Source: Micromonospora sp. WMMD1128 (GTDB lineage Bacteria > Actinomycetota > Actinomycetes > Mycobacteriales > Micromonosporaceae). From it: a DNA stretch of 64,000 nt. The notes beneath the pieces are model-generated. The model worked only from the letters and a program-made list of their open reading frames with translations. It had not been told where the DNA came from and ran no database searches. The stretch covers positions 5,668,001 through 5,732,000 of the forward strand of contig NZ_CP114902.1 of assembly GCF_027497235.1 (NCBI RefSeq). The letters run 5' to 3'. Shown piece by piece: positions 1 through 64,000 of this stretch; the stretch's first letter is position 1, and every line of letters starts with the position of its first letter. The position numbers and the translations under genes are program-made.

Positions 1-230
1 CGGCGACCGGCTTCGCGGCGTACGTGGACGCCGCGCTGCGGCTGCTGCGCCCCGGCGGGGTGCTCGCGCTCAACGGCGCGCTGGCCGCCGGCCGGATCGG
101 CGATCCGGCCGCCCGGGACGTGGAGACGGTCACCGTGCGGGAGACCATCAAGGCCATCCGCGAGTCGGAGCACTGGGTGCCCGCGCTGCTGCCGGTCGGC
201 CACGGCCTGCTCGCCGCCGTGAAAAGCTGA
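1..230 (+). CDS. O-methyltransferase, C-terminal fragment (gene starts before the window)
   Basis: The first complete in-frame codon is at base 3 and the frame is open from the window edge to the TGA at 228-230. The last ~75 residues are visible. They contain LRPGGVLALNGALAAGR (the strand after the SAM-binding core of class I methyltransferases) and end PALLPVGHGLLAAVKS, the usual C-terminus of small actinobacterial O-methyltransferases of the catechol-OMT-like family 3. The SAM-binding motif I lies outside the window, so activity cannot be checked. From memory, such a gene often lies near sigE in actinomycetes; that cannot be tested here. Confidence 0.75.
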   Translation, partial: ATGFAAYVDAALRLLRPGGVLALNGALAAGRIGDPAARDVETVTVRETIKAIRESEHWVPALLPVGHGLLAAVKS

Positions 231-237
231 GGCCAGC

Positions 238-258
238 CCGGCGTTCCCTGAACGCCGG
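238..258. terminator. Bidirectional hairpin terminator
   Basis: A perfect 9-bp inverted repeat, CCGGCGTTC (238-246) and GAACGCCGG (250-258) with a 3-nt loop, sits in the 30-bp gap between the convergent O-methyltransferase and pepA genes. There is no T-run, as is common for GC-rich actinomycete terminators. Confidence 0.6.
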
Positions 259-260
259 AA

Positions 261-1772
261 TCAGCCCAGCGTCGCCAGCCAGCGCAGCAAACCGCGTACG
301 CCCCAGCCGGTGGCGCCCTTGACCAGCTCGCCGTGCACGTCGTCGGACCACGACGGGGCGGACATGTCCAGGTGCGCCCAGCGGCCCCGCAGGTCGCCGG
401 TGAACTCGCGGAGGAAGAGCGCCGCCACCACCGAGCCGGCGCCCCGAGCCGGGGAGCTGTGCAGGTCGGCGATGTCGCTGGCGAGATATTCCAGGTAGTC
501 GTCGGTCAGCGGCATCCGCCAGGCGCCCTCGCCGGCCGCATTGATCGCGGCCAGCAGGTCGGTGGCCAGGTCGTCGTCGTCGCTGTAGAGCGCCGCGTGC
601 CGCTTCCCCAGGGCAACCGCGTTCGCCCCGGTCAGCGTGGCCAGGTCGACGAGCAGGTCGGGCTTCAGCTCCCGGACCGCGTACGCCAGTGCGTCGGCCA
701 GCACCAGCCGCCCCTCGGCGTCGGAGTTGGTGCTCTCGCTCGTCAGCCCGCCGTAGTGCCGGATGACGTCGCCCGGCCGGAAGGCGGAGCCGCTGACCAT
801 GTTCTCGGCGAGCGGGGCGAGCGTGGTGACCCGTACCGGCAGGCGCAGCTCGGCCGCGCCGAGCGTCGCGGCGAGCACCGCGGCGGCGCCGGCCATGTCC
901 TTGCGCATCAGCTTCATCGCCGGCACCGGCTTGATCGAGATCCCGCCGGTGTCGAACGTGATGCCCTTGCCCACCAGCACCACGTGGGTGCGCGCGTCGG
1001 CCGGCCGCCAGTCCAGCTCGACCAGGCGCGGGCTCCGCGCGGACCCGGCGCCGACGGCCAGGATGCCGCCGAAGCCCTCCGCCGCCAGTTCCTCCGGGCC
1101 GCGGACCCGCAGGTGCAGGTCGGGCCGCCCGGACGCGGCGGCGGCCACCTGGTCGGCCAACCACTCCGGGTGCTTCGTCGAGGACGGGGTGTTGGTGAGG
1201 TCCCGGGCCAGCCGGGTCATCTCGGCGGTGGCCCGGGCGGCGGCCAGCGTGTCGGCGAGCGCGTCCGGATCGGCCACCAGCACGTCGACCCGGGCCAGGG
1301 CGGCGGGCCGGGCGCCGGTCTCGGTGAGGCGGAAGCGGTAGGAGCCGAGCAGCAGCCCCTCGGCCAGTCCGCGCAGCGCCGCCTCGACCCGGCCGGACGG
1401 CGCCGCCTCGACCCGGCCGGACGGCGCCGCCTCGACCCGCTCGGGCAGCGCGATGGTGATCTGCGTCTCATCCTTCGCGGCGCGGGCCAGCGCGGCCCCC
1501 GCGGACCGCCAGTCCCGCTCGTCGCCGTCGCCGACACCGAGCAGCCAGAGGCGGCTCGGGGCGCCGCCGGGACGCAGGTGCTCGCGTATCTCACCGGCGG
1601 CGCCGGTGTGGCGGGCGACCGGCAGCAGCGCGGCCACCTCGGCCCGGATGTCGTCGCCGGGCGTGGTCGCGGTCGGCACCACCTCGGGCGGGGCGTCCGG
1701 GGCACCGGGACGAACGGGCAGGACGAGGGCGTCGGGTCCCGTGGACCCGCTCACCAGACGAATGGCCAGCAC
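261..1772 (-). CDS. pepA: Leucyl aminopeptidase (peptidase family M17)
   Basis: This is a cytosolic dinuclear-metal exopeptidase that removes N-terminal residues in peptide turnover. The catalytic domain is intact: VLVGKGITFDTGGISIKP carries the metal-binding Lys and Asp, KDMAGAAAV follows, and NSDAEGRLVLADAL matches the M17 signature NTDAEGR. I chose the GTG at 1770-1772 because GGAGG lies 11 nt upstream (mRNA sense), giving 503 residues, a normal family length. An upstream in-frame start at 1853 would add 27 residues with no better ribosome site. The N-terminal domain contains an 8-residue duplication (GRVEAAPS) from a 24-bp DNA tandem repeat at 1381-1439. The gene is read towards the O-methyltransferase gene and is separated from DUF3117 by hairpins. 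Confidence 0.95.
   Translation of the reverse strand: MLAIRLVSGSTGPDALVLPVRPGAPDAPPEVVPTATTPGDDIRAEVAALLPVARHTGAAGEIREHLRPGGAPSRLWLLGVGDGDERDWRSAGAALARAAKDETQITIALPERVEAAPSGRVEAAPSGRVEAALRGLAEGLLLGSYRFRLTETGARPAALARVDVLVADPDALADTLAAARATAEMTRLARDLTNTPSSTKHPEWLADQVAAAASGRPDLHLRVRGPEELAAEGFGGILAVGAGSARSPRLVELDWRPADARTHVVLVGKGITFDTGGISIKPVPAMKLMRKDMAGAAAVLAATLGAAELRLPVRVTTLAPLAENMVSGSAFRPGDVIRHYGGLTSESTNSDAEGRLVLADALAYAVRELKPDLLVDLATLTGANAVALGKRHAALYSDDDDLATDLLAAINAAGEGAWRMPLTDDYLEYLASDIADLHSSPARGAGSVVAALFLREFTGDLRGRWAHLDMSAPSWSDDVHGELVKGATGWGVRGLLRWLATLG
1381..1439 (-). repeat. 24-bp in-frame tandem repeat inside pepA
   Basis: Two identical 24-bp units (1381-1404 and 1405-1428) and a partial third (1429-1439) lie in the N-terminal domain of the aminopeptidase. 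Each unit encodes the octapeptide GRVEAAPS, and the third copy degenerates to GRVEAALR. The unit length is a multiple of three, so copy-number change would keep the frame. Confidence 0.85.
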
Positions 1773-1836
1773 GCTGGAACGTACCTCCGAAAATGCTTCA
1801 AGGCGGACAGGTTGCCACTCACCGGCCGATGAAGGC

Positions 1837-1867
1837 CCTGAGCCACCGGCCAAGCCGGTGGCTCAGG
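1837..1867. terminator. Strong hairpin terminator between DUF3117 and pepA
   Basis: A perfect 14-bp inverted repeat (CCTGAGCCACCGGC, 3-nt loop CAA, GCCGGTGGCTCAGG) lies downstream of the DUF3117 gene and upstream of pepA. It most likely ends the DUF3117 transcript. Confidence 0.75.
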
Positions 1868-1881
1868 GTAGGACGAACCGC

Positions 1882-1904
1882 CCGCACGACCGGAGGTCGT
1901 GCGG
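1882..1904 (-). terminator. Second hairpin, tandem terminator of DUF3117
   Basis: A perfect 9-bp inverted repeat (CCGCACGAC, 5-nt loop, GTCGTGCGG) begins 13 bp after the DUF3117 stop codon and precedes the larger hairpin at 1837-1867 in the direction of transcription. The two hairpins together look like a tandem terminator. Confidence 0.55.
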
Positions 1905-1917
1905 ATTGCTCCTCGAA

Positions 1918-2085
1918 TCAGCCGGCGGCCGCCTTCAGCGCGTCACCCAGTGCGGTGGCCTCGTCGGGAGTCATCTCGACGACGAGCCGGCCACCACCCT
2001 CCAGCGGGACCCGCATGACGATGCCCCGGCCCTCCTTGGTGACTTCCAGCGGACCGTCGCCCGTCCGCGGCTTCATCGCCGCCAT
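1918..2085 (-). CDS. DUF3117 family protein (55 aa)
   Basis: This small acidic/basic protein starts MAAMKPRTGDGPLEVTKEGR, matching the very conserved actinobacterial DUF3117 family (M. tuberculosis Rv1211 type); no molecular function is established that I know of. The ATG at 2083-2085 is preceded by GGGGAGA in the mRNA sense, and the 55-residue length is typical of the family. A longer in-frame start at 2145 would add 20 residues that do not belong to the family. It is monocistronic, with two hairpins downstream. Confidence 0.9.
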   Translation of the reverse strand: MAAMKPRTGDGPLEVTKEGRGIVMRVPLEGGGRLVVEMTPDEATALGDALKAAAG

Positions 2086-2277
2086 GTTGTCTCCCCTCAG
2101 ACCTACACCAGGGTCGGTGGGTTGCCCCACAGCCACATTCGCCAATCGCCAGCCGCAACCGTCGCGGAGGCGTCAACAAACGATTTTCCCTGATGAACAC
2201 CGCCGGACCCAAACCGAAGCAGTATTGATGTAACAGCACCTAGCTTATCTTGGATAGGCCTGTCACAATGTGCGGTC

Positions 2278-3096
2278 ATGCAGGCACGGTCGGCACTCTT
2301 CGACCTCTACGGCGACCACCTCCGCGCCAGGGGTGGCCGCGCGCCCGTCGCTGCCCTGGTCAAGCTGCTGGCACCGCTCGGGATAGCCCCACCGGCCGTG
2401 CGCACCGCGGTCTCCCGGATGGTGCGCCAGGGCTGGCTGGAACCGCTGCGGCTCGCCTCCGGACCCGGGTATTCGATCACCCCGAAAGCGGGTCGTCGAC
2501 TGGACGAGGCGGCCTCCCGGATCTACCGGACCGGCCGGCACAGTTGGGACGGACGGTTCGATCTCATCGTCCTCACGGCGCCCCCGTCGCGCCGGGACCG
2601 GCAGCGGCTCGCCGCCAACCTCAGCTTCCTCGGGTACGGCACCCTCGACGACTGCACCTGGGTGGCCACCCGTCCGGGTGAGGACGTCGACCTGCTGCTC
2701 GCCGAGGCGGGTGTGCGCTTCGAGCGGTTCACCGCCGCGCACGCCGCCGGCACCCCCGGCGCCATGGGCGTGGTCCGTCGCGCCTGGGACCTGGCCGAGA
2801 TCGGCCGGGCGTACGAGCGCTTCGTCGCCGAACAGAAACCGCTGCTGCACGGCGTCACGGTACGCAGCGGCGACGAGGAGGCGTACGCGGCCCGGTTCCG
2901 ACTCGTGCACGCGTGGCGTACGTTCCTGTTCCGGGACCCGCAGCTCCCACCGGCGCTGCTCCCCGAGCGCTGGCCGGGCACCAGCGCGGCCGGGTTCTTC
3001 GACCGGCACGCGGCCCGGCTCCGGCCCGCCGCCGACCGGTACGTCGAGCAGTGCCTCGACGCCGGCAACCGCCTCGCCCGACAGAAGGGTCGTTAG
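2278..3096 (+). CDS. PaaX-family transcriptional regulator
   Basis: The 272-residue protein has an N-terminal winged-helix region (MQARSALFDLYGDHLRARGG, then APPAVRTAVSRMVRQGWLEPLR and GYSITPKAGRRLDEAA) and the C-terminal PaaX domain. PaaX proteins are CoA-thioester-responsive repressors, best known for phenylacetyl-CoA. The gene is followed after 4 bp by an enoyl-CoA hydratase gene, which fits control of an acyl-CoA catabolic step. No other paa genes are seen in the window, so the true inducer is unknown. An AT-richer stretch containing CTAGCTTATCTTGGATAGG just upstream is a plausible promoter/operator. Confidence 0.85.
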   Translation: MQARSALFDLYGDHLRARGGRAPVAALVKLLAPLGIAPPAVRTAVSRMVRQGWLEPLRLASGPGYSITPKAGRRLDEAASRIYRTGRHSWDGRFDLIVLTAPPSRRDRQRLAANLSFLGYGTLDDCTWVATRPGEDVDLLLAEAGVRFERFTAAHAAGTPGAMGVVRRAWDLAEIGRAYERFVAEQKPLLHGVTVRSGDEEAYAARFRLVHAWRTFLFRDPQLPPALLPERWPGTSAAGFFDRHAARLRPAADRYVEQCLDAGNRLARQKGR

Positions 3097-3100
3097 ACAC

Positions 3101-3892
3101 GTGACCGAGCCGCTGCTCGTCGACCGCACCGACGCCGTCGTCACCCTGACGTTGAACCGCCCGACGGCGATGAACTCGCTCGACGTGGCGCTCAAGGAGG
3201 CGCTCCGGGACACCCTGGCCGAGTTGGAGACCGACCGCTCCTGCCGGGCCGTGGTGCTGGCCGGCGCGGGCGGTTCGTTCAGCGCCGGGCAGGACCTGCG
3301 GGAGCACGTGCAGACGCTGGAGTCGGCGGACACCGACCCGCTCGGCACCGTCCGGGCGCACTACAACCCGATCGCCGCCCGGCTGGCCAACCTGCCCAAG
3401 CCGGTGGTCGCGGCGGTACGCGGAATGGCCGCCGGCGCGGGCGCCTCGCTGGCGTTCCTGGCCGACTTCCGCATCGGCGGCCCGAAGACCCGGTTCCTGA
3501 TGGCGTTCGCCGGCGTCGGGCTCGCCGCCGACACCGGCGCCTCCTGGACGCTGCCCCGCCTCGTCGGCCACGCCAAGGCGGTCGAGCTGCTCATGCTCGC
3601 CGAACCGGTGGGTGCCGAGGACGCCTGCCGGCTTGGCCTGCTCACCCGGCTGGTGGACGACGACGAGCAGGTGCTCCCGTCGGCGCAGGAACTGGCCACC
3701 CGGCTCGCCGCCGGCCCGACCGTCGCCTACGGGGCGATCAAGCGCCAGCTCTCCGTCGCCGACGCGGGCACCCTGGCCGACGCGCTTGCCGCCGAGGCGC
3801 AGGCGCAGGCGATCTGCGGGGCCACCGCCGACCACCGGGCCGCGACGATGGCCTTCGTCGGCAAGCGGAAGCCGGTCTTCGAGGGCCGCTAG
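3101..3892 (+). CDS. Enoyl-CoA hydratase/isomerase family protein (crotonase fold)
   Basis: The 263-residue protein starts at GTG 3101, 4 bp after the paaX-type gene, so the two form an operon. Crotonase features are visible: NRPTAMNSLD near residue 20, the oxyanion-hole segment GGSFSAGQDLRE, and AAVRGMAAGAGASLAFLADFRIG with the second oxyanion glycine. It probably hydrates or isomerises an enoyl-CoA. A PaaG-like role is possible because of the PaaX-type neighbour, but the substrate cannot be read from sequence. The stop codon overlaps the stop of the convergent gene at 3889 by a few bases, so there is no room for a separate terminator. Confidence 0.88.
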   Translation: MTEPLLVDRTDAVVTLTLNRPTAMNSLDVALKEALRDTLAELETDRSCRAVVLAGAGGSFSAGQDLREHVQTLESADTDPLGTVRAHYNPIAARLANLPKPVVAAVRGMAAGAGASLAFLADFRIGGPKTRFLMAFAGVGLAADTGASWTLPRLVGHAKAVELLMLAEPVGAEDACRLGLLTRLVDDDEQVLPSAQELATRLAAGPTVAYGAIKRQLSVADAGTLADALAAEAQAQAICGATADHRAATMAFVGKRKPVFEGR

Positions 3893-4512
3893 TCGTCCTC
3901 CTCCGGGTCCTGGTTGGCCTCGGCGCCGAGCACGAACGCCTGCATGGCCAACTCGTCGCCGGCGGGCGAGACGAACGCGGGCAGCTCGCGCGGCCCCAAC
4001 TCCTGCACGTACGACCAGAAGATCCGGACCGCCTCCGCCCGCGAGGCCGCCTCGATCGGCAGGTCCAGGCTGACCAGCCAGGTGCGCCGGGCCGGCGGCG
4101 GGCCGATCCGGTCGGCCAACGCCCGCCACCGCGCCGGGTCGAGCGCGGCCACCGGCCCGTCGGGGGCCGGGCCGTCGACCGCCACCGGCTCGTCGAGCGC
4201 CCGTCGGGTGTACGTCACCACGAACGCCCCGCCCGTCGCGTCGGACTGCGGGTCGTCCGGATCCTCCCGGCCCCCGGTGCCGGGCCGGGCGACCCGGCCG
4301 AGCGCCACCAGCCGCAACGGCGCCTCGATCAGCACCGCCACCCGGTCACCGGGGCGGGGCCGGCCCGCCCCCGGCAGCCCGGTCAGCTCCAGCACGTCGT
4401 GGTGCACCAGCCGCTCGGCCTGGTAGCGCTCGGCGGGCAGCAGCACCGCCCAGGCGCCCGCCGTGGGGTCACCGTCGGTCGTCCCGCTCGTCCGCGGCTC
4501 GGTGTCGGTCAT
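3889..4512 (-). CDS. Conserved hypothetical protein (207 aa)
   Basis: I do not recognise a named family. The N-terminal third (AWAVLLPAERYQAERLVHHDVLEL, PGDRVAVLIEAPLRLVALGRVA) reads like a small beta-barrel of PUA/EVE-like type. The C-terminal half carries LVSLDLPIEASSRAEAVRIFWS-type sequence (an amphipathic helix) and an acidic tail (EANQDPEEDD). No signal peptide or membrane segment is visible, so it is probably cytosolic. Codon use is normal for the window and its position between conserved genes suggests a vertically inherited gene. It converges on, and overlaps by 4 bases, the enoyl-CoA hydratase gene. Confidence 0.75.
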   Translation of the reverse strand: MTDTEPRTSGTTDGDPTAGAWAVLLPAERYQAERLVHHDVLELTGLPGAGRPRPGDRVAVLIEAPLRLVALGRVARPGTGGREDPDDPQSDATGGAFVVTYTRRALDEPVAVDGPAPDGPVAALDPARWRALADRIGPPPARRTWLVSLDLPIEAASRAEAVRIFWSYVQELGPRELPAFVSPAGDELAMQAFVLGAEANQDPEEDD

Positions 4513-4537
4513 GCCCCAATCCCATCACGCCGCGTCG

Positions 4538-5131
4538 TCACACCCCGGCCCGGTCACCGCTGGAGTGGCAGCCGGCGAGGTGGTCGTCGACCATGCCGGT
4601 GGCCTGCATCAGCGCGTACGCCGTGGTCGGGCCGACGAAGCGGAAGCCCCGCTTCTTGAGCGCCTTGGCCATCGCGGTGGACTCCGGGGTGAGCGCCGGC
4701 ACCTCGGCGAAGGACCGGGGGCGCGTCGGCCGGGGCGGAGGCGCGAACGACCAGAGCAGCGCGGAGAGGCCCTCGGGCAGCTCCAGCGCGGCGCGGGCGT
4801 TGGCGATGGCCGCCTCGACCTTGGCCCGGTTGCGGACGATCCCGACGTCGGCCAGCAGCCGCGCCACCTCCGCCTCGCCGTAGTCGGCCACCTTCTCGAT
4901 CCGGAACCCGTCGAACGCGAGCCGGAACGCCTGCCGCTTGCGCAGGATGGTCAGCCAGGACAGGCCGGACTGGAACGCCTCCAGCGTGAGCCGCTCGTAG
5001 AGCGCGTCGTCGCCGCGCAGCGGCCGGCCCCACTCCTCGTCGTGGTAGACGGCATAGTCGATGGTGCTCGCTCCCCAGGCGCAGCGGGGCAGGCCGTCGG
5101 CACCGGTCACCAGGTCAGTCACGCCGTACAC
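4538..5131 (-). CDS. tag: DNA-3-methyladenine glycosylase I
   Basis: This base-excision repair enzyme removes 3-methyladenine from alkylated DNA. The Tag fold is clear: RCAWG and YHDEEWGRP at the N-terminus and DDHLAGCH at the C-terminus supply the Cys/His/His/Cys zinc site known in E. coli Tag. LEAFQSGLSWLTILRKRQAFRLAFDGF contains the Glu and aromatic residues of the base pocket. The 5131 start codon is GTG, and a second GTG at 5122 (giving MTDLVTG) is equally possible; neither has a strong ribosome site. At 194-197 residues the length is normal. In M. tuberculosis the homologue (Rv1210, from memory) also neighbours the DUF3117 gene. Confidence 0.95.
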   Translation of the reverse strand: MYGVTDLVTGADGLPRCAWGASTIDYAVYHDEEWGRPLRGDDALYERLTLEAFQSGLSWLTILRKRQAFRLAFDGFRIEKVADYGEAEVARLLADVGIVRNRAKVEAAIANARAALELPEGLSALLWSFAPPPRPTRPRSFAEVPALTPESTAMAKALKKRGFRFVGPTTAYALMQATGMVDDHLAGCHSSGDRAGV

Positions 5132-5166
5132 CGTAGGTCAGGGCACCGACAGGCTGGATTGCCAGC

Positions 5167-5664
5167 TCAGGGCAGGCGGCCCTGCTCGACCAACCGGGCG
5201 AACCGCTTCAACGCCTGGGTCAGGCTGACCTTCGGGCCGGGCCAGAGCAGCGGCCAGGCGACCCGGCCGGCCGCACCGCCCGGCAGGTGGAACCACTCGT
5301 GCCACACCACCTGGGTTCGGCCCCGCTCCATCGGGGTGCACCGCAGCACGCCCGGCCCGCGCAGCAGCTTGCCGCAGTGGACGACGCCGACCTCGTACGG
5401 CGCGTCGACCCGGACCACACGCATCTCGTCGCGCAGCGCGGCCGGACCGAGCGCGGTGACCGCCTCGACCAGGCTCCCCTCGCCGCCGTCCCCCTCGACC
5501 ACCCGGACCGTGGTGAAGGGGATCCAGTCCGACTGCCGTTCCCACGCCGTCAGGGCGGCGAAGACCCGCTCGGCCGGCGCGTCGACGATCACCGTGGCGG
5601 TGACCTCGGCGGCACCCGGCTGGGCCGCCTCGGTGAAGCCGGCGGAGCCCTCCGCGCCGGTCAC
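5167..5664 (-). CDS. SRPBCC family (polyketide cyclase/START-like) protein
   Basis: The 165-residue single-domain protein has a typical SRPBCC pattern: AEVTATVIVDAPAERVFAALTAWERQSDWIPFTTV at the first strand and helix, then curved beta strands, then a long C-terminal helix (VSLTQALKRFARLVEQGRLP). Members bind hydrophobic ligands in a deep cavity, and most actinobacterial copies have no assigned substrate. Its start overlaps the stop of the DivIVA-type gene by four bases (GTGA), so the two are translationally coupled. Confidence 0.85.
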   Translation of the reverse strand: MTGAEGSAGFTEAAQPGAAEVTATVIVDAPAERVFAALTAWERQSDWIPFTTVRVVEGDGGEGSLVEAVTALGPAALRDEMRVVRVDAPYEVGVVHCGKLLRGPGVLRCTPMERGRTQVVWHEWFHLPGGAAGRVAWPLLWPGPKVSLTQALKRFARLVEQGRLP

Positions 5665-6269
5665 GCCGACTCCGAGCGGAGCGGCGCCCCGCGTTCCCGG
5701 TCGTCGGCGTCGGTCGTGCGCACGCTCTCACCGGCCGGCGCCGGTGCGGCCCCGGTCGCGGGGGAGGTGGTGTCCTCCACCGCGGCGGCGGCCGGCGCCT
5801 CCGCCACGCCCGCCTCGGCGGTGGCCGGTGACTCGGGCGCCGACAGGTCGATGACCACCGGCCCGGTGCTCGACGGATCGGCGTCCGACGGATCGGCTTC
5901 GAGGCTCGTCGCGGCGGCCTCCTCGCGAGCCTGGCGCAGCGCGTCGGCGTCCTCGGTCCGCCCCTCCCGCAGCGCGGTGTTCTCGGCCTCCAGCACGCCG
6001 ATCAGCTCGGACTTGTAGCCGATGTCGTAGGCGGCCCGCCGAAGCGCCGCGTCGACCTGGGCCATCCGGTATCCGCGCAGCGCGGTGTCGAACCGGACCC
6101 CGGTCACGTCCGACTCGCCGAGCGGGCGCGCGCCCGGCAGCGGCACCGACCGCCCGTCCGGCTCGGCCGGCACCAAGCCCGGATCCCGTCCGGAGACCAG
6201 CACCGTCACTCCGAACACCACAGCCGCGACGGTCAGCGCGACGACCAAGAGGAGCAGAACCTGACCCAT
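5661..6269 (-). CDS. DivIVA-domain membrane protein
   Basis: The 202-residue protein has an N-terminal membrane helix (GQVLLLLVVALTVAAVVFGV), then a short DivIVA-like segment (VTGVRFDTALRGYRMAQVDAALRRAAYDIGYKSELI) that continues as a coiled coil (VLEAENTALREGR), and an Ala/Pro/acidic disordered tail. DivIVA proteins mark negatively curved membrane and recruit wall-growth or division proteins in actinobacteria. This short, membrane-anchored kind resembles the mycobacterial Rv1209-type protein next to folP2 and tag. The start ATG at 6267-6269 was chosen because the membrane helix follows at once; an upstream start adds nine residues without value. Confidence 0.85.
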   Translation of the reverse strand: MGQVLLLLVVALTVAAVVFGVTVLVSGRDPGLVPAEPDGRSVPLPGARPLGESDVTGVRFDTALRGYRMAQVDAALRRAAYDIGYKSELIGVLEAENTALREGRTEDADALRQAREEAAATSLEADPSDADPSSTGPVVIDLSAPESPATAEAGVAEAPAAAAVEDTTSPATGAAPAPAGESVRTTDADDRERGAPLRSESA

Positions 6270-6448
6270 GCAGAGATCGTGGCATGCGGGCCGCAATCGG
6301 GCGAGCCCTCCGGAGCCTCCGGTCCGGAACGAAGTGGCGAAAAACGCGAAGATCTTGGGACGAAAGTTCCCCCGGAGGGGCAGTTTCGTACCAAGATCTC
6401 GGAGCGTCGCCGTGTCGAGGGGCGCGTGGGTACGAGGGAGGGACGGGT

Positions 6449-7318
6449 ATGGCGGGGAGCTTGCGGCTCGGCGGGCGGACCTTCACGCCGGGTGAGCTGG
6501 TGGTGATGGCGATCGTGAACCGTACGCCGGACTCGTTCTTCGACCGGGGCGCCACCTTCGCCCGGGACAGCGCGTTGCGGGCGGTCGAGCGGGCGGTGAC
6601 CGAGGGCGCGGAGATCATCGACATCGGCGGGGTGAAGGCCGGACCGGGCGACGAGGTCGACGTGACCGAGGAGATCCGCCGGACGGTGGACACCATCGCC
6701 GCGGTCCGGTCCGCCTTTCCGGAGGTGGTCGTCTCGATCGACACCTGGCGGGCGGAGGTGGCGGTGGAGGCCGTCGCGGCCGGCGCGGACCTGCTCAACG
6801 ACACCTGGTCGGGGGCGGACCCGGCGCTGGCCGAGGTCGCCGCGGCGACCGGCGCCGGGCTGGTCTGCTCGCACGCCGGCGGGCTGGCGCCGCGGACCCG
6901 GCCGCACCGGGCGGCCTTCGACGACGTGGTGGCCGACGTGGTCACCACGGTCACCGGGCTGGCGGACCGCGCGGCCGGGCTGGGGGTACGCCGGGACGGC
7001 ATCCTGATCGACCCGGCGCACGACTTCGGCAAGAACACCCGGCACTCACTGGAGATCACCCGGCGGCTGGCCGAGCTGGCCGACACCGGCTGGCCGCTGC
7101 TGGTGGCGCTGTCGAACAAGGACTTCATCGGCGAGACGCTCGACCTGCCGGTGGCCGAGCGGTTGGAGGGGACGCTCGCCGCCACCGCGATCTCGGCCTG
7201 GCTCGGCGCCCGGGTGTTCCGCGCCCACCAGGTCCGCGAGACCCGGCGGGTGCTGGACATGGTGGCGTCGATCCGGGGGGACCGGCCGCCGGCTGCGACC
7301 CGTCGCGGGCTCGCCTAG
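6449..7318 (+). CDS. folP2: Dihydropteroate-synthase-like protein of the FolP2 lineage
   Basis: The 289-residue TIM-barrel protein starts at ATG 6449 after GAGGGAGGGA. Its first motif, MAIVNRTPDSFFDRGATF, matches DHPS motif I. The second motif reads DIGGVKAGPG where true DHPS has GGESTRPG, and the loop motif is ALSNKDFIGETL where DHPS normally has an SRK-type sequence. The FolP2 paralogue of mycobacteria, as I remember its sequence, has the same replacements (GGVKAGPG, ALSNKD, RLEGTLAAT) and is reported to lack DHPS activity. Folate synthesis from this gene alone is therefore doubtful. The TAG stop lies inside the CTAG target of the downstream IS5 insertion. Confidence 0.9.
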   Translation: MAGSLRLGGRTFTPGELVVMAIVNRTPDSFFDRGATFARDSALRAVERAVTEGAEIIDIGGVKAGPGDEVDVTEEIRRTVDTIAAVRSAFPEVVVSIDTWRAEVAVEAVAAGADLLNDTWSGADPALAEVAAATGAGLVCSHAGGLAPRTRPHRAAFDDVVADVVTTVTGLADRAAGLGVRRDGILIDPAHDFGKNTRHSLEITRRLAELADTGWPLLVALSNKDFIGETLDLPVAERLEGTLAATAISAWLGARVFRAHQVRETRRVLDMVASIRGDRPPAATRRGLA

Positions 7319-7337
7319 GGCCTGTGTCGAAGTCGGT
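7319..7337 (+). repeat. IS5 left inverted repeat
   Basis: This 19-bp end sequence matches the reverse complement of the right end at 18 positions; only the third base differs (C here, A at the right end). Confidence 0.9.
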
Positions 7338-7449
7338 GCCCGGGGCTTGAGTTGTTGGGTGAGGGTCTTGGCGTGTCGGTGTTCGAGATGTAGCGAGGTC
7401 TCCGGTATCTGGTTCAGCGACCAAGCAGAACCCGAACACCGGAGACCTC

Positions 7450-8342
7450 GTGGACAGCCTAGCGGTGACGAGGCGGCATGACCTGACCGACGCACAGTGG
7501 GCGGCGCTGGAGCCGTTGCTGCCTGCGGGGCGTCGGCCAGGTCGGCCGTCGACATGGACGAAACGGCAGCTCATTGATGGGATTCGGTGGCGGGTACGGG
7601 TTGGCGCCCCGTGGCGGGACGTCCCGCAGTGTTACGGGTCCTGGGCGGCGGTGTACGCGCTGTTCCGGCGTTGGCAGCGCGATGGGACCTGGGCGAAGAT
7701 CCTGACCGTGTTGCAGGCCCTGGCTGACGGGGGTGGACGCGTCGTGTGGGACGTGTCGGTGGACTCGACGGTCGCTCGGGCGCATCAGCACGCTGCGGGG
7801 GCGCGTAAAAGGGGGATCTGCAGGTCGAGCCGCCGGGCGGGGTCACGGTCGAACCGGACGACCACGCGCTCGGTCGCTCGCGCGGTGGGCTGACCACGAA
7901 GGTGCACCTGGCATGTGAGCAGGGGCAGAAGCCGCTGTCGATCGTGTTGACCGCCGGGCAGCGCGGGGACAGCCCGCAGTTCATCCCGGTGCTCGACGGG
8001 ATCCGGGTGCCCCGCCTCGGCGGTGGCCGGCCCCGGACCCGCCCGGACCGGGTCCTGGCCGACAAGGCGTACACGTCGAAGGCCAACCGCCGCTACCTGC
8101 GTCGACGTGGGATCGCCGCGACGATCCCGTCGAAGGCCGACCAGGACGCGAACCGGCGTAAGAAGGGGTCCAAGGGCGGCCGGCCACCGGCCTTCGACCC
8201 CCAGCGGTACCGGCAGCGTCACGCCGTGGAGTGCGGCATCAACCGCCTCAAACGCCACCGCGCCGTGGCCACCCGCTTCGACAAACTCGCCGTCCGCTAC
8301 GAGGCCACCGTGCACATCGCCGCGATCAACGAGTGGCTGTGA
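7450..8342 (+). CDS. IS5-family transposase, made by -1 frameshift
   Basis: The first frame (ATG 7450) encodes the DUF4096-type N-terminal domain ([27 protein letters not shown]) and the first catalytic Asp region ([23 protein letters not shown]). Left alone it runs out of register and stops at 7893. The family sequence continues in the -1 frame as [34 protein letters not shown], then VLADKAYTS and the C-terminal [24 protein letters not shown]. The shift is best placed at the run of five Gs at 7811-7815 that follows AAAA, where a GGG codon can slip back one base. This is the usual programmed-frameshift arrangement of the IS427-like group. The fused product is about 297 residues. Confidence 0.88.
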
Positions 8343-8360
8343 CCGACTTCGACACAGTCC
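8342..8360 (-). repeat. IS5 right inverted repeat
   Basis: This 19-bp repeat pairs with 7319-7337. Its first base overlaps the end of the transposase reading frame, and it is followed by the CTAG target duplicate. Confidence 0.9.
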
Positions 8361-8367
8361 CTAGGTC

Positions 8368-8745
8368 TCACGTCCAGCGCAGGACGCCACGCCGCCAGGC
8401 GTAGAGGATGCCGAGCGCGACGATCGCCACGAAGACGCCCATCTCCACCACCGTGGTCGCGCCGAACCCGGGGCGGTCGAAGACGAGTGCCCACGGGAAC
8501 AGGAAGACCGCCTCCACCGCGAACAGGACGTAGAGGTAGGCATAGACGTAGTAGCGGATCTGCATCTGGGCCCAGTCGCCGCCGACCGGGTCGAGCCCGC
8601 ACTCGTACGGGGCCCGCTTGCCCCACGGCTCGGCCGGACGGGCCGGACGTAACACCCGGTTCGCGGAGAACGCCGTGACGAAGAAGAGCACGGCGGCGAG
8701 CAACAGCAGACCGAGCGTGGCGTACGAGCCGAGATATCCGGTCAC
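8368..8745 (-). CDS. nuoA: NADH-quinone oxidoreductase subunit A (orphan copy)
   Basis: This is a small membrane subunit of complex I. Three membrane helices are visible (TLGLLLLAAVLFFVTAFSANRVL, VYAYLYVLFAVEAVFLFPWAL, VVEMGVFVAIVALGILYAWRRG), together with the conserved loop PYECGLDPVGGDWAQMQIRYY, the NuoA/ND3 signature. I chose GTG 8743-8745 (MTGYLGSYATLG, 125 aa) because the longer version from 8826 adds a charged stretch that the family lacks. No other nuo gene lies in the window. The usual operon partner genes would be expected downstream, where the IS5 element and folP2 now stand. Confidence 0.85.
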   Translation of the reverse strand: MTGYLGSYATLGLLLLAAVLFFVTAFSANRVLRPARPAEPWGKRAPYECGLDPVGGDWAQMQIRYYVYAYLYVLFAVEAVFLFPWALVFDRPGFGATTVVEMGVFVAIVALGILYAWRRGVLRWT

Positions 8746-8869
8746 GACCGGAGCGTACCGGTCCCGTCGAGGCGTCTCGAACACGTTACGAATTTGTTTC
8801 CTGGCGGGACTGGTGCCGGATGGCAACTGTGACCGAATAATGAGACCTCGTCACCGCCCCGGAGGTCAG

Positions 8870-9526
8870 ATGACCCGCGCCCGCGCGCCCCGCCGTACCC
8901 TCGCGCTGTTCGCGCCCGCGCTGGTCGCCGCAGCCGCAGCGGTCGTCGCGGTGGCACCGGGATGGGCCGCGGCCACCCCCGCGCCGCCGGCCGGGGTGGT
9001 CCGGGCGGCCGGCCCGGACGTGCCCGGCGACCCGGGCGGCGATCCCGGCGGCGAGCCGACCGAGCCGACGCCCACCGAGGCGGCGACGACCACCACGGCG
9101 CCGGCGCCGCCGACCGAGGAGGCCCCGACACCCACCACGCCCGCGGCGCCGGCCGCCACCACGGCACCGCCGACGACGACGGCACCGGCCCCGCCGACGA
9201 CGACGCCGACCACCACCGCGCCGACCACCACCGCCCCGGCGCAACCACCGGTCGTGCCGCCCGTGCAGCCCCCGCCGCCAACCCAGCCCCAGCCGGCCGC
9301 CGGACCGCTGGGGGCGCAGGTCAGCACGGACCCCGCCCCGACCGCATCGCAGGGCATGCGCGCCGTGGCCGGGCGGTCCGGCGGACCCGGTACGCCGGCG
9401 CGCCGGATCGCGATCGTCCTGATCGTCATGTCGGGGCTGCTCGTCGTGTTCGCGCTGACACTCGCCACCCGATCGCTGCGGCGCCGCAGCGACATCACCG
9501 TGGCGGACCCCACCGCGGACCGCTGA
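8870..9526 (+). CDS. Secreted/membrane-anchored Thr-Pro-rich protein
   Basis: The ATG at 8870 follows GGAGGTCAG. The 218-residue protein has an N-terminal signal sequence (RRTLALFAPALVAAAAAVVAVAPGWAAA), about 110 residues of low-complexity Pro/Thr/Ala/Glu repeats (TTTAPAPPT-like), and one C-terminal membrane helix (IAIVLIVMSGLLVVFALTLAT) followed by RSLRRRSD. It is probably displayed outside the membrane with a cytoplasmic tail, the Thr/Pro stalk spanning the wall and possibly O-mannosylated. No enzyme domain is visible and no LPXTG motif is present. It is divergent from nuoA. Confidence 0.75.
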   Translation: MTRARAPRRTLALFAPALVAAAAAVVAVAPGWAAATPAPPAGVVRAAGPDVPGDPGGDPGGEPTEPTPTEAATTTTAPAPPTEEAPTPTTPAAPAATTAPPTTTAPAPPTTTPTTTAPTTTAPAQPPVVPPVQPPPPTQPQPAAGPLGAQVSTDPAPTASQGMRAVAGRSGGPGTPARRIAIVLIVMSGLLVVFALTLATRSLRRRSDITVADPTADR

Positions 9527-9727
9527 CACCCCCCTAAATCTTGGTGAGTTGGATTACGGGGTGGGGTACTAAAGCCCGCAAAGCGGGGCATACACCTGCG
9601 CAAACGAGTCCCACACGTCGGACCTCCACCAAGGCCGCCCTAACCGTCCGACGTAGGCTCTGACGTGAGAAACGGAGCGGGCCGTGCCGGTGTGGGCGAC
9701 GGCGCTCAGCGAAGCGAGGTGCGTGGA

Positions 9728-11575
9728 GTGACCAAGCAGATCCGTCAGCTGGACCGGGTGGTCATCCGGTTCGCCGGTGACTCCGGCGACGGCATGCAGC
9801 TCACCGGCGACCGGTTCACCTCGGAGACGGCGCAGTTGGGCAACGACATCTCCACGTTGCCCAACTTCCCGGCCGAGATCCGCGCCCCCGCCGGCACGCT
9901 GCCCGGCGTGTCGAGCTTCCAGGTGCACTTCGCCGACTACGACATCCTGACCCCGGGCGACGCCCCGAACGTGCTGGTGGCGATGAACCCGGCGGCGCTC
10001 AAGGCCAACCTGGCCGACCTGCCGCGCGGGGCGGACATCATCGTCAACACCGACGAGTTCACCCGGCGCAACCTGGCCAAGGTCGGCTATGCGAGCAGCC
10101 CGCTCGACGACGACTCGCTCGACGGCTACGCGGTGCACCCGGTCGCGCTCACCTCGATGACGATCGGCGCGCTGGCCGAGCACGACGTGTCCAAGAAGGA
10201 TGCCGAGCGGGCCAAGAACATGTTCGCGCTCGGGCTGCTGAGCTGGATGTACTCCCGCCCGTACGCCTCGACGCTGCGGTTCCTGGAGCGCAAGTTCGCC
10301 GCCCGGCCGGAGCTGGTGGCGGCGAACGTGGCCGCGTTCCGGGCCGGGTGGAACTTCGGCGAGACCACCGAGGACTTCTCCGTCCGGTACGAGGTCAAGC
10401 CGGCCCGGATGCTGGCCGGCACCTACCGCAACATCACCGGCAACGCGGCGCTGTCGCTGGGCCTGGTGGCCGCCGGGGTGCGCTCCGGGCTGCCGGTGTT
10501 CCTCGGCGCGTACCCGATCACGCCGGCCTCGGACATCCTGCACGAGCTGAGCAAGCACAAGAAGTTCGGCGTGGTCACCATGCAGGCCGAGGACGAGATC
10601 GCGGCGGTAGGCGCGGCCCTCGGCGCCTCGTACGGCGGCTCGCTCGGCGTCACCACCACGAGCGGCCCGGGCGTGGCCCTGAAGAGCGAGACGATCTCCC
10701 TGGCGGTGGCGCTGGAGCTGCCGCTGGTCATCGTCGACGTGCAGCGCGCCGGGCCGTCCACCGGCATGCCCACGAAGACCGAGCAGGCCGACCTGAACAT
10801 GGCCCTGTACGGGCGGCACGGCGAGGCGCCGGTCGCGGTGATCGCGCCGAAGTCCCCGTCGGACTGCTTCCACGCGGCGCTGGAGGCGGCCCGGATCGCG
10901 CTCACCTACCGCACCCCGGTCATCCTGCTGTCGGACAACTACGTGGCGAACGGCTCCGAGCCGTGGCTGCTGCCGGACGTGGAGTCGCTGCCCGACCTGC
11001 GGGTCGAGTTCGCCACCCGCCCCAACGGCGAGGACGGCACCACGTTCCTGCCCTACCTGCGCGACCCGCAGACCCTGGCCCGTCCGTGGGCGGTGCCCGG
11101 CACCCCCGGGCTGGAGCACCGGATCGGCGGCCTGGAGAAGGCCGACAAGACCGGCGACATCTCGTACGACCCGACGAACCACGACTTCATGGTGCGGACC
11201 CGGGCGGCCCGGATCGAGACCATTCCGGTGCCGGACGTCGAGGTGGAGGATCCGGACGGCGACGCCCGGGTGCTGGTGCTCGGTTGGGGCTCGACGTACG
11301 GCCCGATCGGCGCCGCCTGCCGGGGCCTGCGCCAGCGCGGGTTCCCGGTGGCCCAGGCGCACCTGCGGCACCTGGCCCCGATGCCGGCCAACCTCGGCGA
11401 GGTGCTGCGCGCCTACGACAAGGTGGTCATTCCCGAGATGAACCTCGGCCAGCTCGCCCACGTGATCCGGGCCCGATACCTGGTCGACGCGATCGGCTAC
11501 AACCAGGTCCGCGGCCTGCCGTTCACCGCCGCCGAGCTGGAGACGATGCTGGAAGAGGTCCTGAAGAATGTCTGA
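9728..11575 (+). CDS. korA: 2-oxoacid:ferredoxin oxidoreductase, alpha (gamma-alpha fused) subunit
   Basis: The 615-residue protein combines the gamma domain at the N-terminus (VIRFAGDSGDGMQLTGDRF, residues ~10-190) with the alpha pyrimidine-binding domain (YPITPASDILHEL near residue 260). Together with KorB it oxidatively decarboxylates a 2-oxoacid (2-oxoglutarate in the actinobacterial KorAB type) to an acyl-CoA while reducing ferredoxin. I chose GTG 9728 because the GAGGTG upstream fits a ribosome site and the protein then begins TKQIRQLDRVVIRF, as family members do. It overlaps korB by 8 bases. Confidence 0.9.
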   Translation: MTKQIRQLDRVVIRFAGDSGDGMQLTGDRFTSETAQLGNDISTLPNFPAEIRAPAGTLPGVSSFQVHFADYDILTPGDAPNVLVAMNPAALKANLADLPRGADIIVNTDEFTRRNLAKVGYASSPLDDDSLDGYAVHPVALTSMTIGALAEHDVSKKDAERAKNMFALGLLSWMYSRPYASTLRFLERKFAARPELVAANVAAFRAGWNFGETTEDFSVRYEVKPARMLAGTYRNITGNAALSLGLVAAGVRSGLPVFLGAYPITPASDILHELSKHKKFGVVTMQAEDEIAAVGAALGASYGGSLGVTTTSGPGVALKSETISLAVALELPLVIVDVQRAGPSTGMPTKTEQADLNMALYGRHGEAPVAVIAPKSPSDCFHAALEAARIALTYRTPVILLSDNYVANGSEPWLLPDVESLPDLRVEFATRPNGEDGTTFLPYLRDPQTLARPWAVPGTPGLEHRIGGLEKADKTGDISYDPTNHDFMVRTRAARIETIPVPDVEVEDPDGDARVLVLGWGSTYGPIGAACRGLRQRGFPVAQAHLRHLAPMPANLGEVLRAYDKVVIPEMNLGQLAHVIRARYLVDAIGYNQVRGLPFTAAELETMLEEVLKNV

Positions 11576-12602
11576 GCCCGTCGCCCTGAAGCTCACCGCG
11601 AAGGACTTCAAGTCCGACCAGGAGGTGCGCTGGTGCCCCGGCTGCGGTGACTACGCCATCCTGGCCGCCGTGCAGGGCTTCATGCCGGAGCTGAACATCC
11701 CCCGGGAGAACACCGTCTTCATCTCGGGCATCGGCTGCTCGTCCCGCTTCCCGTACTACATGAACACGTACGGCATGCACTCGATCCACGGCCGTGCCCC
11801 GGCGATCGCGACCGGCCTGTCGGTGTCCCGGCCGGACCTGTCGGTGTGGGTGGTCACCGGTGACGGCGACGCGCTCTCGATCGGCGGCAACCACCTGATC
11901 CACGCGCTGCGCCGCAACGTCAACCTGAAGATCCTGCTGTTCAACAACCGGATCTACGGGCTGACCAAGGGACAATACTCACCGACCTCGGAGGTCGGGA
12001 AGATCACCAAGTCGACGCCGCTCGGCTCGGCGGACGCGCCGTTCAACCCGCTGTCGCTGGCGCTCGGCGCCGAGGCCACGTTCGTGGCCCGGACCCTCGA
12101 CTCGGACCGCAAGCACCTCCAGTCGGTGCTGCGGGCCGCCGCCGAGCACCAGGGCTCCGCGTTCGTGGAGATCTACCAGAACTGCAACATCTTCAACGAC
12201 GGCGCGTTCGAGCCGCTGAAGGAGCCGGCCACCCGGGACGACTTCCTGATCCGGTTGGAGCACGGGCAGCCGATCACGTTCGGCGCAGGCGGGCAGTTCT
12301 GCGTCGTCCACCCGCCGGGCGGCTTCGGGCTTGAGGTCCGGGAGACCGCGGTCACCCCGGCGGAGGAGATCGTCGTGCACGACGCCACGGTCGCCGACCC
12401 GGCGTACGCCTTCGCGCTGTCCCGGCTGCCCGGGCTCGACCTGCGTAACACGCCGATGGGGGTGTTCCGGTCGGTGCGCCGCCCCTCCTACGACAGCGTG
12501 GTGCAGGAGCAGGTCGCGTCGGCCCGGGCCGGCGTCGACCAGGCCCCGGAGGAGCAACTCTCGGCGTTGCTCGCCGGCGGCGACACCTGGACGATCCTCT
12601 GA
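11568..12602 (+). CDS. korB: 2-oxoacid:ferredoxin oxidoreductase, beta subunit
   Basis: This 344-residue subunit binds thiamine diphosphate and an iron-sulfur cluster. The N-terminal VRWCPGCGDYAIL carries two Cys of the cluster/TPP region and CSSRFPYY follows. The TPP motif GDGDALSIGGNH ends with NLKILLFNNRIYGLTKGQYSPTS. The start lies inside the end of korA (8-base overlap), so equal production of both subunits is expected. A strong terminator follows at 12622-12659. No ferredoxin gene is adjacent. Confidence 0.92.
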   Translation: MSEPVALKLTAKDFKSDQEVRWCPGCGDYAILAAVQGFMPELNIPRENTVFISGIGCSSRFPYYMNTYGMHSIHGRAPAIATGLSVSRPDLSVWVVTGDGDALSIGGNHLIHALRRNVNLKILLFNNRIYGLTKGQYSPTSEVGKITKSTPLGSADAPFNPLSLALGAEATFVARTLDSDRKHLQSVLRAAAEHQGSAFVEIYQNCNIFNDGAFEPLKEPATRDDFLIRLEHGQPITFGAGGQFCVVHPPGGFGLEVRETAVTPAEEIVVHDATVADPAYAFALSRLPGLDLRNTPMGVFRSVRRPSYDSVVQEQVASARAGVDQAPEEQLSALLAGGDTWTIL

Positions 12603-12621
12603 GTCACCGCTGATCCGCACG

Positions 12622-12659
12622 GAAGGGCGGGCCGTTCCCCTCGGAACGGCCCGCCCTTC
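12622..12659. terminator. Terminator of korAB and azoR (convergent)
   Basis: A perfect 17-bp stem (GAAGGGCGGGCCGTTCC, loop CCTC, then its complement) lies 20 bp after the korB stop and 17 bp before the azoR stop. It can serve both convergent transcripts. Confidence 0.85.
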
Positions 12660-12675
12660 TCGGCGTCAACGCGGC

Positions 12676-13323
12676 TCAGGCGACCGCCGCGGCCGGCACC
12701 CACAGCTCGTCGATGGCCCGCTCGGCGGCGGCGAGGCTCGCCTCGTACAGCGGGATCAGCTCGGCCATCGCCGGGTTGACCGGGGCGAGAGTCAGCTCGG
12801 CCGAGATGAAGCGCGGTTCGAGGCCGGTACGCGACAGTCCGTGCGGGAGCCAGGGCTCGGCGTGGTCCCAGCCCGCCCGCGGGGTGCCCGCGCCGTAACC
12901 GCCGCCCCGGGTGCCGAACACGATGAGCTGGCGACCGCCGAGCAGCCCGGCCCCGGTGTCCGGGTCGAGCGCGATGCCGGGCGCGATCAGGTGGTCGACC
13001 CACGCCTTCACGCTGCTCGGCGGACCGAAGTTGTAGAGCGGCAGGCCGAGCAGGACGGTGTCGGCCGCCTTCACCTCGGCCACCAGCTCCTCGCTGAGCC
13101 GCCACGACTCGCGCTGCGCCGGAGTGTGCTGGTCGGGCGGCACCGCCCGGGCGAGGCCGCCGGCGGCGTCGAGGTGCGGCAGCGGGTCCCGGCCGAGGTC
13201 CCGGTAGGTGACCGTGCCGTCCGGGTGGGCGGCGTGCCAGGCGTCCGCCGCGCGGGCGGTGAGACGGCGGCTGACCGACCGCTCCCCGGTGATGCTCGAG
13301 TCGATGTGCAACAGGTGTGCCAT
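12676..13323 (-). CDS. azoR: FMN-dependent NADH-azoreductase (flavodoxin-like quinone reductase)
   Basis: The 215-residue protein begins MAHLLHIDSSITGERSVSRR, the AzoR FMN phosphate loop, and has the FMN/NAD contact motifs LLGLPLYNFGPPSSVKAWVDHLI and IVFGTRGGGYG. It reduces quinones, azo bonds or nitro compounds with NADH and probably protects against electrophiles. The ATG at 13321-13323 has GGAGGAGC upstream. It is divergently transcribed from a MarR-type regulator with an 82-bp gap, the standard layout for a quinone-responsive repressor and its target. Confidence 0.9.
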   Translation of the reverse strand: MAHLLHIDSSITGERSVSRRLTARAADAWHAAHPDGTVTYRDLGRDPLPHLDAAGGLARAVPPDQHTPAQRESWRLSEELVAEVKAADTVLLGLPLYNFGPPSSVKAWVDHLIAPGIALDPDTGAGLLGGRQLIVFGTRGGGYGAGTPRAGWDHAEPWLPHGLSRTGLEPRFISAELTLAPVNPAMAELIPLYEASLAAAERAIDELWVPAAAVA

Positions 13324-13345
13324 TGCTGCTCCTCCGCAGATCGTT

Positions 13346-13375
13346 TGTGTAGCGCCAACTATTTATAGCAGATGG
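13346..13375. promoter_or_regulatory. Shared promoter/operator region of azoR and marR-type gene
   Basis: This is the only AT-rich spot in the divergent gap. It contains the near-palindrome CTATTTATAG (13359-13368), which in the azoR direction reads TATAAA, a good -10 box. A MarR dimer bound here would cover both promoters. The exact operator is not resolved. Confidence 0.4.
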
Positions 13376-13405
13376 ATGTTCCCTGCTCCGCGTAGACTGG
13401 GTCAC

Positions 13406-13867
13406 ATGTCAGCCGGGCCCACCCACGAGTCGGAGCGCCGCTCCGGGCCGCTGCTCCAGCACCTGGCCCGGCGAATGCAGCTGCGCTCGGAGTCGGCGCT
13501 GACGCCGCTCGGCCTGCGCCCCCGGCACCTGGTCGCACTCACCGTGCTGCGCGACTCCGGCGGCATCAGCCAACAGGGGCTCGCCGCGACGTTGCAGCTC
13601 GACGGCACGAACGTGGTCGGGCTGCTCAACGAGCTGGAGGCCGCCGGCCTGGTCGAGCGACGCCGCTCGCCGGAAGACCGCCGCCGGCACGTCGTGAGCC
13701 TCACCGGCACCGGCACGACGCGGCTCCGCGAGGCCGAGTGCGGGCTCGCCGGCGCGGAGGACGACGTGCTCAGCGCGCTGACCCCCGACGAGCGGAACCT
13801 GCTCTACGACCTGCTGAGGCGGGCCAGCCAGGGCTGCGCCCCACCCCCCTGCGCCGAAACCTGCTGA
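13406..13867 (+). CDS. MarR-family transcriptional regulator
   Basis: The 153-residue winged-helix protein starts at ATG 13406. The DNA-binding core is clear: LRPRHLVALTVLRDSGGISQQGLAATLQLDGTNVVGLLNELEAAGLVERRRSPEDRRRHVVSLT, with the RSPEDRR beta-wing typical of MarR. Dimerisation helices lie at both ends. The C-terminus holds two cysteines (GCAPPPCAETC), possible sensors for quinones or electrophiles, which would fit control of the divergent azoreductase; that is inference. Confidence 0.9.
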   Translation: MSAGPTHESERRSGPLLQHLARRMQLRSESALTPLGLRPRHLVALTVLRDSGGISQQGLAATLQLDGTNVVGLLNELEAAGLVERRRSPEDRRRHVVSLTGTGTTRLREAECGLAGAEDDVLSALTPDERNLLYDLLRRASQGCAPPPCAETC

Positions 13868-13872
13868 CGGTG

Positions 13873-13925
13873 TAAGGAGGGGCCCCCGCTTAACGCCTGC
13901 GGTAGAGCAGGGGGCCCCGCTTAAC
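13873..13925. repeat. Repeated-type intergenic hairpin
   Basis: The segment carries two related arms, GGGGCCCCC (13879-13887) and GGGGGCCCC (13910-13918), each followed by the same CGCTTAA, with a 22-nt loop. I recall closely similar TAAGGAGGGGCCCCCGCTTAAC sequences between many genes of Micromonospora-type genomes. It can act as a terminator between the convergent marR and potassium-channel genes. Only one copy is seen in this window. Confidence 0.6.
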
Positions 13926-13943
13926 AGCTCGTCGTCGACCGGG

Positions 13944-14957
13944 TCAGGCCGTGGTGGTCGCCTGGGGGCGGTCGTCGCGGACGTGGACCAGCATGTCGCC
14001 GGTCTCGATCAGCGCGCCGGCGCGGTCACTCAACGTGATCACCTTGCCCCGGCGGACCAGCGCGATCACCAGCGAATCCAGCTCACGCGGTGAACGTCCC
14101 ACCTCGCTCCGCTCGGCCGAACGCATCGCCAGCGCCATGCCCTGGCCCGGAGTGAGCAGATCCTCCACCACGTCGATGAGCGGCGGAGCCGAGGTGGAGA
14201 GGCCGAGCAGCCGGCCCGCGGTCGCGGACGAGACGATCACGTGGTGCGCACCGCTCTGCTTGAGCAGCGGCGCGTTCTCCGCCTCCCGGACCGCCGCGAT
14301 GATCCGGACCTGACCGGCGGTGAGCTGCCGGACGGTCAACGCCACGAGCACCGAGGCGTCGTCGCTGTCGGTCGCGATGATGACCGCCTTGGCGGTGCGG
14401 ACGTGCGCCTCCTCCAGCACGGAGGAGCGGGTCGCCGAGCCCTCGATCGTCACCAGCCCGTTCGAGGTGGCCTGCCGCAACGCCGCCGCGCTCCGCTCGA
14501 CCACCACGATCCTGGCCTTGTCCGCCCCGTTCTCCAGCAGCGCGGAGACCGCGCTCCGCCCCTTGGTGCCGTAGCCGCAGATGATGACGTGGTCCTTCAC
14601 GGTTCTCCTCCACCGCGACAGGCGACGGCCGGTCCGGTACTGCTCGGTCAGGACTTCCAGGGTGGTGCCGACCAGGATGATCAGGAAGAGCACCCGGGCG
14701 GGGGTGACGAACAGGACGTTCACCAGGCGCGCCGAGGGGCTGGCCGGGGCGATGTCGCCGTACCCGGTGGTGGAGAGCGAGACCACCACGTAGTAGAAGC
14801 AGTCGAGCAGGGTGAGCCCGTCGCCGTTGGTGTCGCGGTAGCCGTCGCGGTCGAGCCAGACCACGAAAACCGTGGCGAGGACCAACCCGAGCGCGGCGAG
14901 CAGGCGCAGGCTCAGCGCGCTCAGCGGCCCCCGCCGTTGCGCGGGAAAATGGATCAC
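13944..14957 (-). CDS. Potassium channel with cytosolic RCK (TrkA-N) domain
   Basis: The 337-residue protein has a two-helix pore module: helix 1 LRLLAALGLVLATVFVVWL, pore helix with selectivity filter TTGYGD at residues 63-68, helix 2 VLFVTPARVLFLIILVGTTLEVL. The RCK Rossmann domain follows (VIICGYGTKGRSAV near residue 125) and then an RCK-C domain (LDSLVIALVRRGKVITLSDRAGALIETGDMLVHVR). It is a ligand-gated K+ channel of the MthK/Kch type. It is monocistronic and convergent with the MarR-type gene. Confidence 0.92.
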   Translation of the reverse strand: MIHFPAQRRGPLSALSLRLLAALGLVLATVFVVWLDRDGYRDTNGDGLTLLDCFYYVVVSLSTTGYGDIAPASPSARLVNVLFVTPARVLFLIILVGTTLEVLTEQYRTGRRLSRWRRTVKDHVIICGYGTKGRSAVSALLENGADKARIVVVERSAAALRQATSNGLVTIEGSATRSSVLEEAHVRTAKAVIIATDSDDASVLVALTVRQLTAGQVRIIAAVREAENAPLLKQSGAHHVIVSSATAGRLLGLSTSAPPLIDVVEDLLTPGQGMALAMRSAERSEVGRSPRELDSLVIALVRRGKVITLSDRAGALIETGDMLVHVRDDRPQATTTA

Positions 14958-15209
14958 CGTCGGTCCCGCTCCGCCACCGTCGCCTGCACGCCCTCAAGAT
15001 AGCGGGTACGCCCCGAGCCGGCCCGGCGGGCGGGGAACCGATCCCGCTGCACGAGCGGCGCGGGACCTCGACACTCTGCCGGGAGAATCCCGACTGCCGC
15101 CGATCCGCGACCGGCCGGCCGGTGCCGGGGGCGCCGACCGGGCCGGTCCGTGTCGCCGGGACGGGGCATGATGGTGGCGTCGGCGAACGGCGACCGCGAG
15201 GAGGCCGGC

Positions 15210-15821
15210 ATGTCGTTGCTGCGACGGGTGATCGGTGGGGTGCTGCGGCGGATCCGCCTGCGTCAGGGCCGCACGCTGCGCGAGGTGGCGCAGGCGGCAG
15301 GAGTCTCCCTGCCCTATCTCTCCGAGGTCGAACGTGGCCGCAAGGAAGCCTCCTCCGAGGTGCTGGCCGCGATCTGCCGGGCGCTCGGCATCCACCTCGC
15401 GGACCTGCTGGAGGAGGCGCGGGACGAGCTGCGCCGGGAGCGGCCCACGCCGGTCGGCTCCGGCGTCCCGCCGGCCCGGCTCGACCGGGTGCCCGCCGCC
15501 CGCGGCGGCCCGCACCTCCGGGTCGGCCCGCCCCGACTGCACGTCACCCGCCGCCCGGCCGGCCCGCACCCGGCCCGCCCGCACATTCCGGTGCCGGCGT
15601 ACGCCGCCCGCCCGGTCCACCCGACCCCGCTGCTCGGCGGCGCGCTGCGCCAGGTGGCTCCGCCCCCCATGCCGCTCGGCCACGGCACGCCGGAGCTGCT
15701 CGGCACCGGCACCCGGATCTGGCTGATCCCGACGCCGGCCGCCCGCCCGCGCCCGCGTACCTCACCGGCACTCGCCCGGCGACGCGTCTGGGCGGCCCGA
15801 CGACGCCCGGTCACGGCGTAG
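15210..15821 (+). CDS. PopR/ClgR-like Cro/CI-type transcriptional regulator of Clp protease
   Basis: The 203-residue protein begins with an HTH domain (residues ~15-70: RLRQGRTLREVAQAAGVSLPYLSEVERGRKEASSEVLAAICRALG) that closely matches ClgR/PopR. The rest is a Pro/Arg/His-rich unstructured tail. ATG 15210 has GAGGAGGCC just upstream. PopR and ClgR are activators of clp genes and are themselves degraded by ClpP in Streptomyces (known for that family). Here the target is evident: a clpP gene follows 413 bp downstream, with a PopR-type palindrome at 16126-16142 in front of it. The long tail is larger than in the M. tuberculosis ClgR that I remember. Confidence 0.82.
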   Translation: MSLLRRVIGGVLRRIRLRQGRTLREVAQAAGVSLPYLSEVERGRKEASSEVLAAICRALGIHLADLLEEARDELRRERPTPVGSGVPPARLDRVPAARGGPHLRVGPPRLHVTRRPAGPHPARPHIPVPAYAARPVHPTPLLGGALRQVAPPPMPLGHGTPELLGTGTRIWLIPTPAARPRPRTSPALARRRVWAARRRPVTA

Positions 15822-15848
15822 CCACCGGCTCACGGCCCCGGCGCTCGC

Positions 15849-16020
15849 GGCCCGGGCGGCCCGACGGCGGCCGGTCACGACACAAGCGCCGCGTCACGGC
15901 CCGGACGGCCCGACGGCGGTCGGTCACGAGATAAGCGCCGCCTCGCGGCCCGGGCGGCCCGACGGCGGCCGGTCACGACACAAGCGCCGCGTCACGGCCC
16001 GGGCGGCCCGACGGCGGCCC
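15849..16020. repeat. 49-bp tandem repeat array between popR-like gene and clpP
   Basis: Units beginning GGCCCGGGCGGCCCGACGG start at 15849, 15898, 15947 and 15996, an exact 49-bp period; units 1 and 3 are virtually identical and unit 4 is truncated. A diverged unit overlaps the 3' end of the regulator gene (around 15786-15835), so the array may have grown out of that coding end. Because 49 is not a multiple of three, the repeats do not form a protein repeat. Confidence 0.85.
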
Positions 16021-16110
16021 CGGCACGACGTGGCACCGGGTCGTGGTCCTGGCGCTCGCGGTTCGGGCGGGCGAAGGCCGGTCCGGGCGCGGCGTCGACG
16101 CGGGCCCGGC

Positions 16111-16142
16111 TTCTGCCGAGGGCGGATCTGCCCCGGGCAGAA
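16111..16142. promoter_or_regulatory. PopR-type operator upstream of clpP
   Basis: ATCTGCC-CCG-GGCAGAA at 16126-16142 matches, at all but the first base, the PopR target as I remember it (TTCTGCC, 3 nt, GGCAGAA) from the Streptomyces clpP3 operon. An extra half-site TTCTGCC lies at 16111-16117. The operator is ~93 bp upstream of the clpP start codon, a suitable place for an activator. Confidence 0.7.
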
Positions 16143-16234
16143 AGCCTGGGCCGCGCGGGGGTGGCCGGCGGACGCTGGAGACCGCCGGATCGCCGGGCGG
16201 TCCCCCGCCCGCCGGCGCTACGGAGGTGGCGGTC

Positions 16235-16825
16235 ATGGGTGGCATCTGGATGCGGGACGACGGGCAGCCGGCCTTCGGCGACCGGGTCTTCGAACGGCTG
16301 CTGAAGGAACGGATCATCTTCCTCGGCACCGAGGTCACCGACGACTCGGCCAACCAGATCTGCGCGCAGATCCTGCTGCTCGCGGCGGAGGACGCGGAGC
16401 GGGACATCTTCCTCTACATCAACTCGCCGGGCGGCTCGGTGAGCGCCGGCATGGCCGTCTACGACACGATGCGGTACGTGAAGAACGACGTGGCGACGCT
16501 GGCGCTCGGGATGGCCGGCTCGATGGGGCAGTTCCTGCTCTGCGCCGGGGCGGCGGGCAAACGGTTCGCGCTGCCGCACTCGCGGATCATGATGCACCAG
16601 CCGTCCGGCGGGATGGGCGGCACGGCCGCCGACATCACCATCCAGGCCGAGAACATGCTGCACGTGAAGCGCACCATGCAGGAGCTGATCGCCGAGCACA
16701 GCGGGCGCACGCTGGAGGAGATCCAGCGCGACTGGGACCGGGACCGCTGGTTCACCGCCGAGGAAGCCCGCGAGTACGGCCTCGTCGACCAGGTGCTCTC
16801 CCGCGTGGACCAGCTGGCGGCCTGA
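16235..16825 (+). CDS. clpP: ATP-dependent Clp protease proteolytic subunit (ClpP3/4-like accessory copy)
   Basis: The 196-residue serine peptidase starts at ATG 16235 after CGGAGGTGG. Longer in-frame starts upstream (16043) would add a Gly/Pro/Arg stretch that ClpP lacks. The catalytic Ser is in GMAGSMGQF, the His in PHSRIMMHQPSGG, and the Asp follows in the C-terminal DRDRWFTAEEAREYGLVD segment, so all three triad positions are filled. ClpP forms a barrel that degrades proteins handed over by ClpX/ClpC. A single copy under a PopR-like regulator argues for an inducible accessory ClpP, but no clpP4-like partner is next to it. The C-terminus ends DQLAA. Confidence 0.92.
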   Translation: MGGIWMRDDGQPAFGDRVFERLLKERIIFLGTEVTDDSANQICAQILLLAAEDAERDIFLYINSPGGSVSAGMAVYDTMRYVKNDVATLALGMAGSMGQFLLCAGAAGKRFALPHSRIMMHQPSGGMGGTAADITIQAENMLHVKRTMQELIAEHSGRTLEEIQRDWDRDRWFTAEEAREYGLVDQVLSRVDQLAA

Positions 16826-16832
16826 GCGGGCA

Positions 16833-16863
16833 CGGCCCGGCCGGCGTGCCGCCGGCCGGGCCG
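16833..16863. terminator. Terminator between clpP and the convergent secreted-protein gene
   Basis: A perfect 13-bp inverted repeat (CGGCCCGGCCGGC, loop GTGCC, GCCGGCCGGGCCG) lies in the 48-bp gap between two convergent genes. Confidence 0.75.
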
Positions 16864-16873
16864 CCCGTCTCGG

Positions 16874-18679
16874 TCAGGGGTAGCTGATCACCGGGCTGGT
16901 GCCGTACGAGCCGACGACCGGGGTGCCGACGTCGTTGATGGTGCGCTCGATCCCGCCGCTGCCGTCCAGGAACACCGTGATCGCGTCGTGGAACCGCACC
17001 CCGGCCCGGCGCGGCGCCTCGATCGCCCGGTCGCAGCGGATGTCCTCCCCCTGGTTGAAGTAGGCGTAGACGCCCAGACCCCACGCCTCGTGCGTGCGGA
17101 CGTGGTTGGCCACCTTGTACGACGCCCAGCCGTTGCCGGTCGGGCTGCGCCATGCCGCCTGGCTCGGCGGGTCGTAGGGCAGCTCGCTCTGGTAGAACAC
17201 GGTCCGGCCGCGCTCGCCGTTCCAGATGGTCTGCCAACGCTGGTAGTGCTCGACGAAGAGCCCGTACGCGGTCACGTCGTCACCGTTGACCACCACGCCG
17301 GTGCCGGCGGTGTTGACGGTCCAGCCGATGGTGCCCGGGTTGCCGTGGTCGCCGCGCCACGCCCAGATGTTGTCGATGAGCGTGTGCCGGCTGTTGATCA
17401 CCAGGCTGGTCTCCGCCCGCCCGGCGTAGGGGCCGCCGATGCGGAAGAAGACGTCCTGCAACGAGATCGGGTTGCCGGCGTGCGACCGGTGGCAGTGCCG
17501 CCCGCCGACCTCGACCAGCACGTCGGACTCGACCGGCCCGGCGTCGACGAGCACGCCGGCGATCCGTACCCCGTCCACGTCCTCGATCCGCAGGGCCGCG
17601 TCGCCAGTGGTCGGCGCGAGACTGGGCATGCCGAGGCCGAGCACGACGGTGTTCGGGCGGCGGACCCGCAGCGCCCGGTCCAACCGGTAGACGCCGGGCG
17701 TGAGCAGCAGGTGCCGGCCCCGGGCCAGCTCGGCGTTGATCCGCTTCGCCGAGTCGGTGGGCCGGGCGATGAAGAAGTCGGTGAGCGGCAGCGAGGGCGT
17801 CGGCGCGCCGCTGGCGGCCCAGGTGGTGCCCGCGGTGTCGCGGCGCAGGCGGGGCACCGCCACCCGCCAGCGGCCCGCGCCGTCGACGAAGAGGTACGGC
17901 TTCTCCCGGGTCACCGGGCTGGTCGGCAGCGTCGTGTACGGCGGGTCGGGGAAACCCTGGGCGGGCGCGCCGACCACCCCGGAGAAGACCTGGTTCCACA
18001 CGCCGTTGGTCCACTCGCCACCGAGTTCGCTGTCCCGGGTGAGCCACTGCTGCTGGGACCCGTTGATGGTGACGTCGTCCACCTTGGAGTCGGCGATGTA
18101 GCCGCCGCTGGAGTAGCCGCCGTTGCCGGGTTCCAGCCAGAGGACGCCCTTGATGTGGACCCGGCGCATCGGCGACGCCTGGGAGACGGCCCACTGGTTC
18201 GACCAGTCGGTCGGGGTGACGGCGAGGTTCTCCGCCGAGCGCCAGAAGTTGGTGAGTGCGGAGATCCCGGCCGGGGAGTTCGGGTCGGGTTGGCCGATCA
18301 CCCGGACCGCGCCGTGGATCTCCACGTCGTCCGGGTGGGCGCCGAGACCGGCCACCGTCGTGTAGTAGCCGAGCCGGGCGTCCACCTCGTAGCGGCCGGG
18401 CTTGAACAGCACGGCGTACCGGTCGAGGCCCATCTCGTTGCGTTCCTGAGCGGCGAAGATCCGGTCCAGCGTGGACTGGATCTCCGCGACCGGCGTGCTC
18501 GGGTCGTAGACGAAGACGTTCGGGCCGAAGTCGGGCTCGTGGGCCGGTCGGGCGGGGCGCGCGGCCGGGGACGCGACGGCGGCGCCGGCCGGGAGGCCGA
18601 GTGCGGTGAGCGAGGTGAGGGAGGCCGCGGAGGCGGTGAGCGTGAGAAAGCGGCGGCGGGAGGGGTCAGGTGATCGCAT
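16874..18679 (-). CDS. Tat-exported beta-helix (GH55/pectate-lyase-like) secreted protein
   Basis: The 601-residue protein has a twin-arginine signal (SRRRFLTLTASAASLTSLTALG, cleavage after AVASPAA). It then starts FGPNVFVYDPSTPVAEIQSTLDRIFAAQE, the opening I associate with a family of large secreted actinomycete proteins often labelled coagulation factor 5/8-type or adenylyl cyclase in annotation. Later blocks such as LFKPGRYEV, SQQQWLTRDSE, GRHLLLTPGVYRLDRALRVRRPNTVVLGLG and TGVVVNGDDVTAYGLFVEH read as a right-handed parallel beta-helix. It is likely to act on, or bind, extracellular polysaccharide; I see no proven catalytic residues and consider the adenylyl cyclase label unfounded. Confidence 0.75.
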   Translation of the reverse strand: MRSPDPSRRRFLTLTASAASLTSLTALGLPAGAAVASPAARPARPAHEPDFGPNVFVYDPSTPVAEIQSTLDRIFAAQERNEMGLDRYAVLFKPGRYEVDARLGYYTTVAGLGAHPDDVEIHGAVRVIGQPDPNSPAGISALTNFWRSAENLAVTPTDWSNQWAVSQASPMRRVHIKGVLWLEPGNGGYSSGGYIADSKVDDVTINGSQQQWLTRDSELGGEWTNGVWNQVFSGVVGAPAQGFPDPPYTTLPTSPVTREKPYLFVDGAGRWRVAVPRLRRDTAGTTWAASGAPTPSLPLTDFFIARPTDSAKRINAELARGRHLLLTPGVYRLDRALRVRRPNTVVLGLGMPSLAPTTGDAALRIEDVDGVRIAGVLVDAGPVESDVLVEVGGRHCHRSHAGNPISLQDVFFRIGGPYAGRAETSLVINSRHTLIDNIWAWRGDHGNPGTIGWTVNTAGTGVVVNGDDVTAYGLFVEHYQRWQTIWNGERGRTVFYQSELPYDPPSQAAWRSPTGNGWASYKVANHVRTHEAWGLGVYAYFNQGEDIRCDRAIEAPRRAGVRFHDAITVFLDGSGGIERTINDVGTPVVGSYGTSPVISYP

Positions 18680-18839
18680 CTGCCTGCCTGTTCGGTGATG
18701 GGACGGAGAGCGCTCTCTCGCCGTTCCTACCTCATCCCCGTCGATCTCGCCAGCCTTCCGGGTTCCGGAACCGGGACGCCGCGCACCGCGACCGGGCCGC
18801 GCCTGCCCGCCGCAACCGGCGGTCAGGCGCGCCAGTCGG

Positions 18840-19616
18840 TCAGGCGCGCTCGGCGCGCCGCTTCACCAGGTCGTCGACCAGGGTCTCGACGTAGTCGGCG
18901 GTCTCTTCCCAGCGGGTGACCGCCACGCTGCGGATGCCCATCGCCTTGACCGGGTAGTCGTTGCCACCCACGTCGAGCCGGTCCCCCACGAAGAGCACGT
19001 TGTCGATCTTCAGGTCGAGGTGTTCCAGCAGCTTCCGCATGCCGTACGCCTTGTCCACGCCCTTACGGGTGACGTCGATCGAGGTCGAGCCGCCGCCACG
19101 GACCTCCAGTTCGGGCAGCTTCGCGGCGACCGCGTCGCGTAGCCGCTGCTTCTTGCTGCCGTCCGGGTCCCAGCCGTACTTCTCGGCCGGCGGCGCGGAC
19201 TGGCCCAGCGCGGAGAACGTGATCTGGCTGCCCCGGTCCTCGACGATGTCGCCCCAGGTCTTCGACTCCCACAGGCCGAGCGCCCGCGCCGACTCGGTGA
19301 GCGCGGCGATCACGCGCGCCTTGTCGGCCTCGCTCAGGTCCTCGGCGTAGACCAGCCGCCAGTCGTCGTCGGACCAGCGGTAGTAGCGGGTGCCGCAGGT
19401 CGGCATCAGATGCAGCCGGTCACGCTGCTCCCCGGTCAGGTCGAGGTGGGCCAGCACCTGCGACTGGAACTGCTCGAACCGGCCGCCGGAGATGATCAGA
19501 ACGTCCACTTCGGTGAGCAGGTGGCCGAGCAGGTCCGCCATCCGACGATCGATCTGGGACTTGGAGATCGCCAGCGTGTCGTCGAGGTCGAATGCCACCA
19601 CTCGAAGATCGTTCAC
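18840..19616 (-). CDS. HAD-IIB family phosphatase (phosphomannomutase-like)
   Basis: The 258-residue protein begins VNDLRVVAFDLDDTLAISK: the DxDDT motif supplies the HAD nucleophile and acid. IISGGRFEQF is motif II, and NVLFVGDRLDVGGNDYPV is motif IV with the metal-binding aspartates. The C2-type cap sits between them, as in sugar-phosphate phosphatases and eukaryotic-type phosphomannomutase. I chose GTG 19614-19616 because GAGG lies 6 bases upstream and the HAD motif then begins at residue 10; the open frame extends far upstream without any supporting sequence. The substrate is unknown. Confidence 0.85.
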   Translation of the reverse strand: MNDLRVVAFDLDDTLAISKSQIDRRMADLLGHLLTEVDVLIISGGRFEQFQSQVLAHLDLTGEQRDRLHLMPTCGTRYYRWSDDDWRLVYAEDLSEADKARVIAALTESARALGLWESKTWGDIVEDRGSQITFSALGQSAPPAEKYGWDPDGSKKQRLRDAVAAKLPELEVRGGGSTSIDVTRKGVDKAYGMRKLLEHLDLKIDNVLFVGDRLDVGGNDYPVKAMGIRSVAVTRWEETADYVETLVDDLVKRRAERA

Positions 19617-19775
19617 GAATACCTCATGTGTCGTCGCGACGGGTCGGCTTAGCAGGGTACCGACATGACCTGACGCCGTCCTGAGCGCCCTCGTTGACGG
19701 AGGGTAACAATTTCGGCATGCCGGGTTGTGGAAAAGCGTTCGACAGCATCCGCGTCGACGGCCACGGTGAGGCGC

Positions 19776-20519
19776 ATGCGCCAGGAGGAGATCTGGGACG
19801 ACGAAGCCGCCCGGGACTACGACACGCCGGGCAGCGGGATGTTCGCGCCGGAGGTGCTCGGGCCGACCGTCGACCGGCTCGCCGCGCTCGCCGACGGCGG
19901 CCCGGCCCTGGAGTTCGCCATCGGCACCGGCCGGATCGCCGTACCCCTCGCCGAACGCGGCGTGCGGGTCAGCGGGATCGAACTCTCCGTACCGATGGTG
20001 GAGCGGCTGCGGACGAAGGTCGACGCGGCGACGATCCCGGTGGAGGTCGGCGACATGGCCGGCACTACCGTGCCGGGCGAATTCAGCCTGGTCTACCTGA
20101 TCTACAACACCATCGCCAACCTGCTCACCCAGGCCGAGCAGGTGGCCTGCTTCCGCAACGCGGCCCGCCACCTCCGGCCGGGCGGACGGTTCGTGATCGA
20201 GCTGTGGGTACCGGAGCTGCGCAAACTCCCCCCGGGCCAGCAGGCGACCGTGTGGCACACCGAGGCCGGCTACATCGGCCTGGACACCTACGACGTGCTG
20301 CGGCAGCAGGTCGTGTCGCACCACTTCCGCTTCGGCGCCGGCCGGGAGGCGCGTGTCTTCCGCACCCCGCACCGCTACATCTGGCCCTCCGAGCTGGACC
20401 TGATGGGCGAGCTGGCCGGCTTCACCCTGGAGAGCCGGCACGCCGACTGGACCGGCGCCGAGTTCACCGCCGAGTCCCGCAACCACGTGTCGGTCTACCG
20501 GCTTCCCCCGCTGCCCTGA
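19776..20519 (+). CDS. Class I SAM-dependent methyltransferase
   Basis: The 247-residue protein starts at ATG 19776 (RBS-like GGTGAGG). The SAM-binding motif ALEFAIGTGRIAVPLAERG is canonical (E/DxGxGxG variant with FAIGTGR), followed by VSGIELSVPMVERLR (acidic end of strand 2) and LRPGGRFVIELWVPELR. The methyl acceptor is unknown; such single-domain enzymes act on small molecules. It is followed 36 bp later by a same-direction SDR gene, so the two may share a transcript. Confidence 0.88.
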   Translation: MRQEEIWDDEAARDYDTPGSGMFAPEVLGPTVDRLAALADGGPALEFAIGTGRIAVPLAERGVRVSGIELSVPMVERLRTKVDAATIPVEVGDMAGTTVPGEFSLVYLIYNTIANLLTQAEQVACFRNAARHLRPGGRFVIELWVPELRKLPPGQQATVWHTEAGYIGLDTYDVLRQQVVSHHFRFGAGREARVFRTPHRYIWPSELDLMGELAGFTLESRHADWTGAEFTAESRNHVSVYRLPPLP

Positions 20520-20555
20520 CCTGCCCGGACGCCTCGCGGGTGCCAGTATCGACAC

Positions 20556-21302
20556 GTGGACCTCGAACTCACCGGTAAGACGGCGCTCGTGATCGGCGGC
20601 TCCAGCGGCATCGGCGCGGACCTGGCCGAGGTGTTCGCCACCGAAGGCTGCGACGTGGCCGTGACCTACCGCGAGTCGGTGGCCGGCGCCGAGCAGGTCG
20701 CCACCCGGGTACGCGAACTCGGCCGCCGAAGCTGGGCCATGCCGCTGGACCTGGCACGGCGTACGGAGGTGACGGACGCGACGCGCCGCACGGTGGACGA
20801 GACCGGACCACTCGACCTGGTGGTGCTCTGCGCCGGAAAGAACATCGTCACGCCGTTCGCCGACGTGACCGCCGCCGAGTGGGGCGAGCTGGTCGAGGTG
20901 AACCTGACCGGACCGTTCCTCGCCCTCCAGACGCTCGCCCCGGCGATCCGGCCCGGCGGCTCCATCACCACCGTGGCCAGCGTCGCCGCCCACACCGGCG
21001 CGCCACACCACCCGCACTACGCCGCCGCGAAGGCCGGACTGGTCAACCTGACCCGGTCGATGGCCCGCGAACTCGCCCCGGCGGTCCGGGTCAACTGCGT
21101 GGCACCAGGCATCACGATCACGCCGATGGGCCGCGACACGATCGACGCGCTGGCGCCCGACTACGCCCAACGCAACCTGCTGCTCCAGGCGTACGCGACG
21201 AGCCGCCGGGTCGCCCAGGCCGTCGCGTTCGTGGCCAGCCCGGTCAACGAGTTCATGACCGGGACGGTGGTCGATGTGAACAGCGGGCGTTTCCTGCGGT
21301 AG
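20556..21302 (+). CDS. Short-chain dehydrogenase/reductase (FabG-like)
   Basis: The 248-residue SDR starts at GTG 20556. The NAD(P)-binding motif GGSSGIGADLAE, the NAG-equivalent LCAGKN, the catalytic Ser in TVASVAAHTGAP and the YAAAK motif (HYAAAKAGLVNLTRSMARELAP) are present; the conserved PG segment reads VNCVAPGITITPMG. The sequence ends FMTGTVVDVNSGRFLR, where a typical FabG has TGQVLxVDGG. It probably reduces a carbonyl with NADPH; the substrate is unknown. Confidence 0.9.
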   Translation: MDLELTGKTALVIGGSSGIGADLAEVFATEGCDVAVTYRESVAGAEQVATRVRELGRRSWAMPLDLARRTEVTDATRRTVDETGPLDLVVLCAGKNIVTPFADVTAAEWGELVEVNLTGPFLALQTLAPAIRPGGSITTVASVAAHTGAPHHPHYAAAKAGLVNLTRSMARELAPAVRVNCVAPGITITPMGRDTIDALAPDYAQRNLLLQAYATSRRVAQAVAFVASPVNEFMTGTVVDVNSGRFLR

Positions 21303-21304
21303 GC

Positions 21305-21611
21305 GAGCCGGACGAGCCCACCCGGTACGAGGTGGAGATCCAGCTCGGTCCCACTGACGAGGTGCACATCATCCGCACCACCGAGTACTGGGACATCGAG
21401 CGGTCCCGTTACCCGCAGCCCTGGTCGCCCAGGACACATCACCAGCCGGTTCCTGACGATGACCAGTCTGCTCAACCGGGCCATTCCCCTTTTCGCCATC
21501 CAAATGCGCGCCCGCGATGGCATCGCCGACAACTTCGTGCAAATGCGACCGCGGCGCAGTCACGCGGTGTTGGAGATCCGGCTGCCGCGCGGTGGGGCCG
21601 GTACCGGATGA
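21305..21611 (+). pseudogene. Decayed nuclease-like gene fragment, three reading frames
   Basis: Codon-like sequence directly after the SDR stop encodes PTRYEVEIQLGPTDEVHII then RTTEYWDIERSRYPQ in one frame (from 21305), ALVAQD in a second (21418-21435), and ITSRFLTMTSLLNRAIPLF then AIQMRARDGIADNFVQMRP in a third (21438 to the TGA at 21609). These blocks follow, in order, a bacterial family that I recall by EVQLGxTDESHIIRTIEYWDIER and xITSRFLNV, with the ExQ core of a PD-(D/E)XK-type nuclease fold. The N-terminal part is missing and at least two frameshifts are present. It is the remnant at the upstream edge of the RiPP island. Confidence 0.6.
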
Positions 21612-21681
21612 GCTTAGGCAGATCGTCAAACAAATGCACCAATCGGAATTCCCGCTCATGGGATTCGCAATAATTGATACA

Positions 21682-21710
21682 TTGACGCGGCGCTCCACCT
21701 CCTTTACTCT
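21682..21710 (+). promoter_or_regulatory. Candidate promoter of the RiPP cluster
   Basis: TTGACG (21682-21687) and TACTCT (21705-21710) with a 17-bp spacer lie 40 bp upstream of the first cluster gene, inside the most AT-rich stretch of the area (about 21630-21750). The -35 is good and the -10 weak. Confidence 0.4.
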
Positions 21711-21749
21711 GCCTCTTGTGACTCCCGGTCGAATCGGAGGAGTAGATCA

Positions 21750-23675
21750 TTGAAGATCTGTTTCGTCGGAAAATATCCTCCGATCGAGGGCGGAGTCAGC
21801 GCACAGAACTACTGGGCCGCGGCAGCGCTGGCCTCACGCGGTCACGAAGTCTATGTCGTGACCAATTCAAATGAGGTCGAGGAACGTTTCCGGCAACGTC
21901 TCGACGGTGCCGAGGCGGCAGATTACGAACCGCAATTCCCGGCCACCGGCGGCGCGGTCAGAGTGATTCGTCCGGAGCCGATGACGCCACGTCGAATGGC
22001 GCACATCCCGTCGAGCAACCCGTTCGTGTCGAAGCTGGCCGGCCTGGCCGCCGCAACCATCCGCGAAAATGGCTGCGAACTCATCGTCGCCTACTACTTC
22101 GAGCCGTACGTGGTAGCCGGTCACCTGGCGTCGACGTTCACCGGCACGCCGATGATGGTCGAGCACGCCGGCAGCGACCTCGATCGGCTCATGCGCGTGC
22201 CCGAGCTGGCAACGGTCTACAAGGAGATCCTGCGGTCGGCGGCCACCGTGGTGACCAAACCGTCTCTGGTGCACCGCTTCCTCGGCATGGGGGTGGCCCG
22301 CGAGGCGCTGCGGTTCGGGCCTCCGTACCCGCTACCGACGTCGGCGTTCTCACCCGAGGCCGTACCCCTGGACCCCGGGGAGATCGCCGCGGCCTCGATC
22401 GACGAGTTCGGCTCCCGGTTCGATCCGGCGTTGCCGACGATCGGCATGTACGGCAAGCCCGGCGACCGGAAGGGCACCTTCGACCTGATCGCCGCGCTGG
22501 CTGTCCTCGCCGGTCGCGGGCTCCGGTTCAACGCGCTCTTCCTCAGCGGGCGGTCCCAGTTGGACCGGATGCGCGCCGACCTCCGCGCCGCCGGCCTCGC
22601 CGACCGGACCACGATTCTCGACTTCGTGCCGCCGTGGCGGGTCGGCCGCTTCATTCGCACCTGCGACGCCGTGTGCTTCCTGGAGCGGGACTTCCCGATC
22701 GGCATCCACGGCCCGGTGGTACCGCGGGAGGTGCTCGCCTGCGGCGTCTGCCTGGTGCTCTCCGGGGAGATCCTCGAAAAGCAGTCGTACGCACACCGCC
22801 TCACCGACCAGGGCAACGTTCTGGTCGTCACCGACCCCAAGGAACACGAGAAGCTGGCGGCCCAGCTCGAGATCGTCGTTCGGGACCCGGCGGGGGCCGC
22901 CCGCATCGGCGCGACCGGTGGTGCGCTCGGTGCCGACTTCGACAGCTTCGAGACCTTCGCCGATGCCTGGGAGTCGCTTGTCGACATCGAGTCGTCGGCT
23001 CGGCGGGTTCCCGCACCCCGCACCACGGCCGACCTGCTGGTCGAATTCACGCCGAAACTGGCCGAGTTGTTCGGGCCGGCGTGGCCGGGCGTCGTCGCCG
23101 AGTTCGAGGCGGCGTGCGACATCGACGCCGCTTCCGGCGACTTCGCCGCCGCGGAGGCGTTCTGTCAGCATCTGACCCGACGACTCGACCAAGCCGCGCT
23201 GGCCGCAGGCGTCAGTCCCGCTTACCTGGCCGACGCGCTGCGCTTCCAACAGGCCCGGCTCTGGGCCAGTCAGGACGGTCCACACGACCGGGACGGGCAC
23301 GCCGGCATCCGGTTCTCCCCGGCGCTGCTGCGGCAGATGGCACCCCGTCGCGCCGGCACGGTCCGGGTGGAGTCGTTCGACCACAACGTCACCGACCTGT
23401 TCTGTCAGCCGACGGGCCCGGTCGGCGTCAGGACCACGCAGCCGGGTGAGCGGAGTGTCGTCTGCTTCGTCCGCCGACCGAACCTCGACCACCGCGAGCT
23501 GCGGCTCAACGCCGCCACCTATCGGCTGCTCGACCTCTGCGACGGCCACCGCACCGTCGGTGACCTGGTGGCCGCGTTGGCTCCAGCCGCGGAGGCCGAC
23601 GTTCTCCGGGCCCTCGTCGACCTCCGCCGAGAGGGCGTCGTGGTGCTGGAGGACGCCGCCCAGGGCACGCCCTGA
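21750..23675 (+). CDS. GT-B glycosyltransferase with C-terminal PqqD-like domain (RiPP cluster)
   Basis: The 641-residue protein starts at TTG 21750, with GGAGGAG 7 bases upstream; the first codons MKICFVGKYPPIEGGVSAQ form the GT4-type N-terminal motif. The C-terminal nucleotide-sugar half shows PTIGMYGKPGDRKGTFDLI, DFVPPWRVGRFIRTCDAVCF and GPVVPREVLACGVCLVLS in place of the family ExFGxxxxEAMACG element. A helical middle (~residues 430-560) follows. The last ~65 residues (RELRLNAATYRLLDLCDGH, then RTVGDLVAALAPAAEADVL and a final strand) read as a PqqD-like winged helix, the fold that binds leader peptides in RiPP systems. It probably glycosylates the Cys/Ser/Thr-rich precursor encoded next; this is inference. 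Confidence 0.85.
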   Translation: MKICFVGKYPPIEGGVSAQNYWAAAALASRGHEVYVVTNSNEVEERFRQRLDGAEAADYEPQFPATGGAVRVIRPEPMTPRRMAHIPSSNPFVSKLAGLAAATIRENGCELIVAYYFEPYVVAGHLASTFTGTPMMVEHAGSDLDRLMRVPELATVYKEILRSAATVVTKPSLVHRFLGMGVAREALRFGPPYPLPTSAFSPEAVPLDPGEIAAASIDEFGSRFDPALPTIGMYGKPGDRKGTFDLIAALAVLAGRGLRFNALFLSGRSQLDRMRADLRAAGLADRTTILDFVPPWRVGRFIRTCDAVCFLERDFPIGIHGPVVPREVLACGVCLVLSGEILEKQSYAHRLTDQGNVLVVTDPKEHEKLAAQLEIVVRDPAGAARIGATGGALGADFDSFETFADAWESLVDIESSARRVPAPRTTADLLVEFTPKLAELFGPAWPGVVAEFEAACDIDAASGDFAAAEAFCQHLTRRLDQAALAAGVSPAYLADALRFQQARLWASQDGPHDRDGHAGIRFSPALLRQMAPRRAGTVRVESFDHNVTDLFCQPTGPVGVRTTQPGERSVVCFVRRPNLDHRELRLNAATYRLLDLCDGHRTVGDLVAALAPAAEADVLRALVDLRREGVVVLEDAAQGTP

Positions 23676-23679
23676 TACC

Positions 23680-23704
23680 CCGGCGGCGCGGCCCGCGCCG
23701 CCGG
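23680..23704 (+). promoter_or_regulatory. Intercistronic hairpin before the precursor gene
   Basis: A perfect 11-bp stem (CCGGCGGCGCG, loop GCC, CGCGCCGCCGG) begins 4 bp after the glycosyltransferase stop and ends 33 bp before the precursor ATG. There is no T-run. In RiPP operons such hairpins commonly stabilise the precursor mRNA or reduce upstream transcripts; here it separates a rarely initiated TTG gene from a precursor with a strong ribosome site. Confidence 0.6.
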
Positions 23705-23737
23705 TCGGCAACTGCCAGCGGGAGGGAGGTGAATCAC

Positions 23738-23869
23738 ATGGAGACCTTGGAGAACATCGTGTTCGAGATGGAGGAGCTTTCGCTCAGCAACGTTTCGGAC
23801 ATCGAGGCCCCCGGTTGCGCGAGCTGCTCGAGCTGCGGTGGGTGCACGGGCTGCGGCATGGAGAACTGA
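23738..23869 (+). CDS. RiPP precursor peptide, five Cys at i,i+3 spacing (43 aa)
   Basis: The ATG at 23738 is preceded by GGGAGGGAGGTG, the strongest ribosome site of the cluster. Residues 1-25 form an acidic leader (METLENIVFEMEELSLSNV, then SDIEAP). The core from Gly26 contains Cys27, Cys30, Cys33, Cys36 and Cys39, that is CASCSSCGGCTGC, with Ser and Gly/Thr as spacers, then GMEN. Leader and core types (hydrophobic-acidic helix, then Cys-rich tail) are those of modified peptides, and the next gene encodes a DUF692/MNIO enzyme, a family that oxidises Cys residues of such precursors. It resembles thiazolyl-peptide precursors superficially, but no cyclodehydratase gene is near. Confidence 0.85.
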   Translation: METLENIVFEMEELSLSNVSDIEAPGCASCSSCGGCTGCGMEN

Positions 23870-23949
23870 CCAGCCCTCCCGCCCACGCCGCGCAGGCCCT
23901 AGGCCGGCACCGCAGCCCGCACCCTCACAAGCTTCCACAGGAGGATGCA

Positions 23950-24789
23950 ATGAGCAAGGCTCTACCACGGCTCGGCGCCGGCCTGGGGTACCGCACGGCG
24001 CTACATCAGGACATCGTCGCCAACGCCGACCGGATCGACTTTCTCGAAGTCATCTCCGACCAATATCTGTACGCACCGCCGGAGAAGCTCCTGCGATTGT
24101 TGGAGCTTGGCGACGCGTTCCCCCTCATTCCCCACGGGGTCGGCCTGTCCGTCGGTACGGCGGCTCCCCTCGACGGCGATTACCTCGATCGGCTGGCGCA
24201 ATTCGTCGAGGCGACGCGTGGCCACTGGTTCAGCGACCATCTGAGCTTCACCAGAACGCCCGATGTCGATGTCGAACAACTCACCCCCGTGTGGTTCACG
24301 GAGGAGAGCCTCGAAGCGGTCTGCCGCAACGTGCGGCAATTGAAGGCGCGAATCCCGGAACCGCCGTTCCTCCTGGAGAACGTCACCTACTACTTCCCGA
24401 TCCCGGACAACGACCTCAGCGAGGCCGAGTTCATCACGCGGGTGCTCGAGGAAACCGACACCGGCCTGTTGGTCGACGTGAACAATGTCTGGATCAACTC
24501 AGTAAACCTGGGCTTCGACCCGTACGAATTCCTGAATTCGATTCCACTGGACCGGGTGGTGCAGATGCACATCGCCGGCGGGGTCGAGTTGGCCGGAATG
24601 CTCGTCGACACTCACAGCAGCGCCGTCAACGAGCAGGTGTGGGCGCTGGCCGCCCACGTCGTGGAACGGGCGCCGGTCAAGGCGATCCTGCTCGAATGGG
24701 ATTCCGACTGGCCGGAGTTCGCCGAACTGCTGGACCACCTCGACCGGGCTCGCGACCTGCTGCCCGCCCCGGCGAAAGCCGGGTCATGA
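23950..24789 (+). CDS. DUF692 multinuclear non-haem iron oxidative enzyme (MNIO), RiPP-modifying
   Basis: The 279-residue TIM-barrel protein begins at ATG 23950 after AGGAGG. It carries the full metal-ligand set of the MbnB/TglH family: HGVGLSVG (His62), FSDHLSF (Asp96, His97), LLENVTYY (Glu143, Asn144), LVDVNNVWIN (Asp176, Asn178), MHIAGG (His207), DTHSSAV (Asp220, His222) and LLEWDSDWP (Glu249). Known members use two or three iron ions and O2 to convert Cys to oxazolone/thioamide, thiooxazole or related groups, or to excise its beta-carbon. The start of the partner gene overlaps its stop (ATGA), as in known MNIO-partner pairs. The chemistry on this precursor is unknown. Confidence 0.93.
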   Translation: MSKALPRLGAGLGYRTALHQDIVANADRIDFLEVISDQYLYAPPEKLLRLLELGDAFPLIPHGVGLSVGTAAPLDGDYLDRLAQFVEATRGHWFSDHLSFTRTPDVDVEQLTPVWFTEESLEAVCRNVRQLKARIPEPPFLLENVTYYFPIPDNDLSEAEFITRVLEETDTGLLVDVNNVWINSVNLGFDPYEFLNSIPLDRVVQMHIAGGVELAGMLVDTHSSAVNEQVWALAAHVVERAPVKAILLEWDSDWPEFAELLDHLDRARDLLPAPAKAGS

Positions 24790-25616
24790 GCCTGCTCGAC
24801 ATGCAACGGGCGTTCAGCCGGCTGCTCACCGATCCCCACTTCGAACGGGAGTTCTTCGGCGAGGACGCGGACGCGCCATCAGGGTACGACCTGACCGAGC
24901 GGGAGCTGGACAGCTTGCGCCGGATGGACCGGAAGCGGCTCCGGCTGCACGCCGGCAACCTGGCTCACGCCCGGATGGGCCTGGCGCTCAAGTCGGCTCC
25001 GCTCTCCGCGCTGGTCCTGCACGGTCAACTCGATCGGCACCTGGTGCGCTTCTGCCGGGAGTACCCGCCGGTTCCGGCCGCGGAGAGCGCTGTCATCCTG
25101 GCCACGACACGGCTGTGCGACTTCGCCGAGCGGCTCTTCGCCGACGGGGAGCTGCGGCCCGCGTACGCCTGGGACCTGCTCCGTTACGAGAAGCACCTAC
25201 TGGTGCAGGGATTCGGCGCCGCATCCTGTCACGACGCCGCCGAGTTCGCCCGTCGGCCGGCGCCGCCGGAGCTGCTCGGCGACTGTGTCCCGATCACCGG
25301 CGCGCACGTGCTCGTCGACCACTTCCAGCATGACCTGACCGCCCTGCTGCCCAGGTTGCAGGCCGGCGAGGTGCCCGAGGACGCCCCGCCGCTCGCGGAG
25401 CCGATGCGGATGATGTTCGTGAAGCGGCCGTTGAAGGCGCTCGTCCAGACCTGCCGGCTCAACGCCGGGATGGAGTCGGTGTGGCTCCGGTGCGACGGCA
25501 CCCGCACGGTGGACGACATCGCGTCCCGCTACCCCGACCCGCAACCGGTCGTGACGGCGCTCCGCGCTTTGAACCGCTTCGGGGCGATCGCCTTCACCGC
25601 CGAAAGGACGTGTTGA
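24786..25616 (+). CDS. MNIO partner protein with N-terminal LigA-like and C-terminal PqqD-like domains
   Basis: The 276-residue protein overlaps the MNIO gene by four bases, the position of MbnC, TglI or HvfC in known clusters. Residues 1-100 (LLDMQRAFSRLLTDPHFERE, YDLTERELDSLRRMDRKRLR) look like the helical LigA/DUF2063-type module seen in several partner proteins. The C-terminal ~60 residues (RLNAGMESVWLRCDGTRTV, DDIASRYPDPQPVVTALRA) resemble a PqqD-like winged helix and share the pattern RLNA-x-CDG-RTV-D with the end of the glycosyltransferase. It probably binds the leader peptide and presents the core to the MNIO enzyme. Confidence 0.75.
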   Translation: MSLLDMQRAFSRLLTDPHFEREFFGEDADAPSGYDLTERELDSLRRMDRKRLRLHAGNLAHARMGLALKSAPLSALVLHGQLDRHLVRFCREYPPVPAAESAVILATTRLCDFAERLFADGELRPAYAWDLLRYEKHLLVQGFGAASCHDAAEFARRPAPPELLGDCVPITGAHVLVDHFQHDLTALLPRLQAGEVPEDAPPLAEPMRMMFVKRPLKALVQTCRLNAGMESVWLRCDGTRTVDDIASRYPDPQPVVTALRALNRFGAIAFTAERTC

Positions 25617-25618
25617 GG

Positions 25619-27370
25619 ATGTGCGGCATCACCGGGATCTTCGGTACGGCCGACCACTCGGCCCTGGCGGCGATGACGGACTCGTTGCGTCACCGCGGCC
25701 CCGATGACGAAGGCCGGTACCTCGGCAAGCTCACGGGCATGGGCCACCGGCGTCTGAGCATCATCGGGATCGACAACGGCGCCCAGCCGATCCGCGGCGA
25801 CCGACGCGACGTGTACGTGGTGGCCAACTGCGAGATCTACAACTACCGGCAGCTCCGTGACGACCTGCGGCGGCGGGGACACCACTTCGGCACGGACTCG
25901 GACGCCGAGGTCATCGTGCACCTCTACGAGGAGTACGGCGACCGGTGCGTCGAGCATCTACAGGGGATGTTCGCGTTCGCGGTCGCTGACGGGGACCGCC
26001 TGCTGCTGGCCCGGGACCGCTTCGGTATCAAGCCGCTGCACTACGCCGAGGTGGGTGCGGGCCTGCTGTTCGCGTCGGAGGTCAAGGCGCTGCTACAGAG
26101 CCGGCTGCTGACCCCGCAGATCGATGAGGAAGCGCTGGCCGACACGGCCGTGTTCGGTCATCCCGCCGGTCCCGGCACCTTGCTGCGGGGCGTGGTGAGC
26201 TTGCCACCCGGCCACACGCTCAGCGCGGTTCTAACGGACGACCAAGTTGTCACTTCCGTCACCCGCTACCACACGCTGCCGGAGGCGGAAGCCGACCCGA
26301 TGCCGTTCGCGGAGGCCGCCGCCGACCTGACGGAACTGCTGCGGGCCACCGTCCGGTCGCACCTGATGGCCGAGGTGGAGATCGGGATCACTCTCTCCGG
26401 CGGCCTCGACTCGACGATCCTCGCGCGGCTCATGCGCGAACTGCACGACGGTCCGATCCGCGCCTACACGATCGGGGACCACGCGGACCATCCCGACGTG
26501 GTCCAGGCCCGGCGGCTGGCCGCGCGACTCGGCCTGAACCACCATGTGTCGATCCTGACGTTCCAGGATTTCGTCGCGACCATCCCGCCCTACCTCACCG
26601 CCGCCGAGCAGCCCGCCGGTCTCGGCGGCATCGCGCTCAACTTCCTGTGCCGGCGGATCGGCGAGGACGTCAAGGTGTGCCTCAACGGGGAAGGCGCGGA
26701 CGAGGTTTTCGGCGGCTACGGCGAGTACATCAACCGGTCGTTCCGGACCCGGCGGATGGTCGACCGTCTCGCCGCTCTCGAAGCGTCGGGTCGTCCGGTC
26801 AGCCGACGGGGGCGGGAATACCTCGATTCGCTCACCGCGGACCAGCCGTTCCCGCACTACCTGCGGAAGCTGTTCGCGGAGAACATGCGGGAGCAGCTCA
26901 CCCGGGACCACCTCGAACTCCTGGACGCTTCGTCGATGGCGGCGAGCCTGGAGATGCGGGTGCCGTTCCTCGACCACCACGTGGTCGAGTTCGCGTTTCG
27001 TCAACCGCTGGCCCACCGGGTCGACTGGGAGTTGGGCATCACCAAGCGACTGCTCAAGCAGGCCGTCCTGAGGACCTGGGGTGACGAGGTCGATCTGGTG
27101 GGCAGTGTGCTGCGACGCAAGATCGGCGCGCCGACCTCGGTCCTCGGGCACCGGGAGCGGTTCATCCGCCTCTGCGAACAGGTGCTGCCGGCGGACTATC
27201 TCCGCGACGACGAGTACGGCGCGTACTTCGAACAGAAGTCCGACCTGCTGGTCTTCAACCTCTACCAGGAGATCTTCGTCCGATGCCGCGGCGTGCTTCC
27301 CGACGGGTTCACCATGCTGGACTTCATGGCGCAGCAGGCTCGCCGGCCGGCCCTGTCCGTGGCCGGCTGA
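25619..27370 (+). CDS. Asparagine synthase (glutamine-hydrolysing)-like amidotransferase in RiPP cluster
   Basis: The 583-residue protein has both AsnB halves. Cys2 (MCGITGIFG) is the glutaminase nucleophile and RHRGPDDEG follows. The synthase domain has the ATP-pyrophosphatase motif SGGLDS at residues 260-265, then LNGEGADEVFGGYGEY and SLEMRVPFLDHHVVEFA. One oddity: the usual NGEIYNY reads NCEIYNY (Cys71 in the place of a conserved Gly). Lasso-peptide cyclases lack the glutaminase half, so this is not one. In the cluster it could amidate an acidic side chain or the C-terminus of the peptide (core ends GMEN) or supply Asn; the first is my preferred guess. It starts 2 bases after the partner gene. 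Confidence 0.9.
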   Translation: MCGITGIFGTADHSALAAMTDSLRHRGPDDEGRYLGKLTGMGHRRLSIIGIDNGAQPIRGDRRDVYVVANCEIYNYRQLRDDLRRRGHHFGTDSDAEVIVHLYEEYGDRCVEHLQGMFAFAVADGDRLLLARDRFGIKPLHYAEVGAGLLFASEVKALLQSRLLTPQIDEEALADTAVFGHPAGPGTLLRGVVSLPPGHTLSAVLTDDQVVTSVTRYHTLPEAEADPMPFAEAAADLTELLRATVRSHLMAEVEIGITLSGGLDSTILARLMRELHDGPIRAYTIGDHADHPDVVQARRLAARLGLNHHVSILTFQDFVATIPPYLTAAEQPAGLGGIALNFLCRRIGEDVKVCLNGEGADEVFGGYGEYINRSFRTRRMVDRLAALEASGRPVSRRGREYLDSLTADQPFPHYLRKLFAENMREQLTRDHLELLDASSMAASLEMRVPFLDHHVVEFAFRQPLAHRVDWELGITKRLLKQAVLRTWGDEVDLVGSVLRRKIGAPTSVLGHRERFIRLCEQVLPADYLRDDEYGAYFEQKSDLLVFNLYQEIFVRCRGVLPDGFTMLDFMAQQARRPALSVAG

Positions 27371-27381
27371 GCTCGCCCGGC

Positions 27382-29094
27382 ATGCCAACCGACGCCGCGC
27401 ACCAGCGGGACGCCCTGCTCCGCGTCCTGGGCCTGCTGCGCCGGCGGTGGTGGGCGGCGGCGACCGCGGTGGCGCTCGGTGTCGTGGTCATCCTGCTGAC
27501 CAACGCGCTGCCGCTGGTGATCCGGCGCATCATCGACCACGGCCTGTTGCCCGACGACAGCGACGCCACGACCGCCGGGCTCGCCCTGCTGCTCGGGCTC
27601 GCCGCCCTCCGCTGGCTCGCGGACGTGGTACGCCGAGAGGTCAGCGGCCAGGTCGGGCTGCGTCTGGAGGCGGATCTACGGGCCCGGCTCTTCGGGCATC
27701 TGCTCTCGCTGGACGCCGGTTGGCACGGCCGCACGGAGGCCGGGCGGGTGCTCTCCCTCGTCGGCTCCGACCTGCGAATCGTTCGCGCCTTCGTCTCCTA
27801 CTCCGCCCTGTTCATCATCCTCAACACGCTGACCGCCGCCGCCGCCCTGATACAGATCTGGCTCCTGTCCTGGCCGGTCGGGGTGGCCGCCACCGCTGTC
27901 CTGCCGCTGTTCGGGCTGGTCACCATCGGCTACGGGCGTCGGACGTTCGCCGCTTCCGCCGGGCTTCAGGAACGGGTGGCCGCCCTCACCACGCACGCCG
28001 AGGAGAACGCGGCCGGGATGCGCGTCATCAAGGGCCTCGGCCGCGAGAACGAGGAAGTTGAGGCGTTCACTCGCCGGTCGGCCGAGGTCCGTGACCACAA
28101 TGTCGCCCTGTCCGCGCTCCAGGCCCGTTACCTGCCGTGGACGATCGGCCTACCCGAGGTCGGCCTGGTGCTCATCGTATGGTTCGGCGGCTACCTGACG
28201 ATCCGGGGATCGCTGACCGTGGGCACACTCGTGGCGCTGAGCACCTACATGGCTCTGCTGGTGTGGCCGGTCAGCTCCATGGTCGGGCTGTTCGGCTCCG
28301 CCCGGCGGGCCGCCGCCAGCGCCGCTCGGGTCTACGCGGTTCTGGACGAGCCCTTGACGGTGGCTGACCGTCCCGGTGCGGTCGACCTGCCCCGAGCGTC
28401 CGGTGGCGCCTCCGTCACCTTCGACGACCTCTGCTTCCGGTACCCCGGCGGGACCTGGCCCGGCCTGCGCCGGATCCGACTGCACGTGGCCGCAGGTGAA
28501 CACGTGACAATCGAGGGCGTCGGTGGTTCCGGCAAGTCGGCGCTGGCCGGGCTGCTGGTGCGACTCTGGCTGCCGGACTCCGGCCGCCTGATGGCCGACG
28601 GCATCGACGTCGCCGACCTCACGCTCGGCTCGGTACGCGCCGCGGTAGGTTACGTGCCACAGGACGCCGTCCTGTTCAACGGCACCGTCCGCGACAACCT
28701 CCTCGTCGGTCACCCCACCGCGACCGCGGCCCAACTCGACCGGGCGCTGCGCCTGGCCGCCGCCGACGAGTTGGTGCGGACGTTGCCCGAGGGATTGCAG
28801 ACCGTCGTCGGTGACCACGGACATCTGCTGTCCGGCGGGCAGCGCCAGCGGCTGGCCCTGGCCCGCGCAGTCCTGCCAGAACCCCGGGTCCTCGTCCTCG
28901 ACGACGCACTGACCCAAATCGACACGGAGACCAGGCAACGCGTTCGCCACCGGCTCGATGAACTGGCCGGCGCGGTCACCATCCTGCACCTGACCCGACC
29001 CGGAGTTGGGGGACGACCCCACGGGCGGGTGGTCACCCTGACCGCCGACGGTGTGCTGCGCGAGACCACCGGCGCGGGCGGTGGTCACCGGTGA
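27382..29094 (+). CDS. ABC exporter half with degenerate ATPase site (RiPP export)
   Basis: The 570-residue protein consists of six membrane helices (~residues 15-300) and an ATPase domain. Walker A is GVGGSGKSA, the Q-loop is YVPQDAVLFNG, and the signature is a full LSGGQRQRLALARA. Walker B reads VLVLDDALTQID, with Asp where the catalytic Glu should be, and the H-loop His is absent (LHLTRP). This half therefore contributes a good signature but a poor catalytic site, the typical degenerate partner of a heterodimeric exporter. It starts 11 bp after asnB and overlaps the next ABC gene by four bases. No peptidase C39 domain is present. Confidence 0.9.
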   Translation: MPTDAAHQRDALLRVLGLLRRRWWAAATAVALGVVVILLTNALPLVIRRIIDHGLLPDDSDATTAGLALLLGLAALRWLADVVRREVSGQVGLRLEADLRARLFGHLLSLDAGWHGRTEAGRVLSLVGSDLRIVRAFVSYSALFIILNTLTAAAALIQIWLLSWPVGVAATAVLPLFGLVTIGYGRRTFAASAGLQERVAALTTHAEENAAGMRVIKGLGRENEEVEAFTRRSAEVRDHNVALSALQARYLPWTIGLPEVGLVLIVWFGGYLTIRGSLTVGTLVALSTYMALLVWPVSSMVGLFGSARRAAASAARVYAVLDEPLTVADRPGAVDLPRASGGASVTFDDLCFRYPGGTWPGLRRIRLHVAAGEHVTIEGVGGSGKSALAGLLVRLWLPDSGRLMADGIDVADLTLGSVRAAVGYVPQDAVLFNGTVRDNLLVGHPTATAAQLDRALRLAAADELVRTLPEGLQTVVGDHGHLLSGGQRQRLALARAVLPEPRVLVLDDALTQIDTETRQRVRHRLDELAGAVTILHLTRPGVGGRPHGRVVTLTADGVLRETTGAGGGHR

Positions 29095-30911
29095 CCGCGC
29101 GACGAGGTCGTGTGGTCGCGTTCCTGCGTCCGCTGCTCCGGACGCACCGGGGACCGGTCCTGCTCGGCCTCGGGGCTGCCATCCTCCAGACCGCTGCCGC
29201 GCTCACCATCCCGTACCTGATGAAGGTCGCCATCGACGACGGAATCCTGGTCGGGAACGTCACGGTGCTGTCCCTCGCGGCACTGGCCGGCGTCGTGCTG
29301 GCCGGCTTGGAGGTGCTCGCGGCCCGTACACAGATCCGCGCGGTGGCCCGTGCGGGGCACGGCATGCTCTCCAGCACTCGGGTCGCGCTCTTCGCGCACC
29401 TGCAACGGCTGCCGATGCAGTACCACGAACACAACCGTCCGGGGCGGCAGGTCGCCAGCCTGACCGCGGACATCGAAGCGATGAGTGGGTTGCTGACCCA
29501 GGGATTCGTCACCCTCTTCGTCAGTACGCTCACCCTCGCCGGTACGGCGGTCGTGCTCCTTCTGCTCGACCCCGGGCTGGCGGTCGCCTGCCTCGTCGTG
29601 ATGCCCGTGCTGGCACTGGCGACGAGATGGTTCCGCCGTCGGTCGGCGGTCGCCTGGCGACAGGTACGGGAGACCGCGACCGCAGTCACCGTCGAGTTGC
29701 AGCAGGCCCTGAGCGCCATCGCGGTCATCCAGGCGTTCCGCCACGAGCGGACGACACTCGACCGGTTCGCCGCGGCTGACGGCGAGGAGCGGCAGGCCAA
29801 AGCCGCCACGGTCCGCACGGCCGGGGTCTACTTCCCCACCCTCGACCTCTGCTCGGCCCTGGCCACCGTCGCCGTCCTCGCCATGGGGGCTCGTTCCGTC
29901 TCGGCCGAGGGGCTGGAGATCGGCACCCTCACCGCCTTCCTTCTCTACCTGCGGGGCTTCTTCAGTCCGATCTACGAGTTGTCCTCGGTGTACGACACCC
30001 TCCAGTCCGCCGTGGCGGGGGCCGAACGGGTCATCGACATCCTGGCGACACCGGTGACGGTGTCCGAACCGGCGTCGCCGGCGCGACTCCCGGACCCACA
30101 CGGCGCGGTCACCCTGTCCGACGTGACCTTCGCCTACCCCGACCACGACGGCCTCAGCGGACCGGACGTGCTGCACGACGTCGACCTGGCCGTTGCCGCG
30201 GGCAGCACCCTTGTCATCATCGGCCCCAGCGGCGCCGGCAAGTCCACGCTGGTGAAACTGATGCTGCGCTTCTACGACCCCCAGCGCGGGCGAGTCACCC
30301 TGGACGGGGTCGACGTGCGTCGACTTGCCCACTCGGACCTACGTCGCGCGATCGCCTACGTGCCGCAGGAGGGATACCTGTTCACCGGCTCCATCTCGGA
30401 CAACATCAGGATGGGCAACCCGACGGCCACCGACGACGAGATCGAGGCCGCCGCACGCACGCTTGGAGTCTGGTCAGTCCTGTCCACCACATCTGAGGGG
30501 CTCGACACACCCGTCGGGGTGCGTGGTACGGCTCTGTCCGCGAGCCAGCGCCAGGTGATCGCGATTTTGCGCGCGTGGATGGCGGACCCGACGGTGTTGA
30601 TCTGGGACGAGGCGACCAGCAGCCTGGATGTCGAGACCGACCAGAGGGTTCAGGACGCCACCCGCCTGCTCCGGACCGGGCGCACCATGATCGTCGTAAC
30701 GCACGACCTGCTCCGGAGCCTGGACGCCGACTCGGTAGCACTGGTGCGGAACGGGCGGGTGGTGGCGTACGGGACGCCTGCGGAACTGCTGGCCACGGAG
30801 CGCTGGCTGTCCGAGGGCATCCAGCGGCCGACCCTCGCGACCCACGGCCAGCCCGCCGCTTATGCCGAGGAACCGGTGCCGACGGTCGGCATCCGGACGG
30901 ACCTGAGTTGA
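29091..30911 (+). CDS. ABC exporter half with catalytically competent ATPase site (RiPP export)
   Basis: The 606-residue protein starts at GTG 29091 (GTGA overlap). It has six membrane helices, Walker A GPSGAGKST, Walker B VLIWDEATSSLD with the catalytic Glu, and an H-loop His (VVTHDLL). Its signature is LSASQ in place of LSGGQ. This is exactly complementary to the preceding half: catalytic Glu and His here, good signature there. The two should form one asymmetric TM287/288- or TmrAB-like exporter, most likely for the modified peptide. The C-terminal ~40 residues (ATHGQPAAYAEEPVPTVG) are an unusual extension. Confidence 0.9.
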   Translation: MTARRGRVVAFLRPLLRTHRGPVLLGLGAAILQTAAALTIPYLMKVAIDDGILVGNVTVLSLAALAGVVLAGLEVLAARTQIRAVARAGHGMLSSTRVALFAHLQRLPMQYHEHNRPGRQVASLTADIEAMSGLLTQGFVTLFVSTLTLAGTAVVLLLLDPGLAVACLVVMPVLALATRWFRRRSAVAWRQVRETATAVTVELQQALSAIAVIQAFRHERTTLDRFAAADGEERQAKAATVRTAGVYFPTLDLCSALATVAVLAMGARSVSAEGLEIGTLTAFLLYLRGFFSPIYELSSVYDTLQSAVAGAERVIDILATPVTVSEPASPARLPDPHGAVTLSDVTFAYPDHDGLSGPDVLHDVDLAVAAGSTLVIIGPSGAGKSTLVKLMLRFYDPQRGRVTLDGVDVRRLAHSDLRRAIAYVPQEGYLFTGSISDNIRMGNPTATDDEIEAAARTLGVWSVLSTTSEGLDTPVGVRGTALSASQRQVIAILRAWMADPTVLIWDEATSSLDVETDQRVQDATRLLRTGRTMIVVTHDLLRSLDADSVALVRNGRVVAYGTPAELLATERWLSEGIQRPTLATHGQPAAYAEEPVPTVGIRTDLS

Positions 30912-30993
30912 TCTCCGCTGATGCGCAGTGGGTGACACCACCGTGAGGGCAGCGACCGGCTGGTCAGCGCCTTCGTCGCATAGATAAGAGTCA

Positions 30994-31026
30994 AGGCCCC
31001 GGCCGACTTTTTGCTGGTCGGGGCCT
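30994..31026. terminator. Terminator between ABC exporter genes and tRNA-Arg
   Basis: AGGCCCCGGCC pairs with GGTCGGGGCCT (one wobble) around an 11-nt loop containing TTTTT. It can end both the RiPP operon on the plus strand and the tRNA transcript on the minus strand. Confidence 0.65.
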
Positions 31027-31031
31027 CGAAT

Positions 31032-31107
31032 TGGTGCCCCCGGCAGGATTCGAACCTGCGACACACGGTTTAGGAAACCGATGCTCTATCCCCTGAGCTA
31101 CGAGGGC
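31032..31107 (-). tRNA. tRNA-Arg (anticodon CCT)
   Basis: Reading the minus strand, the cloverleaf has acceptor arms GCCCTCG and CGGGGGC, D-arm TAGCTCAGGGGATAGAGCA, anticodon loop TTTCCTAAA with anticodon CCT (reads AGG), T-arm GCAGGTTCGAATCCTGC, discriminator A and an encoded CCA (31032-31034). It is a rare-codon Arg tRNA; tRNA-Arg genes are frequent attachment sites, and this one stands at the end of the RiPP island, but no integrase is present. Confidence 0.95.
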
Positions 31108-31300
31108 GCGAGCGCCTAGTCTAGCGACCTGGGGTTCACCTGGGGTGGCAGGGAGTGGCCCACGTTCACCCACGTTCCCCGGACCGCCGTTCGCCCAGCC
31201 CAGGACCACACCCCGAGTCTCCATGTGACTCTGGTTGATCTTGGCGGGCAGGGTGGAGTGGCCGGCGCGATGGGTTCGTGTCGGCGTGGAGCGGGCTGGT

Positions 31301-32492
31301 TCAGGCTGCGGCGCGGATCGCTGGCGCCGGTCGGGTGAAGGTTTTGCGGTCGCGGATGAGTGCCCAGAGGACATCGACGCGTCGTCGGGCGAGGGCGAGT
31401 ATGGCTTGGCGGTGGTTTTTGCCTTCGGCGCGTTTCTTCTCGTAGTAGGCGCGCGAAGTGGGGCATTCTCTGGCGGCGGTGAAGGCGGCCATCCACAGAA
31501 TGTGGCGCAGTCTTCGGTGGTATCGGCGGGGCTGGCGATGGTTCCCGGAGACCGTTCCGGAGTCGCGAGAAACTGGGGCCAGGCCGGCGTGGGCGGCGAG
31601 TTTGGCGGGGCTGTCGTACTCGGTCATGCCGGCGGTGTGGACAAGCAGTTCGGCGGTGAGCAGGGGACCCATGCCGGGCAGGCTCCCGATGATCGGCGTC
31701 AAGGGGTGCTGGTCGAGTTGCTCGGCGATGAGGTCGTCGACGGCGGCGATGCGTTGTTCGATGGCGAGGATCTCGGTGGCCATCTGCCCGACGACCACGG
31801 CTGCGGCACGTTGGCCGGGCAGGGTGACGGTCTGCTGCCGGGCGGCGGCGACCATCGCCTCGGCCACCTGGACGGCGTTCTTGACGTGCCGCGGCGGAGC
31901 AGAGCGGTGATCCGGTCGACGCCGGCGTGCCGGATCGCGGCCGGTGTCTGCCAGCACGCGAGGACCATCATCGGGGCCTTGCGGTTCAGGTCCACGGCCC
32001 CCGTTCGAGGGCGGGGCTGATCCCGGTGAGGAGTTCCTGCAACCGGAACAGGGTGGCGACGCGCTGCCCGACGAGGTCCCCGCGGTAACCCGTCAAAACG
32101 GTTAGCTCGGCCAGGAGCCGGTCAGACGGTTCCAGGACGGGGATGTCGGGGCGCATACGGATCGTCTGTGCGATGACGACCGCGTCGCGGGCGTCGGTCT
32201 TGTTCTCTCCGGCGAACGCGGCGGCCATGTGGAACGCGACGGTGCCGGAGACATAGCGGACCTGCACCTGGCGGCGCCAGAGCAGGGTCAGCAGGAGAGC
32301 GGACAGGCCGGTGGTGACGTCGACTGCCCAGCAGACCGCACGGCCGTGTGTCGACACCTCGGCCATGACGGTGAGCAGTGAGGTCTCGTCGTTGGCTACT
32401 CGGCGGGAGTAGACGAGCCGGCCTTCGCCGTCGACGGCGGCGACGTGGTGGTGGGTCTTGCCGATGTCCACGCCGATTCACAGCTTCGCCAC
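31301..32492 (-). pseudogene. IS110-family transposase, broken by a stop codon and frameshifts
   Basis: In order on the minus strand: VAKL, then a TGA stop at 32478-32480 where IS110 proteins have Trp, then IGVDIGKTHHHVAAVDGEGRL with the first catalytic Asp and GENKTDARDAVVIAQTIRM of the DEDD domain. A frameshift near 31990 leads to NRKAPMMVLACWQTPAAIRHAG. A second near 31895 leads to NAVQVAEAMVAAARQQTVTL and the Tnp_20 domain with IIGSLPGMGPLLTAELLVH, and later RDSGTVSGNHRQPRRYHRR. At least three inactivating changes make it a dead copy. Ends of the element are not clear, as expected for a family without long inverted repeats. Confidence 0.88.
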
Positions 32493-33022
32493 CGTCGTAC
32501 TCTCCTTCGTCGGTCGGTTTGCTCGAATGTGCCTCGTCTGGGTTCGGGTTAGCCGGCATCTTCTGTCAATGCGAACGCAGGTCGCGGATCTCCATCAGCG
32601 GTCTACCGAATCTCGCAGACGACGAAGCAGCGGGTGGCATCTCCTACCGTGAGCCAAGCGATCTCGACGAAACACACGCAGCCATACCCATCGCTCCCGG
32701 GCATCAGGGTCTACGGCCACCAGGGTCGCGCCCGTTCAACCCGGCCTGCCCGCGAGGCGAGAAGTGGGTGGCACCTCGAGGCTCAGCCACAATCACGGCG
32801 GAACACACACAGCCATCCCCACTCCCCGCCCTGTGGGCGCGACGGCGCCAGTCTGCCGCACCTGCCGCCGGCATCTCGGACTTGGTGTGCGGCCCGCGGG
32901 CATCAGACCCCCGTCGAGCGGGGGAAGGAGCACAGTGACTGAGAGAGCGAATTTCGGTGCATGGATCGCGTCGGTGTGCGGTGGCGGCGCGACCGCCCAG
33001 CTGGGAGAGCGGTGGCACGGGT
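32493..33022. other. 530-bp stretch without a recognisable gene
   Basis: Between the IS110 remnant and the ABC permease gene I see no supported gene. Two loosely similar segments (CACACGCAGCCATACCC near 32671 and CACACACAGCCATCCCC near 32803) may be an old duplication. The sequence has several short open frames without convincing codon bias. It is probably decayed DNA left by mobile-element activity. Confidence 0.5.
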
Positions 33023-35452
33023 TCACCCCATGATGCCGACGGGGGACCGCGCGGGGCGGTGACGCAGTGACCGCCAGGTCGGCAACGCGCTCGCCAGCAC
33101 CGCCAGCAGCAGGCAGAGCCCCACCACCGAGCCGACCACCGACCACGGCACCACCAAGTCGACCGGTACGCCGGCCTGCTCGGCGAGGCCGGCACGGACG
33201 CTCAGCAGACCGACGAACGCGACAGCCCCGCCGAGCAGAGCGCCGATCAGCACCACCAGGGCGGCCTCGGCCGTGACCAGCCAGATGACCTGCCGCCGGG
33301 TCGCCCCGGCCAGCCGGATCAGCCGCAGATCAACCACCCGGCCGGCGGCGGCCATCAACAGCGTGTTCGCCACCGCGACAGCCCCATAACCGGCCGACAC
33401 ACCGATTAGCAGCAGCGTGAACAGCCAAACGAGGCGGTCCTCGGCGCGGTCCGCCTCGGCCGCCCACCCGGCCACGTCGACGATCCGCGCTCCGGCCGGA
33501 GGGTCGACCCGGTTCTGGACGTACACCGCGGAGGTGAGCGCCGAGGGGTCGTGCGACCGGACCATCGACCGGGGCAGGAGCAGGTCGCCGGGGATCGAGT
33601 CGTCGGTGACGACCGCGACGACGCGCAGCGACACCACCTCCCCATCGGCGAAGACCAACGCGTACGGCTCGGACGGCTGCCGGTTCGCCGAGGCGGGAAG
33701 GACCACCGTGTCACCACCGCTCAGGTCGTCCAGTGAGCCGGCAACCACGGTGAGCGCCCGGTTGGCAGCGGCGAAGCCCGCAGGGTCCACGCCGTGCGCG
33801 GTCAACGGCTGGTTCGCCGGCGACGAGTCCGGGTCGCTCTCGAAGACCGTCGTCGGCAGCAGGGCGGTCCCCCCAACCGCCGCGACGACCTGGTCCGACA
33901 GGCCCGGTGCGCGGTCGGGCACGACGACCCAGCCGGCGTTCACGTTGTCGGCCCGGCTCGCCGCGTAGGCGGCCGTGGTGGTGCGCACCATCCCGGAGAT
34001 CAGCACCGCGAACGCGACCGTGAGCAGCACCGGGGCGGCGATCGACGCCGTCCGCCGGGTCGCGGTCGACGCCCCGGCCCGGACCAGCATCCCGATTGCA
34101 CCACCCGGTCGACGCACCGGCGACCGCAGCAGCCGCACCACGGGGCCGACGGCTGCCGGGGCCAACACGGTGGCGCCGGCCACCAGGGCCATCACGGCGT
34201 AGAGGGCGAACGTGGCAGCGTCGCGGGCCTGGTCGGCGGTCGCCGTGCCAAGGCTGAGGGCGAGCCCCGCCGCGACGAGGAGCACCCCGGTGGCGACTCG
34301 CAGCCGTCCGATCGGCCGCTGTTCCACCGCCGCCTCGCGCAACGCCTCCAGCGGGCGTACGCGTGCCGCTCGGCGCGACGCCGACCAGACGGCCAGCAGC
34401 GCGATCATCGGACCGGCGACGATTGACACCGCGACCGGCCAGGGTTCGTACCGGACCCGGAAGGTCGCCGGCTCGAAGCCGACGTCGACGAGCAGCCCGC
34501 CCAACACCGGGGCGAGCGCTACGCCGGCCAGGAGGCCGGTGAGTCCGGCCGTGGCGCCGACGACCAGCGCCTCGGCGTGGACCATGCGGTGGACTTGACG
34601 GGGGGTGGCCCCGACGGCGCGTAGCAGGCCCAGCTCACGGCGACGCTGCGCGACGGTGATCGCGAAGGTGGAGGCGACCACGAAGACCGTGACGAAACCC
34701 GCGAGAGCCGCCGTGGCGGTGAGCACCTGCATGCCGATCCAGCGGGTGCGGGCATCCCCCCGAGGCTCCAGAGCGGCGCGGCCGTCCCCGGTCAACGCCC
34801 GCCCGTCGCGGCCGAGGACACCGCGAGCCGCCTTGGCGATCGCCTCGGGGTCGGCGCCCGGAGCGACCAGCAGGCCAATGGCCCGGACGCCGGGCGCGAG
34901 CACGGCCGCGACCTCGTCCGCGACGTAGACACCGGGCGCATCGACCAGACCGGTGACGGTGTGCGGCTCCGGTCCCGCTGCCGTGAGCAGGGTGACCGGC
35001 CCGCCGGGAGGCAGCCCGAGCGCGCTGTCGACGACCACCTCGCCGGCCCGCCGGGGCGGCTCGCCGGCCGTGAGACGAAGTCCACCCAGCCGGGTGCTGG
35101 ACCAGCCGTGCCCCTGGTGAGAGTCCTCCCGCTGCGCATCGGTGGCCGGGGGCCGGCCGTTGACGAGCGCCTGGGCGTAGAAGGTCCGGTCCGGCACTGC
35201 CGCCGTAACGCCCGGCACCTCGGCCAGCCCGCTGGTGAGTTCCGCCGTCCTGGCGGCCGACCACGGCCGGGTGGGCGCGAACGAGTCGGTCGGCGCACCG
35301 GCCTCAGGGCTCTGCACCACGACCGCTGCGTACGCCAGCCGATCGGGCACCTGTGGGCGGCCGGAGGCGAGCAGCAGGGTGGTCGCCGTGACCAGGGTGA
35401 CGCCGACGGCGACGGCGATGAACGCACCGGCCGACCGCCGGATGCTCAGCAC
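33023..35452 (-). CDS. FtsX/MacB-type ABC transporter permease
   Basis: The 809-residue membrane protein has an N-terminal helix (SAGAFIAVAVGVTLVTATTLLLAS), a ~200-residue extracytoplasmic domain, a three-helix FtsX block (ALAGFVTVFVVASTFAITVAQRRRELGLLRAVGATPRQVHRM), two middle helices, a second extracytoplasmic domain, and a second FtsX block at the C-terminus (LMAAAGRVVDLRLIRLAGATRRQVIWLV). RRELGLLRAVGAT-type sequence is diagnostic. Such duplicated permeases export lipids, peptides or antibiotics, or transmit mechanical force. The GTG start lies within the end of the ATPase gene (7-base overlap). Confidence 0.9.
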   Translation of the reverse strand: MLSIRRSAGAFIAVAVGVTLVTATTLLLASGRPQVPDRLAYAAVVVQSPEAGAPTDSFAPTRPWSAARTAELTSGLAEVPGVTAAVPDRTFYAQALVNGRPPATDAQREDSHQGHGWSSTRLGGLRLTAGEPPRRAGEVVVDSALGLPPGGPVTLLTAAGPEPHTVTGLVDAPGVYVADEVAAVLAPGVRAIGLLVAPGADPEAIAKAARGVLGRDGRALTGDGRAALEPRGDARTRWIGMQVLTATAALAGFVTVFVVASTFAITVAQRRRELGLLRAVGATPRQVHRMVHAEALVVGATAGLTGLLAGVALAPVLGGLLVDVGFEPATFRVRYEPWPVAVSIVAGPMIALLAVWSASRRAARVRPLEALREAAVEQRPIGRLRVATGVLLVAAGLALSLGTATADQARDAATFALYAVMALVAGATVLAPAAVGPVVRLLRSPVRRPGGAIGMLVRAGASTATRRTASIAAPVLLTVAFAVLISGMVRTTTAAYAASRADNVNAGWVVVPDRAPGLSDQVVAAVGGTALLPTTVFESDPDSSPANQPLTAHGVDPAGFAAANRALTVVAGSLDDLSGGDTVVLPASANRQPSEPYALVFADGEVVSLRVVAVVTDDSIPGDLLLPRSMVRSHDPSALTSAVYVQNRVDPPAGARIVDVAGWAAEADRAEDRLVWLFTLLLIGVSAGYGAVAVANTLLMAAAGRVVDLRLIRLAGATRRQVIWLVTAEAALVVLIGALLGGAVAFVGLLSVRAGLAEQAGVPVDLVVPWSVVGSVVGLCLLLAVLASALPTWRSLRHRPARSPVGIMG

Positions 35453-36207
35453 GACGGCTCCACGGGACGCGCCGGGACCGTGTCCCGCTCGGCGATCCGC
35501 GCGGCGACGACCGCTGCGGTGATCCCGCCGGTGAACTCGTCGACGACGCGGCCGTCGGCGAGCAGGAGGACCCGATCGGCGTACGCGGCGGCGGTGGGAT
35601 CGTGGGTCACCATCACGACGGTCTGCCGGTGGTCGTCGACGAGCACGCGCAGCAGCCGGAGGATCTGCTGGGACGCCGAGCTGTCCAGTGCCCCGGTCGG
35701 TTCGTCGGCGAAGACGACCGCGGGACGGGTGATCAACGCTCGGGCCACGGCGACGCGTTGCTGTTCGCCGCCGGACAGTTCGCTCGGCCGGTGCCCGGCC
35801 CGGTCGGTCAGTCCCACGGCGTCGAGCGCGGCGAGGACGTTCCGGGCCGGGGGACGGCGCCTCGCCAGGCGCAGCGGCAACTCGACGTTCTCGGCAGCGG
35901 TCAGCGTGGACACGAGGTTTAACGCCTGGAACACGAAACCGATCCGATCGCGGCGCAACCGGGTCAGCTCGTCCTCGTCCAGGTCGTCGAGACGCCTGCC
36001 GTCGATCGTGACGGTCCCTGCGGTCGGCTTGTCCAACCCGGCCGCACAGTGCAGCAGGGTGGACTTGCCCGAGCCCGACGGGCCCATCACGGCCGTGAAG
36101 GTGCCGCTGGCGAAGCTGGTCGTCACGCCGTCGAGCGCCGTCACTCGGCGTGCTCCGGTGCCGTACACCGCGCGGAGCCCTGTCAGGGTCACTGTCTGTG
36201 TGGTCAT
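35446..36207 (-). CDS. ABC transporter ATP-binding protein (MacB/LolD type)
   Basis: The 253-residue ATPase has Walker A MGPSGSGKST, Q-loop VFQALNLVSTLTAAENVELPLRL, signature LSGGEQQRVAVARAL, Walker B AVVFADEPTGALD and H-loop VMVTHDP. The order of motifs and the NLVSTLTAAENV segment are those of the LolD/MacB class that pairs with FtsX-type permeases, and the permease gene follows with a 7-base overlap. The ATG is at 36205-36207. It is divergent from the histidine-kinase gene, which suggests control by that two-component system. Confidence 0.93.
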   Translation of the reverse strand: MTTQTVTLTGLRAVYGTGARRVTALDGVTTSFASGTFTAVMGPSGSGKSTLLHCAAGLDKPTAGTVTIDGRRLDDLDEDELTRLRRDRIGFVFQALNLVSTLTAAENVELPLRLARRRPPARNVLAALDAVGLTDRAGHRPSELSGGEQQRVAVARALITRPAVVFADEPTGALDSSASQQILRLLRVLVDDHRQTVVMVTHDPTAAAYADRVLLLADGRVVDEFTGGITAAVVAARIAERDTVPARPVEPSC

Positions 36208-36362
36208 GACCGTCAGGGTGCCGGCTCCGGCAGGTGCCGCGCGTCGTGCCGGCGCGGGCACATTCTGGCCCTCCCCCGGGCGGAGCCCGGGTCCGGGACG
36301 AGCCTGACGTCGTACCCGAGGATGACCACCCGCAGGTGGACGCGGCCGAACCGGCCCACCGA

Positions 36363-36368
36363 TACGCT
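36363..36368 (+). promoter_or_regulatory. Candidate -10 box for a leaderless transcript
   Basis: TACGCT lies seven bases before the GTG start of the histidine kinase, the spacing expected for a leaderless actinobacterial mRNA. No ribosome site is found in between, which favours this start over the ATG at 36322. Confidence 0.4.
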
Positions 36369-36375
36369 TCGACAG

Positions 36376-37533
36376 GTGACCGCCCTCCTGCTGACCCGGC
36401 GGCTGCGGCCGGCGGAACTGGCCATCGTGGACGCCGTGCTCGCCGTGGCGGTCGGCGGGCTCCTCGGCCCGTACGCGGCGCTGGAATCGCCGCTGCACGG
36501 TGGTGTGCGCGAACCGCTCTTGGTGTCGGTGATCGTCGGGTTCGCCCTCGGGCTGCCGTTGGCCGTCCGGAGGCGGTGGCCGATCACCGTCGCCATCGTG
36601 ATCAGCTCCGTGGCCACCGTCGCCCTGATCACCGGCGTGATTCCCAACTATGCCGCCGCCGCGCCCGGGCTCGCCATCGGCCTGTCCTTCTACACGGTGG
36701 CCGTGTCGACGCAAATGCGTCGGTCACTGCTGTGTGCCGCCGGTTGTCTCGCTCTGGTGAGCGTCGCCCTGGTGCTGACTGAGAGCGACCTCTGGTCGCG
36801 AACCGGCGGAGTCGTCTACGCCACCGTCATGATCGCGCCCGCCTGGTTGATCGGTTGGCTGGTCCGCGAGCGGCGTGCCATCGCCGCCCGTGAGGGCGAG
36901 CACCTGGTCCGCCGGACCGCTGCCGAGGAGCGATTACGGGTGGCCCGGGAGCTGCACGATGTCGTCGCGCACACGCTGAGCCTCATCGTGGTGAAGGCGG
37001 CCGTCGCCAATCACGTCGCCGGGACCGATCCCGGCGAGGCGGGGGCCGCCCTGCGGGTGATCGAGGAGACCGGCCGCAACGCACTGACCGACGTGCGTCG
37101 GGTACTCGGCGCGCTGCGCGAGGAAACCCCGTACGCCCCGACTCCCGGGCTGGACGAACTGCCCGCGCTGGCCCAGCAGGCGGCGATCGCCGGTGTCGAC
37201 GTACGGCTTGACGTACGGCAGGAGGAACCGGCCGCAGCGGTGCCGGAGTCGGTGGGTCTGGGGGTCTACCGGATCGTGCAGGAGGCGGTGACCAACGTGG
37301 TGAAGCACGCGGCACCGGCCACCTGCAGAGCAACGGTGACCGTCACGCCTCGCGAGGTCAGGATCGAGGTGACCGATGACGGCCGCCGTCCGGTCCTGAT
37401 CGGCGGGGAGGGGCACGGGCTGATCGGCATGCGGGAACGGGCGACGTTGCACGGGGGCGAGTTCCGCGCCGGGCCGCGCTCCGGCGGCGGCTACGCGGTG
37501 ACCGCCACCCTGCCCTACCGGGTGGCCGCGTGA
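36376..37533 (+). CDS. Sensor histidine kinase (HisKA_3, NarL/DesK type)
   Basis: The 385-residue protein starts at GTG 36376; an in-frame ATG at 36322 would add 18 residues. The N-terminal half has about five membrane helices (LAIVDAVLAVAVGGLL, LLVSVIVGFALGLPLAV, ITVAIVISSVATVALI, SLLCAAGCLALVSVALVL, VVYATVMIAPAWLIGWLV) and no large sensor domain. The phosphorylated His is His194 in RELHDVVAHTLSLIVVKA, and the ATPase domain has YRIVQEAVTNVVKHA and GHGLIGMRERATLHGG. Few extracytoplasmic residues suggest membrane-internal sensing. It overlaps the regulator gene by four bases and faces away from the FtsX-type transporter. Confidence 0.92.
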   Translation: MTALLLTRRLRPAELAIVDAVLAVAVGGLLGPYAALESPLHGGVREPLLVSVIVGFALGLPLAVRRRWPITVAIVISSVATVALITGVIPNYAAAAPGLAIGLSFYTVAVSTQMRRSLLCAAGCLALVSVALVLTESDLWSRTGGVVYATVMIAPAWLIGWLVRERRAIAAREGEHLVRRTAAEERLRVARELHDVVAHTLSLIVVKAAVANHVAGTDPGEAGAALRVIEETGRNALTDVRRVLGALREETPYAPTPGLDELPALAQQAAIAGVDVRLDVRQEEPAAAVPESVGLGVYRIVQEAVTNVVKHAAPATCRATVTVTPREVRIEVTDDGRRPVLIGGEGHGLIGMRERATLHGGEFRAGPRSGGGYAVTATLPYRVAA

Positions 37534-38198
37534 TCCGGGTGCTGATCGCCGACGACCAGGCGCTGCTGCGCGGCAGCTTCCGACTGTTGGTCGATTCGAC
37601 CCCGGATTTCAATACAGTCGGTGAGGCGGGCACCGGCGTGGAGGCCGTGGCGCTGGCCGCCGAGCACCGCCCGGACGTGGTGTTGATGGACGTGCGGATG
37701 CCGGAGATGGACGGCATCGAGGCGACCCGACGCATCTGCGCCGAGCCGGCGACAGCCGGCACCCGCGTCGTCATCCTGACCACATTCGACTTGGACGAGT
37801 ACGTCTACGGGGCACTGCGCGCCGGAGCCAGCGGCTTCCTACTCAAGGACACCCCGCCGGCGGACCTGCTGACCGGCATCCGGGTGGTGGCCGCCGGCGA
37901 AGGGCTGCTCGCGCCGACGGTGACCCGCCGGCTGATCGACGAGTTCGCGCGTCGGCCGGAGCCGGCCCGGCCGCTGCCACGGCGGCTGGCGGAGGTGACC
38001 GAGCGAGAACGGGAGGTGCTCACACTGATCGCCCGCGGCCTGTCCAACGCGGAGTTGGCCGAGCATCTCCATCTCAGCCTGGCCACCGTCAAGACACACG
38101 TCGGACGACTGTTGACCAAGCTGGCGGTACGCGATCGGGCACAACTGGTCATCATCGCCTACGAAACGGGCTTGGTCGGGCCGGGCGGTCCGCGCTGA
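37530..38198 (+). CDS. Response regulator, NarL/LuxR type
   Basis: The 222-residue protein starts at GTG 37530 (overlap with the kinase). The receiver domain has the acidic pair ADDQ, the phosphoacceptor Asp54 (VVLMDVRMPEMDG), the Thr in ILTTFD and the Lys in FLLKDTPP. The C-terminal LuxR-type HTH reads LAEVTEREREVLTLIARGL and HLSLATVKTHVGRLLTKL. It is the cognate regulator of the preceding kinase and the likely activator of the divergent ABC transporter genes. Confidence 0.95.
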   Translation: MIRVLIADDQALLRGSFRLLVDSTPDFNTVGEAGTGVEAVALAAEHRPDVVLMDVRMPEMDGIEATRRICAEPATAGTRVVILTTFDLDEYVYGALRAGASGFLLKDTPPADLLTGIRVVAAGEGLLAPTVTRRLIDEFARRPEPARPLPRRLAEVTEREREVLTLIARGLSNAELAEHLHLSLATVKTHVGRLLTKLAVRDRAQLVIIAYETGLVGPGGPR

Positions 38199-38260
38199 GG
38201 GCATCGCCCTCCGTGGGAAGACACCAAGCGTGCTTGGCCTAGCGTAGTAGGCATACCGGC

Positions 38261-38827
38261 ATGGGCCGGTTCTCCGAGGATGAGCTGCAGGCGGTTGTCT
38301 CCCGGTACGAGGCGACGCGTGCGGCCGCGTTGACCGAGCGGGACGAGCAACTGCGGGCCTTCCATGCGGCCGGCTGGCGGCCGGTGGATCTGCAACGCGT
38401 CACCGGCTACAGCCGGGAGACGATCCGTCAGGCACTACGACCGGAAGTCCGACGGGCGACCAACCTCAACCGGCGCAGGACGTCACCCCAGCCGCCGGTG
38501 GACTACCGGCCCTACGGTGACCGGAAGCCCTACGTCGTGGCCGAAACCCTCACCGAACTGCACGGCCCGACCGAGGGAACGGTGACGCTTCCGCGTCACC
38601 TCGACTGGTCCGGGCGCGCCGAGTACGACCTGAACCGGCCCGCGCGCCTGGCCAGCATGTACAAGGTGGTGCTCACCGAAGCCAGCACGGTCGAGGACCT
38701 GAACACCTGGCTCGATGCCGACCTGCTCCGGCGGCTCTGGCCCACCCTCTGGCTGCCGCCCCAGCTCCGCCAACGCTGGGAGGAAGCCTTCCCCGAACTC
38801 GCCGCCACCCGCAGCGACGCGGCATAG
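38261..38827 (+). CDS. HTH-domain protein next to AbiEii-type fragment (possible antitoxin)
   Basis: The 188-residue protein starts MGRFSEDELQAVVSRYEATR, continues with a helix-turn-helix-like segment (HAAGWRPVDLQRVTGYSRE, TIRQALRPEVRRA), and has a C-terminal domain of unknown type (YKVVLTEASTVEDLNTWLDA, LWLPPQLRQRWEEAFPEL). The next gene, 2 bp downstream, encodes the start of an AbiEii nucleotidyltransferase toxin, so this may be its partner or antitoxin. I recognise no named family with certainty; the toxin link is by position only. Confidence 0.6.
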   Translation: MGRFSEDELQAVVSRYEATRAAALTERDEQLRAFHAAGWRPVDLQRVTGYSRETIRQALRPEVRRATNLNRRRTSPQPPVDYRPYGDRKPYVVAETLTELHGPTEGTVTLPRHLDWSGRAEYDLNRPARLASMYKVVLTEASTVEDLNTWLDADLLRRLWPTLWLPPQLRQRWEEAFPELAATRSDAA

Positions 38828-38829
38828 CG

Positions 38830-39006
38830 GTGGACCCCTTCCACGAACGCCTCGCCCGTACCGGACTCGCGGCCGCCGACCGATACGGCTTCGCGCTGGC
38901 CGGCGGCTACGCGGTCCAGGCCGCCGGGTTCGTCGAGCGGCCCAGCGAGAGCGGCGGCCGGCCGGCGCGAAGGGACGGGCCTGTCCGGCGTCGACGAGTG
39001 CGGTGA
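38830..39006 (+). pseudogene. AbiEii/AbiGii nucleotidyltransferase toxin, N-terminal fragment
   Basis: From GTG 38830 the frame reads DPFHERLARTGLAAADRYGF then ALAGGYAVQAAGFVERPSE, the conserved opening of AbiEii proteins (GGYAVQAHGxxERPSxDVDLF). It stops matching right after RPSE at 38949, just before the catalytic DxDLF, and continues as Arg-rich nonsense to a TGA at 39004-39006. The catalytic residues are therefore lost and the gene is dead. A matching C-terminal fragment lies at 40759-40908. Confidence 0.72.
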
Positions 39007-39085
39007 CCCGGGCGGCCGGCGGTTTGACGAGCAGGTTGCCGGGGCGGTGGTCCCAGGCGGCGAAGAAGACGCCCGACAGCCGCAG
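38978..39085 (-). pseudogene. Possible phosphotransferase (APH-like) fragment
   Basis: On the minus strand the frame reads VFFAAWDHRPGNLLVKPP then ARVTALVDAGQARPF, which resembles the catalytic HGDxxPGNLLV and AVIDFG elements of aminoglycoside/choline-kinase-like enzymes. It overlaps the tail of the AbiEii fragment and has no complete gene around it. It looks like debris brought in when the toxin gene was broken. The match is short and uncertain. Confidence 0.3.
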
Positions 39086-39160
39086 GCAGGGCAGGCCCGT
39101 CATCGTCGAGCCCATGACGCAGGCAGGTCCCGCACCTGCTCCCACAGCGCGCGCGACTTG

Positions 39161-39700
39161 TCAGTGCTCGTGCCGCGTCGTCTCCCTGGGGACAGGTCGG
39201 GCGCTGGGCACGCGTTGGTGCGCCAGCAGGTCCGGGCCGGGGTCGTGCCCTTCGGCCACGAGAGCGAGTCGGGCGAGGTAGTTCCCCCAGCCGCCGTCAT
39301 GGGTGCTCGCCATCGGTCCGGACAGGCCGCGGTGGACGAGGTGCAGCTCGGTCCGGTCGCCGTCCGGGCCGGGTAGCGGTGTCAGGGTGATCTCGACGGT
39401 GGTCGAGCCGGGCGGAATGCCGACGTCCTGGCGATCCCAGCCGTAGGTGAAGACCACACTCCGGTCCGGGACAAGGTCGACGAACCGGCCGGACACTCTG
39501 TCGCCGTTGGCGTGCCGCCAGGTGATAACTCCGTCGACGACGCCGTCGACGTCAGCCTGCGGGGCCATCCACCGTACGAGGCCGTCGGCCGTGGTCAGGA
39601 GCAGGTAGACGCGTTCCGGGGCGGCATCGATGACGAGGGTGCGGTCGACAAGGCGGACACCGAGCCCCGGGTGCGAGGGCTCGTTGGATTCGATGGTCAT
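39161..39700 (-). CDS. SRPBCC (AHSA1-like) domain protein
   Basis: The 179-residue protein has the AHSA1/CalC pattern: LVIDAAPERVYLLLTTADGLVRWMAP at the start, GRFVDLVPDRSVVFTYGW in the middle, TTVEITLTPLPG and LHLVHRGLSGPMASTHDGGWGNYLARLALV at the end. It is the last gene of a three-gene operon with an ArsR-type regulator and a DinB-like protein, all overlapping by four bases. In similar operons the ArsR-type protein controls this gene. The ligand is unknown. Confidence 0.88.
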   Translation of the reverse strand: MTIESNEPSHPGLGVRLVDRTLVIDAAPERVYLLLTTADGLVRWMAPQADVDGVVDGVITWRHANGDRVSGRFVDLVPDRSVVFTYGWDRQDVGIPPGSTTVEITLTPLPGPDGDRTELHLVHRGLSGPMASTHDGGWGNYLARLALVAEGHDPGPDLLAHQRVPSARPVPRETTRHEH

Positions 39701-40077
39701 CCGTCCGTCCCCGTGCGGCGAGCGGGGCGGCCGCGGCGGCGGTCGATCGTCTCGTCGTGCTCCGCGACCGTCTGGAGCCGTTCAAGGGCGTCGCCCCAGA
39801 TCTCGTCGAGGACGGCTCGGACCTGCGCGAGTCGCGTGAAGTCGACCCGGTACAGCCGACGTTGCGCGTCCACCCGGACGCGCAGCAGACCGGTCTGCCG
39901 CAACAGCTTCAGGTGCGGGCTCGCGGCGGCCGGGGACAGTCCCGCGGCCTTGGCGAGCTCGGTCGCTGTGCGTTCGCCGTCCCGTGCCATCGCGAGCATC
40001 GCCCGCCGTCCGGCATGGCCCATCGCGCGGACGGCCTCTTCCACCTCGTCGTCACGTGCGCCGCCGGTGGGAGTCAC
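39697..40077 (-). CDS. ArsR-family transcriptional regulator
   Basis: The 126-residue winged-helix protein starts at GTG 40075-40077, which overlaps the stop of the DinB-like gene (GTGA). The HTH is clear: VRAMGHAGRRAMLAMARDGE and LAKAAGLSPAAASPHLKLLRQTGLL, with the wing RVDAQRRLYRVDF. No Cys pairs for metal binding are visible, so it is of the non-metal type usually found with AHSA1-domain genes, as here. Confidence 0.9.
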   Translation of the reverse strand: MTPTGGARDDEVEEAVRAMGHAGRRAMLAMARDGERTATELAKAAGLSPAAASPHLKLLRQTGLLRVRVDAQRRLYRVDFTRLAQVRAVLDEIWGDALERLQTVAEHDETIDRRRGRPARRTGTDG

Positions 40078-40598
40078 GGCGTCCGGCCCATGGCCGCGAG
40101 CAGCCGGTCCTGCACCGAGGCGTCGGCGGCGACGGTGACTGCGGGGCCGACCAGACCGCGTGCCCGGCCGCGTTCGGGCATGTCGGGTAGGAACATGGCC
40201 ACGCACGCCTCGACTAGCGCGGGGTCGAGAGTGCGGTTCTGTCCGGTCGCGACGGCCAGGTCCCACGAGTGGACGAGCTGGTCCATGAACGTGCCGGCCG
40301 CGGCCTCGCCGACGGACCACTCGAAACCCAGCGGCGACATGCACCGCCGCTCCAGCGCGCCCGGCTGGCGCAGCGCCGCGAGGCACTGCGCGACAACGGT
40401 CCGGTACGAGGCGTCCGCGTCAAGGTCGTGGCCGGTAGCCGCGAGCAGGTAGGCAGGCCCGCCCCGCAGATGGTCCAGCAGCGCACGCACGTCCCACTGG
40501 GCACACGGCGTCGGGCCGGCGAGCTGCTCGTCGCCCACGTTCTCGGCGAGGCCGACCGCACGCCAGGCCGCCGCCTCGAACAGTTCCACCGGTCCCAT
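40074..40598 (-). CDS. TIGR03086 family DinB-like metal-binding protein
   Basis: The 174-residue four-helix protein has the TIGR03086/MDMPI pattern: PTPCAQWDVRALLDHLRGG near the N-terminus and DQLVHSWDLAVATGQNRTLDP in the middle, where His residues (HL and HSWDLA) bind a metal in related mycothiol-dependent enzymes. The exact role is unknown; thiol-S-transferase or isomerase functions are typical for the superfamily. Its ATG has AGGAGGGTC upstream and it leads the three-gene operon. Confidence 0.88.
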   Translation of the reverse strand: MGPVELFEAAAWRAVGLAENVGDEQLAGPTPCAQWDVRALLDHLRGGPAYLLAATGHDLDADASYRTVVAQCLAALRQPGALERRCMSPLGFEWSVGEAAAGTFMDQLVHSWDLAVATGQNRTLDPALVEACVAMFLPDMPERGRARGLVGPAVTVAADASVQDRLLAAMGRTP

Positions 40599-40758
40599 CC
40601 GACCCTCCTCAAGAATTTCCTTAATTAAGCTAATCCTTGATTACGGTGACCTGTGGTGTCAAGGGACGGCCCAGGGCATCCGTGAGGGCGCCAGAGTCCC
40701 CGGGTTGGCATGACGTCGGCCACCGTCGGCGTCGGTCGAACCCTGTCACGGAGCGTGA

Positions 40759-40908
40759 GTGGTCAACCCGCCCCGCGACGCCCTCCTCACCCTCGTCCAG
40801 CGCGCCGACCGTAACTTCGACCCGCGCATCTTCGCCGACGCCCTCGGACAAGCCACCCAGCTCGATCCCGACGACTTCGCCCAGTACGGCGTCACCGGCC
40901 CAGCCCAG
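40759..40908 (+). pseudogene. AbiEii-type toxin, C-terminal fragment
   Basis: The frame from 40759 reads NPPRDALLTLVQRADRNFDP then RIFADALGQATQLDPDDFAQ and YGVTG, which fits the C-terminal helices of AbiEii nucleotidyltransferases (LxxLAxxxDPxFDxxxFAEAL). A stop codon precedes it in frame and its end dissolves into Arg-rich nonsense. It is in the same orientation as the N-terminal fragment at 38830, with 1.8 kb of unrelated genes in between. The flanking bases 40599-40758 and 40909-41159 hold no gene that I can support. Confidence 0.55.
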
Positions 40909-41159
40909 GCTCAGCGAGCAGGTGGCGCGCGGCGAAGGCGGGACGGGCCCGGAGTAGCGAGACATCGGAGGCCGCCAGCGGCGCGTGCCGGCGAATGGTT
41001 GCGGTCGGGACGACAGGGTCACTAAGATTTGGTCATATGCACAAGGCGGACGCCCAGGGCACTTGTACAGGGCAATCGACCAAGGCGCCTGGCCGACCAA
41101 ACGGAACGGCCGCACCCATCGACCAGGTCGGTGGAGCCGGCCGAACAGCGGAGGAACTC

Positions 41160-41765
41160 ATGCCGGACACCGCGTCCACTCGCGGCCAGCGCACCAGGGA
41201 GGCTCTGTGCTCCGCCACCGTGGCGCTGGTGGCGGAGGTTGGCTGGGGCAACGTGACCACTCGACTGGTGGCCGATCGGGCCGGGGTGCCGGTGGGTGCG
41301 GTTCACTACCACTTCCGGTCGCTGAGCGAGCTACTCATCGAGGCCTGCACGCCGGTGCTGTGGCAACTCATCGACGAGGTGCGGGCCGGGTTGGGCAGCA
41401 CGGCCGACCTGGAGACCGGGCTGGACTGGTTCGTCACCAGCCTGACCGGATACGCGGGCGACCCGACCGCTCTGCGGCTGCCGAGCGAGATCTTCCTGGC
41501 CGCCACCCGGAACGAGAGCCTGGGCGCTCGCATCGACGAGGCGATCAGGACGTTCCGGGAGGTCGTCACGGCGTGGCTGGACCGGTGCGGGCATGGGGCC
41601 GACGCGGAGGCGGCCGCCACGGTGCTCGCCGCGGCCATGGACGGCCTGCTGCTCTACCGGGCGGTGGGCGTCGCCGTCGAGCCGGCCGCGCTCGCCGGGA
41701 TCCTGCGGCGGATCGTCACCCCGCCGTCATCGACATCGAATCCGATCGAGCAGAGAGGTACGTGA
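41160..41765 (+). CDS. TetR-family transcriptional regulator
   Basis: The 201-residue protein starts at ATG 41160 with GGAGGAAC upstream. The N-terminal HTH reads RTREALCSATVALVAEVGWG and LVADRAGVPVGAVHYHFRSLSEL. The all-helical C-terminal domain would bind the inducer. It is 3 bp upstream of a FAD monooxygenase gene and probably regulates its own three-gene operon. Confidence 0.93.
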   Translation: MPDTASTRGQRTREALCSATVALVAEVGWGNVTTRLVADRAGVPVGAVHYHFRSLSELLIEACTPVLWQLIDEVRAGLGSTADLETGLDWFVTSLTGYAGDPTALRLPSEIFLAATRNESLGARIDEAIRTFREVVTAWLDRCGHGADAEAAATVLAAAMDGLLLYRAVGVAVEPAALAGILRRIVTPPSSTSNPIEQRGT

Positions 41766-41768
41766 GAA

Positions 41769-42962
41769 ATGCGGGCAATCATCTGTGGAGCCGGCATCGC
41801 CGGGTTGACCGCGGCCTGGTGGCTCGAGCGGGACGGTTGGCAGGTCACCCTGGTCGAGCGGGCGGCCGGGCTTCGCCACGAGGGCTATCTGATCGACTTC
41901 TTCGGCTCCGGCTATGACGTGGCCGAGCGCATGGGGCTGGTCCCCGCGCTCCGCCGCGCCCAGACCAGAGCGAAGGCCATCGAGTACGTCGACCCCGATG
42001 GACACGGCCGGGGCAAGCTGCGCTACCAGTCCTTCGACGTGGCGTTCCGGGGCCGGATCGCCACGATCATGCGCGGCCACCTGGAACGGGTGCTGCACGA
42101 CTCGTTGGGCGACCGGGTGCCGATCCGGTACGGGACCACGATCGACGCGGTCCGCCCGGACATCCACGGTGTCGACGTGACGCTGAGCGACGACACGCAG
42201 CAGCGGGCGGACCTGCTGATCGGCGCGGACGGGATCCATTCCCGGGTACGGCGACTCGTGTTCGGCCCGGAGGAACCGTACCTGCGCTATATCGGGTACC
42301 ACACCGCCTCCTACGTTTTCACCGATCCGCAGCTGCGGGACCAGATCGGCGACCGGTTCCTGGCGGTTGCCGTACCGAACCGCCAGCTCGGCCTGTACCC
42401 GATCGACGACCGGCGGCTCGCCGCCTGGCTGGTGCACCGGTCGCCGCAACCGGCGCTGCCGGCGGAACCGGCGGCGACCATCCGGTCCACCTACGTCGGC
42501 CTCGGCGAGCTGGCCGACCGGGCGCTCGCCCACTGCCCTACGGGTGCCGAGCTGTACTACGACCAGGTGGCGCAGATCGAGATGGCGGGCTGGAATCGCG
42601 GGCCGGTGACCCTGGTCGGCGACGCGTGCCAGGCCGTATCGCTGATGGCTGGCCAGGGCGCCGCGATGGCGATGGGCGGCGCCTACGTACTGGCTGAGGA
42701 GCTGCGGCGGGGCGGTGGGGTGCCGGCGGCGATGGACCGGTACGAGAAACGGATGCGGCCGTTCGTCCGGGCCAAGCAGCGAGCCGGCCGGCGAACCGCG
42801 CACTGGCTGGTCCCCAACACCGGATGGCGGCTGTCGGTGCGGGCCGCCGCGTTCGCCGCGGCCGCGCTGCCGGGCGTGCCGGCCCTACTGCGCCCCGCGC
42901 TGGCGACGTCGAGCAGCAGCGTTGTCACCTCTTCCGCCGAGCCGGTCGGAACGGCCCGATGA
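41769..42962 (+). CDS. FAD-dependent monooxygenase (PHBH/UbiH fold)
   Basis: The 397-residue flavoprotein begins MRAIICGAGIAGLTAAWWLE (GxGxxG FAD motif). It has the DG motif LLIGADGIHSRVRRLVFG and the GD motif GPVTLVGDACQAVSLMAGQG, all three signatures of class A flavin monooxygenases. It would hydroxylate an aromatic or polyketide substrate with NAD(P)H and O2. It lies between a TetR-type regulator and a deazaflavin-type nitroreductase gene with which it overlaps (ATGA); the operon may detoxify an antibiotic or aromatic compound. Confidence 0.92.
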   Translation: MRAIICGAGIAGLTAAWWLERDGWQVTLVERAAGLRHEGYLIDFFGSGYDVAERMGLVPALRRAQTRAKAIEYVDPDGHGRGKLRYQSFDVAFRGRIATIMRGHLERVLHDSLGDRVPIRYGTTIDAVRPDIHGVDVTLSDDTQQRADLLIGADGIHSRVRRLVFGPEEPYLRYIGYHTASYVFTDPQLRDQIGDRFLAVAVPNRQLGLYPIDDRRLAAWLVHRSPQPALPAEPAATIRSTYVGLGELADRALAHCPTGAELYYDQVAQIEMAGWNRGPVTLVGDACQAVSLMAGQGAAMAMGGAYVLAEELRRGGGVPAAMDRYEKRMRPFVRAKQRAGRRTAHWLVPNTGWRLSVRAAAFAAAALPGVPALLRPALATSSSSVVTSSAEPVGTAR

Positions 42963-43303
42963 GACGGCTCGCCGCTCCCGCACCGCCCCACGGCCTGTTC
43001 CGGCTGCCCATCCTGCTCTACCGCGCCCACCTGGGCCGGCTGCTCGGCCGCCGGTTCGTGCTGATCGAGCACGTCGGCCGGCGCACCGGCCGGCTCGGGC
43101 ACACCGTGGTCGAGGTGGTCGACCCGTCCACCGAGGGCTACGTGGTGGCCGCCGGCTTCGGCGCCCGGTCCGACTGGTACCGCAACCTCCGGGCGCATCC
43201 GCGGGCGGACATCCAGCTGGGCGGGCAGCGCCTGGCGGTCACCGCCGTGCCGCTGCCGGCCGTCGCGGGGGCCGAGCGAAGCGGCACAGGTCGACCCGGG
43301 TGA
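42959..43303 (+). CDS. Deazaflavin (F420)-dependent nitroreductase-family protein, C-terminally short
   Basis: The 114-residue protein matches the DDN/FDOR-A family: RRFVLIEHVGRRTGRLGHTVVEVV, then GYVVAAGFGARSDWYRNLRA and PRADIQLGGQRLAVTAVPL. These are small split-barrel proteins that bind F420 and reduce quinones or nitro compounds. Typical members continue for about 30 more residues after this point; here the end (AGAERSGTGRPG) looks like an out-of-frame tail, so the gene is probably truncated. It overlaps the monooxygenase gene by four bases. Confidence 0.75.
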   Translation: MRRLAAPAPPHGLFRLPILLYRAHLGRLLGRRFVLIEHVGRRTGRLGHTVVEVVDPSTEGYVVAAGFGARSDWYRNLRAHPRADIQLGGQRLAVTAVPLPAVAGAERSGTGRPG

Positions 43304-43397
43304 CCTCCGCTGGAGAATCGCACACCGCACACATCAGCAAGATCGATAGCGGCCCACCGTGACCCCGGGCCCACCTCGCACCTGATCCCTCGCCACG

Positions 43398-43780
43398 CCC
43401 CGCACCGTAGGCGGCGATCTTCGACAGGTGCATCGTCAGGGCACCGGCCGCCTCGGTGCCGATGTACGCCGCCCGCGTCAGCCCGTAGCGAGGAAGAAGG
43501 GCGCCGTCAACGGCCCCACCGAACCCAGCAGCGCCGAGCTCAGCCCAGATGCGGCGCCCACCGCGGCGAACCACAGCCGCACCCGCACCCCGCCCGGCAG
43601 GCTCTTGTCGCCGGCCAGGCGTTTCAGCAGGCGCAGCAGGTCCGGCAGCAGCCGCAGCATCTCACCGAGGTCTGGGCGCGCATGGCGCCGCCCGGCCGAC
43701 AGCAACGCCGCGATCAGCGCCAGCCACACCACGAGCATACCGACGGTGGCACCCACGGCGATCTTCCACACGGCGTCCAT
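43398..43780 (-). pseudogene. DUF1232 start joined to a TauE/SafE fragment, frameshifted
   Basis: The minus-strand frame starts MDAVWKIAVGATVGMLVVWL, a membrane helix, then LRLLPDLLRLLKRLAGDKSL and RVRLW of a DUF1232-type protein. Immediately after RVRLW it changes to GAASGLSSALLGSVGPLTAP and stops at a frameshift. The other frame then continues YGLTRAAYIGTEAAGALTMH and LSKIAAYGAG, a sulfite-exporter (TauE/SafE) segment. One missing base at the LAY(G) codon explains the shift. Two unrelated families are joined and the second is incomplete, so this is a chimeric remnant. Nothing else is seen in 43304-43910. Confidence 0.65.
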
Positions 43781-43910
43781 CAGATGCCAACTGTAGGGCG
43801 CCGGGTGGGTGCAGCAGCTCGGCGGTGGCTGCGCCGGCAGCCATGCCGGTGGGTCCCCGCGAGACCCGATTTTCGCGCCAACCCTTCATCGCAGCGGCTT
43901 GAATGGCTAG

Positions 43911-44471
43911 GTGCGGGTTGACCGGGACAGGCGGGACTGGCGCATCGGCAGCGCCGCCGACGTGGATTGGATCGCCGGTCACACCACTGCCGGCGTCTCG
44001 ATCACCACCGCCATCCCGCCGATCTTCGACGCCTACGCCACCACGTACCAGGCCGACGACGTCACCGCCGCCGCCTACGAGCGGGCCCTGGTCGAGGTTC
44101 TCCTCACGCACACCCCCGACCAGCCCTGGTGGCTGGCCTATCTCGACACCGGCGCCCACGACGTCGTCCTTCCCCACGCCCCGCGGGTGTTCCTCTACTG
44201 GAACTGGCCGTACGTGCTGGTCGAGGCCGGACCCGAGGCGGCCCTCACCTGGCGCGCCGGCGGTCACATGCGCCACGCGCACGGCGCGCTACCCGACCTG
44301 TTCTTCCCCGCCGACCGGTCATGGCTGGTCTCCGCCCTCTGGGACGACACCTGGACCTGTGTCGGTGGCCCGGAACAACTGATCGACAGTCTCGAACGCG
44401 ACCCGGTGGCCAACGCCCGCCGGGTCCGACCCGACGAGGACGCGCTGCCACCGGGGCTGACCCGCGAGTGA
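43911..44471 (+). CDS. Hypothetical protein (186 aa)
   Basis: The protein starts at GTG 43911 and has good codon bias. It is rich in Trp and aromatic residues (RRDWRIGSAADVDWIAGHT, WWLAYLDTGAHDVVLPHAP, VFLYWNWPYVLVEAG, SWLVSALWDDTWTCVGGPEQ). No signal peptide or membrane helix is visible. The overall look is that of small SMI1/KNR4-like or immunity-type cytosolic proteins, but I see no diagnostic motif. The gene precedes the Wadjet genes by 126 bp and is probably unrelated to them. Confidence 0.65.
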   Translation: MRVDRDRRDWRIGSAADVDWIAGHTTAGVSITTAIPPIFDAYATTYQADDVTAAAYERALVEVLLTHTPDQPWWLAYLDTGAHDVVLPHAPRVFLYWNWPYVLVEAGPEAALTWRAGGHMRHAHGALPDLFFPADRSWLVSALWDDTWTCVGGPEQLIDSLERDPVANARRVRPDEDALPPGLTRE

Positions 44472-44597
44472 CAGATTCCGCCGCGAGGGTGCCGATCACG
44501 ACCACGGGACAGGCCGCCGCCGATCCCTCGCGCGTCCGGCCGCCGTGTCGGCTCTCCTGAGTAGGGTGGGAGGCTGTCCGCGCCCGGTGGGAGGTAG

Positions 44598-46169
44598 ATG
44601 ATGACGGCGCAGCCATCCCGACCGACGTTCGGGCTGGACGATTTCGCGCTCGACGACCGGATGCGACTGTTCGGTTACGTGACGGCGGAGAACCGGTTCG
44701 CCTACCTGTGGCTGCTGCGGGCGTTCGATTCGGCCCGGTCCAGTTACCACGTGGTGCTGCACACCTCCGACGTGGCCGCGGCGCTGGCGACGTTGCACGA
44801 GGCGGACGCGGACTGCCCGGATCCGGCGGGGCTGGAGTTGCCGCGGCTGCTCGACGCCCTGGTGGAGTGGGGGGTGCTCGACCGGGGGCAGGACGGTTCC
44901 CGGGCCACCACGCTCGCGGAGTACCGCAACCGGCACTCGGTGTACCAGTTCACCGAGGCCGGATACCGGGCGCACCGGGCGGTGGAGGCGGTGTTGTCGG
45001 CGAGCATGGCCGACTCGACGCTGTCCCGGCTGGTCTTCGCCGACCTCCTGGCTGACCTCGACGCGCTCGCGGTGGCCAACGAGGCCGGGGACGCCGAGGA
45101 GGTCTACCGCAAGTTCAACCGGCTGGACCGGGCGTTGGCCGACATCGCCGAGCGGGCGGCGCGTTTCTACCACATGCTTGGTGACCTGGGGCGGACCAAC
45201 GACGTGCGGCCGGAGGTGTTCCTCGCGCACAAGGACGCCCTGCTGGCTCACCTGCGGGACTTCCACGACGAGTTGCAGCGCTACACGCCTCGGCTGCGCG
45301 CGGCGGTGCACGAGGTCGAGGCGACCGGCCTGGACCGGCTGATCGAGGCCGCCGCCGAGGCCGACGAGCGGCTGTTCCACACCCCGGTGCAGCGGTTGGA
45401 GGACTGGCGGCGGCGCTGGGCGGGGCTGCGGTCCTGGTTGGCGCCGCCGGGCCCGGAGCAACCAAGCGAGGCGGACCGGTTGTCGGACGCCACCATCGCC
45501 GCGATCGGTGACGTCCTGGCTCTGCTGCGCCGGGTCACCGAGGCGCGGCGCGGTGGGGTGAGCCGGGAGTCGCAGTTGCGGCACCTGGCCGCCTGGTTCA
45601 CCCGGACCGGCACGCAGGAGGGCGCGCACGCCCTGTTCGATGTCGTGTTCGGCCTCGGCGCGCCGCGCCATGTCGGGGTGGCGCACCCGGATCCGGAGGC
45701 GATCGCGAGCCGGCTGTCGTGGTGGGAAGCGCCGGCGGTGGAGCTGTCCCGCACCCTGGTGACCACCGGCCGGGCACCGGGTCAGGGCCGGGGGCGGCCG
45801 GCCCGGCTGGACCGGGTCGACGAGCGGCGGCACCGGTTGCGCGGCGATCAGCTCGCCCGGGAGCGCCGGTGGGCCGACGCGGCGACGGCGCTGGCCGCCG
45901 AGGGCGTGGACGACCACCGGTTGGACGGGTCGCAGACCCAGGTCCTGCTGCGCCTGCTGGACATCGCGCTGGCTGCCCGGGTGGGTGGCCGGGCCGGGGT
46001 GCCGCTGGCGGCCGCCGCGCACGGCGTCCGGCTGACCCTCACCCCGACGCCGGGCCGGTTCACCACGGTGCGCACCGCCGAGGGCCGGCTGCATCTGGAC
46101 GGGTACGCGTTGACGGTCACCGCAGCGCAGCACACCGCGGTCCGCCGTCCCGACCTGGTGCCGGCGTGA
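44598..46169 (+). CDS. jetA: Wadjet type II anti-plasmid protein JetA (TIGR02677)
   Basis: The 523-residue protein starts at ATG 44598 (GGGAGGTAG upstream). It matches the TIGR02677 family: MRLFGYVTAENRFAYLWLLRAF at the start, VEWGVLDRGQDGSRATTLAEYRNRHSVYQFTEAG in the winged-helix region, and long helices afterwards. It is the kleisin-like subunit that closes the SMC ring of JetC. It stands first in a four-gene operon that has the exact type II Wadjet order (TIGR02677-02678-02680-02679), each pair overlapping or nearly so. Confidence 0.9.
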   Translation: MMTAQPSRPTFGLDDFALDDRMRLFGYVTAENRFAYLWLLRAFDSARSSYHVVLHTSDVAAALATLHEADADCPDPAGLELPRLLDALVEWGVLDRGQDGSRATTLAEYRNRHSVYQFTEAGYRAHRAVEAVLSASMADSTLSRLVFADLLADLDALAVANEAGDAEEVYRKFNRLDRALADIAERAARFYHMLGDLGRTNDVRPEVFLAHKDALLAHLRDFHDELQRYTPRLRAAVHEVEATGLDRLIEAAAEADERLFHTPVQRLEDWRRRWAGLRSWLAPPGPEQPSEADRLSDATIAAIGDVLALLRRVTEARRGGVSRESQLRHLAAWFTRTGTQEGAHALFDVVFGLGAPRHVGVAHPDPEAIASRLSWWEAPAVELSRTLVTTGRAPGQGRGRPARLDRVDERRHRLRGDQLARERRWADAATALAAEGVDDHRLDGSQTQVLLRLLDIALAARVGGRAGVPLAAAAHGVRLTLTPTPGRFTTVRTAEGRLHLDGYALTVTAAQHTAVRRPDLVPA

Positions 46170-47557
46170 CCGTGGAGGCCGGCGCGCCGCGACCGGCGGC
46201 GCACCGGGTCGCCGTCGACGTCCCGGAGTTCGAGTTGGCGGACTACCAGCGGGCGGTCCGGCTGGTCCTGCGTCACCCGCTGATCACGGCGACCTGGCCC
46301 GACGAGCGGGCGTTGCCCCGGGTACGGCGGTTCTCCGCCACCCTGCGCCGGGATCTCGCCGAGGCGTTCGGGTACCGGCTGGAGCTGCACGGTGCCACGG
46401 CCCGGCTGGTCCGCACGAAGGACCGGCTCGACGGCAGCCAGCCGGCGGTGTCGCGCACCGGGCGGCCGTTCGACCGGCAGCGCTACGCGTACCTGTCGTT
46501 GTGCCTGGCGGTGTTGGGTCGGGCCGGGATCCAGATCACTCTCAGCGAGTTGGCCGACTCGGTGGCCGCGGACGCCAACCGGATCTCCGGCCTGGGGTTG
46601 GATCCGGACCACGGCCCGGACCGGCGGGCGTTCGTGGACGCGGTCGGCTGGCTGGAGGAGCGGGGTGTGCTGCGGCTGGCCGACGGCTCCAGCGCCGCCT
46701 GGGCGAGTGACCCGGGGGCCGGGGAGGCGTTGTACGACGTGGCGCGGGACGTGGTGTTCGCGCTGTTCCGGCCGCCCCGGGTGCTCCAGCACGTCGAGTC
46801 GGTGTCGGCGCTGCTGGGCCGGGCGGTGGGCAGCAGCGGCAATGCCGAGCGACGGCAGGCGGCCCAGGCGGCCCGGCGGGCGGTGGTGGAGTCGCCTGTC
46901 GTCTACCACGCCGATGTCGAGCCGGCGGTCGCCAACCATCTGCGCGGCCCGGCGCTCGCCACCGACCTGGCCCGGCTGACCGGGCTGCGGGTGGAACGGC
47001 GGGCGGAGGGCGTGCTGCTGGTGGACACCGCCGGGTTCACCGGGGAGCGGTTCCCGGGCACCGGCTCGGTGGCGCAGGCCGCGGTGTTGCTGGGGGTGGA
47101 GATGGCCGACCGGGTGGCGGATCCCGACGGCCGTCGGGTCAAGCGGCTGGCCCCGCCCGACGGTCAGGCCCGGCAGCAGGCGCTGTCGGGCCATATCGAC
47201 GCCGGGCTGCCCACGGCCACCCTGATCCGCCTGGACGACGCCGGTCCGGGCGAGCCGTGGACCGCCGAGGACCGGGGTGACCACGACGAGGCCGACGGCG
47301 CCGGCCGGTTGCCGTTCATCACCGACAGTTTCCTGCGCACCGCCGTCGGGGAGATCCTTCAGCGGTACGGGACCGCGTTCGGCGCCCAGTGGCACGCCGA
47401 CCCGGAGCGGCTGCGGGTCGAGGCGGTCGCGCTGCTGGAGCGGTTCGGCGCGGTCACCGCCGTGCCGGGCGGGGTGGTCGTCCGGCCGCTGGTCGGCCGC
47501 TATCGCCACACCGTCGCCACGGTCAAGCCCCGCGCCGCCACCGAAACCCTGTTCTGA
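46166..47557 (+). CDS. jetB: Wadjet type II protein JetB (TIGR02678)
   Basis: The 463-residue protein starts at GTG 46166 in a four-base overlap with jetA. It shows the TIGR02678 pattern: LADYQRAVRLVLRHPLITAT, LRRDLAEAFGYRLELHGATARLVR, DRQRYAYLSLCLAVLGRAGIQITLSELADSV (winged helices), and a C-terminal extension. It is the KITE-like subunit that bridges the SMC heads in Wadjet complexes (known for the family). No frame damage is visible. Confidence 0.9.
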   Translation: MTVEAGAPRPAAHRVAVDVPEFELADYQRAVRLVLRHPLITATWPDERALPRVRRFSATLRRDLAEAFGYRLELHGATARLVRTKDRLDGSQPAVSRTGRPFDRQRYAYLSLCLAVLGRAGIQITLSELADSVAADANRISGLGLDPDHGPDRRAFVDAVGWLEERGVLRLADGSSAAWASDPGAGEALYDVARDVVFALFRPPRVLQHVESVSALLGRAVGSSGNAERRQAAQAARRAVVESPVVYHADVEPAVANHLRGPALATDLARLTGLRVERRAEGVLLVDTAGFTGERFPGTGSVAQAAVLLGVEMADRVADPDGRRVKRLAPPDGQARQQALSGHIDAGLPTATLIRLDDAGPGEPWTAEDRGDHDEADGAGRLPFITDSFLRTAVGEILQRYGTAFGAQWHADPERLRVEAVALLERFGAVTAVPGGVVVRPLVGRYRHTVATVKPRAATETLF

Positions 47558-47568
47558 GGTAGTCGATC

Positions 47569-50500
47569 GTGATCGAGCAACGTACCGTCCGCCGGTTCGC
47601 CCCCACCCGGGCCGGGATCATCAACCTGTGGGACTACCGGGACGAGGAGTTCAGCTTCGTCGACGGGTGGCTGGTGCTGCGCGGGCCCAACGGGTCCGGC
47701 AAGACCAAGGCGCTGGAGGTGCTGTTCCCGTTCGTCCTCGACGGGCGGATCGAACCGCGCCGGCTCAATCCGTTCGCCAGCGAGGACCGGACGATGAAGT
47801 CGAACCTGCTCTACCGGGGGCAGGAGGTCACCCACGCGTACGTGTGGATGGAGTTCGGCGACGGTGAGCAGCACGTGACCGTCGGCATCGGGTTGCGGGC
47901 GCACCGGCACGTCGACCGGGTCACCCGCTGGCACTTCGTGGTCGACGGCCGGGTGGGGGTGGACTTCTCCCTGCTGGACGCCGACGACCGGCCGCTGACC
48001 CGCCGCGACCTGATCGACCGGCTGGGCGCCGACGCGGTGCGGGACTCCGCGGAGGACTACCGCCAGCTCGTCGACGCCCGGCTGTTCGGCCTCGGCCCGG
48101 CCCGCTACGAGCAGTTGCTGGATCTGGTGCTGACCCTGCGCAAGCCGCAGTTGGCCAAGGACCTGAACCCGGTCGAGCTGTCCCGCACGCTGCAACGGGG
48201 ACTGCGTCCGGTCGAGGACCACCTGCTGGTGGAGGCAGCCCGCTCGTTCGACGACATGGAGGCGGTCGCCCGTACCCTCGAAGGGCTGGTGGCGGCGGAC
48301 GGCGCCACGGTCGCGTTCCTGACGGTCTACTCGACCTACCTGCGCACCCACGCGCGGGCCGCCGCCGACGCCCTGACCGCCCGCCGCGACGCGGTCGCCA
48401 CCCGGTCGACCGCACTCGACGACGCCCGTGGCGCGGCCGACGCGGCGGCGGAGGCGGAGTCCGCGGCGGATGCGGGGCTACGGGCTGTCGAGGGCGAGCC
48501 CGGACGGCTCCGCGCCCACCTGGACAGCCTGAAGTCCTCGGCGGCATACCAGTCCCACGAGCAGCTCGCCGACCTGCAACGGCACGTGCACGACCTGGCC
48601 GAGGCGGCCGGGCGGGCCGACGAGGCCGTCGTCGCCGAGGAGAGCGCGGCGGCTCGGCGGCGTACCGAATCGGAACGGGCCACGGTCGCGGCCCGGGACA
48701 CGCGGGCGGCGGCCGACCGGCTCGCCGCCGATCTGCTGCTCGACGCCGAGGCGGCCGGGGTCGTGTGGGGCGCCGACGACGCCGGCGCGGACGACCTGGC
48801 GGCCCGGATGACCGCGCGGGCCGCCGCCCGCCGCGACGACGTGCGCGCCGTCCGCGCGCAGGTGGCGCGGCACGACCAGGCCGACCGGGACCATTCCCGC
48901 GCCGCCGCCGACGCGGCCGGCGCCACGGCCGCCGCCGCGGACGCCGAGCAGGCGGAGCGGCGCGCCGAGGACGCCGTCACGCAGGCCCGCGCCGGGCTGC
49001 GCGACCAGCTCGATCAGTGGGCGCGGAGCAACGCCGGGCTGCTGGCCGACGTCGCGCGCCCGGACCTGGCCGCCGCGCTGGTTGCCGCCGTGGACACCAC
49101 CGGCGAGCCGGGAGCACGGACCTTGCGCGAGGTGTACGCCGAGGCCACGGCCAGCGCGGTGGCCCAGCGGCGGGACCGGCTCGCGGCGTTGGCGGCGCAG
49201 CGCGCGGCGCTTGCCGACCGGCGGGCGGAGGTGGCCGCCGAGCGGGACCGGATCGCCGCCGAGCACGACGACGCGCCACCCGTCCCGGTGACCCGGCCGG
49301 CGCCGCGCGCCGGGCGTCCCGGCGCGCCGCTGTGGCGGTTGGTCCGGTTCGCCGACGCGGTGACCGGCGCGGACGCGGCGGCCGTCGAGGCGGCACTGCA
49401 CGCGGCCGGGCTGCTGGACGCCTGGCTGCACCCCGACCCGGGGACGGCGACGACCGCGCTGGCCGGCGACGACCTCGACGGCTACCTGCTGCCGCTGCCG
49501 CCGCACCGGCGGCCCACCGGGGCCACCCTCGCCGACGTGCTGGCCCCCGAGGTGCAGGACGACGTGCCCGCCGCGCGGATCACCGAGGTGCTCACGTCGG
49601 TGGCGCTGGCCGACGTGACCACGTCCGACGCCTCGCCGGTCACTGTCGGCGTGGACGGCCGGTACGCCCAGGGCATCGCCGCCGGCCGGTTCGCCAAGAC
49701 CTCCTGCGAGTACATCGGCGCGACCGCCCGGGCCACCCGACGCGCCGTCCGGGTCGCCGAGTGCGAGCGGGTGCTCACCGCCGTCGACGCCGACCTCGAC
49801 ACGGTGGACCGCGACCGCGCGTCAGTCGAATCGCTGTTGGCGGCGGTGGACGCCGCCGCCGCGCAACTCCCGGCCCTCGCGCCGGTCCACGCGGCGCTGC
49901 GCGAGCTGGACCGGGCCGCCGCGACGCTGCGCGCCCGGCAGGAGGCCAGCGAGGTCGCCGCCGCCCGCCTCGACCAGGCCCTGGCCGAGCAGGCCGCCGC
50001 CGCGGCCGCGCTGCGGCGGAGCGCGGCCGAGCGGTCGCTGCCGGTCGACCGGCTCGACGACACCGCCGAGGCGCTGAGCCGCTTCGAGAAGCGTGGGGTA
50101 CGCCTGGAGGGCGCGCGGACGGCCGCCGCGCGCGCCGCCGAGCAGGAGGACCAGGCCCGGCAGCGGCACGACGAGGCGGTCGACCGGGTCTCCGGCGCGG
50201 CGGAGACCGCACGCACCGCCCGCGCACGGCACCAGGAGAAGGCGGAGGCGTACCGGACGTTGCGCGACAGCGTGGGCGCCGACGCGGAACGGGTGCTGGC
50301 CGACGTGGCCCGGACCGCCGACGCGATCGTGGAGGCGGAGCAGTCCGTCGAGCGGGCCCGCACCGCTCTCGGCACCGCCCGGGAGCGGCGGGTCGCCGCG
50401 CTGACCCGGGTGGAGCTGGGTGAGCAGGCCCTGGTCGGGGCCGTCGCCGAGGCGCAGCACGACGCCCACCGGCTGCGCCCGTACGCCCAACCGGACCTGC

Positions 50501-51693
50501 TGGGCCTGCTGCGCTGCCCCACCGACCTGCGCTGGCCGGCGCAGACCCCGGACGACGAGCTGCATCCGCGGGTGGCGGCCCTGCACGAGGCGATCCTCGC
50601 CGCCACCCGGGAGCTGAGCCCCACCGAGACCTCGCTGAAGCAGAGCGCCACCCGGCTCACCAGCGCGCTCACCGAGCTGCAGGCGCAACTTCCCGCCGCC
50701 GGCCTCGACCACCGGCCCGAGTGGGACACCGACGACGGGGTGATCGTGGTCCGAGTCGCCGACGAGCAGGGCCTCACCCCCGTCGCCCACTTCGCCGACC
50801 GGATCGCCCGCGAACGTCGCGACCAGGAGCAACTGCTTACCGACTCCGAGCAGCGGGTGCTTGAGGACGCCCTGCTCGGGCAGCTCGCCCGGCAGATCCA
50901 CCACCGGACCATCGAGGCCCGCGACCTGGTGGCGGCGATGGACAGCCAGATGCGCGCCCGGCGCATGTCCTCGGGGCTCACCGTCGGTGTCGGCTGGCGG
51001 CTCGCCGACGACCTCGACGCCGAGCAACGCGACGTGTGCAAGCTCCTCGAACGCGACCCGGCCCGGCTCGGTCCGGCCCAGCTCACCACCATGCGCCGGC
51101 ACTTCGCCGCGCGGATCAAGACGGCGCGGGCCGCCGCGCCCGAACGGCCGTACCGGGAACTGCTCGGTGACGTCCTCGACTACCGGCAGTGGCGGACGTT
51201 CGCGTTCACCCTGCACCGGCCCGGCGGCGGCACGGAGGCGCTGACCCGGGCCCGGCACAGCCAGCTCTCCGGTGGTGAACAGTCGGTTTCCCTGCACCTG
51301 CCGCTGTTCGCCGCCGCCAACGCGCTGTTCGGCTCGGCGCGACCCGACGCACCCCGGTTGCTCGGCCTCGACGAGGCGTTCGCCGGCGTGGACGACACCG
51401 GCCGGGGCGAGCTGATGGCGCTGGCGAAACAGTTCGACCTGGACCTGTTCATGACCGGCTACGACCTCTGGGCCACCCACCCGGCGGTCAGCGGCGCCGC
51501 CCACTACGACCTGTCGCACTCCGCCGTGGAGCACGCCGTGTCCACCGTGCTGCTGGTCTGGGACGGCACCACCAACATCGCCGACTTCGACGGCACCCTG
51601 GCCCGTGCGCTCGGCTCCCCGGAGACCCGCCGCGCCCCCGGCGGCCCGGGCGATACCGACCGGGCCGGCGTCCTGCTCGACCTCACGGACTGA
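47569..51693 (+). CDS. jetC: Wadjet type II SMC-like ATPase JetC (TIGR02680)
   Basis: The 1374-residue protein starts at GTG 47569. The N-terminal head half has Walker A GPNGSGKT at residues 39-46. Two very long Ala/Arg/Glu-rich coiled-coil regions (~250-480 and ~700-1000) flank a hinge-like middle. The C-terminal head half has the signature QLSGGEQSVSLHLPLF and Walker B RLLGLDEAFAGVDD near residue 1265. It is the loop-extruding motor that senses small circular DNA. The intact Walker and signature motifs suggest a working ATPase. Confidence 0.93.
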   Translation: MIEQRTVRRFAPTRAGIINLWDYRDEEFSFVDGWLVLRGPNGSGKTKALEVLFPFVLDGRIEPRRLNPFASEDRTMKSNLLYRGQEVTHAYVWMEFGDGEQHVTVGIGLRAHRHVDRVTRWHFVVDGRVGVDFSLLDADDRPLTRRDLIDRLGADAVRDSAEDYRQLVDARLFGLGPARYEQLLDLVLTLRKPQLAKDLNPVELSRTLQRGLRPVEDHLLVEAARSFDDMEAVARTLEGLVAADGATVAFLTVYSTYLRTHARAAADALTARRDAVATRSTALDDARGAADAAAEAESAADAGLRAVEGEPGRLRAHLDSLKSSAAYQSHEQLADLQRHVHDLAEAAGRADEAVVAEESAAARRRTESERATVAARDTRAAADRLAADLLLDAEAAGVVWGADDAGADDLAARMTARAAARRDDVRAVRAQVARHDQADRDHSRAAADAAGATAAAADAEQAERRAEDAVTQARAGLRDQLDQWARSNAGLLADVARPDLAAALVAAVDTTGEPGARTLREVYAEATASAVAQRRDRLAALAAQRAALADRRAEVAAERDRIAAEHDDAPPVPVTRPAPRAGRPGAPLWRLVRFADAVTGADAAAVEAALHAAGLLDAWLHPDPGTATTALAGDDLDGYLLPLPPHRRPTGATLADVLAPEVQDDVPAARITEVLTSVALADVTTSDASPVTVGVDGRYAQGIAAGRFAKTSCEYIGATARATRRAVRVAECERVLTAVDADLDTVDRDRASVESLLAAVDAAAAQLPALAPVHAALRELDRAAATLRARQEASEVAAARLDQALAEQAAAAAALRRSAAERSLPVDRLDDTAEALSRFEKRGVRLEGARTAAARAAEQEDQARQRHDEAVDRVSGAAETARTARARHQEKAEAYRTLRDSVGADAERVLADVARTADAIVEAEQSVERARTALGTARERRVAALTRVELGEQALVGAVAEAQHDAHRLRPYAQPDLLGLLRCPTDLRWPAQTPDDELHPRVAALHEAILAATRELSPTETSLKQSATRLTSALTELQAQLPAAGLDHRPEWDTDDGVIVVRVADEQGLTPVAHFADRIARERRDQEQLLTDSEQRVLEDALLGQLARQIHHRTIEARDLVAAMDSQMRARRMSSGLTVGVGWRLADDLDAEQRDVCKLLERDPARLGPAQLTTMRRHFAARIKTARAAAPERPYRELLGDVLDYRQWRTFAFTLHRPGGGTEALTRARHSQLSGGEQSVSLHLPLFAAANALFGSARPDAPRLLGLDEAFAGVDDTGRGELMALAKQFDLDLFMTGYDLWATHPAVSGAAHYDLSHSAVEHAVSTVLLVWDGTTNIADFDGTLARALGSPETRRAPGGPGDTDRAGVLLDLTD

Positions 51694-52979
51694 TGACCGT
51701 CGGGCGCGGCGAGCAGCCGCCGGACCGCTCCGCCGCGCACCCGTCGCCGGCGCCGACCGGGCGGCGCCGGCCGGGAAGTCCGGCGGATCTCGTCGATCAG
51801 CCCGGCTGGCGTCGGTTGCTGACGGCCGCCCGGCGCAGCCTGGAACGCACCGGCGGCCGGCTCGACGCCACCGTGACGCTCGCCGCCCCCACCGACGACG
51901 AACGCCTGGTGGTCATCGGCATCACCGGCACCCACCGCTCCGCCGCGGCGGCCCGCCTCAGCGTCCGGCTCAGCGACCTGGACGAGCACCTGCACGCCGC
52001 GTACGGGGTCGGCCTGGTCGACGTGCTCACCACGACGGCCCCGCTGCGCGACCGGCCGTCCGACCGCAGACGCGAGGCGGTGGCCCGCGACGCCGTCCTC
52101 GCCGTGGCCGACGACGGCCGGCACGCCGGCACCGCCTGGTACGCCGAATGGCTCGACGGCCTGCGCCGCGACGGCACCCTGACCCGCGTCGTCCGCACCG
52201 GACTGCCGTTCGGGGACGTGATCCGCGTCCTGGACGCGCTGCCCGCGGCCGACGAGCCGATACCGGTCTTCGCCGACCGGGTGCTGGCGGACACGAAGGC
52301 CCTCACCGACGGGCCGCTGCGCGGGCTCGTCCTCCGTGCCGTCGCCACCTGGCAGCAGGCGGCGCTCCCGGTCGACGGTGAGCGGGAACGGGCGTTGTGG
52401 GAATCGGTCGGTCTGGTCCCGGACGACCTGGCCAGCCAGGTGCTGGTGCTCAACGTACCGGCCAGCGGCGGGCTGGTCGGGCGGTGGCTGACCGAGGCCG
52501 CGCGGGCCGGCGTGCCGATCCGGGTCACCCTGCACCAACTGCGCCTGGCACCGCTGGCCCTGGCCTGCGACGAGGTCCACGTCTGCGAGAACCCCGCCGT
52601 GCTGCGCGCGGCCACCGCCGCGCTCGGCGCCCAGGCCCCGCCGCTGATCTGCACCGAAGGGGTGCCGTCGGTCGCCGTGCACACGCTGCTGCGCGCTGCT
52701 CGGGCAGCGGTGATCCGGTGGCGCAACGACTTCGACTGGACCGGCGTACGACTGACGGGGGCCGCTCTTCAGCGTTATCCGGGCGCGGTTCCGTGGCGGA
52801 TGACCGCGGCTGACTACCTGCCGGCGGCGGGCACCGGCACGGCTCTGCTCGGCGCGCCCGCCCGGACGCCGTGGGACGAGTCGCTGGGCGAGTCGATGCG
52901 GCGTACCGGCCGAGCGGTGATGGAGGAACGGCTGCTCGACCGGCTCATCGCCGACCTACGGGCGGCCGGAGCCGGATAA
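51693..52979 (+). CDS. jetD: Wadjet type II TOPRIM nuclease JetD (TIGR02679/DUF2399)
   Basis: The 428-residue protein starts at ATG 51693, overlapping the jetC stop by one base. The C-terminal TOPRIM-like DUF2399 domain shows its catalytic Glu in [10 protein letters not shown] (about residue 299), [17 protein letters not shown], and the Asp pair in [12 protein letters not shown] (about residue 347). In Wadjet systems JetD cuts the circular DNA that JetABC has extruded. With all four subunits complete, the locus should protect against plasmids. Confidence 0.9.
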
Positions 52980-53226
52980 CGCCGGGTATCCGGGCAAGGC
53001 CATCGTGATGATCACCACGTACGGGGAAATCTCCCCTGACGGAAGAGTAGGGTCGGCACCTGTCATCCCGGCGTCGCCCGGTGGTTCCTGCGGCGACCCC
53101 GACGGGTCCAGGTGGCGGGGTCCCCGGCCCGGCAGGTCCGACTGTCGCTGGTCGTCGTAGCCGCGCCCCGTCGGCGCGGGATGGAACTGTGCGCGTCCGC
53201 GTGACGCCCCGAGTGGAAATGGCTGT

Positions 53227-54726
53227 ATGTCTTCTGTGCTGTCCGCGGTCTCCCGGCCGCGTCTGTCCCGTCCGTCCTGGCTGTCGCCGAAGGTGTTCCG
53301 CACCGAGGTCCTCGCCGGCCTGGTCGTCGCCCTGGCCCTGATCCCGGAGGCGATCTCGTTCTCGATCCTGGCCGGGGTCGACCCGCGGGTGGGACTGTTC
53401 GCCTCGTTCACGATGGCGGTCACGATCGCGATCTGCGGCGGCCGACCGGCGATGATCTCCGCCGCGACCGGAGCGATCGCCCTGGTGGTGGCGCCACTCG
53501 CGAAGGAGTACGGGCTGGACTACCTGATCGCGGCGGTGATCCTCGGCGGCGCGATCCAGGTGCTGCTGGCGGTGCTCGGCGTCGCGAGGCTGATGCGGTT
53601 CATCCCGCGCAGTGTCATGGTCGGCTTCGTCAACGCCCTGGCGATCCTGATCTTCGCCGCCCAGGTCCCGCACCTGCTCGGCGTGCCGTGGCTGGTCTAC
53701 CCGCTCGTCGTCGTCGCGCTGGCGATCATGGTCGGGCTGCCCCGGCTCACCCGCGCCGTGCCGGCGCCGCTGGTCGCGATCGTGGTGCTGACCGTGGTCA
53801 CGGTGGCCGCGCACGTGGCGGTGCCCACCGTCGGCGACGAGGGCGCGCTGCCGAACAGCCTGCCCACCCTGGGCCTGCCTGAGATCCCCTGGACCATGGA
53901 CACCCTCACCCTGATCGCCCCCTACGCCCTGGGGATCGCGCTGGTCGGGTTGATGGAGTCGCTGATGACCGCGAAGCTCGTCGACGACATCACCGACACT
54001 CCGTCCAGCAAGACCCGTGAGTCCTGGGGGCAGGGTGTGGCGAACATCGTCACCGGGTTCTTCGGCGGCATGGGCGGCTGCGCCATGATCGGGCAGACGA
54101 TGATCAACGTGAAGGCGTCCGGCGCCCGCACCCGCCTGTCGACGTTCCTGGCCGGCGTGTTCCTGCTGGTCCTGGTCGTCGCGCTCGGCGATGTGGTCGC
54201 GGTGATCCCGATGGCCGCCCTGGTCGCCGTCATGATCATCGTGGCGGTGTCGACGTTCGACTGGCACTCCGTCGCCCCGGCCACCCTCAGGCGGATGCCG
54301 TACGGCGAGACGACCGTCATGGTGGCCACCGTCGCCACCACCCTGGCCACCCACAACCTCGCCATCGGCGTCGTCGTCGGTGTGCTCACCGCCATGGTGA
54401 TCTTCGCCCGGCGGGTCGCCCACCTGGTCGAGGTCACCAGCGTCCTGGATCCCGACGGCGGCACCCGGATCTACTCCGTGCACGGGGAGTTGTTCTTCGC
54501 CTCCAGCAACGACCTGGTCGGCCAGTTCGACTACGCGAACGACCCGGAGAACGTGGTGATCGACATGACCCACGCCCACGTCTGGGACGCCTCCTCCGTG
54601 GCCGCCCTGGACGCGATCACCACCAGGTACGCCGCCCGGGGCAAGACCGTGGAGATCGTCGAGCTGAACCAGCCCAGCGCCCGCATCCACGACACCCTCG
54701 CCGGGCAGCTCGGCGTCGGCCACTGA
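53227..54726 (+). CDS. SulP-family anion transporter with C-terminal STAS domain
   Basis: The 499-residue membrane protein has the SulP start ([37 protein letters not shown]), about 10-12 membrane helices, and a C-terminal STAS domain (residues ~400-499: [40 protein letters not shown]). It is likely to import sulfate, bicarbonate or another anion. The ATG at 53227 was chosen as the start that directly precedes the family sequence. It overlaps a MerR-type regulator gene by one base; no carbonic anhydrase is adjacent. Confidence 0.93.
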
Positions 54727-55169
54727 TGGCCCCCGCCGACAGCCGGGGCGCCGGGCCGGAGCCGCACGCCTCCGGCCGCCTCATGCAGATCGGCGAGGCC
54801 GCCGAACGGGTCGGGCTGAGCATCCGCACCATCCGCCACTACGAGGAGGCCGGCCTGATCGTCCCCTCCGCCCGCAGCGAGGGCGGCTTCCGCCTCTACA
54901 CCGAGCCCGATCTCGACCGACTCGCCGTCGTCAAACGCATGAAGCCTCTCGGGTTCACCCTCGACGAGATGCGCGCCCTCCTCACCGTCCTCGACGCCCT
55001 CGACACCACCACCGGCGCCGACCGCGCCGAACTGCTCGACCGGCTCGCCGCGTTCCACACCGCCGCCACCACCCGCGTCACCGCCCTGCGTGACCAACTC
55101 GCCATGGCGGAGGGCTTCGCCGGCACGCTCCGCGCCAAACTCGACCACCACGGCGGCCCTACGCGCTGA
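54726..55169 (+). CDS. MerR-family transcriptional regulator
   Basis: The 147-residue protein begins with ~18 unstructured residues and then LMQIGEAAERVGLSIRTIRHYEEAGLI, the MerR HTH, followed by RLYTEPDLDRLAVVKRMKPLGFTLDEM and a coiled-coil dimer helix. There are no conserved Cys residues, so metal sensing is unlikely. The start overlaps the SulP stop (TGATG), indicating a bicistronic mRNA and probably feedback control of the transporter. An internal start at Met20 (54783) is possible. Confidence 0.9.
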   Translation: MAPADSRGAGPEPHASGRLMQIGEAAERVGLSIRTIRHYEEAGLIVPSARSEGGFRLYTEPDLDRLAVVKRMKPLGFTLDEMRALLTVLDALDTTTGADRAELLDRLAAFHTAATTRVTALRDQLAMAEGFAGTLRAKLDHHGGPTR

Positions 55170-55202
55170 GCACCACCCCGCCGGCCCCGAGGTGGCTGCG
55201 GC

Positions 55203-55823
55203 TCATGTGGCATCCGACGCCGGATCGACCACGCCGTGCAGGAACACGTCGACAAGCGTCTCGACCGGAGTCTCCGCGCCGCCGTGCTCCCCTCGCCGGC
55301 CCATGAGAATGCCGAGGAACAGGGCGGCGAGCTGTTCGACAGGCAGTCGCAGCGCGGCCCGGTCGGGTTCGAGCAGTCGAATCACCGCCTGGCGGGTGCG
55401 CTCGACCGCCGCCGCCCGACCGCCGGTCGCGCTGTTGTCGGCCGGCCCGCGACGCTCACCTCGGCGACCGCTGCCGTGCAGCGCCCCGATCACCGCGCCC
55501 ATCCGATCCAGGTAGGCATGCAGGGTCGCGGCGGCCTCGGTCAACCTGGCAGCCAGGGGCTGGTCCAGCGGCACCGCGTCGAGTTCGGCCAGCACGAGGT
55601 CGTTACGCAGGGCCGCCGACACACAGGCGTCCAACAGCTCATCCTTGTCGGCGAAGGCCCGAAAGACTGTGGCCTCACCGATCCCGGCCGCTTTCGCGAT
55701 CTGCAGGGTGGTCACCGCGGAGCCGTGCTCGACCAGTAGTGGCAGCGCCGCTGCCACGATCATCTCGCGTCGATCCTGCGCGTTCATCCCCGGCGCTCTG
55801 CGCCGGCCGGGCGTCTCAGTCAT
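55203..55823 (-). CDS. TetR-family transcriptional regulator
   Basis: The 206-residue protein starts at ATG 55821-55823; an in-frame start three codons upstream is possible. The HTH reads RREMIVAAALPLLVEHGSAV and TLQIAKAAGIGEATVFRAFADKDELL. The C-terminal helices form the ligand pocket. A perfect palindrome lies 12 bp upstream of the start (55836-55857), a typical auto-operator. The target other than itself is not evident; the divergent neighbour is the LPXTG-protein gene. Confidence 0.93.
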   Translation of the reverse strand: MTETPGRRRAPGMNAQDRREMIVAAALPLLVEHGSAVTTLQIAKAAGIGEATVFRAFADKDELLDACVSAALRNDLVLAELDAVPLDQPLAARLTEAAATLHAYLDRMGAVIGALHGSGRRGERRGPADNSATGGRAAAVERTRQAVIRLLEPDRAALRLPVEQLAALFLGILMGRRGEHGGAETPVETLVDVFLHGVVDPASDAT

Positions 55824-55835
55824 GCCCACCAAGGT

Positions 55836-55857
55836 ACGGAGTGAAGACTCACTCCGT
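55836..55857. promoter_or_regulatory. TetR-type operator palindrome
   Basis: ACGGAGTGA (55836-55844) and TCACTCCGT (55849-55857) form a perfect 9-bp inverted repeat with the 4-nt spacer AGAC, just upstream of the TetR-type gene. The length and symmetry fit a TetR dimer site. Confidence 0.8.
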
Positions 55858-55960
55858 CAATGAGCTTTCCTCGGCCATTGACAAAGGATCGACACCCGTG
55901 GAAGCCAAATGCCGATAGTGTTCTGCACCACACCGTCCGCGCGTCCTGAAGGGTCATGCC

Positions 55961-57220
55961 ATGAGCGTTGGTCGTCGGCGGCGGCCGGGAACTGTCGCCG
56001 CCACACTGCTTCTCCTCGCCGGGGTGACGATCCCCGCCGGCCCCGCCGAGGCGGCGAAGAGGGGTCCGGACCTCGCGGTCGACGCCTCCGGGACCAGGAT
56101 CCCGCTGGGCGTTGCCAAGAAAGTCGTCTATCTGAAGATCAGCAACCTGGGGGACGAGACCCCCGGCGACGTCGTCGTCAATGTCCGCCAGCCGCAGGAG
56201 GGCCCGGACCCACTGCCGGTCGCCCTGCTCTGGCATTCAGGGGGTGGTGTGGGCGAGTGCGACGGCGACTTCGGTGGGTTCTACTGCCGACTGTCGCCGG
56301 AGCTGATTCCGGGGCCGGGTGAGACCGTCGACGTTCCCATCGACGCGAATGTGTTCGGGGGTGCGGGACCCTACGAGGGCAGGTTCGAAGCCTCGGTCAG
56401 CATCAGGCCGGAGAAGGACGCGAATCCGGCTGACAACACCAGGTGGTTCCCGTTGACGCTTGTCGACGAGCCCCGTGCCGACCTCTCGTTGGTCGCCCGG
56501 GACGTGAAGCAGTCGGTGCGGCTCGGCGCCGACGGCCGGCCCCGGCCCACCGGGACGCTGAACCCGGGTGAGACGGGTGCGGTGTGGCACACCGTCGCCA
56601 ACCAGGGCCGGAAGGCGGTCCGCGGGGTACGGGTCACGCTGCGCCTGCCCAAGGGCGTGACCTTCACCAGGCCGCCGACCCAGTGTGTGGTGGCCGACGC
56701 CGGGCGCTCGGCGGTCTGCACCTACGCGGGCCTCACCCTCGTTCCGGCTGCCGAGGACACCGATCCGAAGGACGCGATCTACTCGGCGGTCGAGCTGTAC
56801 AACCTGGTGACGACTGCGGCATCCGCCACCGCTCCGGCGACGTTGCGGGGCGGAACCGTGCAGGTGGAGGGCCTCGCCGAGCGGGCGACGAACGACCGCT
56901 CCGAGCCTGCGCGGGCCGAGTTGCCGGCGAACGCCGTCGCCGTACGGGTGGCCGACGTGGACCACAGCGACAACCGGGACGGGTTCGCCGTGGTGCTGGC
57001 CGCGAAGAGCGGCGGTGGCGGTGGCGATGGTGGCGTCGGCGGCGGTGACGGTGGTGGCGGCGGTGACGGTGGCGGCGGGTTGCCGGTCACCGGGCCGCAG
57101 GCCGGGCTGATCGGCGGGATCGGCGTCGCGGCGCTGGCGGTCGGAGGTGCGTTGTTCCTCGCTGCCCGGCGTCGCCGGATGGTCCTGGTGACCCCCGAGG
57201 ACGAGCGGCCGACGACCTGA
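55961..57220 (+). CDS. LPXTG-anchored secreted protein
   Basis: The 419-residue protein has a Sec signal (RRRRPGTVAATLLLLAGVTI, cleaved near AEA) and two or three immunoglobulin-like CARDB/DUF11-type beta domains (LAVDASGTRIPLGVAKKVVY, ADLSLVARDVKQSVRLGADG, VANQGRKAVRGVRVTLRLPK). A Gly/Asp-rich linker (~residues 345-372) follows, then LPVTG, a membrane helix (GLIGGIGVAALAVGGALFLAA) and ARRRR. This is a full sortase-type anchor, so the protein should be displayed at the wall. No sortase gene is in the window. The linker DNA (57010-57080) is a GGCGGTGAC-like repeat. Confidence 0.82.
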   Translation: MSVGRRRRPGTVAATLLLLAGVTIPAGPAEAAKRGPDLAVDASGTRIPLGVAKKVVYLKISNLGDETPGDVVVNVRQPQEGPDPLPVALLWHSGGGVGECDGDFGGFYCRLSPELIPGPGETVDVPIDANVFGGAGPYEGRFEASVSIRPEKDANPADNTRWFPLTLVDEPRADLSLVARDVKQSVRLGADGRPRPTGTLNPGETGAVWHTVANQGRKAVRGVRVTLRLPKGVTFTRPPTQCVVADAGRSAVCTYAGLTLVPAAEDTDPKDAIYSAVELYNLVTTAASATAPATLRGGTVQVEGLAERATNDRSEPARAELPANAVAVRVADVDHSDNRDGFAVVLAAKSGGGGGDGGVGGGDGGGGGDGGGGLPVTGPQAGLIGGIGVAALAVGGALFLAARRRRMVLVTPEDERPTT

Positions 57221-57286
57221 CCTGGCCTGCCGATGCGGTCCGTCTACGGTGGACGAACGATGGGCGGGCACGGTGTCCCGGTGGTC

Positions 57287-58189
57287 TCAGGCCGGCTCGC
57301 CCGGGAACCAGCCGGCCCGGCCGAGGGCGCCCGGCAGGCTGGCCTTGCCGAGCCGGTCACCGATCCAGGCCGCCGTCTCGATCAGCCCGCGGGGGTCGAG
57401 GCCGGTCTGGTGGCCGGAGCGGTGCAGGGCGTAGACCAGGTCCTCGGTGGCGACGTTGCCGGTGGCCGCCGGGGCGAAGGGGCAGCCACCGATGCCGCCG
57501 ACGCTCGCGTCGAGGACGCTCACGCCGGCCTCGACCGCCGCCAGGGCGTTGGCGATGGCGGTGTTGCGGGTGTCGTGCAGGTGCAGGCGCAGCGGCACTC
57601 CGGGCGCCGCCGCGCCGGCTGCGGCCACCAGGTGCCGCACCTGGGCGGGGACTCCGACACCGATGGTGTCGGCGAGGGCGATCTCGTCCGGCTCGCCCTC
57701 GGCCAGCCGGGCGACGAGCTCGCCGACGGTCGACGGGGCGACGTCGCCCTCGAAGGGGCAGCCGAACGCGGCGGCGACGGTGACGCTGGCCCGGCGGCCG
57801 GCGGCGTGGGCGGCGGTGGCGATCTCGGACCACGCCTGGACCATGGTGTCGACGGAGGCGCCCTGGTTGCGCCGGCTGAACGTCTCGGTGGCGACCACGA
57901 CGCAGTTCACCTCGTCCACCCCGGCGGCGAGGGCACGGTCGAGGCCGCGCCGGTTGAGCACCAGACCGATGTACGATACGTCGCTGCGGCGCGGCACCTC
58001 GGCCATGACGGCTTCCGCGTCGGCCATCTGGGGCACCCGGTCGGCGCGGACGAACGACACCGCCTCGACCCGCCGGGCTCCGGCGTCGACGCAGCGCCGG
58101 ATCAACTCGATCTTGCTCGCTGTCGGGAGGATCTCGGACTCGTTCTGCAACCCGTCCCGGGGGGACACTTCCACCACGCGCACCATCAT
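57287..58189 (-). CDS. mvaB: Hydroxymethylglutaryl-CoA lyase family enzyme
   Basis: The 300-residue TIM-barrel protein has VVEVSPRDGLQNES (catalytic Arg and metal-binding Asp), EAVSFV, LHLHDTRNTAIANALAA (metal-binding HxH region) and the signature SVGGIGGCPFAPAATGNVAT with the catalytic Cys. HMG-CoA lyase yields acetoacetate and acetyl-CoA in leucine breakdown. The surrounding CoA-transferase and importer suggest that the substrate may instead be a related hydroxyacyl-CoA. The start codon is ATG 58187-58189 (or the next ATG, 58184-58186), and it abuts the operator TGTATACA. Confidence 0.88.
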   Translation of the reverse strand: MMVRVVEVSPRDGLQNESEILPTASKIELIRRCVDAGARRVEAVSFVRADRVPQMADAEAVMAEVPRRSDVSYIGLVLNRRGLDRALAAGVDEVNCVVVATETFSRRNQGASVDTMVQAWSEIATAAHAAGRRASVTVAAAFGCPFEGDVAPSTVGELVARLAEGEPDEIALADTIGVGVPAQVRHLVAAAGAAAPGVPLRLHLHDTRNTAIANALAAVEAGVSVLDASVGGIGGCPFAPAATGNVATEDLVYALHRSGHQTGLDPRGLIETAAWIGDRLGKASLPGALGRAGWFPGEPA

Positions 58190-58199
58190 GTGTATACAA
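58190..58199. promoter_or_regulatory. GntR/FCD-type operator
   Basis: TGTATACA at 58191-58198 is a perfect palindrome with GTAT/ATAC symmetry, as known for FadR/FCD-type GntR repressors. It stands between mvaB and the divergent GntR-type gene, directly at the mvaB start codon. Confidence 0.55.
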
Positions 58200-58264
58200 T
58201 CTCAGACCGGCGGGCGGGCGGCAAGACACCGGCCGCGACATCGCTTCAGACCACGGAGGCACGG

Positions 58265-58921
58265 GTGACCAATGCCGGGCAGGACGCCTACGAGGCGTTG
58301 CGGAGCGCGATCCTGAACGGATCCATCCGCCCGCGGGAGCGGCTGGGCGAGGTGGAGCTGTCCTCGCAGTTCGGAGTCAGCCGGACCCCGATCCGGGAGG
58401 CCCTGCGCCGGCTCACCGCGGAGGGGCTCGTCGTCTTCCAGCCCAACCGGGGGGCCCGGGTGGCCGAGTGGTCGCTGAGCGACCTGGAGGACACGTACGA
58501 GATCCGGGCCCGGCTGGAGAGCTACGGCGCGGCCCTGGCCGCCCAGCGCATCGACGCCGACTGCCTGCCGAGGCTGAGCCTGCTCTGCGACGAGATGGAG
58601 CAGCGGGCGCAACGGATGACCCCGCAGGACCTGGACGACATCGCCACCCTCAACGCGGAGCTGCACGGTCTGGTCATCGGCGCCGCCGGCAGCCCTCGGT
58701 TGACCTCCCTGCTCTCGGCGGTGGTGGAGGTCCCGCTCGTCGTCCGGGCGTTCCGCCTCTACACTCCGGACGCGCTGGCCCGCAGCATGGCCCACCACCG
58801 TGACCTGGTGGCGGCCCTCGGTGCCCGCGACGCCGAGTGGGCGTCGAGCACGATGCGCGCGCACGTGCTGGCCGCCCGGCGGGTGCTGCTGGCCGCCATG
58901 TCCGACAACCCGGAGCTCTGA
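58265..58921 (+). CDS. GntR-family regulator with FCD domain
   Basis: The 218-residue protein starts at GTG 58265 (ACGGAGGCACGG upstream). Its N-terminal winged helix reads AYEALRSAILNGSIRPRERL and LSSQFGVSRTPIREALRRLT. The FCD domain follows, with DLEDTYEIRARLESYGAALA and the metal-binding residues in LNAELHGLVIGAAGSPRLTS and MAHHRDLVAAL. It most likely represses the divergent mvaB-type gene and perhaps the convergent importer operon; its ligand would be an organic acid or CoA ester. Confidence 0.92.
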   Translation: MTNAGQDAYEALRSAILNGSIRPRERLGEVELSSQFGVSRTPIREALRRLTAEGLVVFQPNRGARVAEWSLSDLEDTYEIRARLESYGAALAAQRIDADCLPRLSLLCDEMEQRAQRMTPQDLDDIATLNAELHGLVIGAAGSPRLTSLLSAVVEVPLVVRAFRLYTPDALARSMAHHRDLVAALGARDAEWASSTMRAHVLAARRVLLAAMSDNPEL

Positions 58922-58944
58922 GCGCCCCGGGGCACGCCGCTCCG

Positions 58945-58980
58945 ACCGGCCCGGCCCGGCCATCGGGCCGCCGGGCCGGT
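58945..58980. terminator. Terminator between GntR-type gene and importer operon
   Basis: An 11-bp inverted repeat (ACCGGCCCGGC at 58945-58955 and GCCGGGCCGGT at 58970-58980) separates two convergent transcripts; its right arm touches the stop codon of the ATPase gene. Confidence 0.6.
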
Positions 58981-59939
58981 CAGCTCCCGGGTGCGCCCGG
59001 CTTGATGCAGGCCACCGCGCGGTCGGCGTCGAACGGGGTCAGTCGCACCTCAGTTTGTACACATCGGTCCTCCCCAACCGGGCACCGGCCGTAGAGGACG
59101 CAGCCGCTCGCCTTCTCCGTCGGGCTCAGCGGGTCGCCGATCAGGCGGGCCGGCGGCAGCTCCTGGTCGGGGTCCACGGGCAGCGCCGCGGCCAGCAGGG
59201 CTCGCGTGTAGGGGTGCTGCGGGTCGGCGAAGACCCGCTCCGAGGGGCCGGTCTCCACCACCCGCCCCCGGTACATCACCGCGATCCGGTCGCTGACGTA
59301 GCGGACGGTGTGGATGTCGTGGGAGATGAACAGGTAGCCCATGCCGAGTTCGGTCTGCAGGTCGGCCAGGAGTTGCAGGATCTGGGCGCGGACCGACAGG
59401 TCGAGCGAGGAGGTGGGTTCGTCGAGGACGATCAGGGACGGCTCGGTGACGATGGCCCGCGCGATGCCGACCCGCTGCTGCTGTCCACCGCTGAGCTCAC
59501 CGGGGTAGCGCCGGGCCATCTCGGGTGCCAGCCCCACCTGGTCGATGACCCGGGCGACCCGGCTCCGGCGGTCGGCCGCCGGGGTCTTCGGCTGGTGGAT
59601 GGCGAGTGGCTCGCCGACGATGTCGGCCACCCGCATGCGCGGGTTCAAGGACTCGAACGGCTCCTGGAAGATGATCTGCGCCTTGGCGCGCAGCCGGCGC
59701 AGCCCGGCCGCGGGCAGCGCGAGCACGTCGGTGCCCTGGAAGCGCACCGAGCCCCGGGTCGGCTCGATCAGGCGCAGGGCCAGCCGCCCCAACGTCGACT
59801 TGCCCGAGCCGCTCTCCCCGATGATGGCAAGCGTCTCGCCGGCGTTCACGGTCAGCGACACGTCGTCGAGGGCGTAGACCGTGGTGGTCCCGCCGACGGG
59901 GAACTCCTTGCTGACGTTCGTCAGCTCCAGCAGGCTCAC
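58980..59939 (-). CDS. Oligopeptide/dipeptide ABC importer ATPase (OppF/DppF type)
   Basis: The 319-residue ATPase has Walker A IIGESGSGKST, QIIFQEPFESLNPRM (Q-loop), LSGGQQQRVGIARAI, Walker B LIVLDEPTSSLDLSVRAQIL and H-loop FISHDI. The C-terminal oligopeptide-transporter extension has the CxYxxRCP-type Cys motif (CVLYGRCPVGEDRC). The start is GTG 59937-59939 inside the end of the preceding gene (GTGA). It is the last gene of the importer operon. Confidence 0.92.
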   Translation of the reverse strand: MSLLELTNVSKEFPVGGTTTVYALDDVSLTVNAGETLAIIGESGSGKSTLGRLALRLIEPTRGSVRFQGTDVLALPAAGLRRLRAKAQIIFQEPFESLNPRMRVADIVGEPLAIHQPKTPAADRRSRVARVIDQVGLAPEMARRYPGELSGGQQQRVGIARAIVTEPSLIVLDEPTSSLDLSVRAQILQLLADLQTELGMGYLFISHDIHTVRYVSDRIAVMYRGRVVETGPSERVFADPQHPYTRALLAAALPVDPDQELPPARLIGDPLSPTEKASGCVLYGRCPVGEDRCVQTEVRLTPFDADRAVACIKPGAPGS

Positions 59940-60937
59940 CGGACCGCCTCCCTCTCCTGCGACAGGTGACACCAGTACGTCCGGCCCGAGGCGGTGGTCG
60001 TCGGCTCCGGGAACACCTGCCCGCAGGGCTCGAAGGCGTGCGGGCAGCGGGCCCGGAACGGGCAGCCGGCCGGATAGTCGACCAGATCCGGCAACCGCCC
60101 GGTGAGGTGCACCAAGGGCTGGCCCGGCCGGGGAACGGCCCGGACCAACGCCTGCGTGTACGGGTGCTGCGGGCTGGTGAGCACGTCACGGACCGTGCCG
60201 TGTTCGATGACCTTGCCGGCGTACATGACGACCACCCGGTCGCAGTACTGGGCCACCACCCCGAGGTCGTGGGTGACCAGCAGCATCGAGCGGCCGTGCT
60301 CCTGGACCAGGCCCCGGATGAGGTCGAGGATCTGCCGCTGCACGGTCAGGTCGAGGCCGGTGGTCGGCTCGTCGGCGATGACGAAGGCCGGGTTGAGCAG
60401 CATGGCCATGGCGATGACGACGCGCTGGGCCATCCCGCCGCTGAGCTGGTGGGCGTAGCCGTCGAGGACCCGGTCCGGGCCGGCGATGCCGACGTCGGCC
60501 AGCGCGTCGCGGGCCCGGTCCCGGGCGGTGGAGTCGGAGCGGACGCCGTGTGCGGCGAGGATGTTGGCGAACTGCCGGTGGATGCGCATCACCGGATTCA
60601 GCGCGCTGAACGGGTTCTGCGCGATGAAGCCGATCTCGGCGCCGCGCAACCGGCGCAGTTCGGCCGCGCGCAGGCCGAGCAGGTCGACGCCGTTGAAGCG
60701 GGCGGTGCCCCCGACCACCCGCCCCGGTGGGCGGACCAGGCCGAGGATCGACCGGATGGTCACCGACTTGCCGCACCCGCTCTCGCCGACCACGCCGACG
60801 ATCTCGGCCCGGTCGACGTGGAAGTCGACGCCGTTGACCGCGTGCACCAGCCCGTCGGGGGTGTCGAAGCGGGTGGTGAGGCCGTTGACCTCCAGCAGCC
60901 GGGGCTCCCGGTCCGCGACCGCGCCGGGGGCGCTCAT
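59936..60937 (-). CDS. Oligopeptide/dipeptide ABC importer ATPase (OppD/DppD type)
   Basis: The 333-residue ATPase shows Walker A VVGESGCGKS, Q-loop IGFIAQNPFSALNPVMRI, signature LSGGMAQRVVIAMAM, Walker B FVIADEPTTGLDLTVQRQIL and H-loop LVTHDLG. The C-terminal Cys motif is CPFRARCPHAFEPC, usual in OppD. The ATG at 60935-60937 lies in the end of the permease gene with four-base overlap. Confidence 0.92.
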   Translation of the reverse strand: MSAPGAVADREPRLLEVNGLTTRFDTPDGLVHAVNGVDFHVDRAEIVGVVGESGCGKSVTIRSILGLVRPPGRVVGGTARFNGVDLLGLRAAELRRLRGAEIGFIAQNPFSALNPVMRIHRQFANILAAHGVRSDSTARDRARDALADVGIAGPDRVLDGYAHQLSGGMAQRVVIAMAMLLNPAFVIADEPTTGLDLTVQRQILDLIRGLVQEHGRSMLLVTHDLGVVAQYCDRVVVMYAGKVIEHGTVRDVLTSPQHPYTQALVRAVPRPGQPLVHLTGRLPDLVDYPAGCPFRARCPHAFEPCGQVFPEPTTTASGRTYWCHLSQEREAVR

Positions 60938-61800
60938 CGCTGCCTCGCCCGGCCGAAGGAGTCCTGCAACTCGTCGCTGATCGCGTTGAAGCAGAGCACG
61001 GTCAGGAAGATGGCGAGTCCGGGGAAGACCGATACCCACCACTGGCCGGTCGTCATGTTCTGCGCTCCTGTCTGGATCATCGCGCCCCAACTGGCGTCGG
61101 CGGCGTTGATGCCGATGCCCAGGAAGGACAGCGAGGCGATCACCACGATCGAGTGGGCCACCGCCAGCGACGCCTGGGCCAGGATGATGCCGGTCATGTT
61201 CGGCAGCACGTGCCGGAACATCACCCGGGGTCCGGTCGCGCCGATGGCGTGGGCGGCCTCGACGTAGCGGCTCTCCCGGATGGTCAGCCCCTCGCTGCGG
61301 ACCAGCCGGACGAACCGCGGGACGTTGATGATGGCGATGGCCACCACGACGTTCTCGATGTTGTTGCCCATCAGGGCGACCAGGGCGATGGCCAGGATCA
61401 ACAGGGGGAACGCCTGGAAGACGTCGAGCGCGCGGACCACGCGCTCCCCCCACGGTCCCCGGTGCAGGGCGGCCAGCCCGAGCATGACGCCGACCACGAG
61501 CGAGATCAGCATGCCGGCGAGGGCCAGCGGGATGTCCACCCCGGCCGAGGCCACCAGGCGGCTGAAGACGTCGATACCGAACTTGTCGGTGCCCATCCAG
61601 TGCGCGCCGTCGGGCGCGGCGAGGGTGTCGGGCAGCGGCTCCGCCGGATCGTACGGCAGCGGCGCGAGGTAGGCCGCCGCCAACATGCCGGCGAGGATGC
61701 CGGTGGGTACCCACAGGCGCAGGCGTCGACGACCGCGGCGGGGCTTGCGGGGCTTCGGCGCGGTGACCGTGGTGGGGTCGGCGGCCAGGGTCTCAGTCAT
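60934..61800 (-). CDS. ABC importer permease (OppC/DppC type)
   Basis: The 288-residue permease has a cytoplasmic N-terminus, one helix (VPTGILAGMLAAAYLAPL), a periplasmic loop with HWMGTDKFGIDVFSRLV, and the binding-protein-dependent transport core with the EAA-type loop YVEAAHAIGATGPRVMFRHVLPNM. FLGIGINAADASWGAMI is the OppC signature. The ATG is at 61798-61800; it overlaps the next permease gene by 8 bases. Confidence 0.93.
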   Translation of the reverse strand: MTETLAADPTTVTAPKPRKPRRGRRRLRLWVPTGILAGMLAAAYLAPLPYDPAEPLPDTLAAPDGAHWMGTDKFGIDVFSRLVASAGVDIPLALAGMLISLVVGVMLGLAALHRGPWGERVVRALDVFQAFPLLILAIALVALMGNNIENVVVAIAIINVPRFVRLVRSEGLTIRESRYVEAAHAIGATGPRVMFRHVLPNMTGIILAQASLAVAHSIVVIASLSFLGIGINAADASWGAMIQTGAQNMTTGQWWVSVFPGLAIFLTVLCFNAISDELQDSFGRARQR

Positions 61801-62806
61801 AACGCACCCTCGGATCGAGCACCGCGACCAGGATGTCCAGTGCGGTGAATGCCAACAGGGTTCCCAGGCCGGCGGCGAGGATGAAGCCCTGCACGGCCGG
61901 CATGTCGAGCTGGAGGATGGAGTCGATCGCCCACTCCCCGAAGCCACCCCACGAGAAGATGGTCTCGATGATCGCCGCGCCGCCGAGCAGGGCAGCCAGC
62001 AGGATGCCGCCGTAGGTCAGGATCGGGGTGCGGGCCTGCCGGAAGGCGTACGCCAGCACGGTCCGCTCGGACAGGCCGCAGGCCCGGGCGAACTCGACCT
62101 GCTTGGACTCCAACGCGGGCACCAGGGAGGCGTAGGTGCTGCGGGCGAAGTACGCCGAGTAGTAGATGCCCAGGGTCAGCACCGGCAGAATCGAGTGCGC
62201 CACCGCCGAACGGAAGATCGTCATGTCACCGGCGATCAGCGAGTCGACGAGCAGGGCCCCGGTCACCGTCGGCGGCGGCTCGTCCATCAGACCGAGCCGG
62301 CCGACCGGGGCCGGCGCCCACCCGGCGAGATAGAAGCAGAGGTAGATCAGCAGCAGGGCGAGGAAGAAGTCGGGGATCGACTGGAACGTGGTGACCACGA
62401 AGCGGGAGCCCCGGTCGGCCAGGCTGCCCTTGTAGTACGCGCCCAGGGTGCCCAGGCCCACACCGAGCACCGCGGCCACGATGAGCGAGAGGATCACCAG
62501 CTCCAGGGTGGCCGGGGCGAAGCGCAGGATCTCCGACAGGATCGGCCGGTCGGTGTAGTACGACGATCCGAGGTCGCCGTGGACCAGGCCGCCGAGGTAG
62601 TCGACGAACCGCTCCCACAGGGGCCGGTCCAGACCGAGGCGTCGCTCGATCGCGGCCAGTTCCTCCGGGCCGGCGGCCGGTCCGGCGATGACCCCGACCG
62701 GGTTGCCCGGCAGCGCGTTGACCAGAAGGAAGGCCAGCACGATGACCGAGAGCAGCCCCACCGGCAGGAAGAGCAACCGCCGTCGGGCGTAGCCGAGGAC
62801 CCGCAT
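61793..62806 (-). CDS. ABC importer permease (OppB/DppB type)
   Basis: The 337-residue permease begins MRVLGYARRRLLFLPVGLLS with LVNALPGNPVGVIAG, then LGLDRPLWERFVDYLGGLVHGDLGSS, typical OppB features, and the EAA-type loop FARACGLSERTVLAYAFRQARTPIL. ATG 62804-62806 has GGGAGGT upstream and overlaps the amidohydrolase stop. It is the first transporter gene; no substrate-binding protein gene lies in the operon within this window. Confidence 0.93.
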   Translation of the reverse strand: MRVLGYARRRLLFLPVGLLSVIVLAFLLVNALPGNPVGVIAGPAAGPEELAAIERRLGLDRPLWERFVDYLGGLVHGDLGSSYYTDRPILSEILRFAPATLELVILSLIVAAVLGVGLGTLGAYYKGSLADRGSRFVVTTFQSIPDFFLALLLIYLCFYLAGWAPAPVGRLGLMDEPPPTVTGALLVDSLIAGDMTIFRSAVAHSILPVLTLGIYYSAYFARSTYASLVPALESKQVEFARACGLSERTVLAYAFRQARTPILTYGGILLAALLGGAAIIETIFSWGGFGEWAIDSILQLDMPAVQGFILAAGLGTLLAFTALDILVAVLDPRVRYD

Positions 62807-63441
62807 CACATACCTCCCGGTCCGAGCAGCGCCATGGCTTCGTCCAGGGCCAGCACCTCGGCGTACTTGGCGCCGAGGTCGAACAGTGCGGCCTGGTGCG
62901 GGCGCGGGTCGCGGTCCAGGCACGCCTCGGCGACGACGAGGGGGACGAAGCCGTGTTGCAGGGCGTCCACCGCGCTGGCCCGGACGCAGCCGCTTGTCGA
63001 GGCCCCACCGACGACGAGGGCGTCCACCCCCAGAACCCGCAGGGTGCTGGCCAGGCTGGTGCCGAAGAAGGCGCTGGCGTACTGCTTGGTCACCACCGTC
63101 TCGCCGGGGGCCGGGGCCAGGACCGGCGGGGCGGCGGCGAATGCGCTGCCCTGTTCGAAGACCCGCAGGGCGGGCACCTTGCGGGCGAAGAGACCGCCGT
63201 CCGCTCCGCCCGGGCTCAGTTGCACCCGGGTGTGGATCACCGGCACGCCGTGGCGGCGCGCGGCGTCGAGCAGTGTGGCGCAGGCCCGCAGGGCCGGCGG
63301 GTCGGTGTCGCCGGCGTAGAGCGGCGAGGCCGGGTCGAGGTAGGCGCGGACGAGGTCGACCAGGAGCAGGGCCCGGCGCGAGCCGCGACCCAGGTCGCCG
63401 CCGAAGCCGGCCCTGCGGTAGTCGCCCTGGAGGTCATCCAC
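62806..63441 (-). CDS. Isochorismatase-like cysteine amidohydrolase (N-carbamoylsarcosine amidase-like)
   Basis: The 211-residue protein has the catalytic Asp in RALLLVDLVRAYLDP, the Lys in ETVVTKQYASAFFG and the Cys in VVGGASTSGCVRASAVDALQ, the triad of the family. The GASTSGCVRATA-type motif and the length are closest to N-carbamoylsarcosine and maleamate amidohydrolases. I chose GTG 63439-63441; upstream in-frame sequence is shadow coding. It should hydrolyse an amide or carbamoyl group of an imported compound. Confidence 0.88.
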   Translation of the reverse strand: MDDLQGDYRRAGFGGDLGRGSRRALLLVDLVRAYLDPASPLYAGDTDPPALRACATLLDAARRHGVPVIHTRVQLSPGGADGGLFARKVPALRVFEQGSAFAAAPPVLAPAPGETVVTKQYASAFFGTSLASTLRVLGVDALVVGGASTSGCVRASAVDALQHGFVPLVVAEACLDRDPRPHQAALFDLGAKYAEVLALDEAMALLGPGGM

Positions 63442-63452
63442 CGTGGCCGCCC

Positions 63453-64000
63453 CTAGATGACGCCGCTGGTACGCAGCGCGTCGATCTCGGCGGTCTCCAG
63501 CCCGACTATGTCGCTGAGCACCTCGTCGGTGTGTTCCCCGAGCTGCGGCCCGGCCCACTTGATCCGCCCCGGGGTCGCCGACAGCCTCGGCACCACGTTC
63601 TGCATGGGGAACTCGCCGAACTCGGGGTGGGCGACGCGGACGATGGCCTCCCGGGCGGCGAAGTGCTCGTCCGCGAGCATCTCCGGGGCGCGGTAGACCC
63701 GGCCGACCGGGACGTCGTGCTTGACCATCACCGCCATCAGCTCCTCGGTGTCGTGCTGCGCCGACCAGTTCGCGATGATGCCGTCCAGCTCGACCTGGTG
63801 CCGGCCCCGGCCGGCGTGGGTGGCGAAGCGCTCGTCGGTGCCGAGTTCGGCCATGTCCATGGCCGCGGCCAGCCGCCGGAAGACGGTGTCCTGGTTGGCC
63901 GCGATGAGCACCAGTCCGTCGTCGCGGGTGGGATAGACGTTCGAGGGGGCGATGTTGGGCAGGATGGCGCCGGTGCGTTCGCGGACGTGACCGGCCAGGG
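63453..64000 (-). CDS. CaiB/BaiF-type (family III) CoA-transferase, C-terminal part
   Basis: The frame is open to the window edge and ~182 residues are visible: RERTGAILPNIAPSNVYPTR, then DDGLVLIAANQDTVFRRLAA, HDTEELMAVMVKHDVPVGRV and PEFGEFPMQNVVPRLSATPG. This is the C-terminal half of a family III CoA-transferase, which moves CoA between organic acids. The catalytic Asp lies further upstream, outside the window. It is the first visible gene of the operon with the amidohydrolase and the importer, and its substrate is probably what the importer brings in. Confidence 0.88.
   Translation of the reverse strand, partial: LAGHVRERTGAILPNIAPSNVYPTRDDGLVLIAANQDTVFRRLAAAMDMAELGTDERFATHAGRGRHQVELDGIIANWSAQHDTEELMAVMVKHDVPVGRVYRAPEMLADEHFAAREAIVRVAHPEFGEFPMQNVVPRLSATPGRIKWAGPQLGEHTDEVLSDIVGLETAEIDALRTSGVI

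Follow-up and report, generated by a model that had tools for sequence, protein, structure and literature searches.

A Micromonospora operon pairing an MNIO enzyme with a glycosyltransferase that carries a partner-like module: a candidate RiPP family

An operon of Micromonospora sp. WMMD1128 probably directs, as judged from its genes, the synthesis of a small Cys-rich peptide that would be oxidized by an iron enzyme, furnished with a sugar and an amide, and exported. On balance, we favor the view that it represents an undescribed MNIO RiPP family characterized by a CxGC precursor, an MNIO, a TglI-like partner, and a fusion of a GT4 glycosyltransferase (GT) to a partner-type module, which would act jointly as proposed below. 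The sequence itself shows which genes are present, that they are conserved as a unit, that the GT is homologous to the partner, and that the catalytic motifs are intact.

Organization of the operon

Among the open reading frames of the window (the whole analyzed stretch of 64,000 nucleotides), seven genes on the positive strand make up the operon at positions 21750-30911.

21750..23675, + strand: GT4 glycosyltransferase with a C-terminal partner-like module that ends in a putative PqqD-like RRE, 641 aa; TTG start after GGAGGAG
23738..23869, + strand: precursor peptide, 43 aa; ATG start
23950..24789, + strand: MNIO (DUF692/PF05114), 279 aa; metal ligands and Asp251 as expected
24786..25616, + strand: MNIO partner, 276 aa, PME-type-2-like, with a helical N-terminal domain and an RRE; 4-nt overlap with the MNIO gene
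25619..27370, + strand: glutamine-hydrolyzing AsnB-type amidotransferase, 583 aa; ATG start giving Met-Cys
27382..29094, + strand: ABC exporter half 1 (ABC1); Walker B Glu replaced by Asp, motif read by eye
29091..30911, + strand: ABC exporter half 2 (ABC2); deviant signature LSASQ; 4-nt overlap with ABC1

The alignment of the window with a locus from a second Micromonospora, L035, runs from 21737 to 30813 at 82% identity, and no alignment of the two was found outside these positions in the stretches compared. We regard the operon as one unit because L035 aligns with the window over this interval only. The coordinates, the common strand, and the two 4-nt overlaps bear out an earlier sequence-only reading of this DNA, which had described seven same-direction genes with overlaps or small gaps. 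Its claim that the operon encodes no protease also stands, with neither ABC1 nor ABC2 matching the peptidase C39 family. A scan returned no sigma-70-type promoter site and fewer terminator-like sites than in shuffled sequences, results that say little in an actinobacterium. A tRNA was the sole Rfam match at gathering thresholds between 20000 and 34000. The host, a Micromonospora, is a soil bacterium.

The precursor peptide

The precursor divides into a leader, METLENIVFEMEELSLSNVSDIEA, and a core region, PGCASCSSCGGCTGCGMEN, with the leader/core border presumably lying at this junction. The window, P0121 (from L035), P0122, and P0124 share an identical core, APGCASCSSCGGCTGCGME, and the fourth database match, P0123 (from L003), keeps the Cys/Gly pattern alone. 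Between the window and L035, residues 25-42 differ in three codons, all synonymously, whereas residues 1-24 differ in nine codons, five of them non-synonymously; residue 43 is Asn in the window and Ala in L035. This synonymous codon pattern, together with the conservation, argues against a chance ORF, and the Cys-repeat precursor of 43 aa named in the sequence-only reading is kept in L035, P0122, and P0124.

The conserved part of the precursors is the Cys repeats and not the C-terminal residue, which varies (Asn, Ala, Asp, Met, or Arg). The window peptide ends in Glu-Asn, those of L035, P0122, and P0124 in Ala, and that of L003 in Asp; the precursors of AsnB-bearing loci end in GMEN, GMEA, VDGD, GCSM, and EVTR. 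The precursor had no Pfam match, and its core contains no Lys. Inspection by eye found neither a Sec signal nor a Lys-Cys or Cys-Lys motif. A thiopeptide was rejected, with the leader scoring 19.6 bits against the thiocillin model (cutoff, 25) and no cyclodehydratase among the seven genes.

The MNIO and its partner

The MNIO matches PF05114 with 285 bits. All 12 ligand-motif columns checked are conserved in 116 or more of the 120 listed homologs, R15 in 113 and D251 in 118, in agreement with the earlier description of a DUF692/MNIO enzyme with all metal ligands. The iron-binding columns are those that we presume to bind iron on the alignment with 3bww, TglH, and MbnB. Asp251 is likely the catalytic base, a role placed by motif and following the base assignment of PMC12668002; the next residue is Ser in the window and mostly Gln in the 120 listed homologs. 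The same Asp is also present in an aligned MbnB, and MbnB makes other products, which counts against the favored reading. Asp220 and His222 are present and may correspond to the third-iron motif, an assignment made by position that is not certain, since the published motif is written HxD. The nearest NCBIfam MNIO models are BufB (241 bits; cutoff, 310) and HvfB (215 bits; cutoff, 360), and both scores fall below the cutoff.

The sole PDB matches of the predicted partner model below an E value of 0.001 were chain A of the TglHI complexes 8hci and 8hi7, which we take to be TglI, and no Pfam match to DUF2063 was found at an E value of 0.1. The excerpted text of PMC12452194 describes PME-type 2 proteins as having no DUF2063 signature, an NGO1945/TglI-like fold with an RRE, and a gene that follows the MNIO gene. 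The partner shows this combination, with the TglI-like fold being that of the model, which also sustains the earlier call of an MNIO partner gene.

A glycosyltransferase with its own partner-like module

The GT matched PF13579 and PF00534 above cutoff, its catalytic-domain motifs are conserved in 6 aligned GTs, and its model matches GT4 structures of the GT-B fold, MshA, HepE, and BshA among them. Its C-terminal ~220 aa show homology to the MNIO partner (hhalign probability, 99.5%; E value, 6.7e-23, over 209 columns; input alignments, 6 and 5 sequences), a relationship that appears to be new here. Since this module is homologous to the TglI-like partner, the MNIO docking module would be present in the GT as a separate copy. 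Within it, the region matching PqqD PF05402 (23.8 bits; cutoff, 23.4) is homologous by hhalign to the RRE region of the partner. Residues 511-641 have a low-confidence model, with blocks at pLDDT 30-53 and a strand-helix order that fits a winged helix; because of this low confidence, the RRE of the GT rests on sequence homology. The RRE and partner-module homology supports the leader-binding GT proposed earlier, and the PqqD-like domain assigned to it would be just one part of the larger partner-homologous module. The fusion of a GT to a diverged partner copy suggests one way in which duplicating a docking module could bring a further enzyme to a shared leader.

The AsnB and the ABC exporter

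The AsnB scored 387 bits against TIGR01536 (cutoff, 267), and its N-terminal Cys (Cys1) and SGGLDS and GEGADEVFGGY motifs are intact, as expected for the full AsnB that had been reported. Three AsnB paralogs elsewhere in the genome score higher, and on this ground a housekeeping AsnB was set aside. A lasso cyclase was likewise rejected (168 bits against NF033535; cutoff, 525; no lasso B1 or B2 among the seven genes).

ABC1 and ABC2 each contain ABC_membrane and ABC_tran domains. As read by eye, Walker B of ABC1 is VLVLDD, with Asp for the catalytic Glu, and the signature of ABC2 is LSASQRQ. The two proteins are predicted to form a heterodimeric exporter, and the split of deviant motifs between them matches the dedicated asymmetric exporter of the sequence-only reading.

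Distribution of the gene set

The GT, MNIO, partner, and CxGC precursors occur together in the window, L035, L003 (an acidobacterial MAG), L060 (an acidobacterial-group genome), and L061 (an actinobacterium); these five are all the loci where both GT and MNIO were found. At least three gene orders of the GT-MNIO core exist across them. An AsnB is encoded in four of the five, spanning two phyla, and was not found in L060, which has 11 candidate precursors. Inspection of MNIO neighborhoods, the check suggested with the earlier reading, therefore yielded precursor, GT, and MNIO in 5/5 GT-MNIO loci and AsnB in 4/5. The L003 cluster contains a daptide-type M50 protease (NF041824, 208 bits, below the cutoff of 300).

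A precursor-ORF screen covered 18 named loci, 5 kb on each side of the MNIO gene on the same strand, leaving out L004, L068, and other short MNIO loci from genome surveys. Eleven of the 13 GT-less MNIO loci screened had no CxGC-type ORF, and the other two had one Arg-rich, chance-like ORF each. The window also had one chance-like ORF, inside ABC2 (29350-29463). By exact longest-contig match, 15 of 120 listed GT homologs were paired with a listed MNIO homolog, as opposed to a mean of 0.4 and a maximum of 4 in 2000 jittered controls; the lists hold 120 of 233 GT and 120 of 1581 MNIO homologs. When the 41 listed MNIO homologs on contigs of ≥8 kb were matched in this way, only 10 paired with a listed GT.

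Few assembled genomes carry the cassette. Of 201 genomes, 2 (the query's own and G085) encode an MNIO with ≥60% identity. At that level of identity, no genome other than the query's own had one among 394 of the class (E ≤ 1e-55), 396 of the phylum of G579 (E ≤ 1e-60), 149 of the family of G425, and 148 of the class of G947, and none of the 35 genomes of the family of G471 had one. The GT profile at E ≤ 1e-70 matched 2 of 396 and 1 of 267 genomes, G1248 among them, with scoring limited to 3-4 candidates per genome at most in the matches listed. G947 has two such GTs and was absent from the matches of a GT-profile search; it may lie outside the sample. A scan of genome contigs gave two loci, one of which, L004 (MNIO, 35%), had no GT match.

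In an MNIO tree of 132 leaves, from which five listed homologs shorter than 255 aa were left out, a cluster with support of 0.92 joins L060 and L061 to five acidobacterial MNIOs from GT-less loci. The other 18 GT-bearing MNIOs (15 by longest-contig match only, plus those of the window, L035, and L003) fall in a 110-leaf group (support, 0.50) and so do not stand out as a clade of their own. In this phylogeny, the GT-bearing MNIOs are not one clade.

Proposed pathway and alternatives

We infer each chemical step, the order of the steps, and the role of the product, in metal binding or as an antibacterial, from the gene set. The leader helix (FxxEEL) would be bound by the partner RRE, presenting the Cys repeats to the MNIO, which would oxidize Cys; the likeliest reaction is the four-electron one that yields 5-thiooxazole, as in MNIOs with the same active-site Asp. 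Hydroxylation or another reaction at Cys is possible, because the MNIO scores below the BufB and HvfB cutoffs and proven thiooxazole systems have a PME-1 rather than a PME-2-like partner such as this one. Through its partner-like module, the GT would take up the same leader and glycosylate the core at the Cys/thiooxazole sulfur or at Ser/Thr. As an ammonia transferase that depends on Gln, the AsnB would amidate a carboxylate, with the one at the C terminus the simplest candidate. Such C-terminal amidation is probable by analogy with TsrC, ScdTA, and PesC, cited as precedents from the excerpted text of PMC13060819. The second precursor of L061 has no Asp or Glu after the first core Cys, so if it is a substrate, the C terminus would be the common acceptor. 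A protease encoded outside the operon would remove the leader, and the ABC pair would export the product. A bolder version, in which the docking-module GT glycosylates MNIO thiooxazoles on the CxGC repeats (S-glycosyl thiooxazoles) and the C terminus becomes an amide or nitrile, would give a sugar-capped metal-binding or antibiotic peptide of Actinomycetota and Acidobacteriota and a new RiPP class; we hold it to be speculative and unlikely as a whole.

The conserved Cys repeats bear directly on a nitrilobacillin-like pathway, in which the MNIO hydroxylates near the C terminus, the AS-like enzyme makes a C-terminal amide or nitrile, the Cys residues stay as thiols that bind metal, and the GT is accessory. 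An MNIO and an AS-like enzyme have been proven to act on a RiPP precursor in the pes system (excerpted text of PMC13060819), and the window precursor ends in Glu-Asn. However, conservation sits in the repeats and not in the C-terminal residue, which is Ala in L035, P0122, and P0124 and Asp in L003; the precursors of AsnB-bearing loci have no R(V/T)DN motif, and the operon has no MNIO-like pseudo-enzyme. PesH, moreover, is said in the same excerpts to be without the third-iron motif, for which Asp220/His222 are uncertain counterparts here. We judge such a pathway unlikely. A decorated Cu- or Zn-binding metallophore of the captophorin/bufferin type, exported as a metal scavenger or buffer, seems rather unlikely: the nearest NCBIfam models, the Cys-rich core, and the conserved likely catalytic Asp fit it, but the partner is not of the DUF2063/PME-1 type by Pfam, the precursor has no Sec signal or Lys-Cys or Cys-Lys motif by eye, and no metal-responsive gene was apparent in family searches of the seven genes.

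A peptide substrate for the AsnB or the GT is a prediction, and either or both might serve other ends beside a small MNIO RiPP locus, the AsnB supplying asparagine and the GT making a glycolipid. Consistent with this are the AsnB not found in L060 and a same-clade GT of 440 aa without the partner module in L068 (G1248), where the search of the short contig (3.9 kb) found neither an MNIO nor a partner nor an AsnB. Yet the operon GT carries an MNIO-partner-type module and stays with the MNIO although the gene order changes, three further AsnBs in the genome score higher, and AsnB recurs in 4/5 loci of two phyla; we find this reading quite improbable and prefer the joint modification of the peptide.

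Relation to known systems

New peptide chemistry continues to emerge from MNIO pathways, and the family would offer a short, testable enzyme set with clear precursors. PEARL/LanB-like proteins and a C-terminal Cys are features of the TglHI/pearlin (3-thiaglutamate) system. The partner model is nearest to chain A of 8hci/8hi7 from that system, but the operon has no PEARL/LanB-like protein, its precursor has no C-terminal Cys, and TglH has Gln where the window MNIO has Asp251 in the alignment. PF00535 is presumably of GT2 type. The excerpted text of PMC12710340 names this family for the RRE-glycosyltransferase fusions noted by RRE-Finder in a RiPP context, whereas here a GT4 enzyme is fused to a whole MNIO-partner-type module, beside an MNIO.

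Captophorins, bufferins, and HvfABCD (5-thiooxazole; excerpted text of PMC12668002 and PMC12452194) share with the operon the nearest MNIO by HMM score, Arg15, the likely catalytic Asp, and a Cys-rich substrate. Their partner is PME-1 (DUF2063) rather than PME-2-like, and the residue after the base is Phe or Asp rather than Ser; the operon adds the GT, AsnB, and ABC pair, and no Sec signal was seen in its precursor. The precursor fits none of the DUF2282, Lys-Cys, and Cys-Lys groups given in the PMC12668002 excerpts.

Distantly related bacteria share the GT-MNIO core, for which no description as a family seems to exist. No precedent for a GT or sugar step tied to an MNIO was found in the open-licence papers searched; the GT-MNIO combination may already have been counted among the small MNIO clusters of PMC12452194. 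The label "apparently undescribed" given to the cluster earlier thus holds, within that literature, for the GT-MNIO combination and not for the pairing of an MNIO with an AsnB-type enzyme. The accompanying claim that no MNIO pathway includes an AsnB is outdated, as nitrilobacillins (pes cluster, Peribacillus) combine the MNIO PesH, a partner, and the AS-like PesC on a RiPP precursor (PMC13060819, 2026 preprint). By the excerpted text of that preprint, their gene list has no GT, and they possess a C-terminal R(V/T)DN, the pseudo-MNIO PesX, and M16 peptidases, which the operon does not share; an HExxH oxygenase occurs in about 75% of their clusters, and no single residue explains nitrilation. 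The 26 similar clusters are said there to be confined to Bacillus-related genera, and the operon AsnB is a further AS-like enzyme beside an MNIO, outside the Bacillus group.

A conserved seven-gene cassette

The seven genes proposed by the sequence-only reading were all found at the positions it had given, on one strand, separated by gaps of 62, 80, 2, and 11 nt and by two 4-nt overlaps. Family scans identified GT4 domains and a PqqD-like end in the glycosyltransferase (GT), matched the MNIO to PF05114, placed AsnB above its curated cut-off, and detected no C39 match in either half of the ABC exporter. By eye, the catalytic Glu of Walker B is replaced by Asp in ABC1, and the ABC signature of ABC2 is deviant. 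This combination usually indicates a heterodimer in which one site is degenerate.

The same seven genes occur in a second Micromonospora genome (G085, locus L035). When positions 12-42 kb of the window were aligned at the DNA level against the 20 kb of L035, a single block was obtained, 21737-30813, with 82% identity; this closely fixes the limits of the unit. The operon is a real, conserved RiPP cassette. The WMMD1128 genome is a single 6.8-Mb contig, and two features follow the operon:

31032-31107, - strand: tRNA-Arg(CCT), ~120 bp beyond the operon end
31301-32471, - strand: IS110-family transposase, two ORFs, next after the tRNA

This region is possibly an insertion hot spot.

Between the window and L035 precursors, all codon changes in residues 25-42 (codons 26, 29, and 40) are synonymous, and 5 of the 9 changes in residues 1-24 alter the amino acid. 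The same core is kept in two metagenomic precursors. CxGC-type repeats are present in the screened precursors, and an acidic FxxEEL-like leader is common to the family only in part. The acidobacterial leader (L003, 6989-7150) weakly matches the ammosamide/lymphostin RiPP leader model (21.3 bits of 30).

Related loci and known pathways

An MNIO scan of genome contigs, genome searches, and a screen yielded the following gene rows:

L003 (acidobacterial MAG; scan): GT, daptide-like M50 protease, precursor, MNIO, partner, AsnB, 2OG-Fe(II) oxygenase
L061 (actinobacterium; genome searches): two precursors, AsnB, partner, MNIO, GT, second AsnB and methyltransferase in a single frame
L060 (acidobacterial-group genome; genome searches): GT, seven precursors in tandem, partner, MNIO, another GT, four further precursor candidates from the screen

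The L003 MNIO is 62% identical to that of the window; the protease of this locus scores below its model's cut-off. The second AsnB and the methyltransferase of L061 form one open frame of 1091 aa (12062-15337). No AsnB match was found within 19.9 kb of L060. In the screen, a small sample, CxGC-type precursors were found in all five loci with both GT and MNIO; 11 of the 13 GT-less MNIO loci had none, and the other two had one Arg-rich, chance-like ORF each.

Homologue lists comprised the best 120 of 1581 MNIO matches and the best 120 of at least 233 GT matches. As an independent line of evidence, the longest contig of 15 of the 120 listed GTs equaled in size that of a listed MNIO, as opposed to an average of 0.4 and a maximum of 4 in 2000 jittered sets, equal size being an indication rather than proof of one shared contig. 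Contigs of at least 8 kb carried 41 of the listed MNIOs, and 31 of these had no equal-size counterpart among the best 120 GTs. Names among the listed GTs include Micromonospora, Nocardioides, Sphaerisporangium, Nonomuraea, Sorangium, Acidobacteriota, and Chloroflexota.

More distant MNIOs were also observed within the genus. One in G046 (L036, 9840-10673; 46% identical) adjoins an ABC exporter, and a possible precursor ending in CGVSQSSNVQCSNPMCA lies ~6 kb away (16868-17011). The WMMD1128 genome itself encodes a second MNIO (L066, C1:1713907-1714683), 37% identical to that of the operon; many same-genus genomes carry one MNIO that is about as distant, whatever the kinship among them.

In the open-licence literature, "MNIO" and "glycosyltransferase" were co-mentioned in three papers: in PMC13174530 only in the title of a reference, in PMC12710340 in its references and where fusions of an RRE to PF00535 are discussed, and in a paper on insects. 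The main text of a 2025 survey (PMC12452194), searched without its Figure 5b of Pfam names per small cluster, contains no match to glycosyl, asparagine synth, ABC transporter, or PqqD. The combination of an asparagine-synthetase-like enzyme with an MNIO has since been described (PMC13060819). Thus, the cassette, initially read as apparently undescribed, is less isolated than supposed; it is a new variation on MNIO pathways.

The MNIO and its partner

The MNIO has the ligands expected of it, and these hardly vary across the 120 listed homologues. Work on FonB (PMC12668002) ties two residues to thiooxazole catalysis and Cys selection, with Asp249 as the base. Placed by motif rather than with the FonB sequence, Asp249 corresponds to Asp251 here (kept in 118 of the 120 listed homologues) and Arg15 to Arg15 (113 of 120), whereas FonB sites 16 and 250 differ, being Thr16 and Ser252 (mostly Gln among the listed homologues) under the same placement. 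In an alignment, TglH has Gln at the base position and an MbnB has Asp, as in the window, so this residue is not diagnostic of thiooxazole makers. Our best guess, to which we give roughly even chances, is that the MNIO would form thiooxazole in a new Cys context.

The only PDB matches of the partner model below E 0.001 were chain A of two TglHI complexes. The partner N-terminus (24801-24962) weakly resembles Os1348/Frankia NHLP peptide models (32.7 bits of 40), as does the L060 partner (18.2 bits), suggesting that these models may describe partner-like domains.

AsnB

The Met-Cys start, SGGLDS, and GEGADEVFGGY of AsnB are all intact; judged by these motifs, ammonia transfer from Gln should be expected, unlike in ring-closing relatives. 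A Glu-Tyr pair tested in PMC13060819 would be present here if it corresponds to the DEVFGGY residues, as spacing suggests. In the second precursor of L061, no acidic residue follows the first core Cys; therefore, if this precursor is a substrate, the C terminus would be the only acceptor common to AsnB-bearing loci. Amide and nitrile products cannot be distinguished from sequence alone.

The glycosyltransferase and its fused module

The N-terminal part of the GT was predicted to adopt a GT-B fold, with MshA, sucrose-phosphate synthase, GlgM, HepE, and BshA among the best matches (TM-scores of ~0.4 of the whole query). All six aligned GTs share the motifs ERDFP--IH-P-V--E and YGK-G--KG without change. 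The last ~220 aa show homology to the MNIO partner, the product of the third gene downstream: profile comparison gave 99.5% probability over 209 columns, and the partner as tblastn query matched the GTs of the window, L035, and L003. GT and partner each match ApyI weakly (26.2 and 22.5 bits of 200), and the module region was poorly modelled. The simplest reading is that the MNIO partner was duplicated and one copy became fused to the GT. This fusion is the most distinctive part of the cassette. It may have been gained later, since one member of the GT's catalytic clade, encoded on the 3.9-kb contig L068, has no module. This stand-alone GT (1485-2807) adjoins a 166-aa protein (2838-3338) with a Cys-rich end (CDQCGNYCAQTC), possibly a pair of GT and Cys-peptide that operates without an MNIO.
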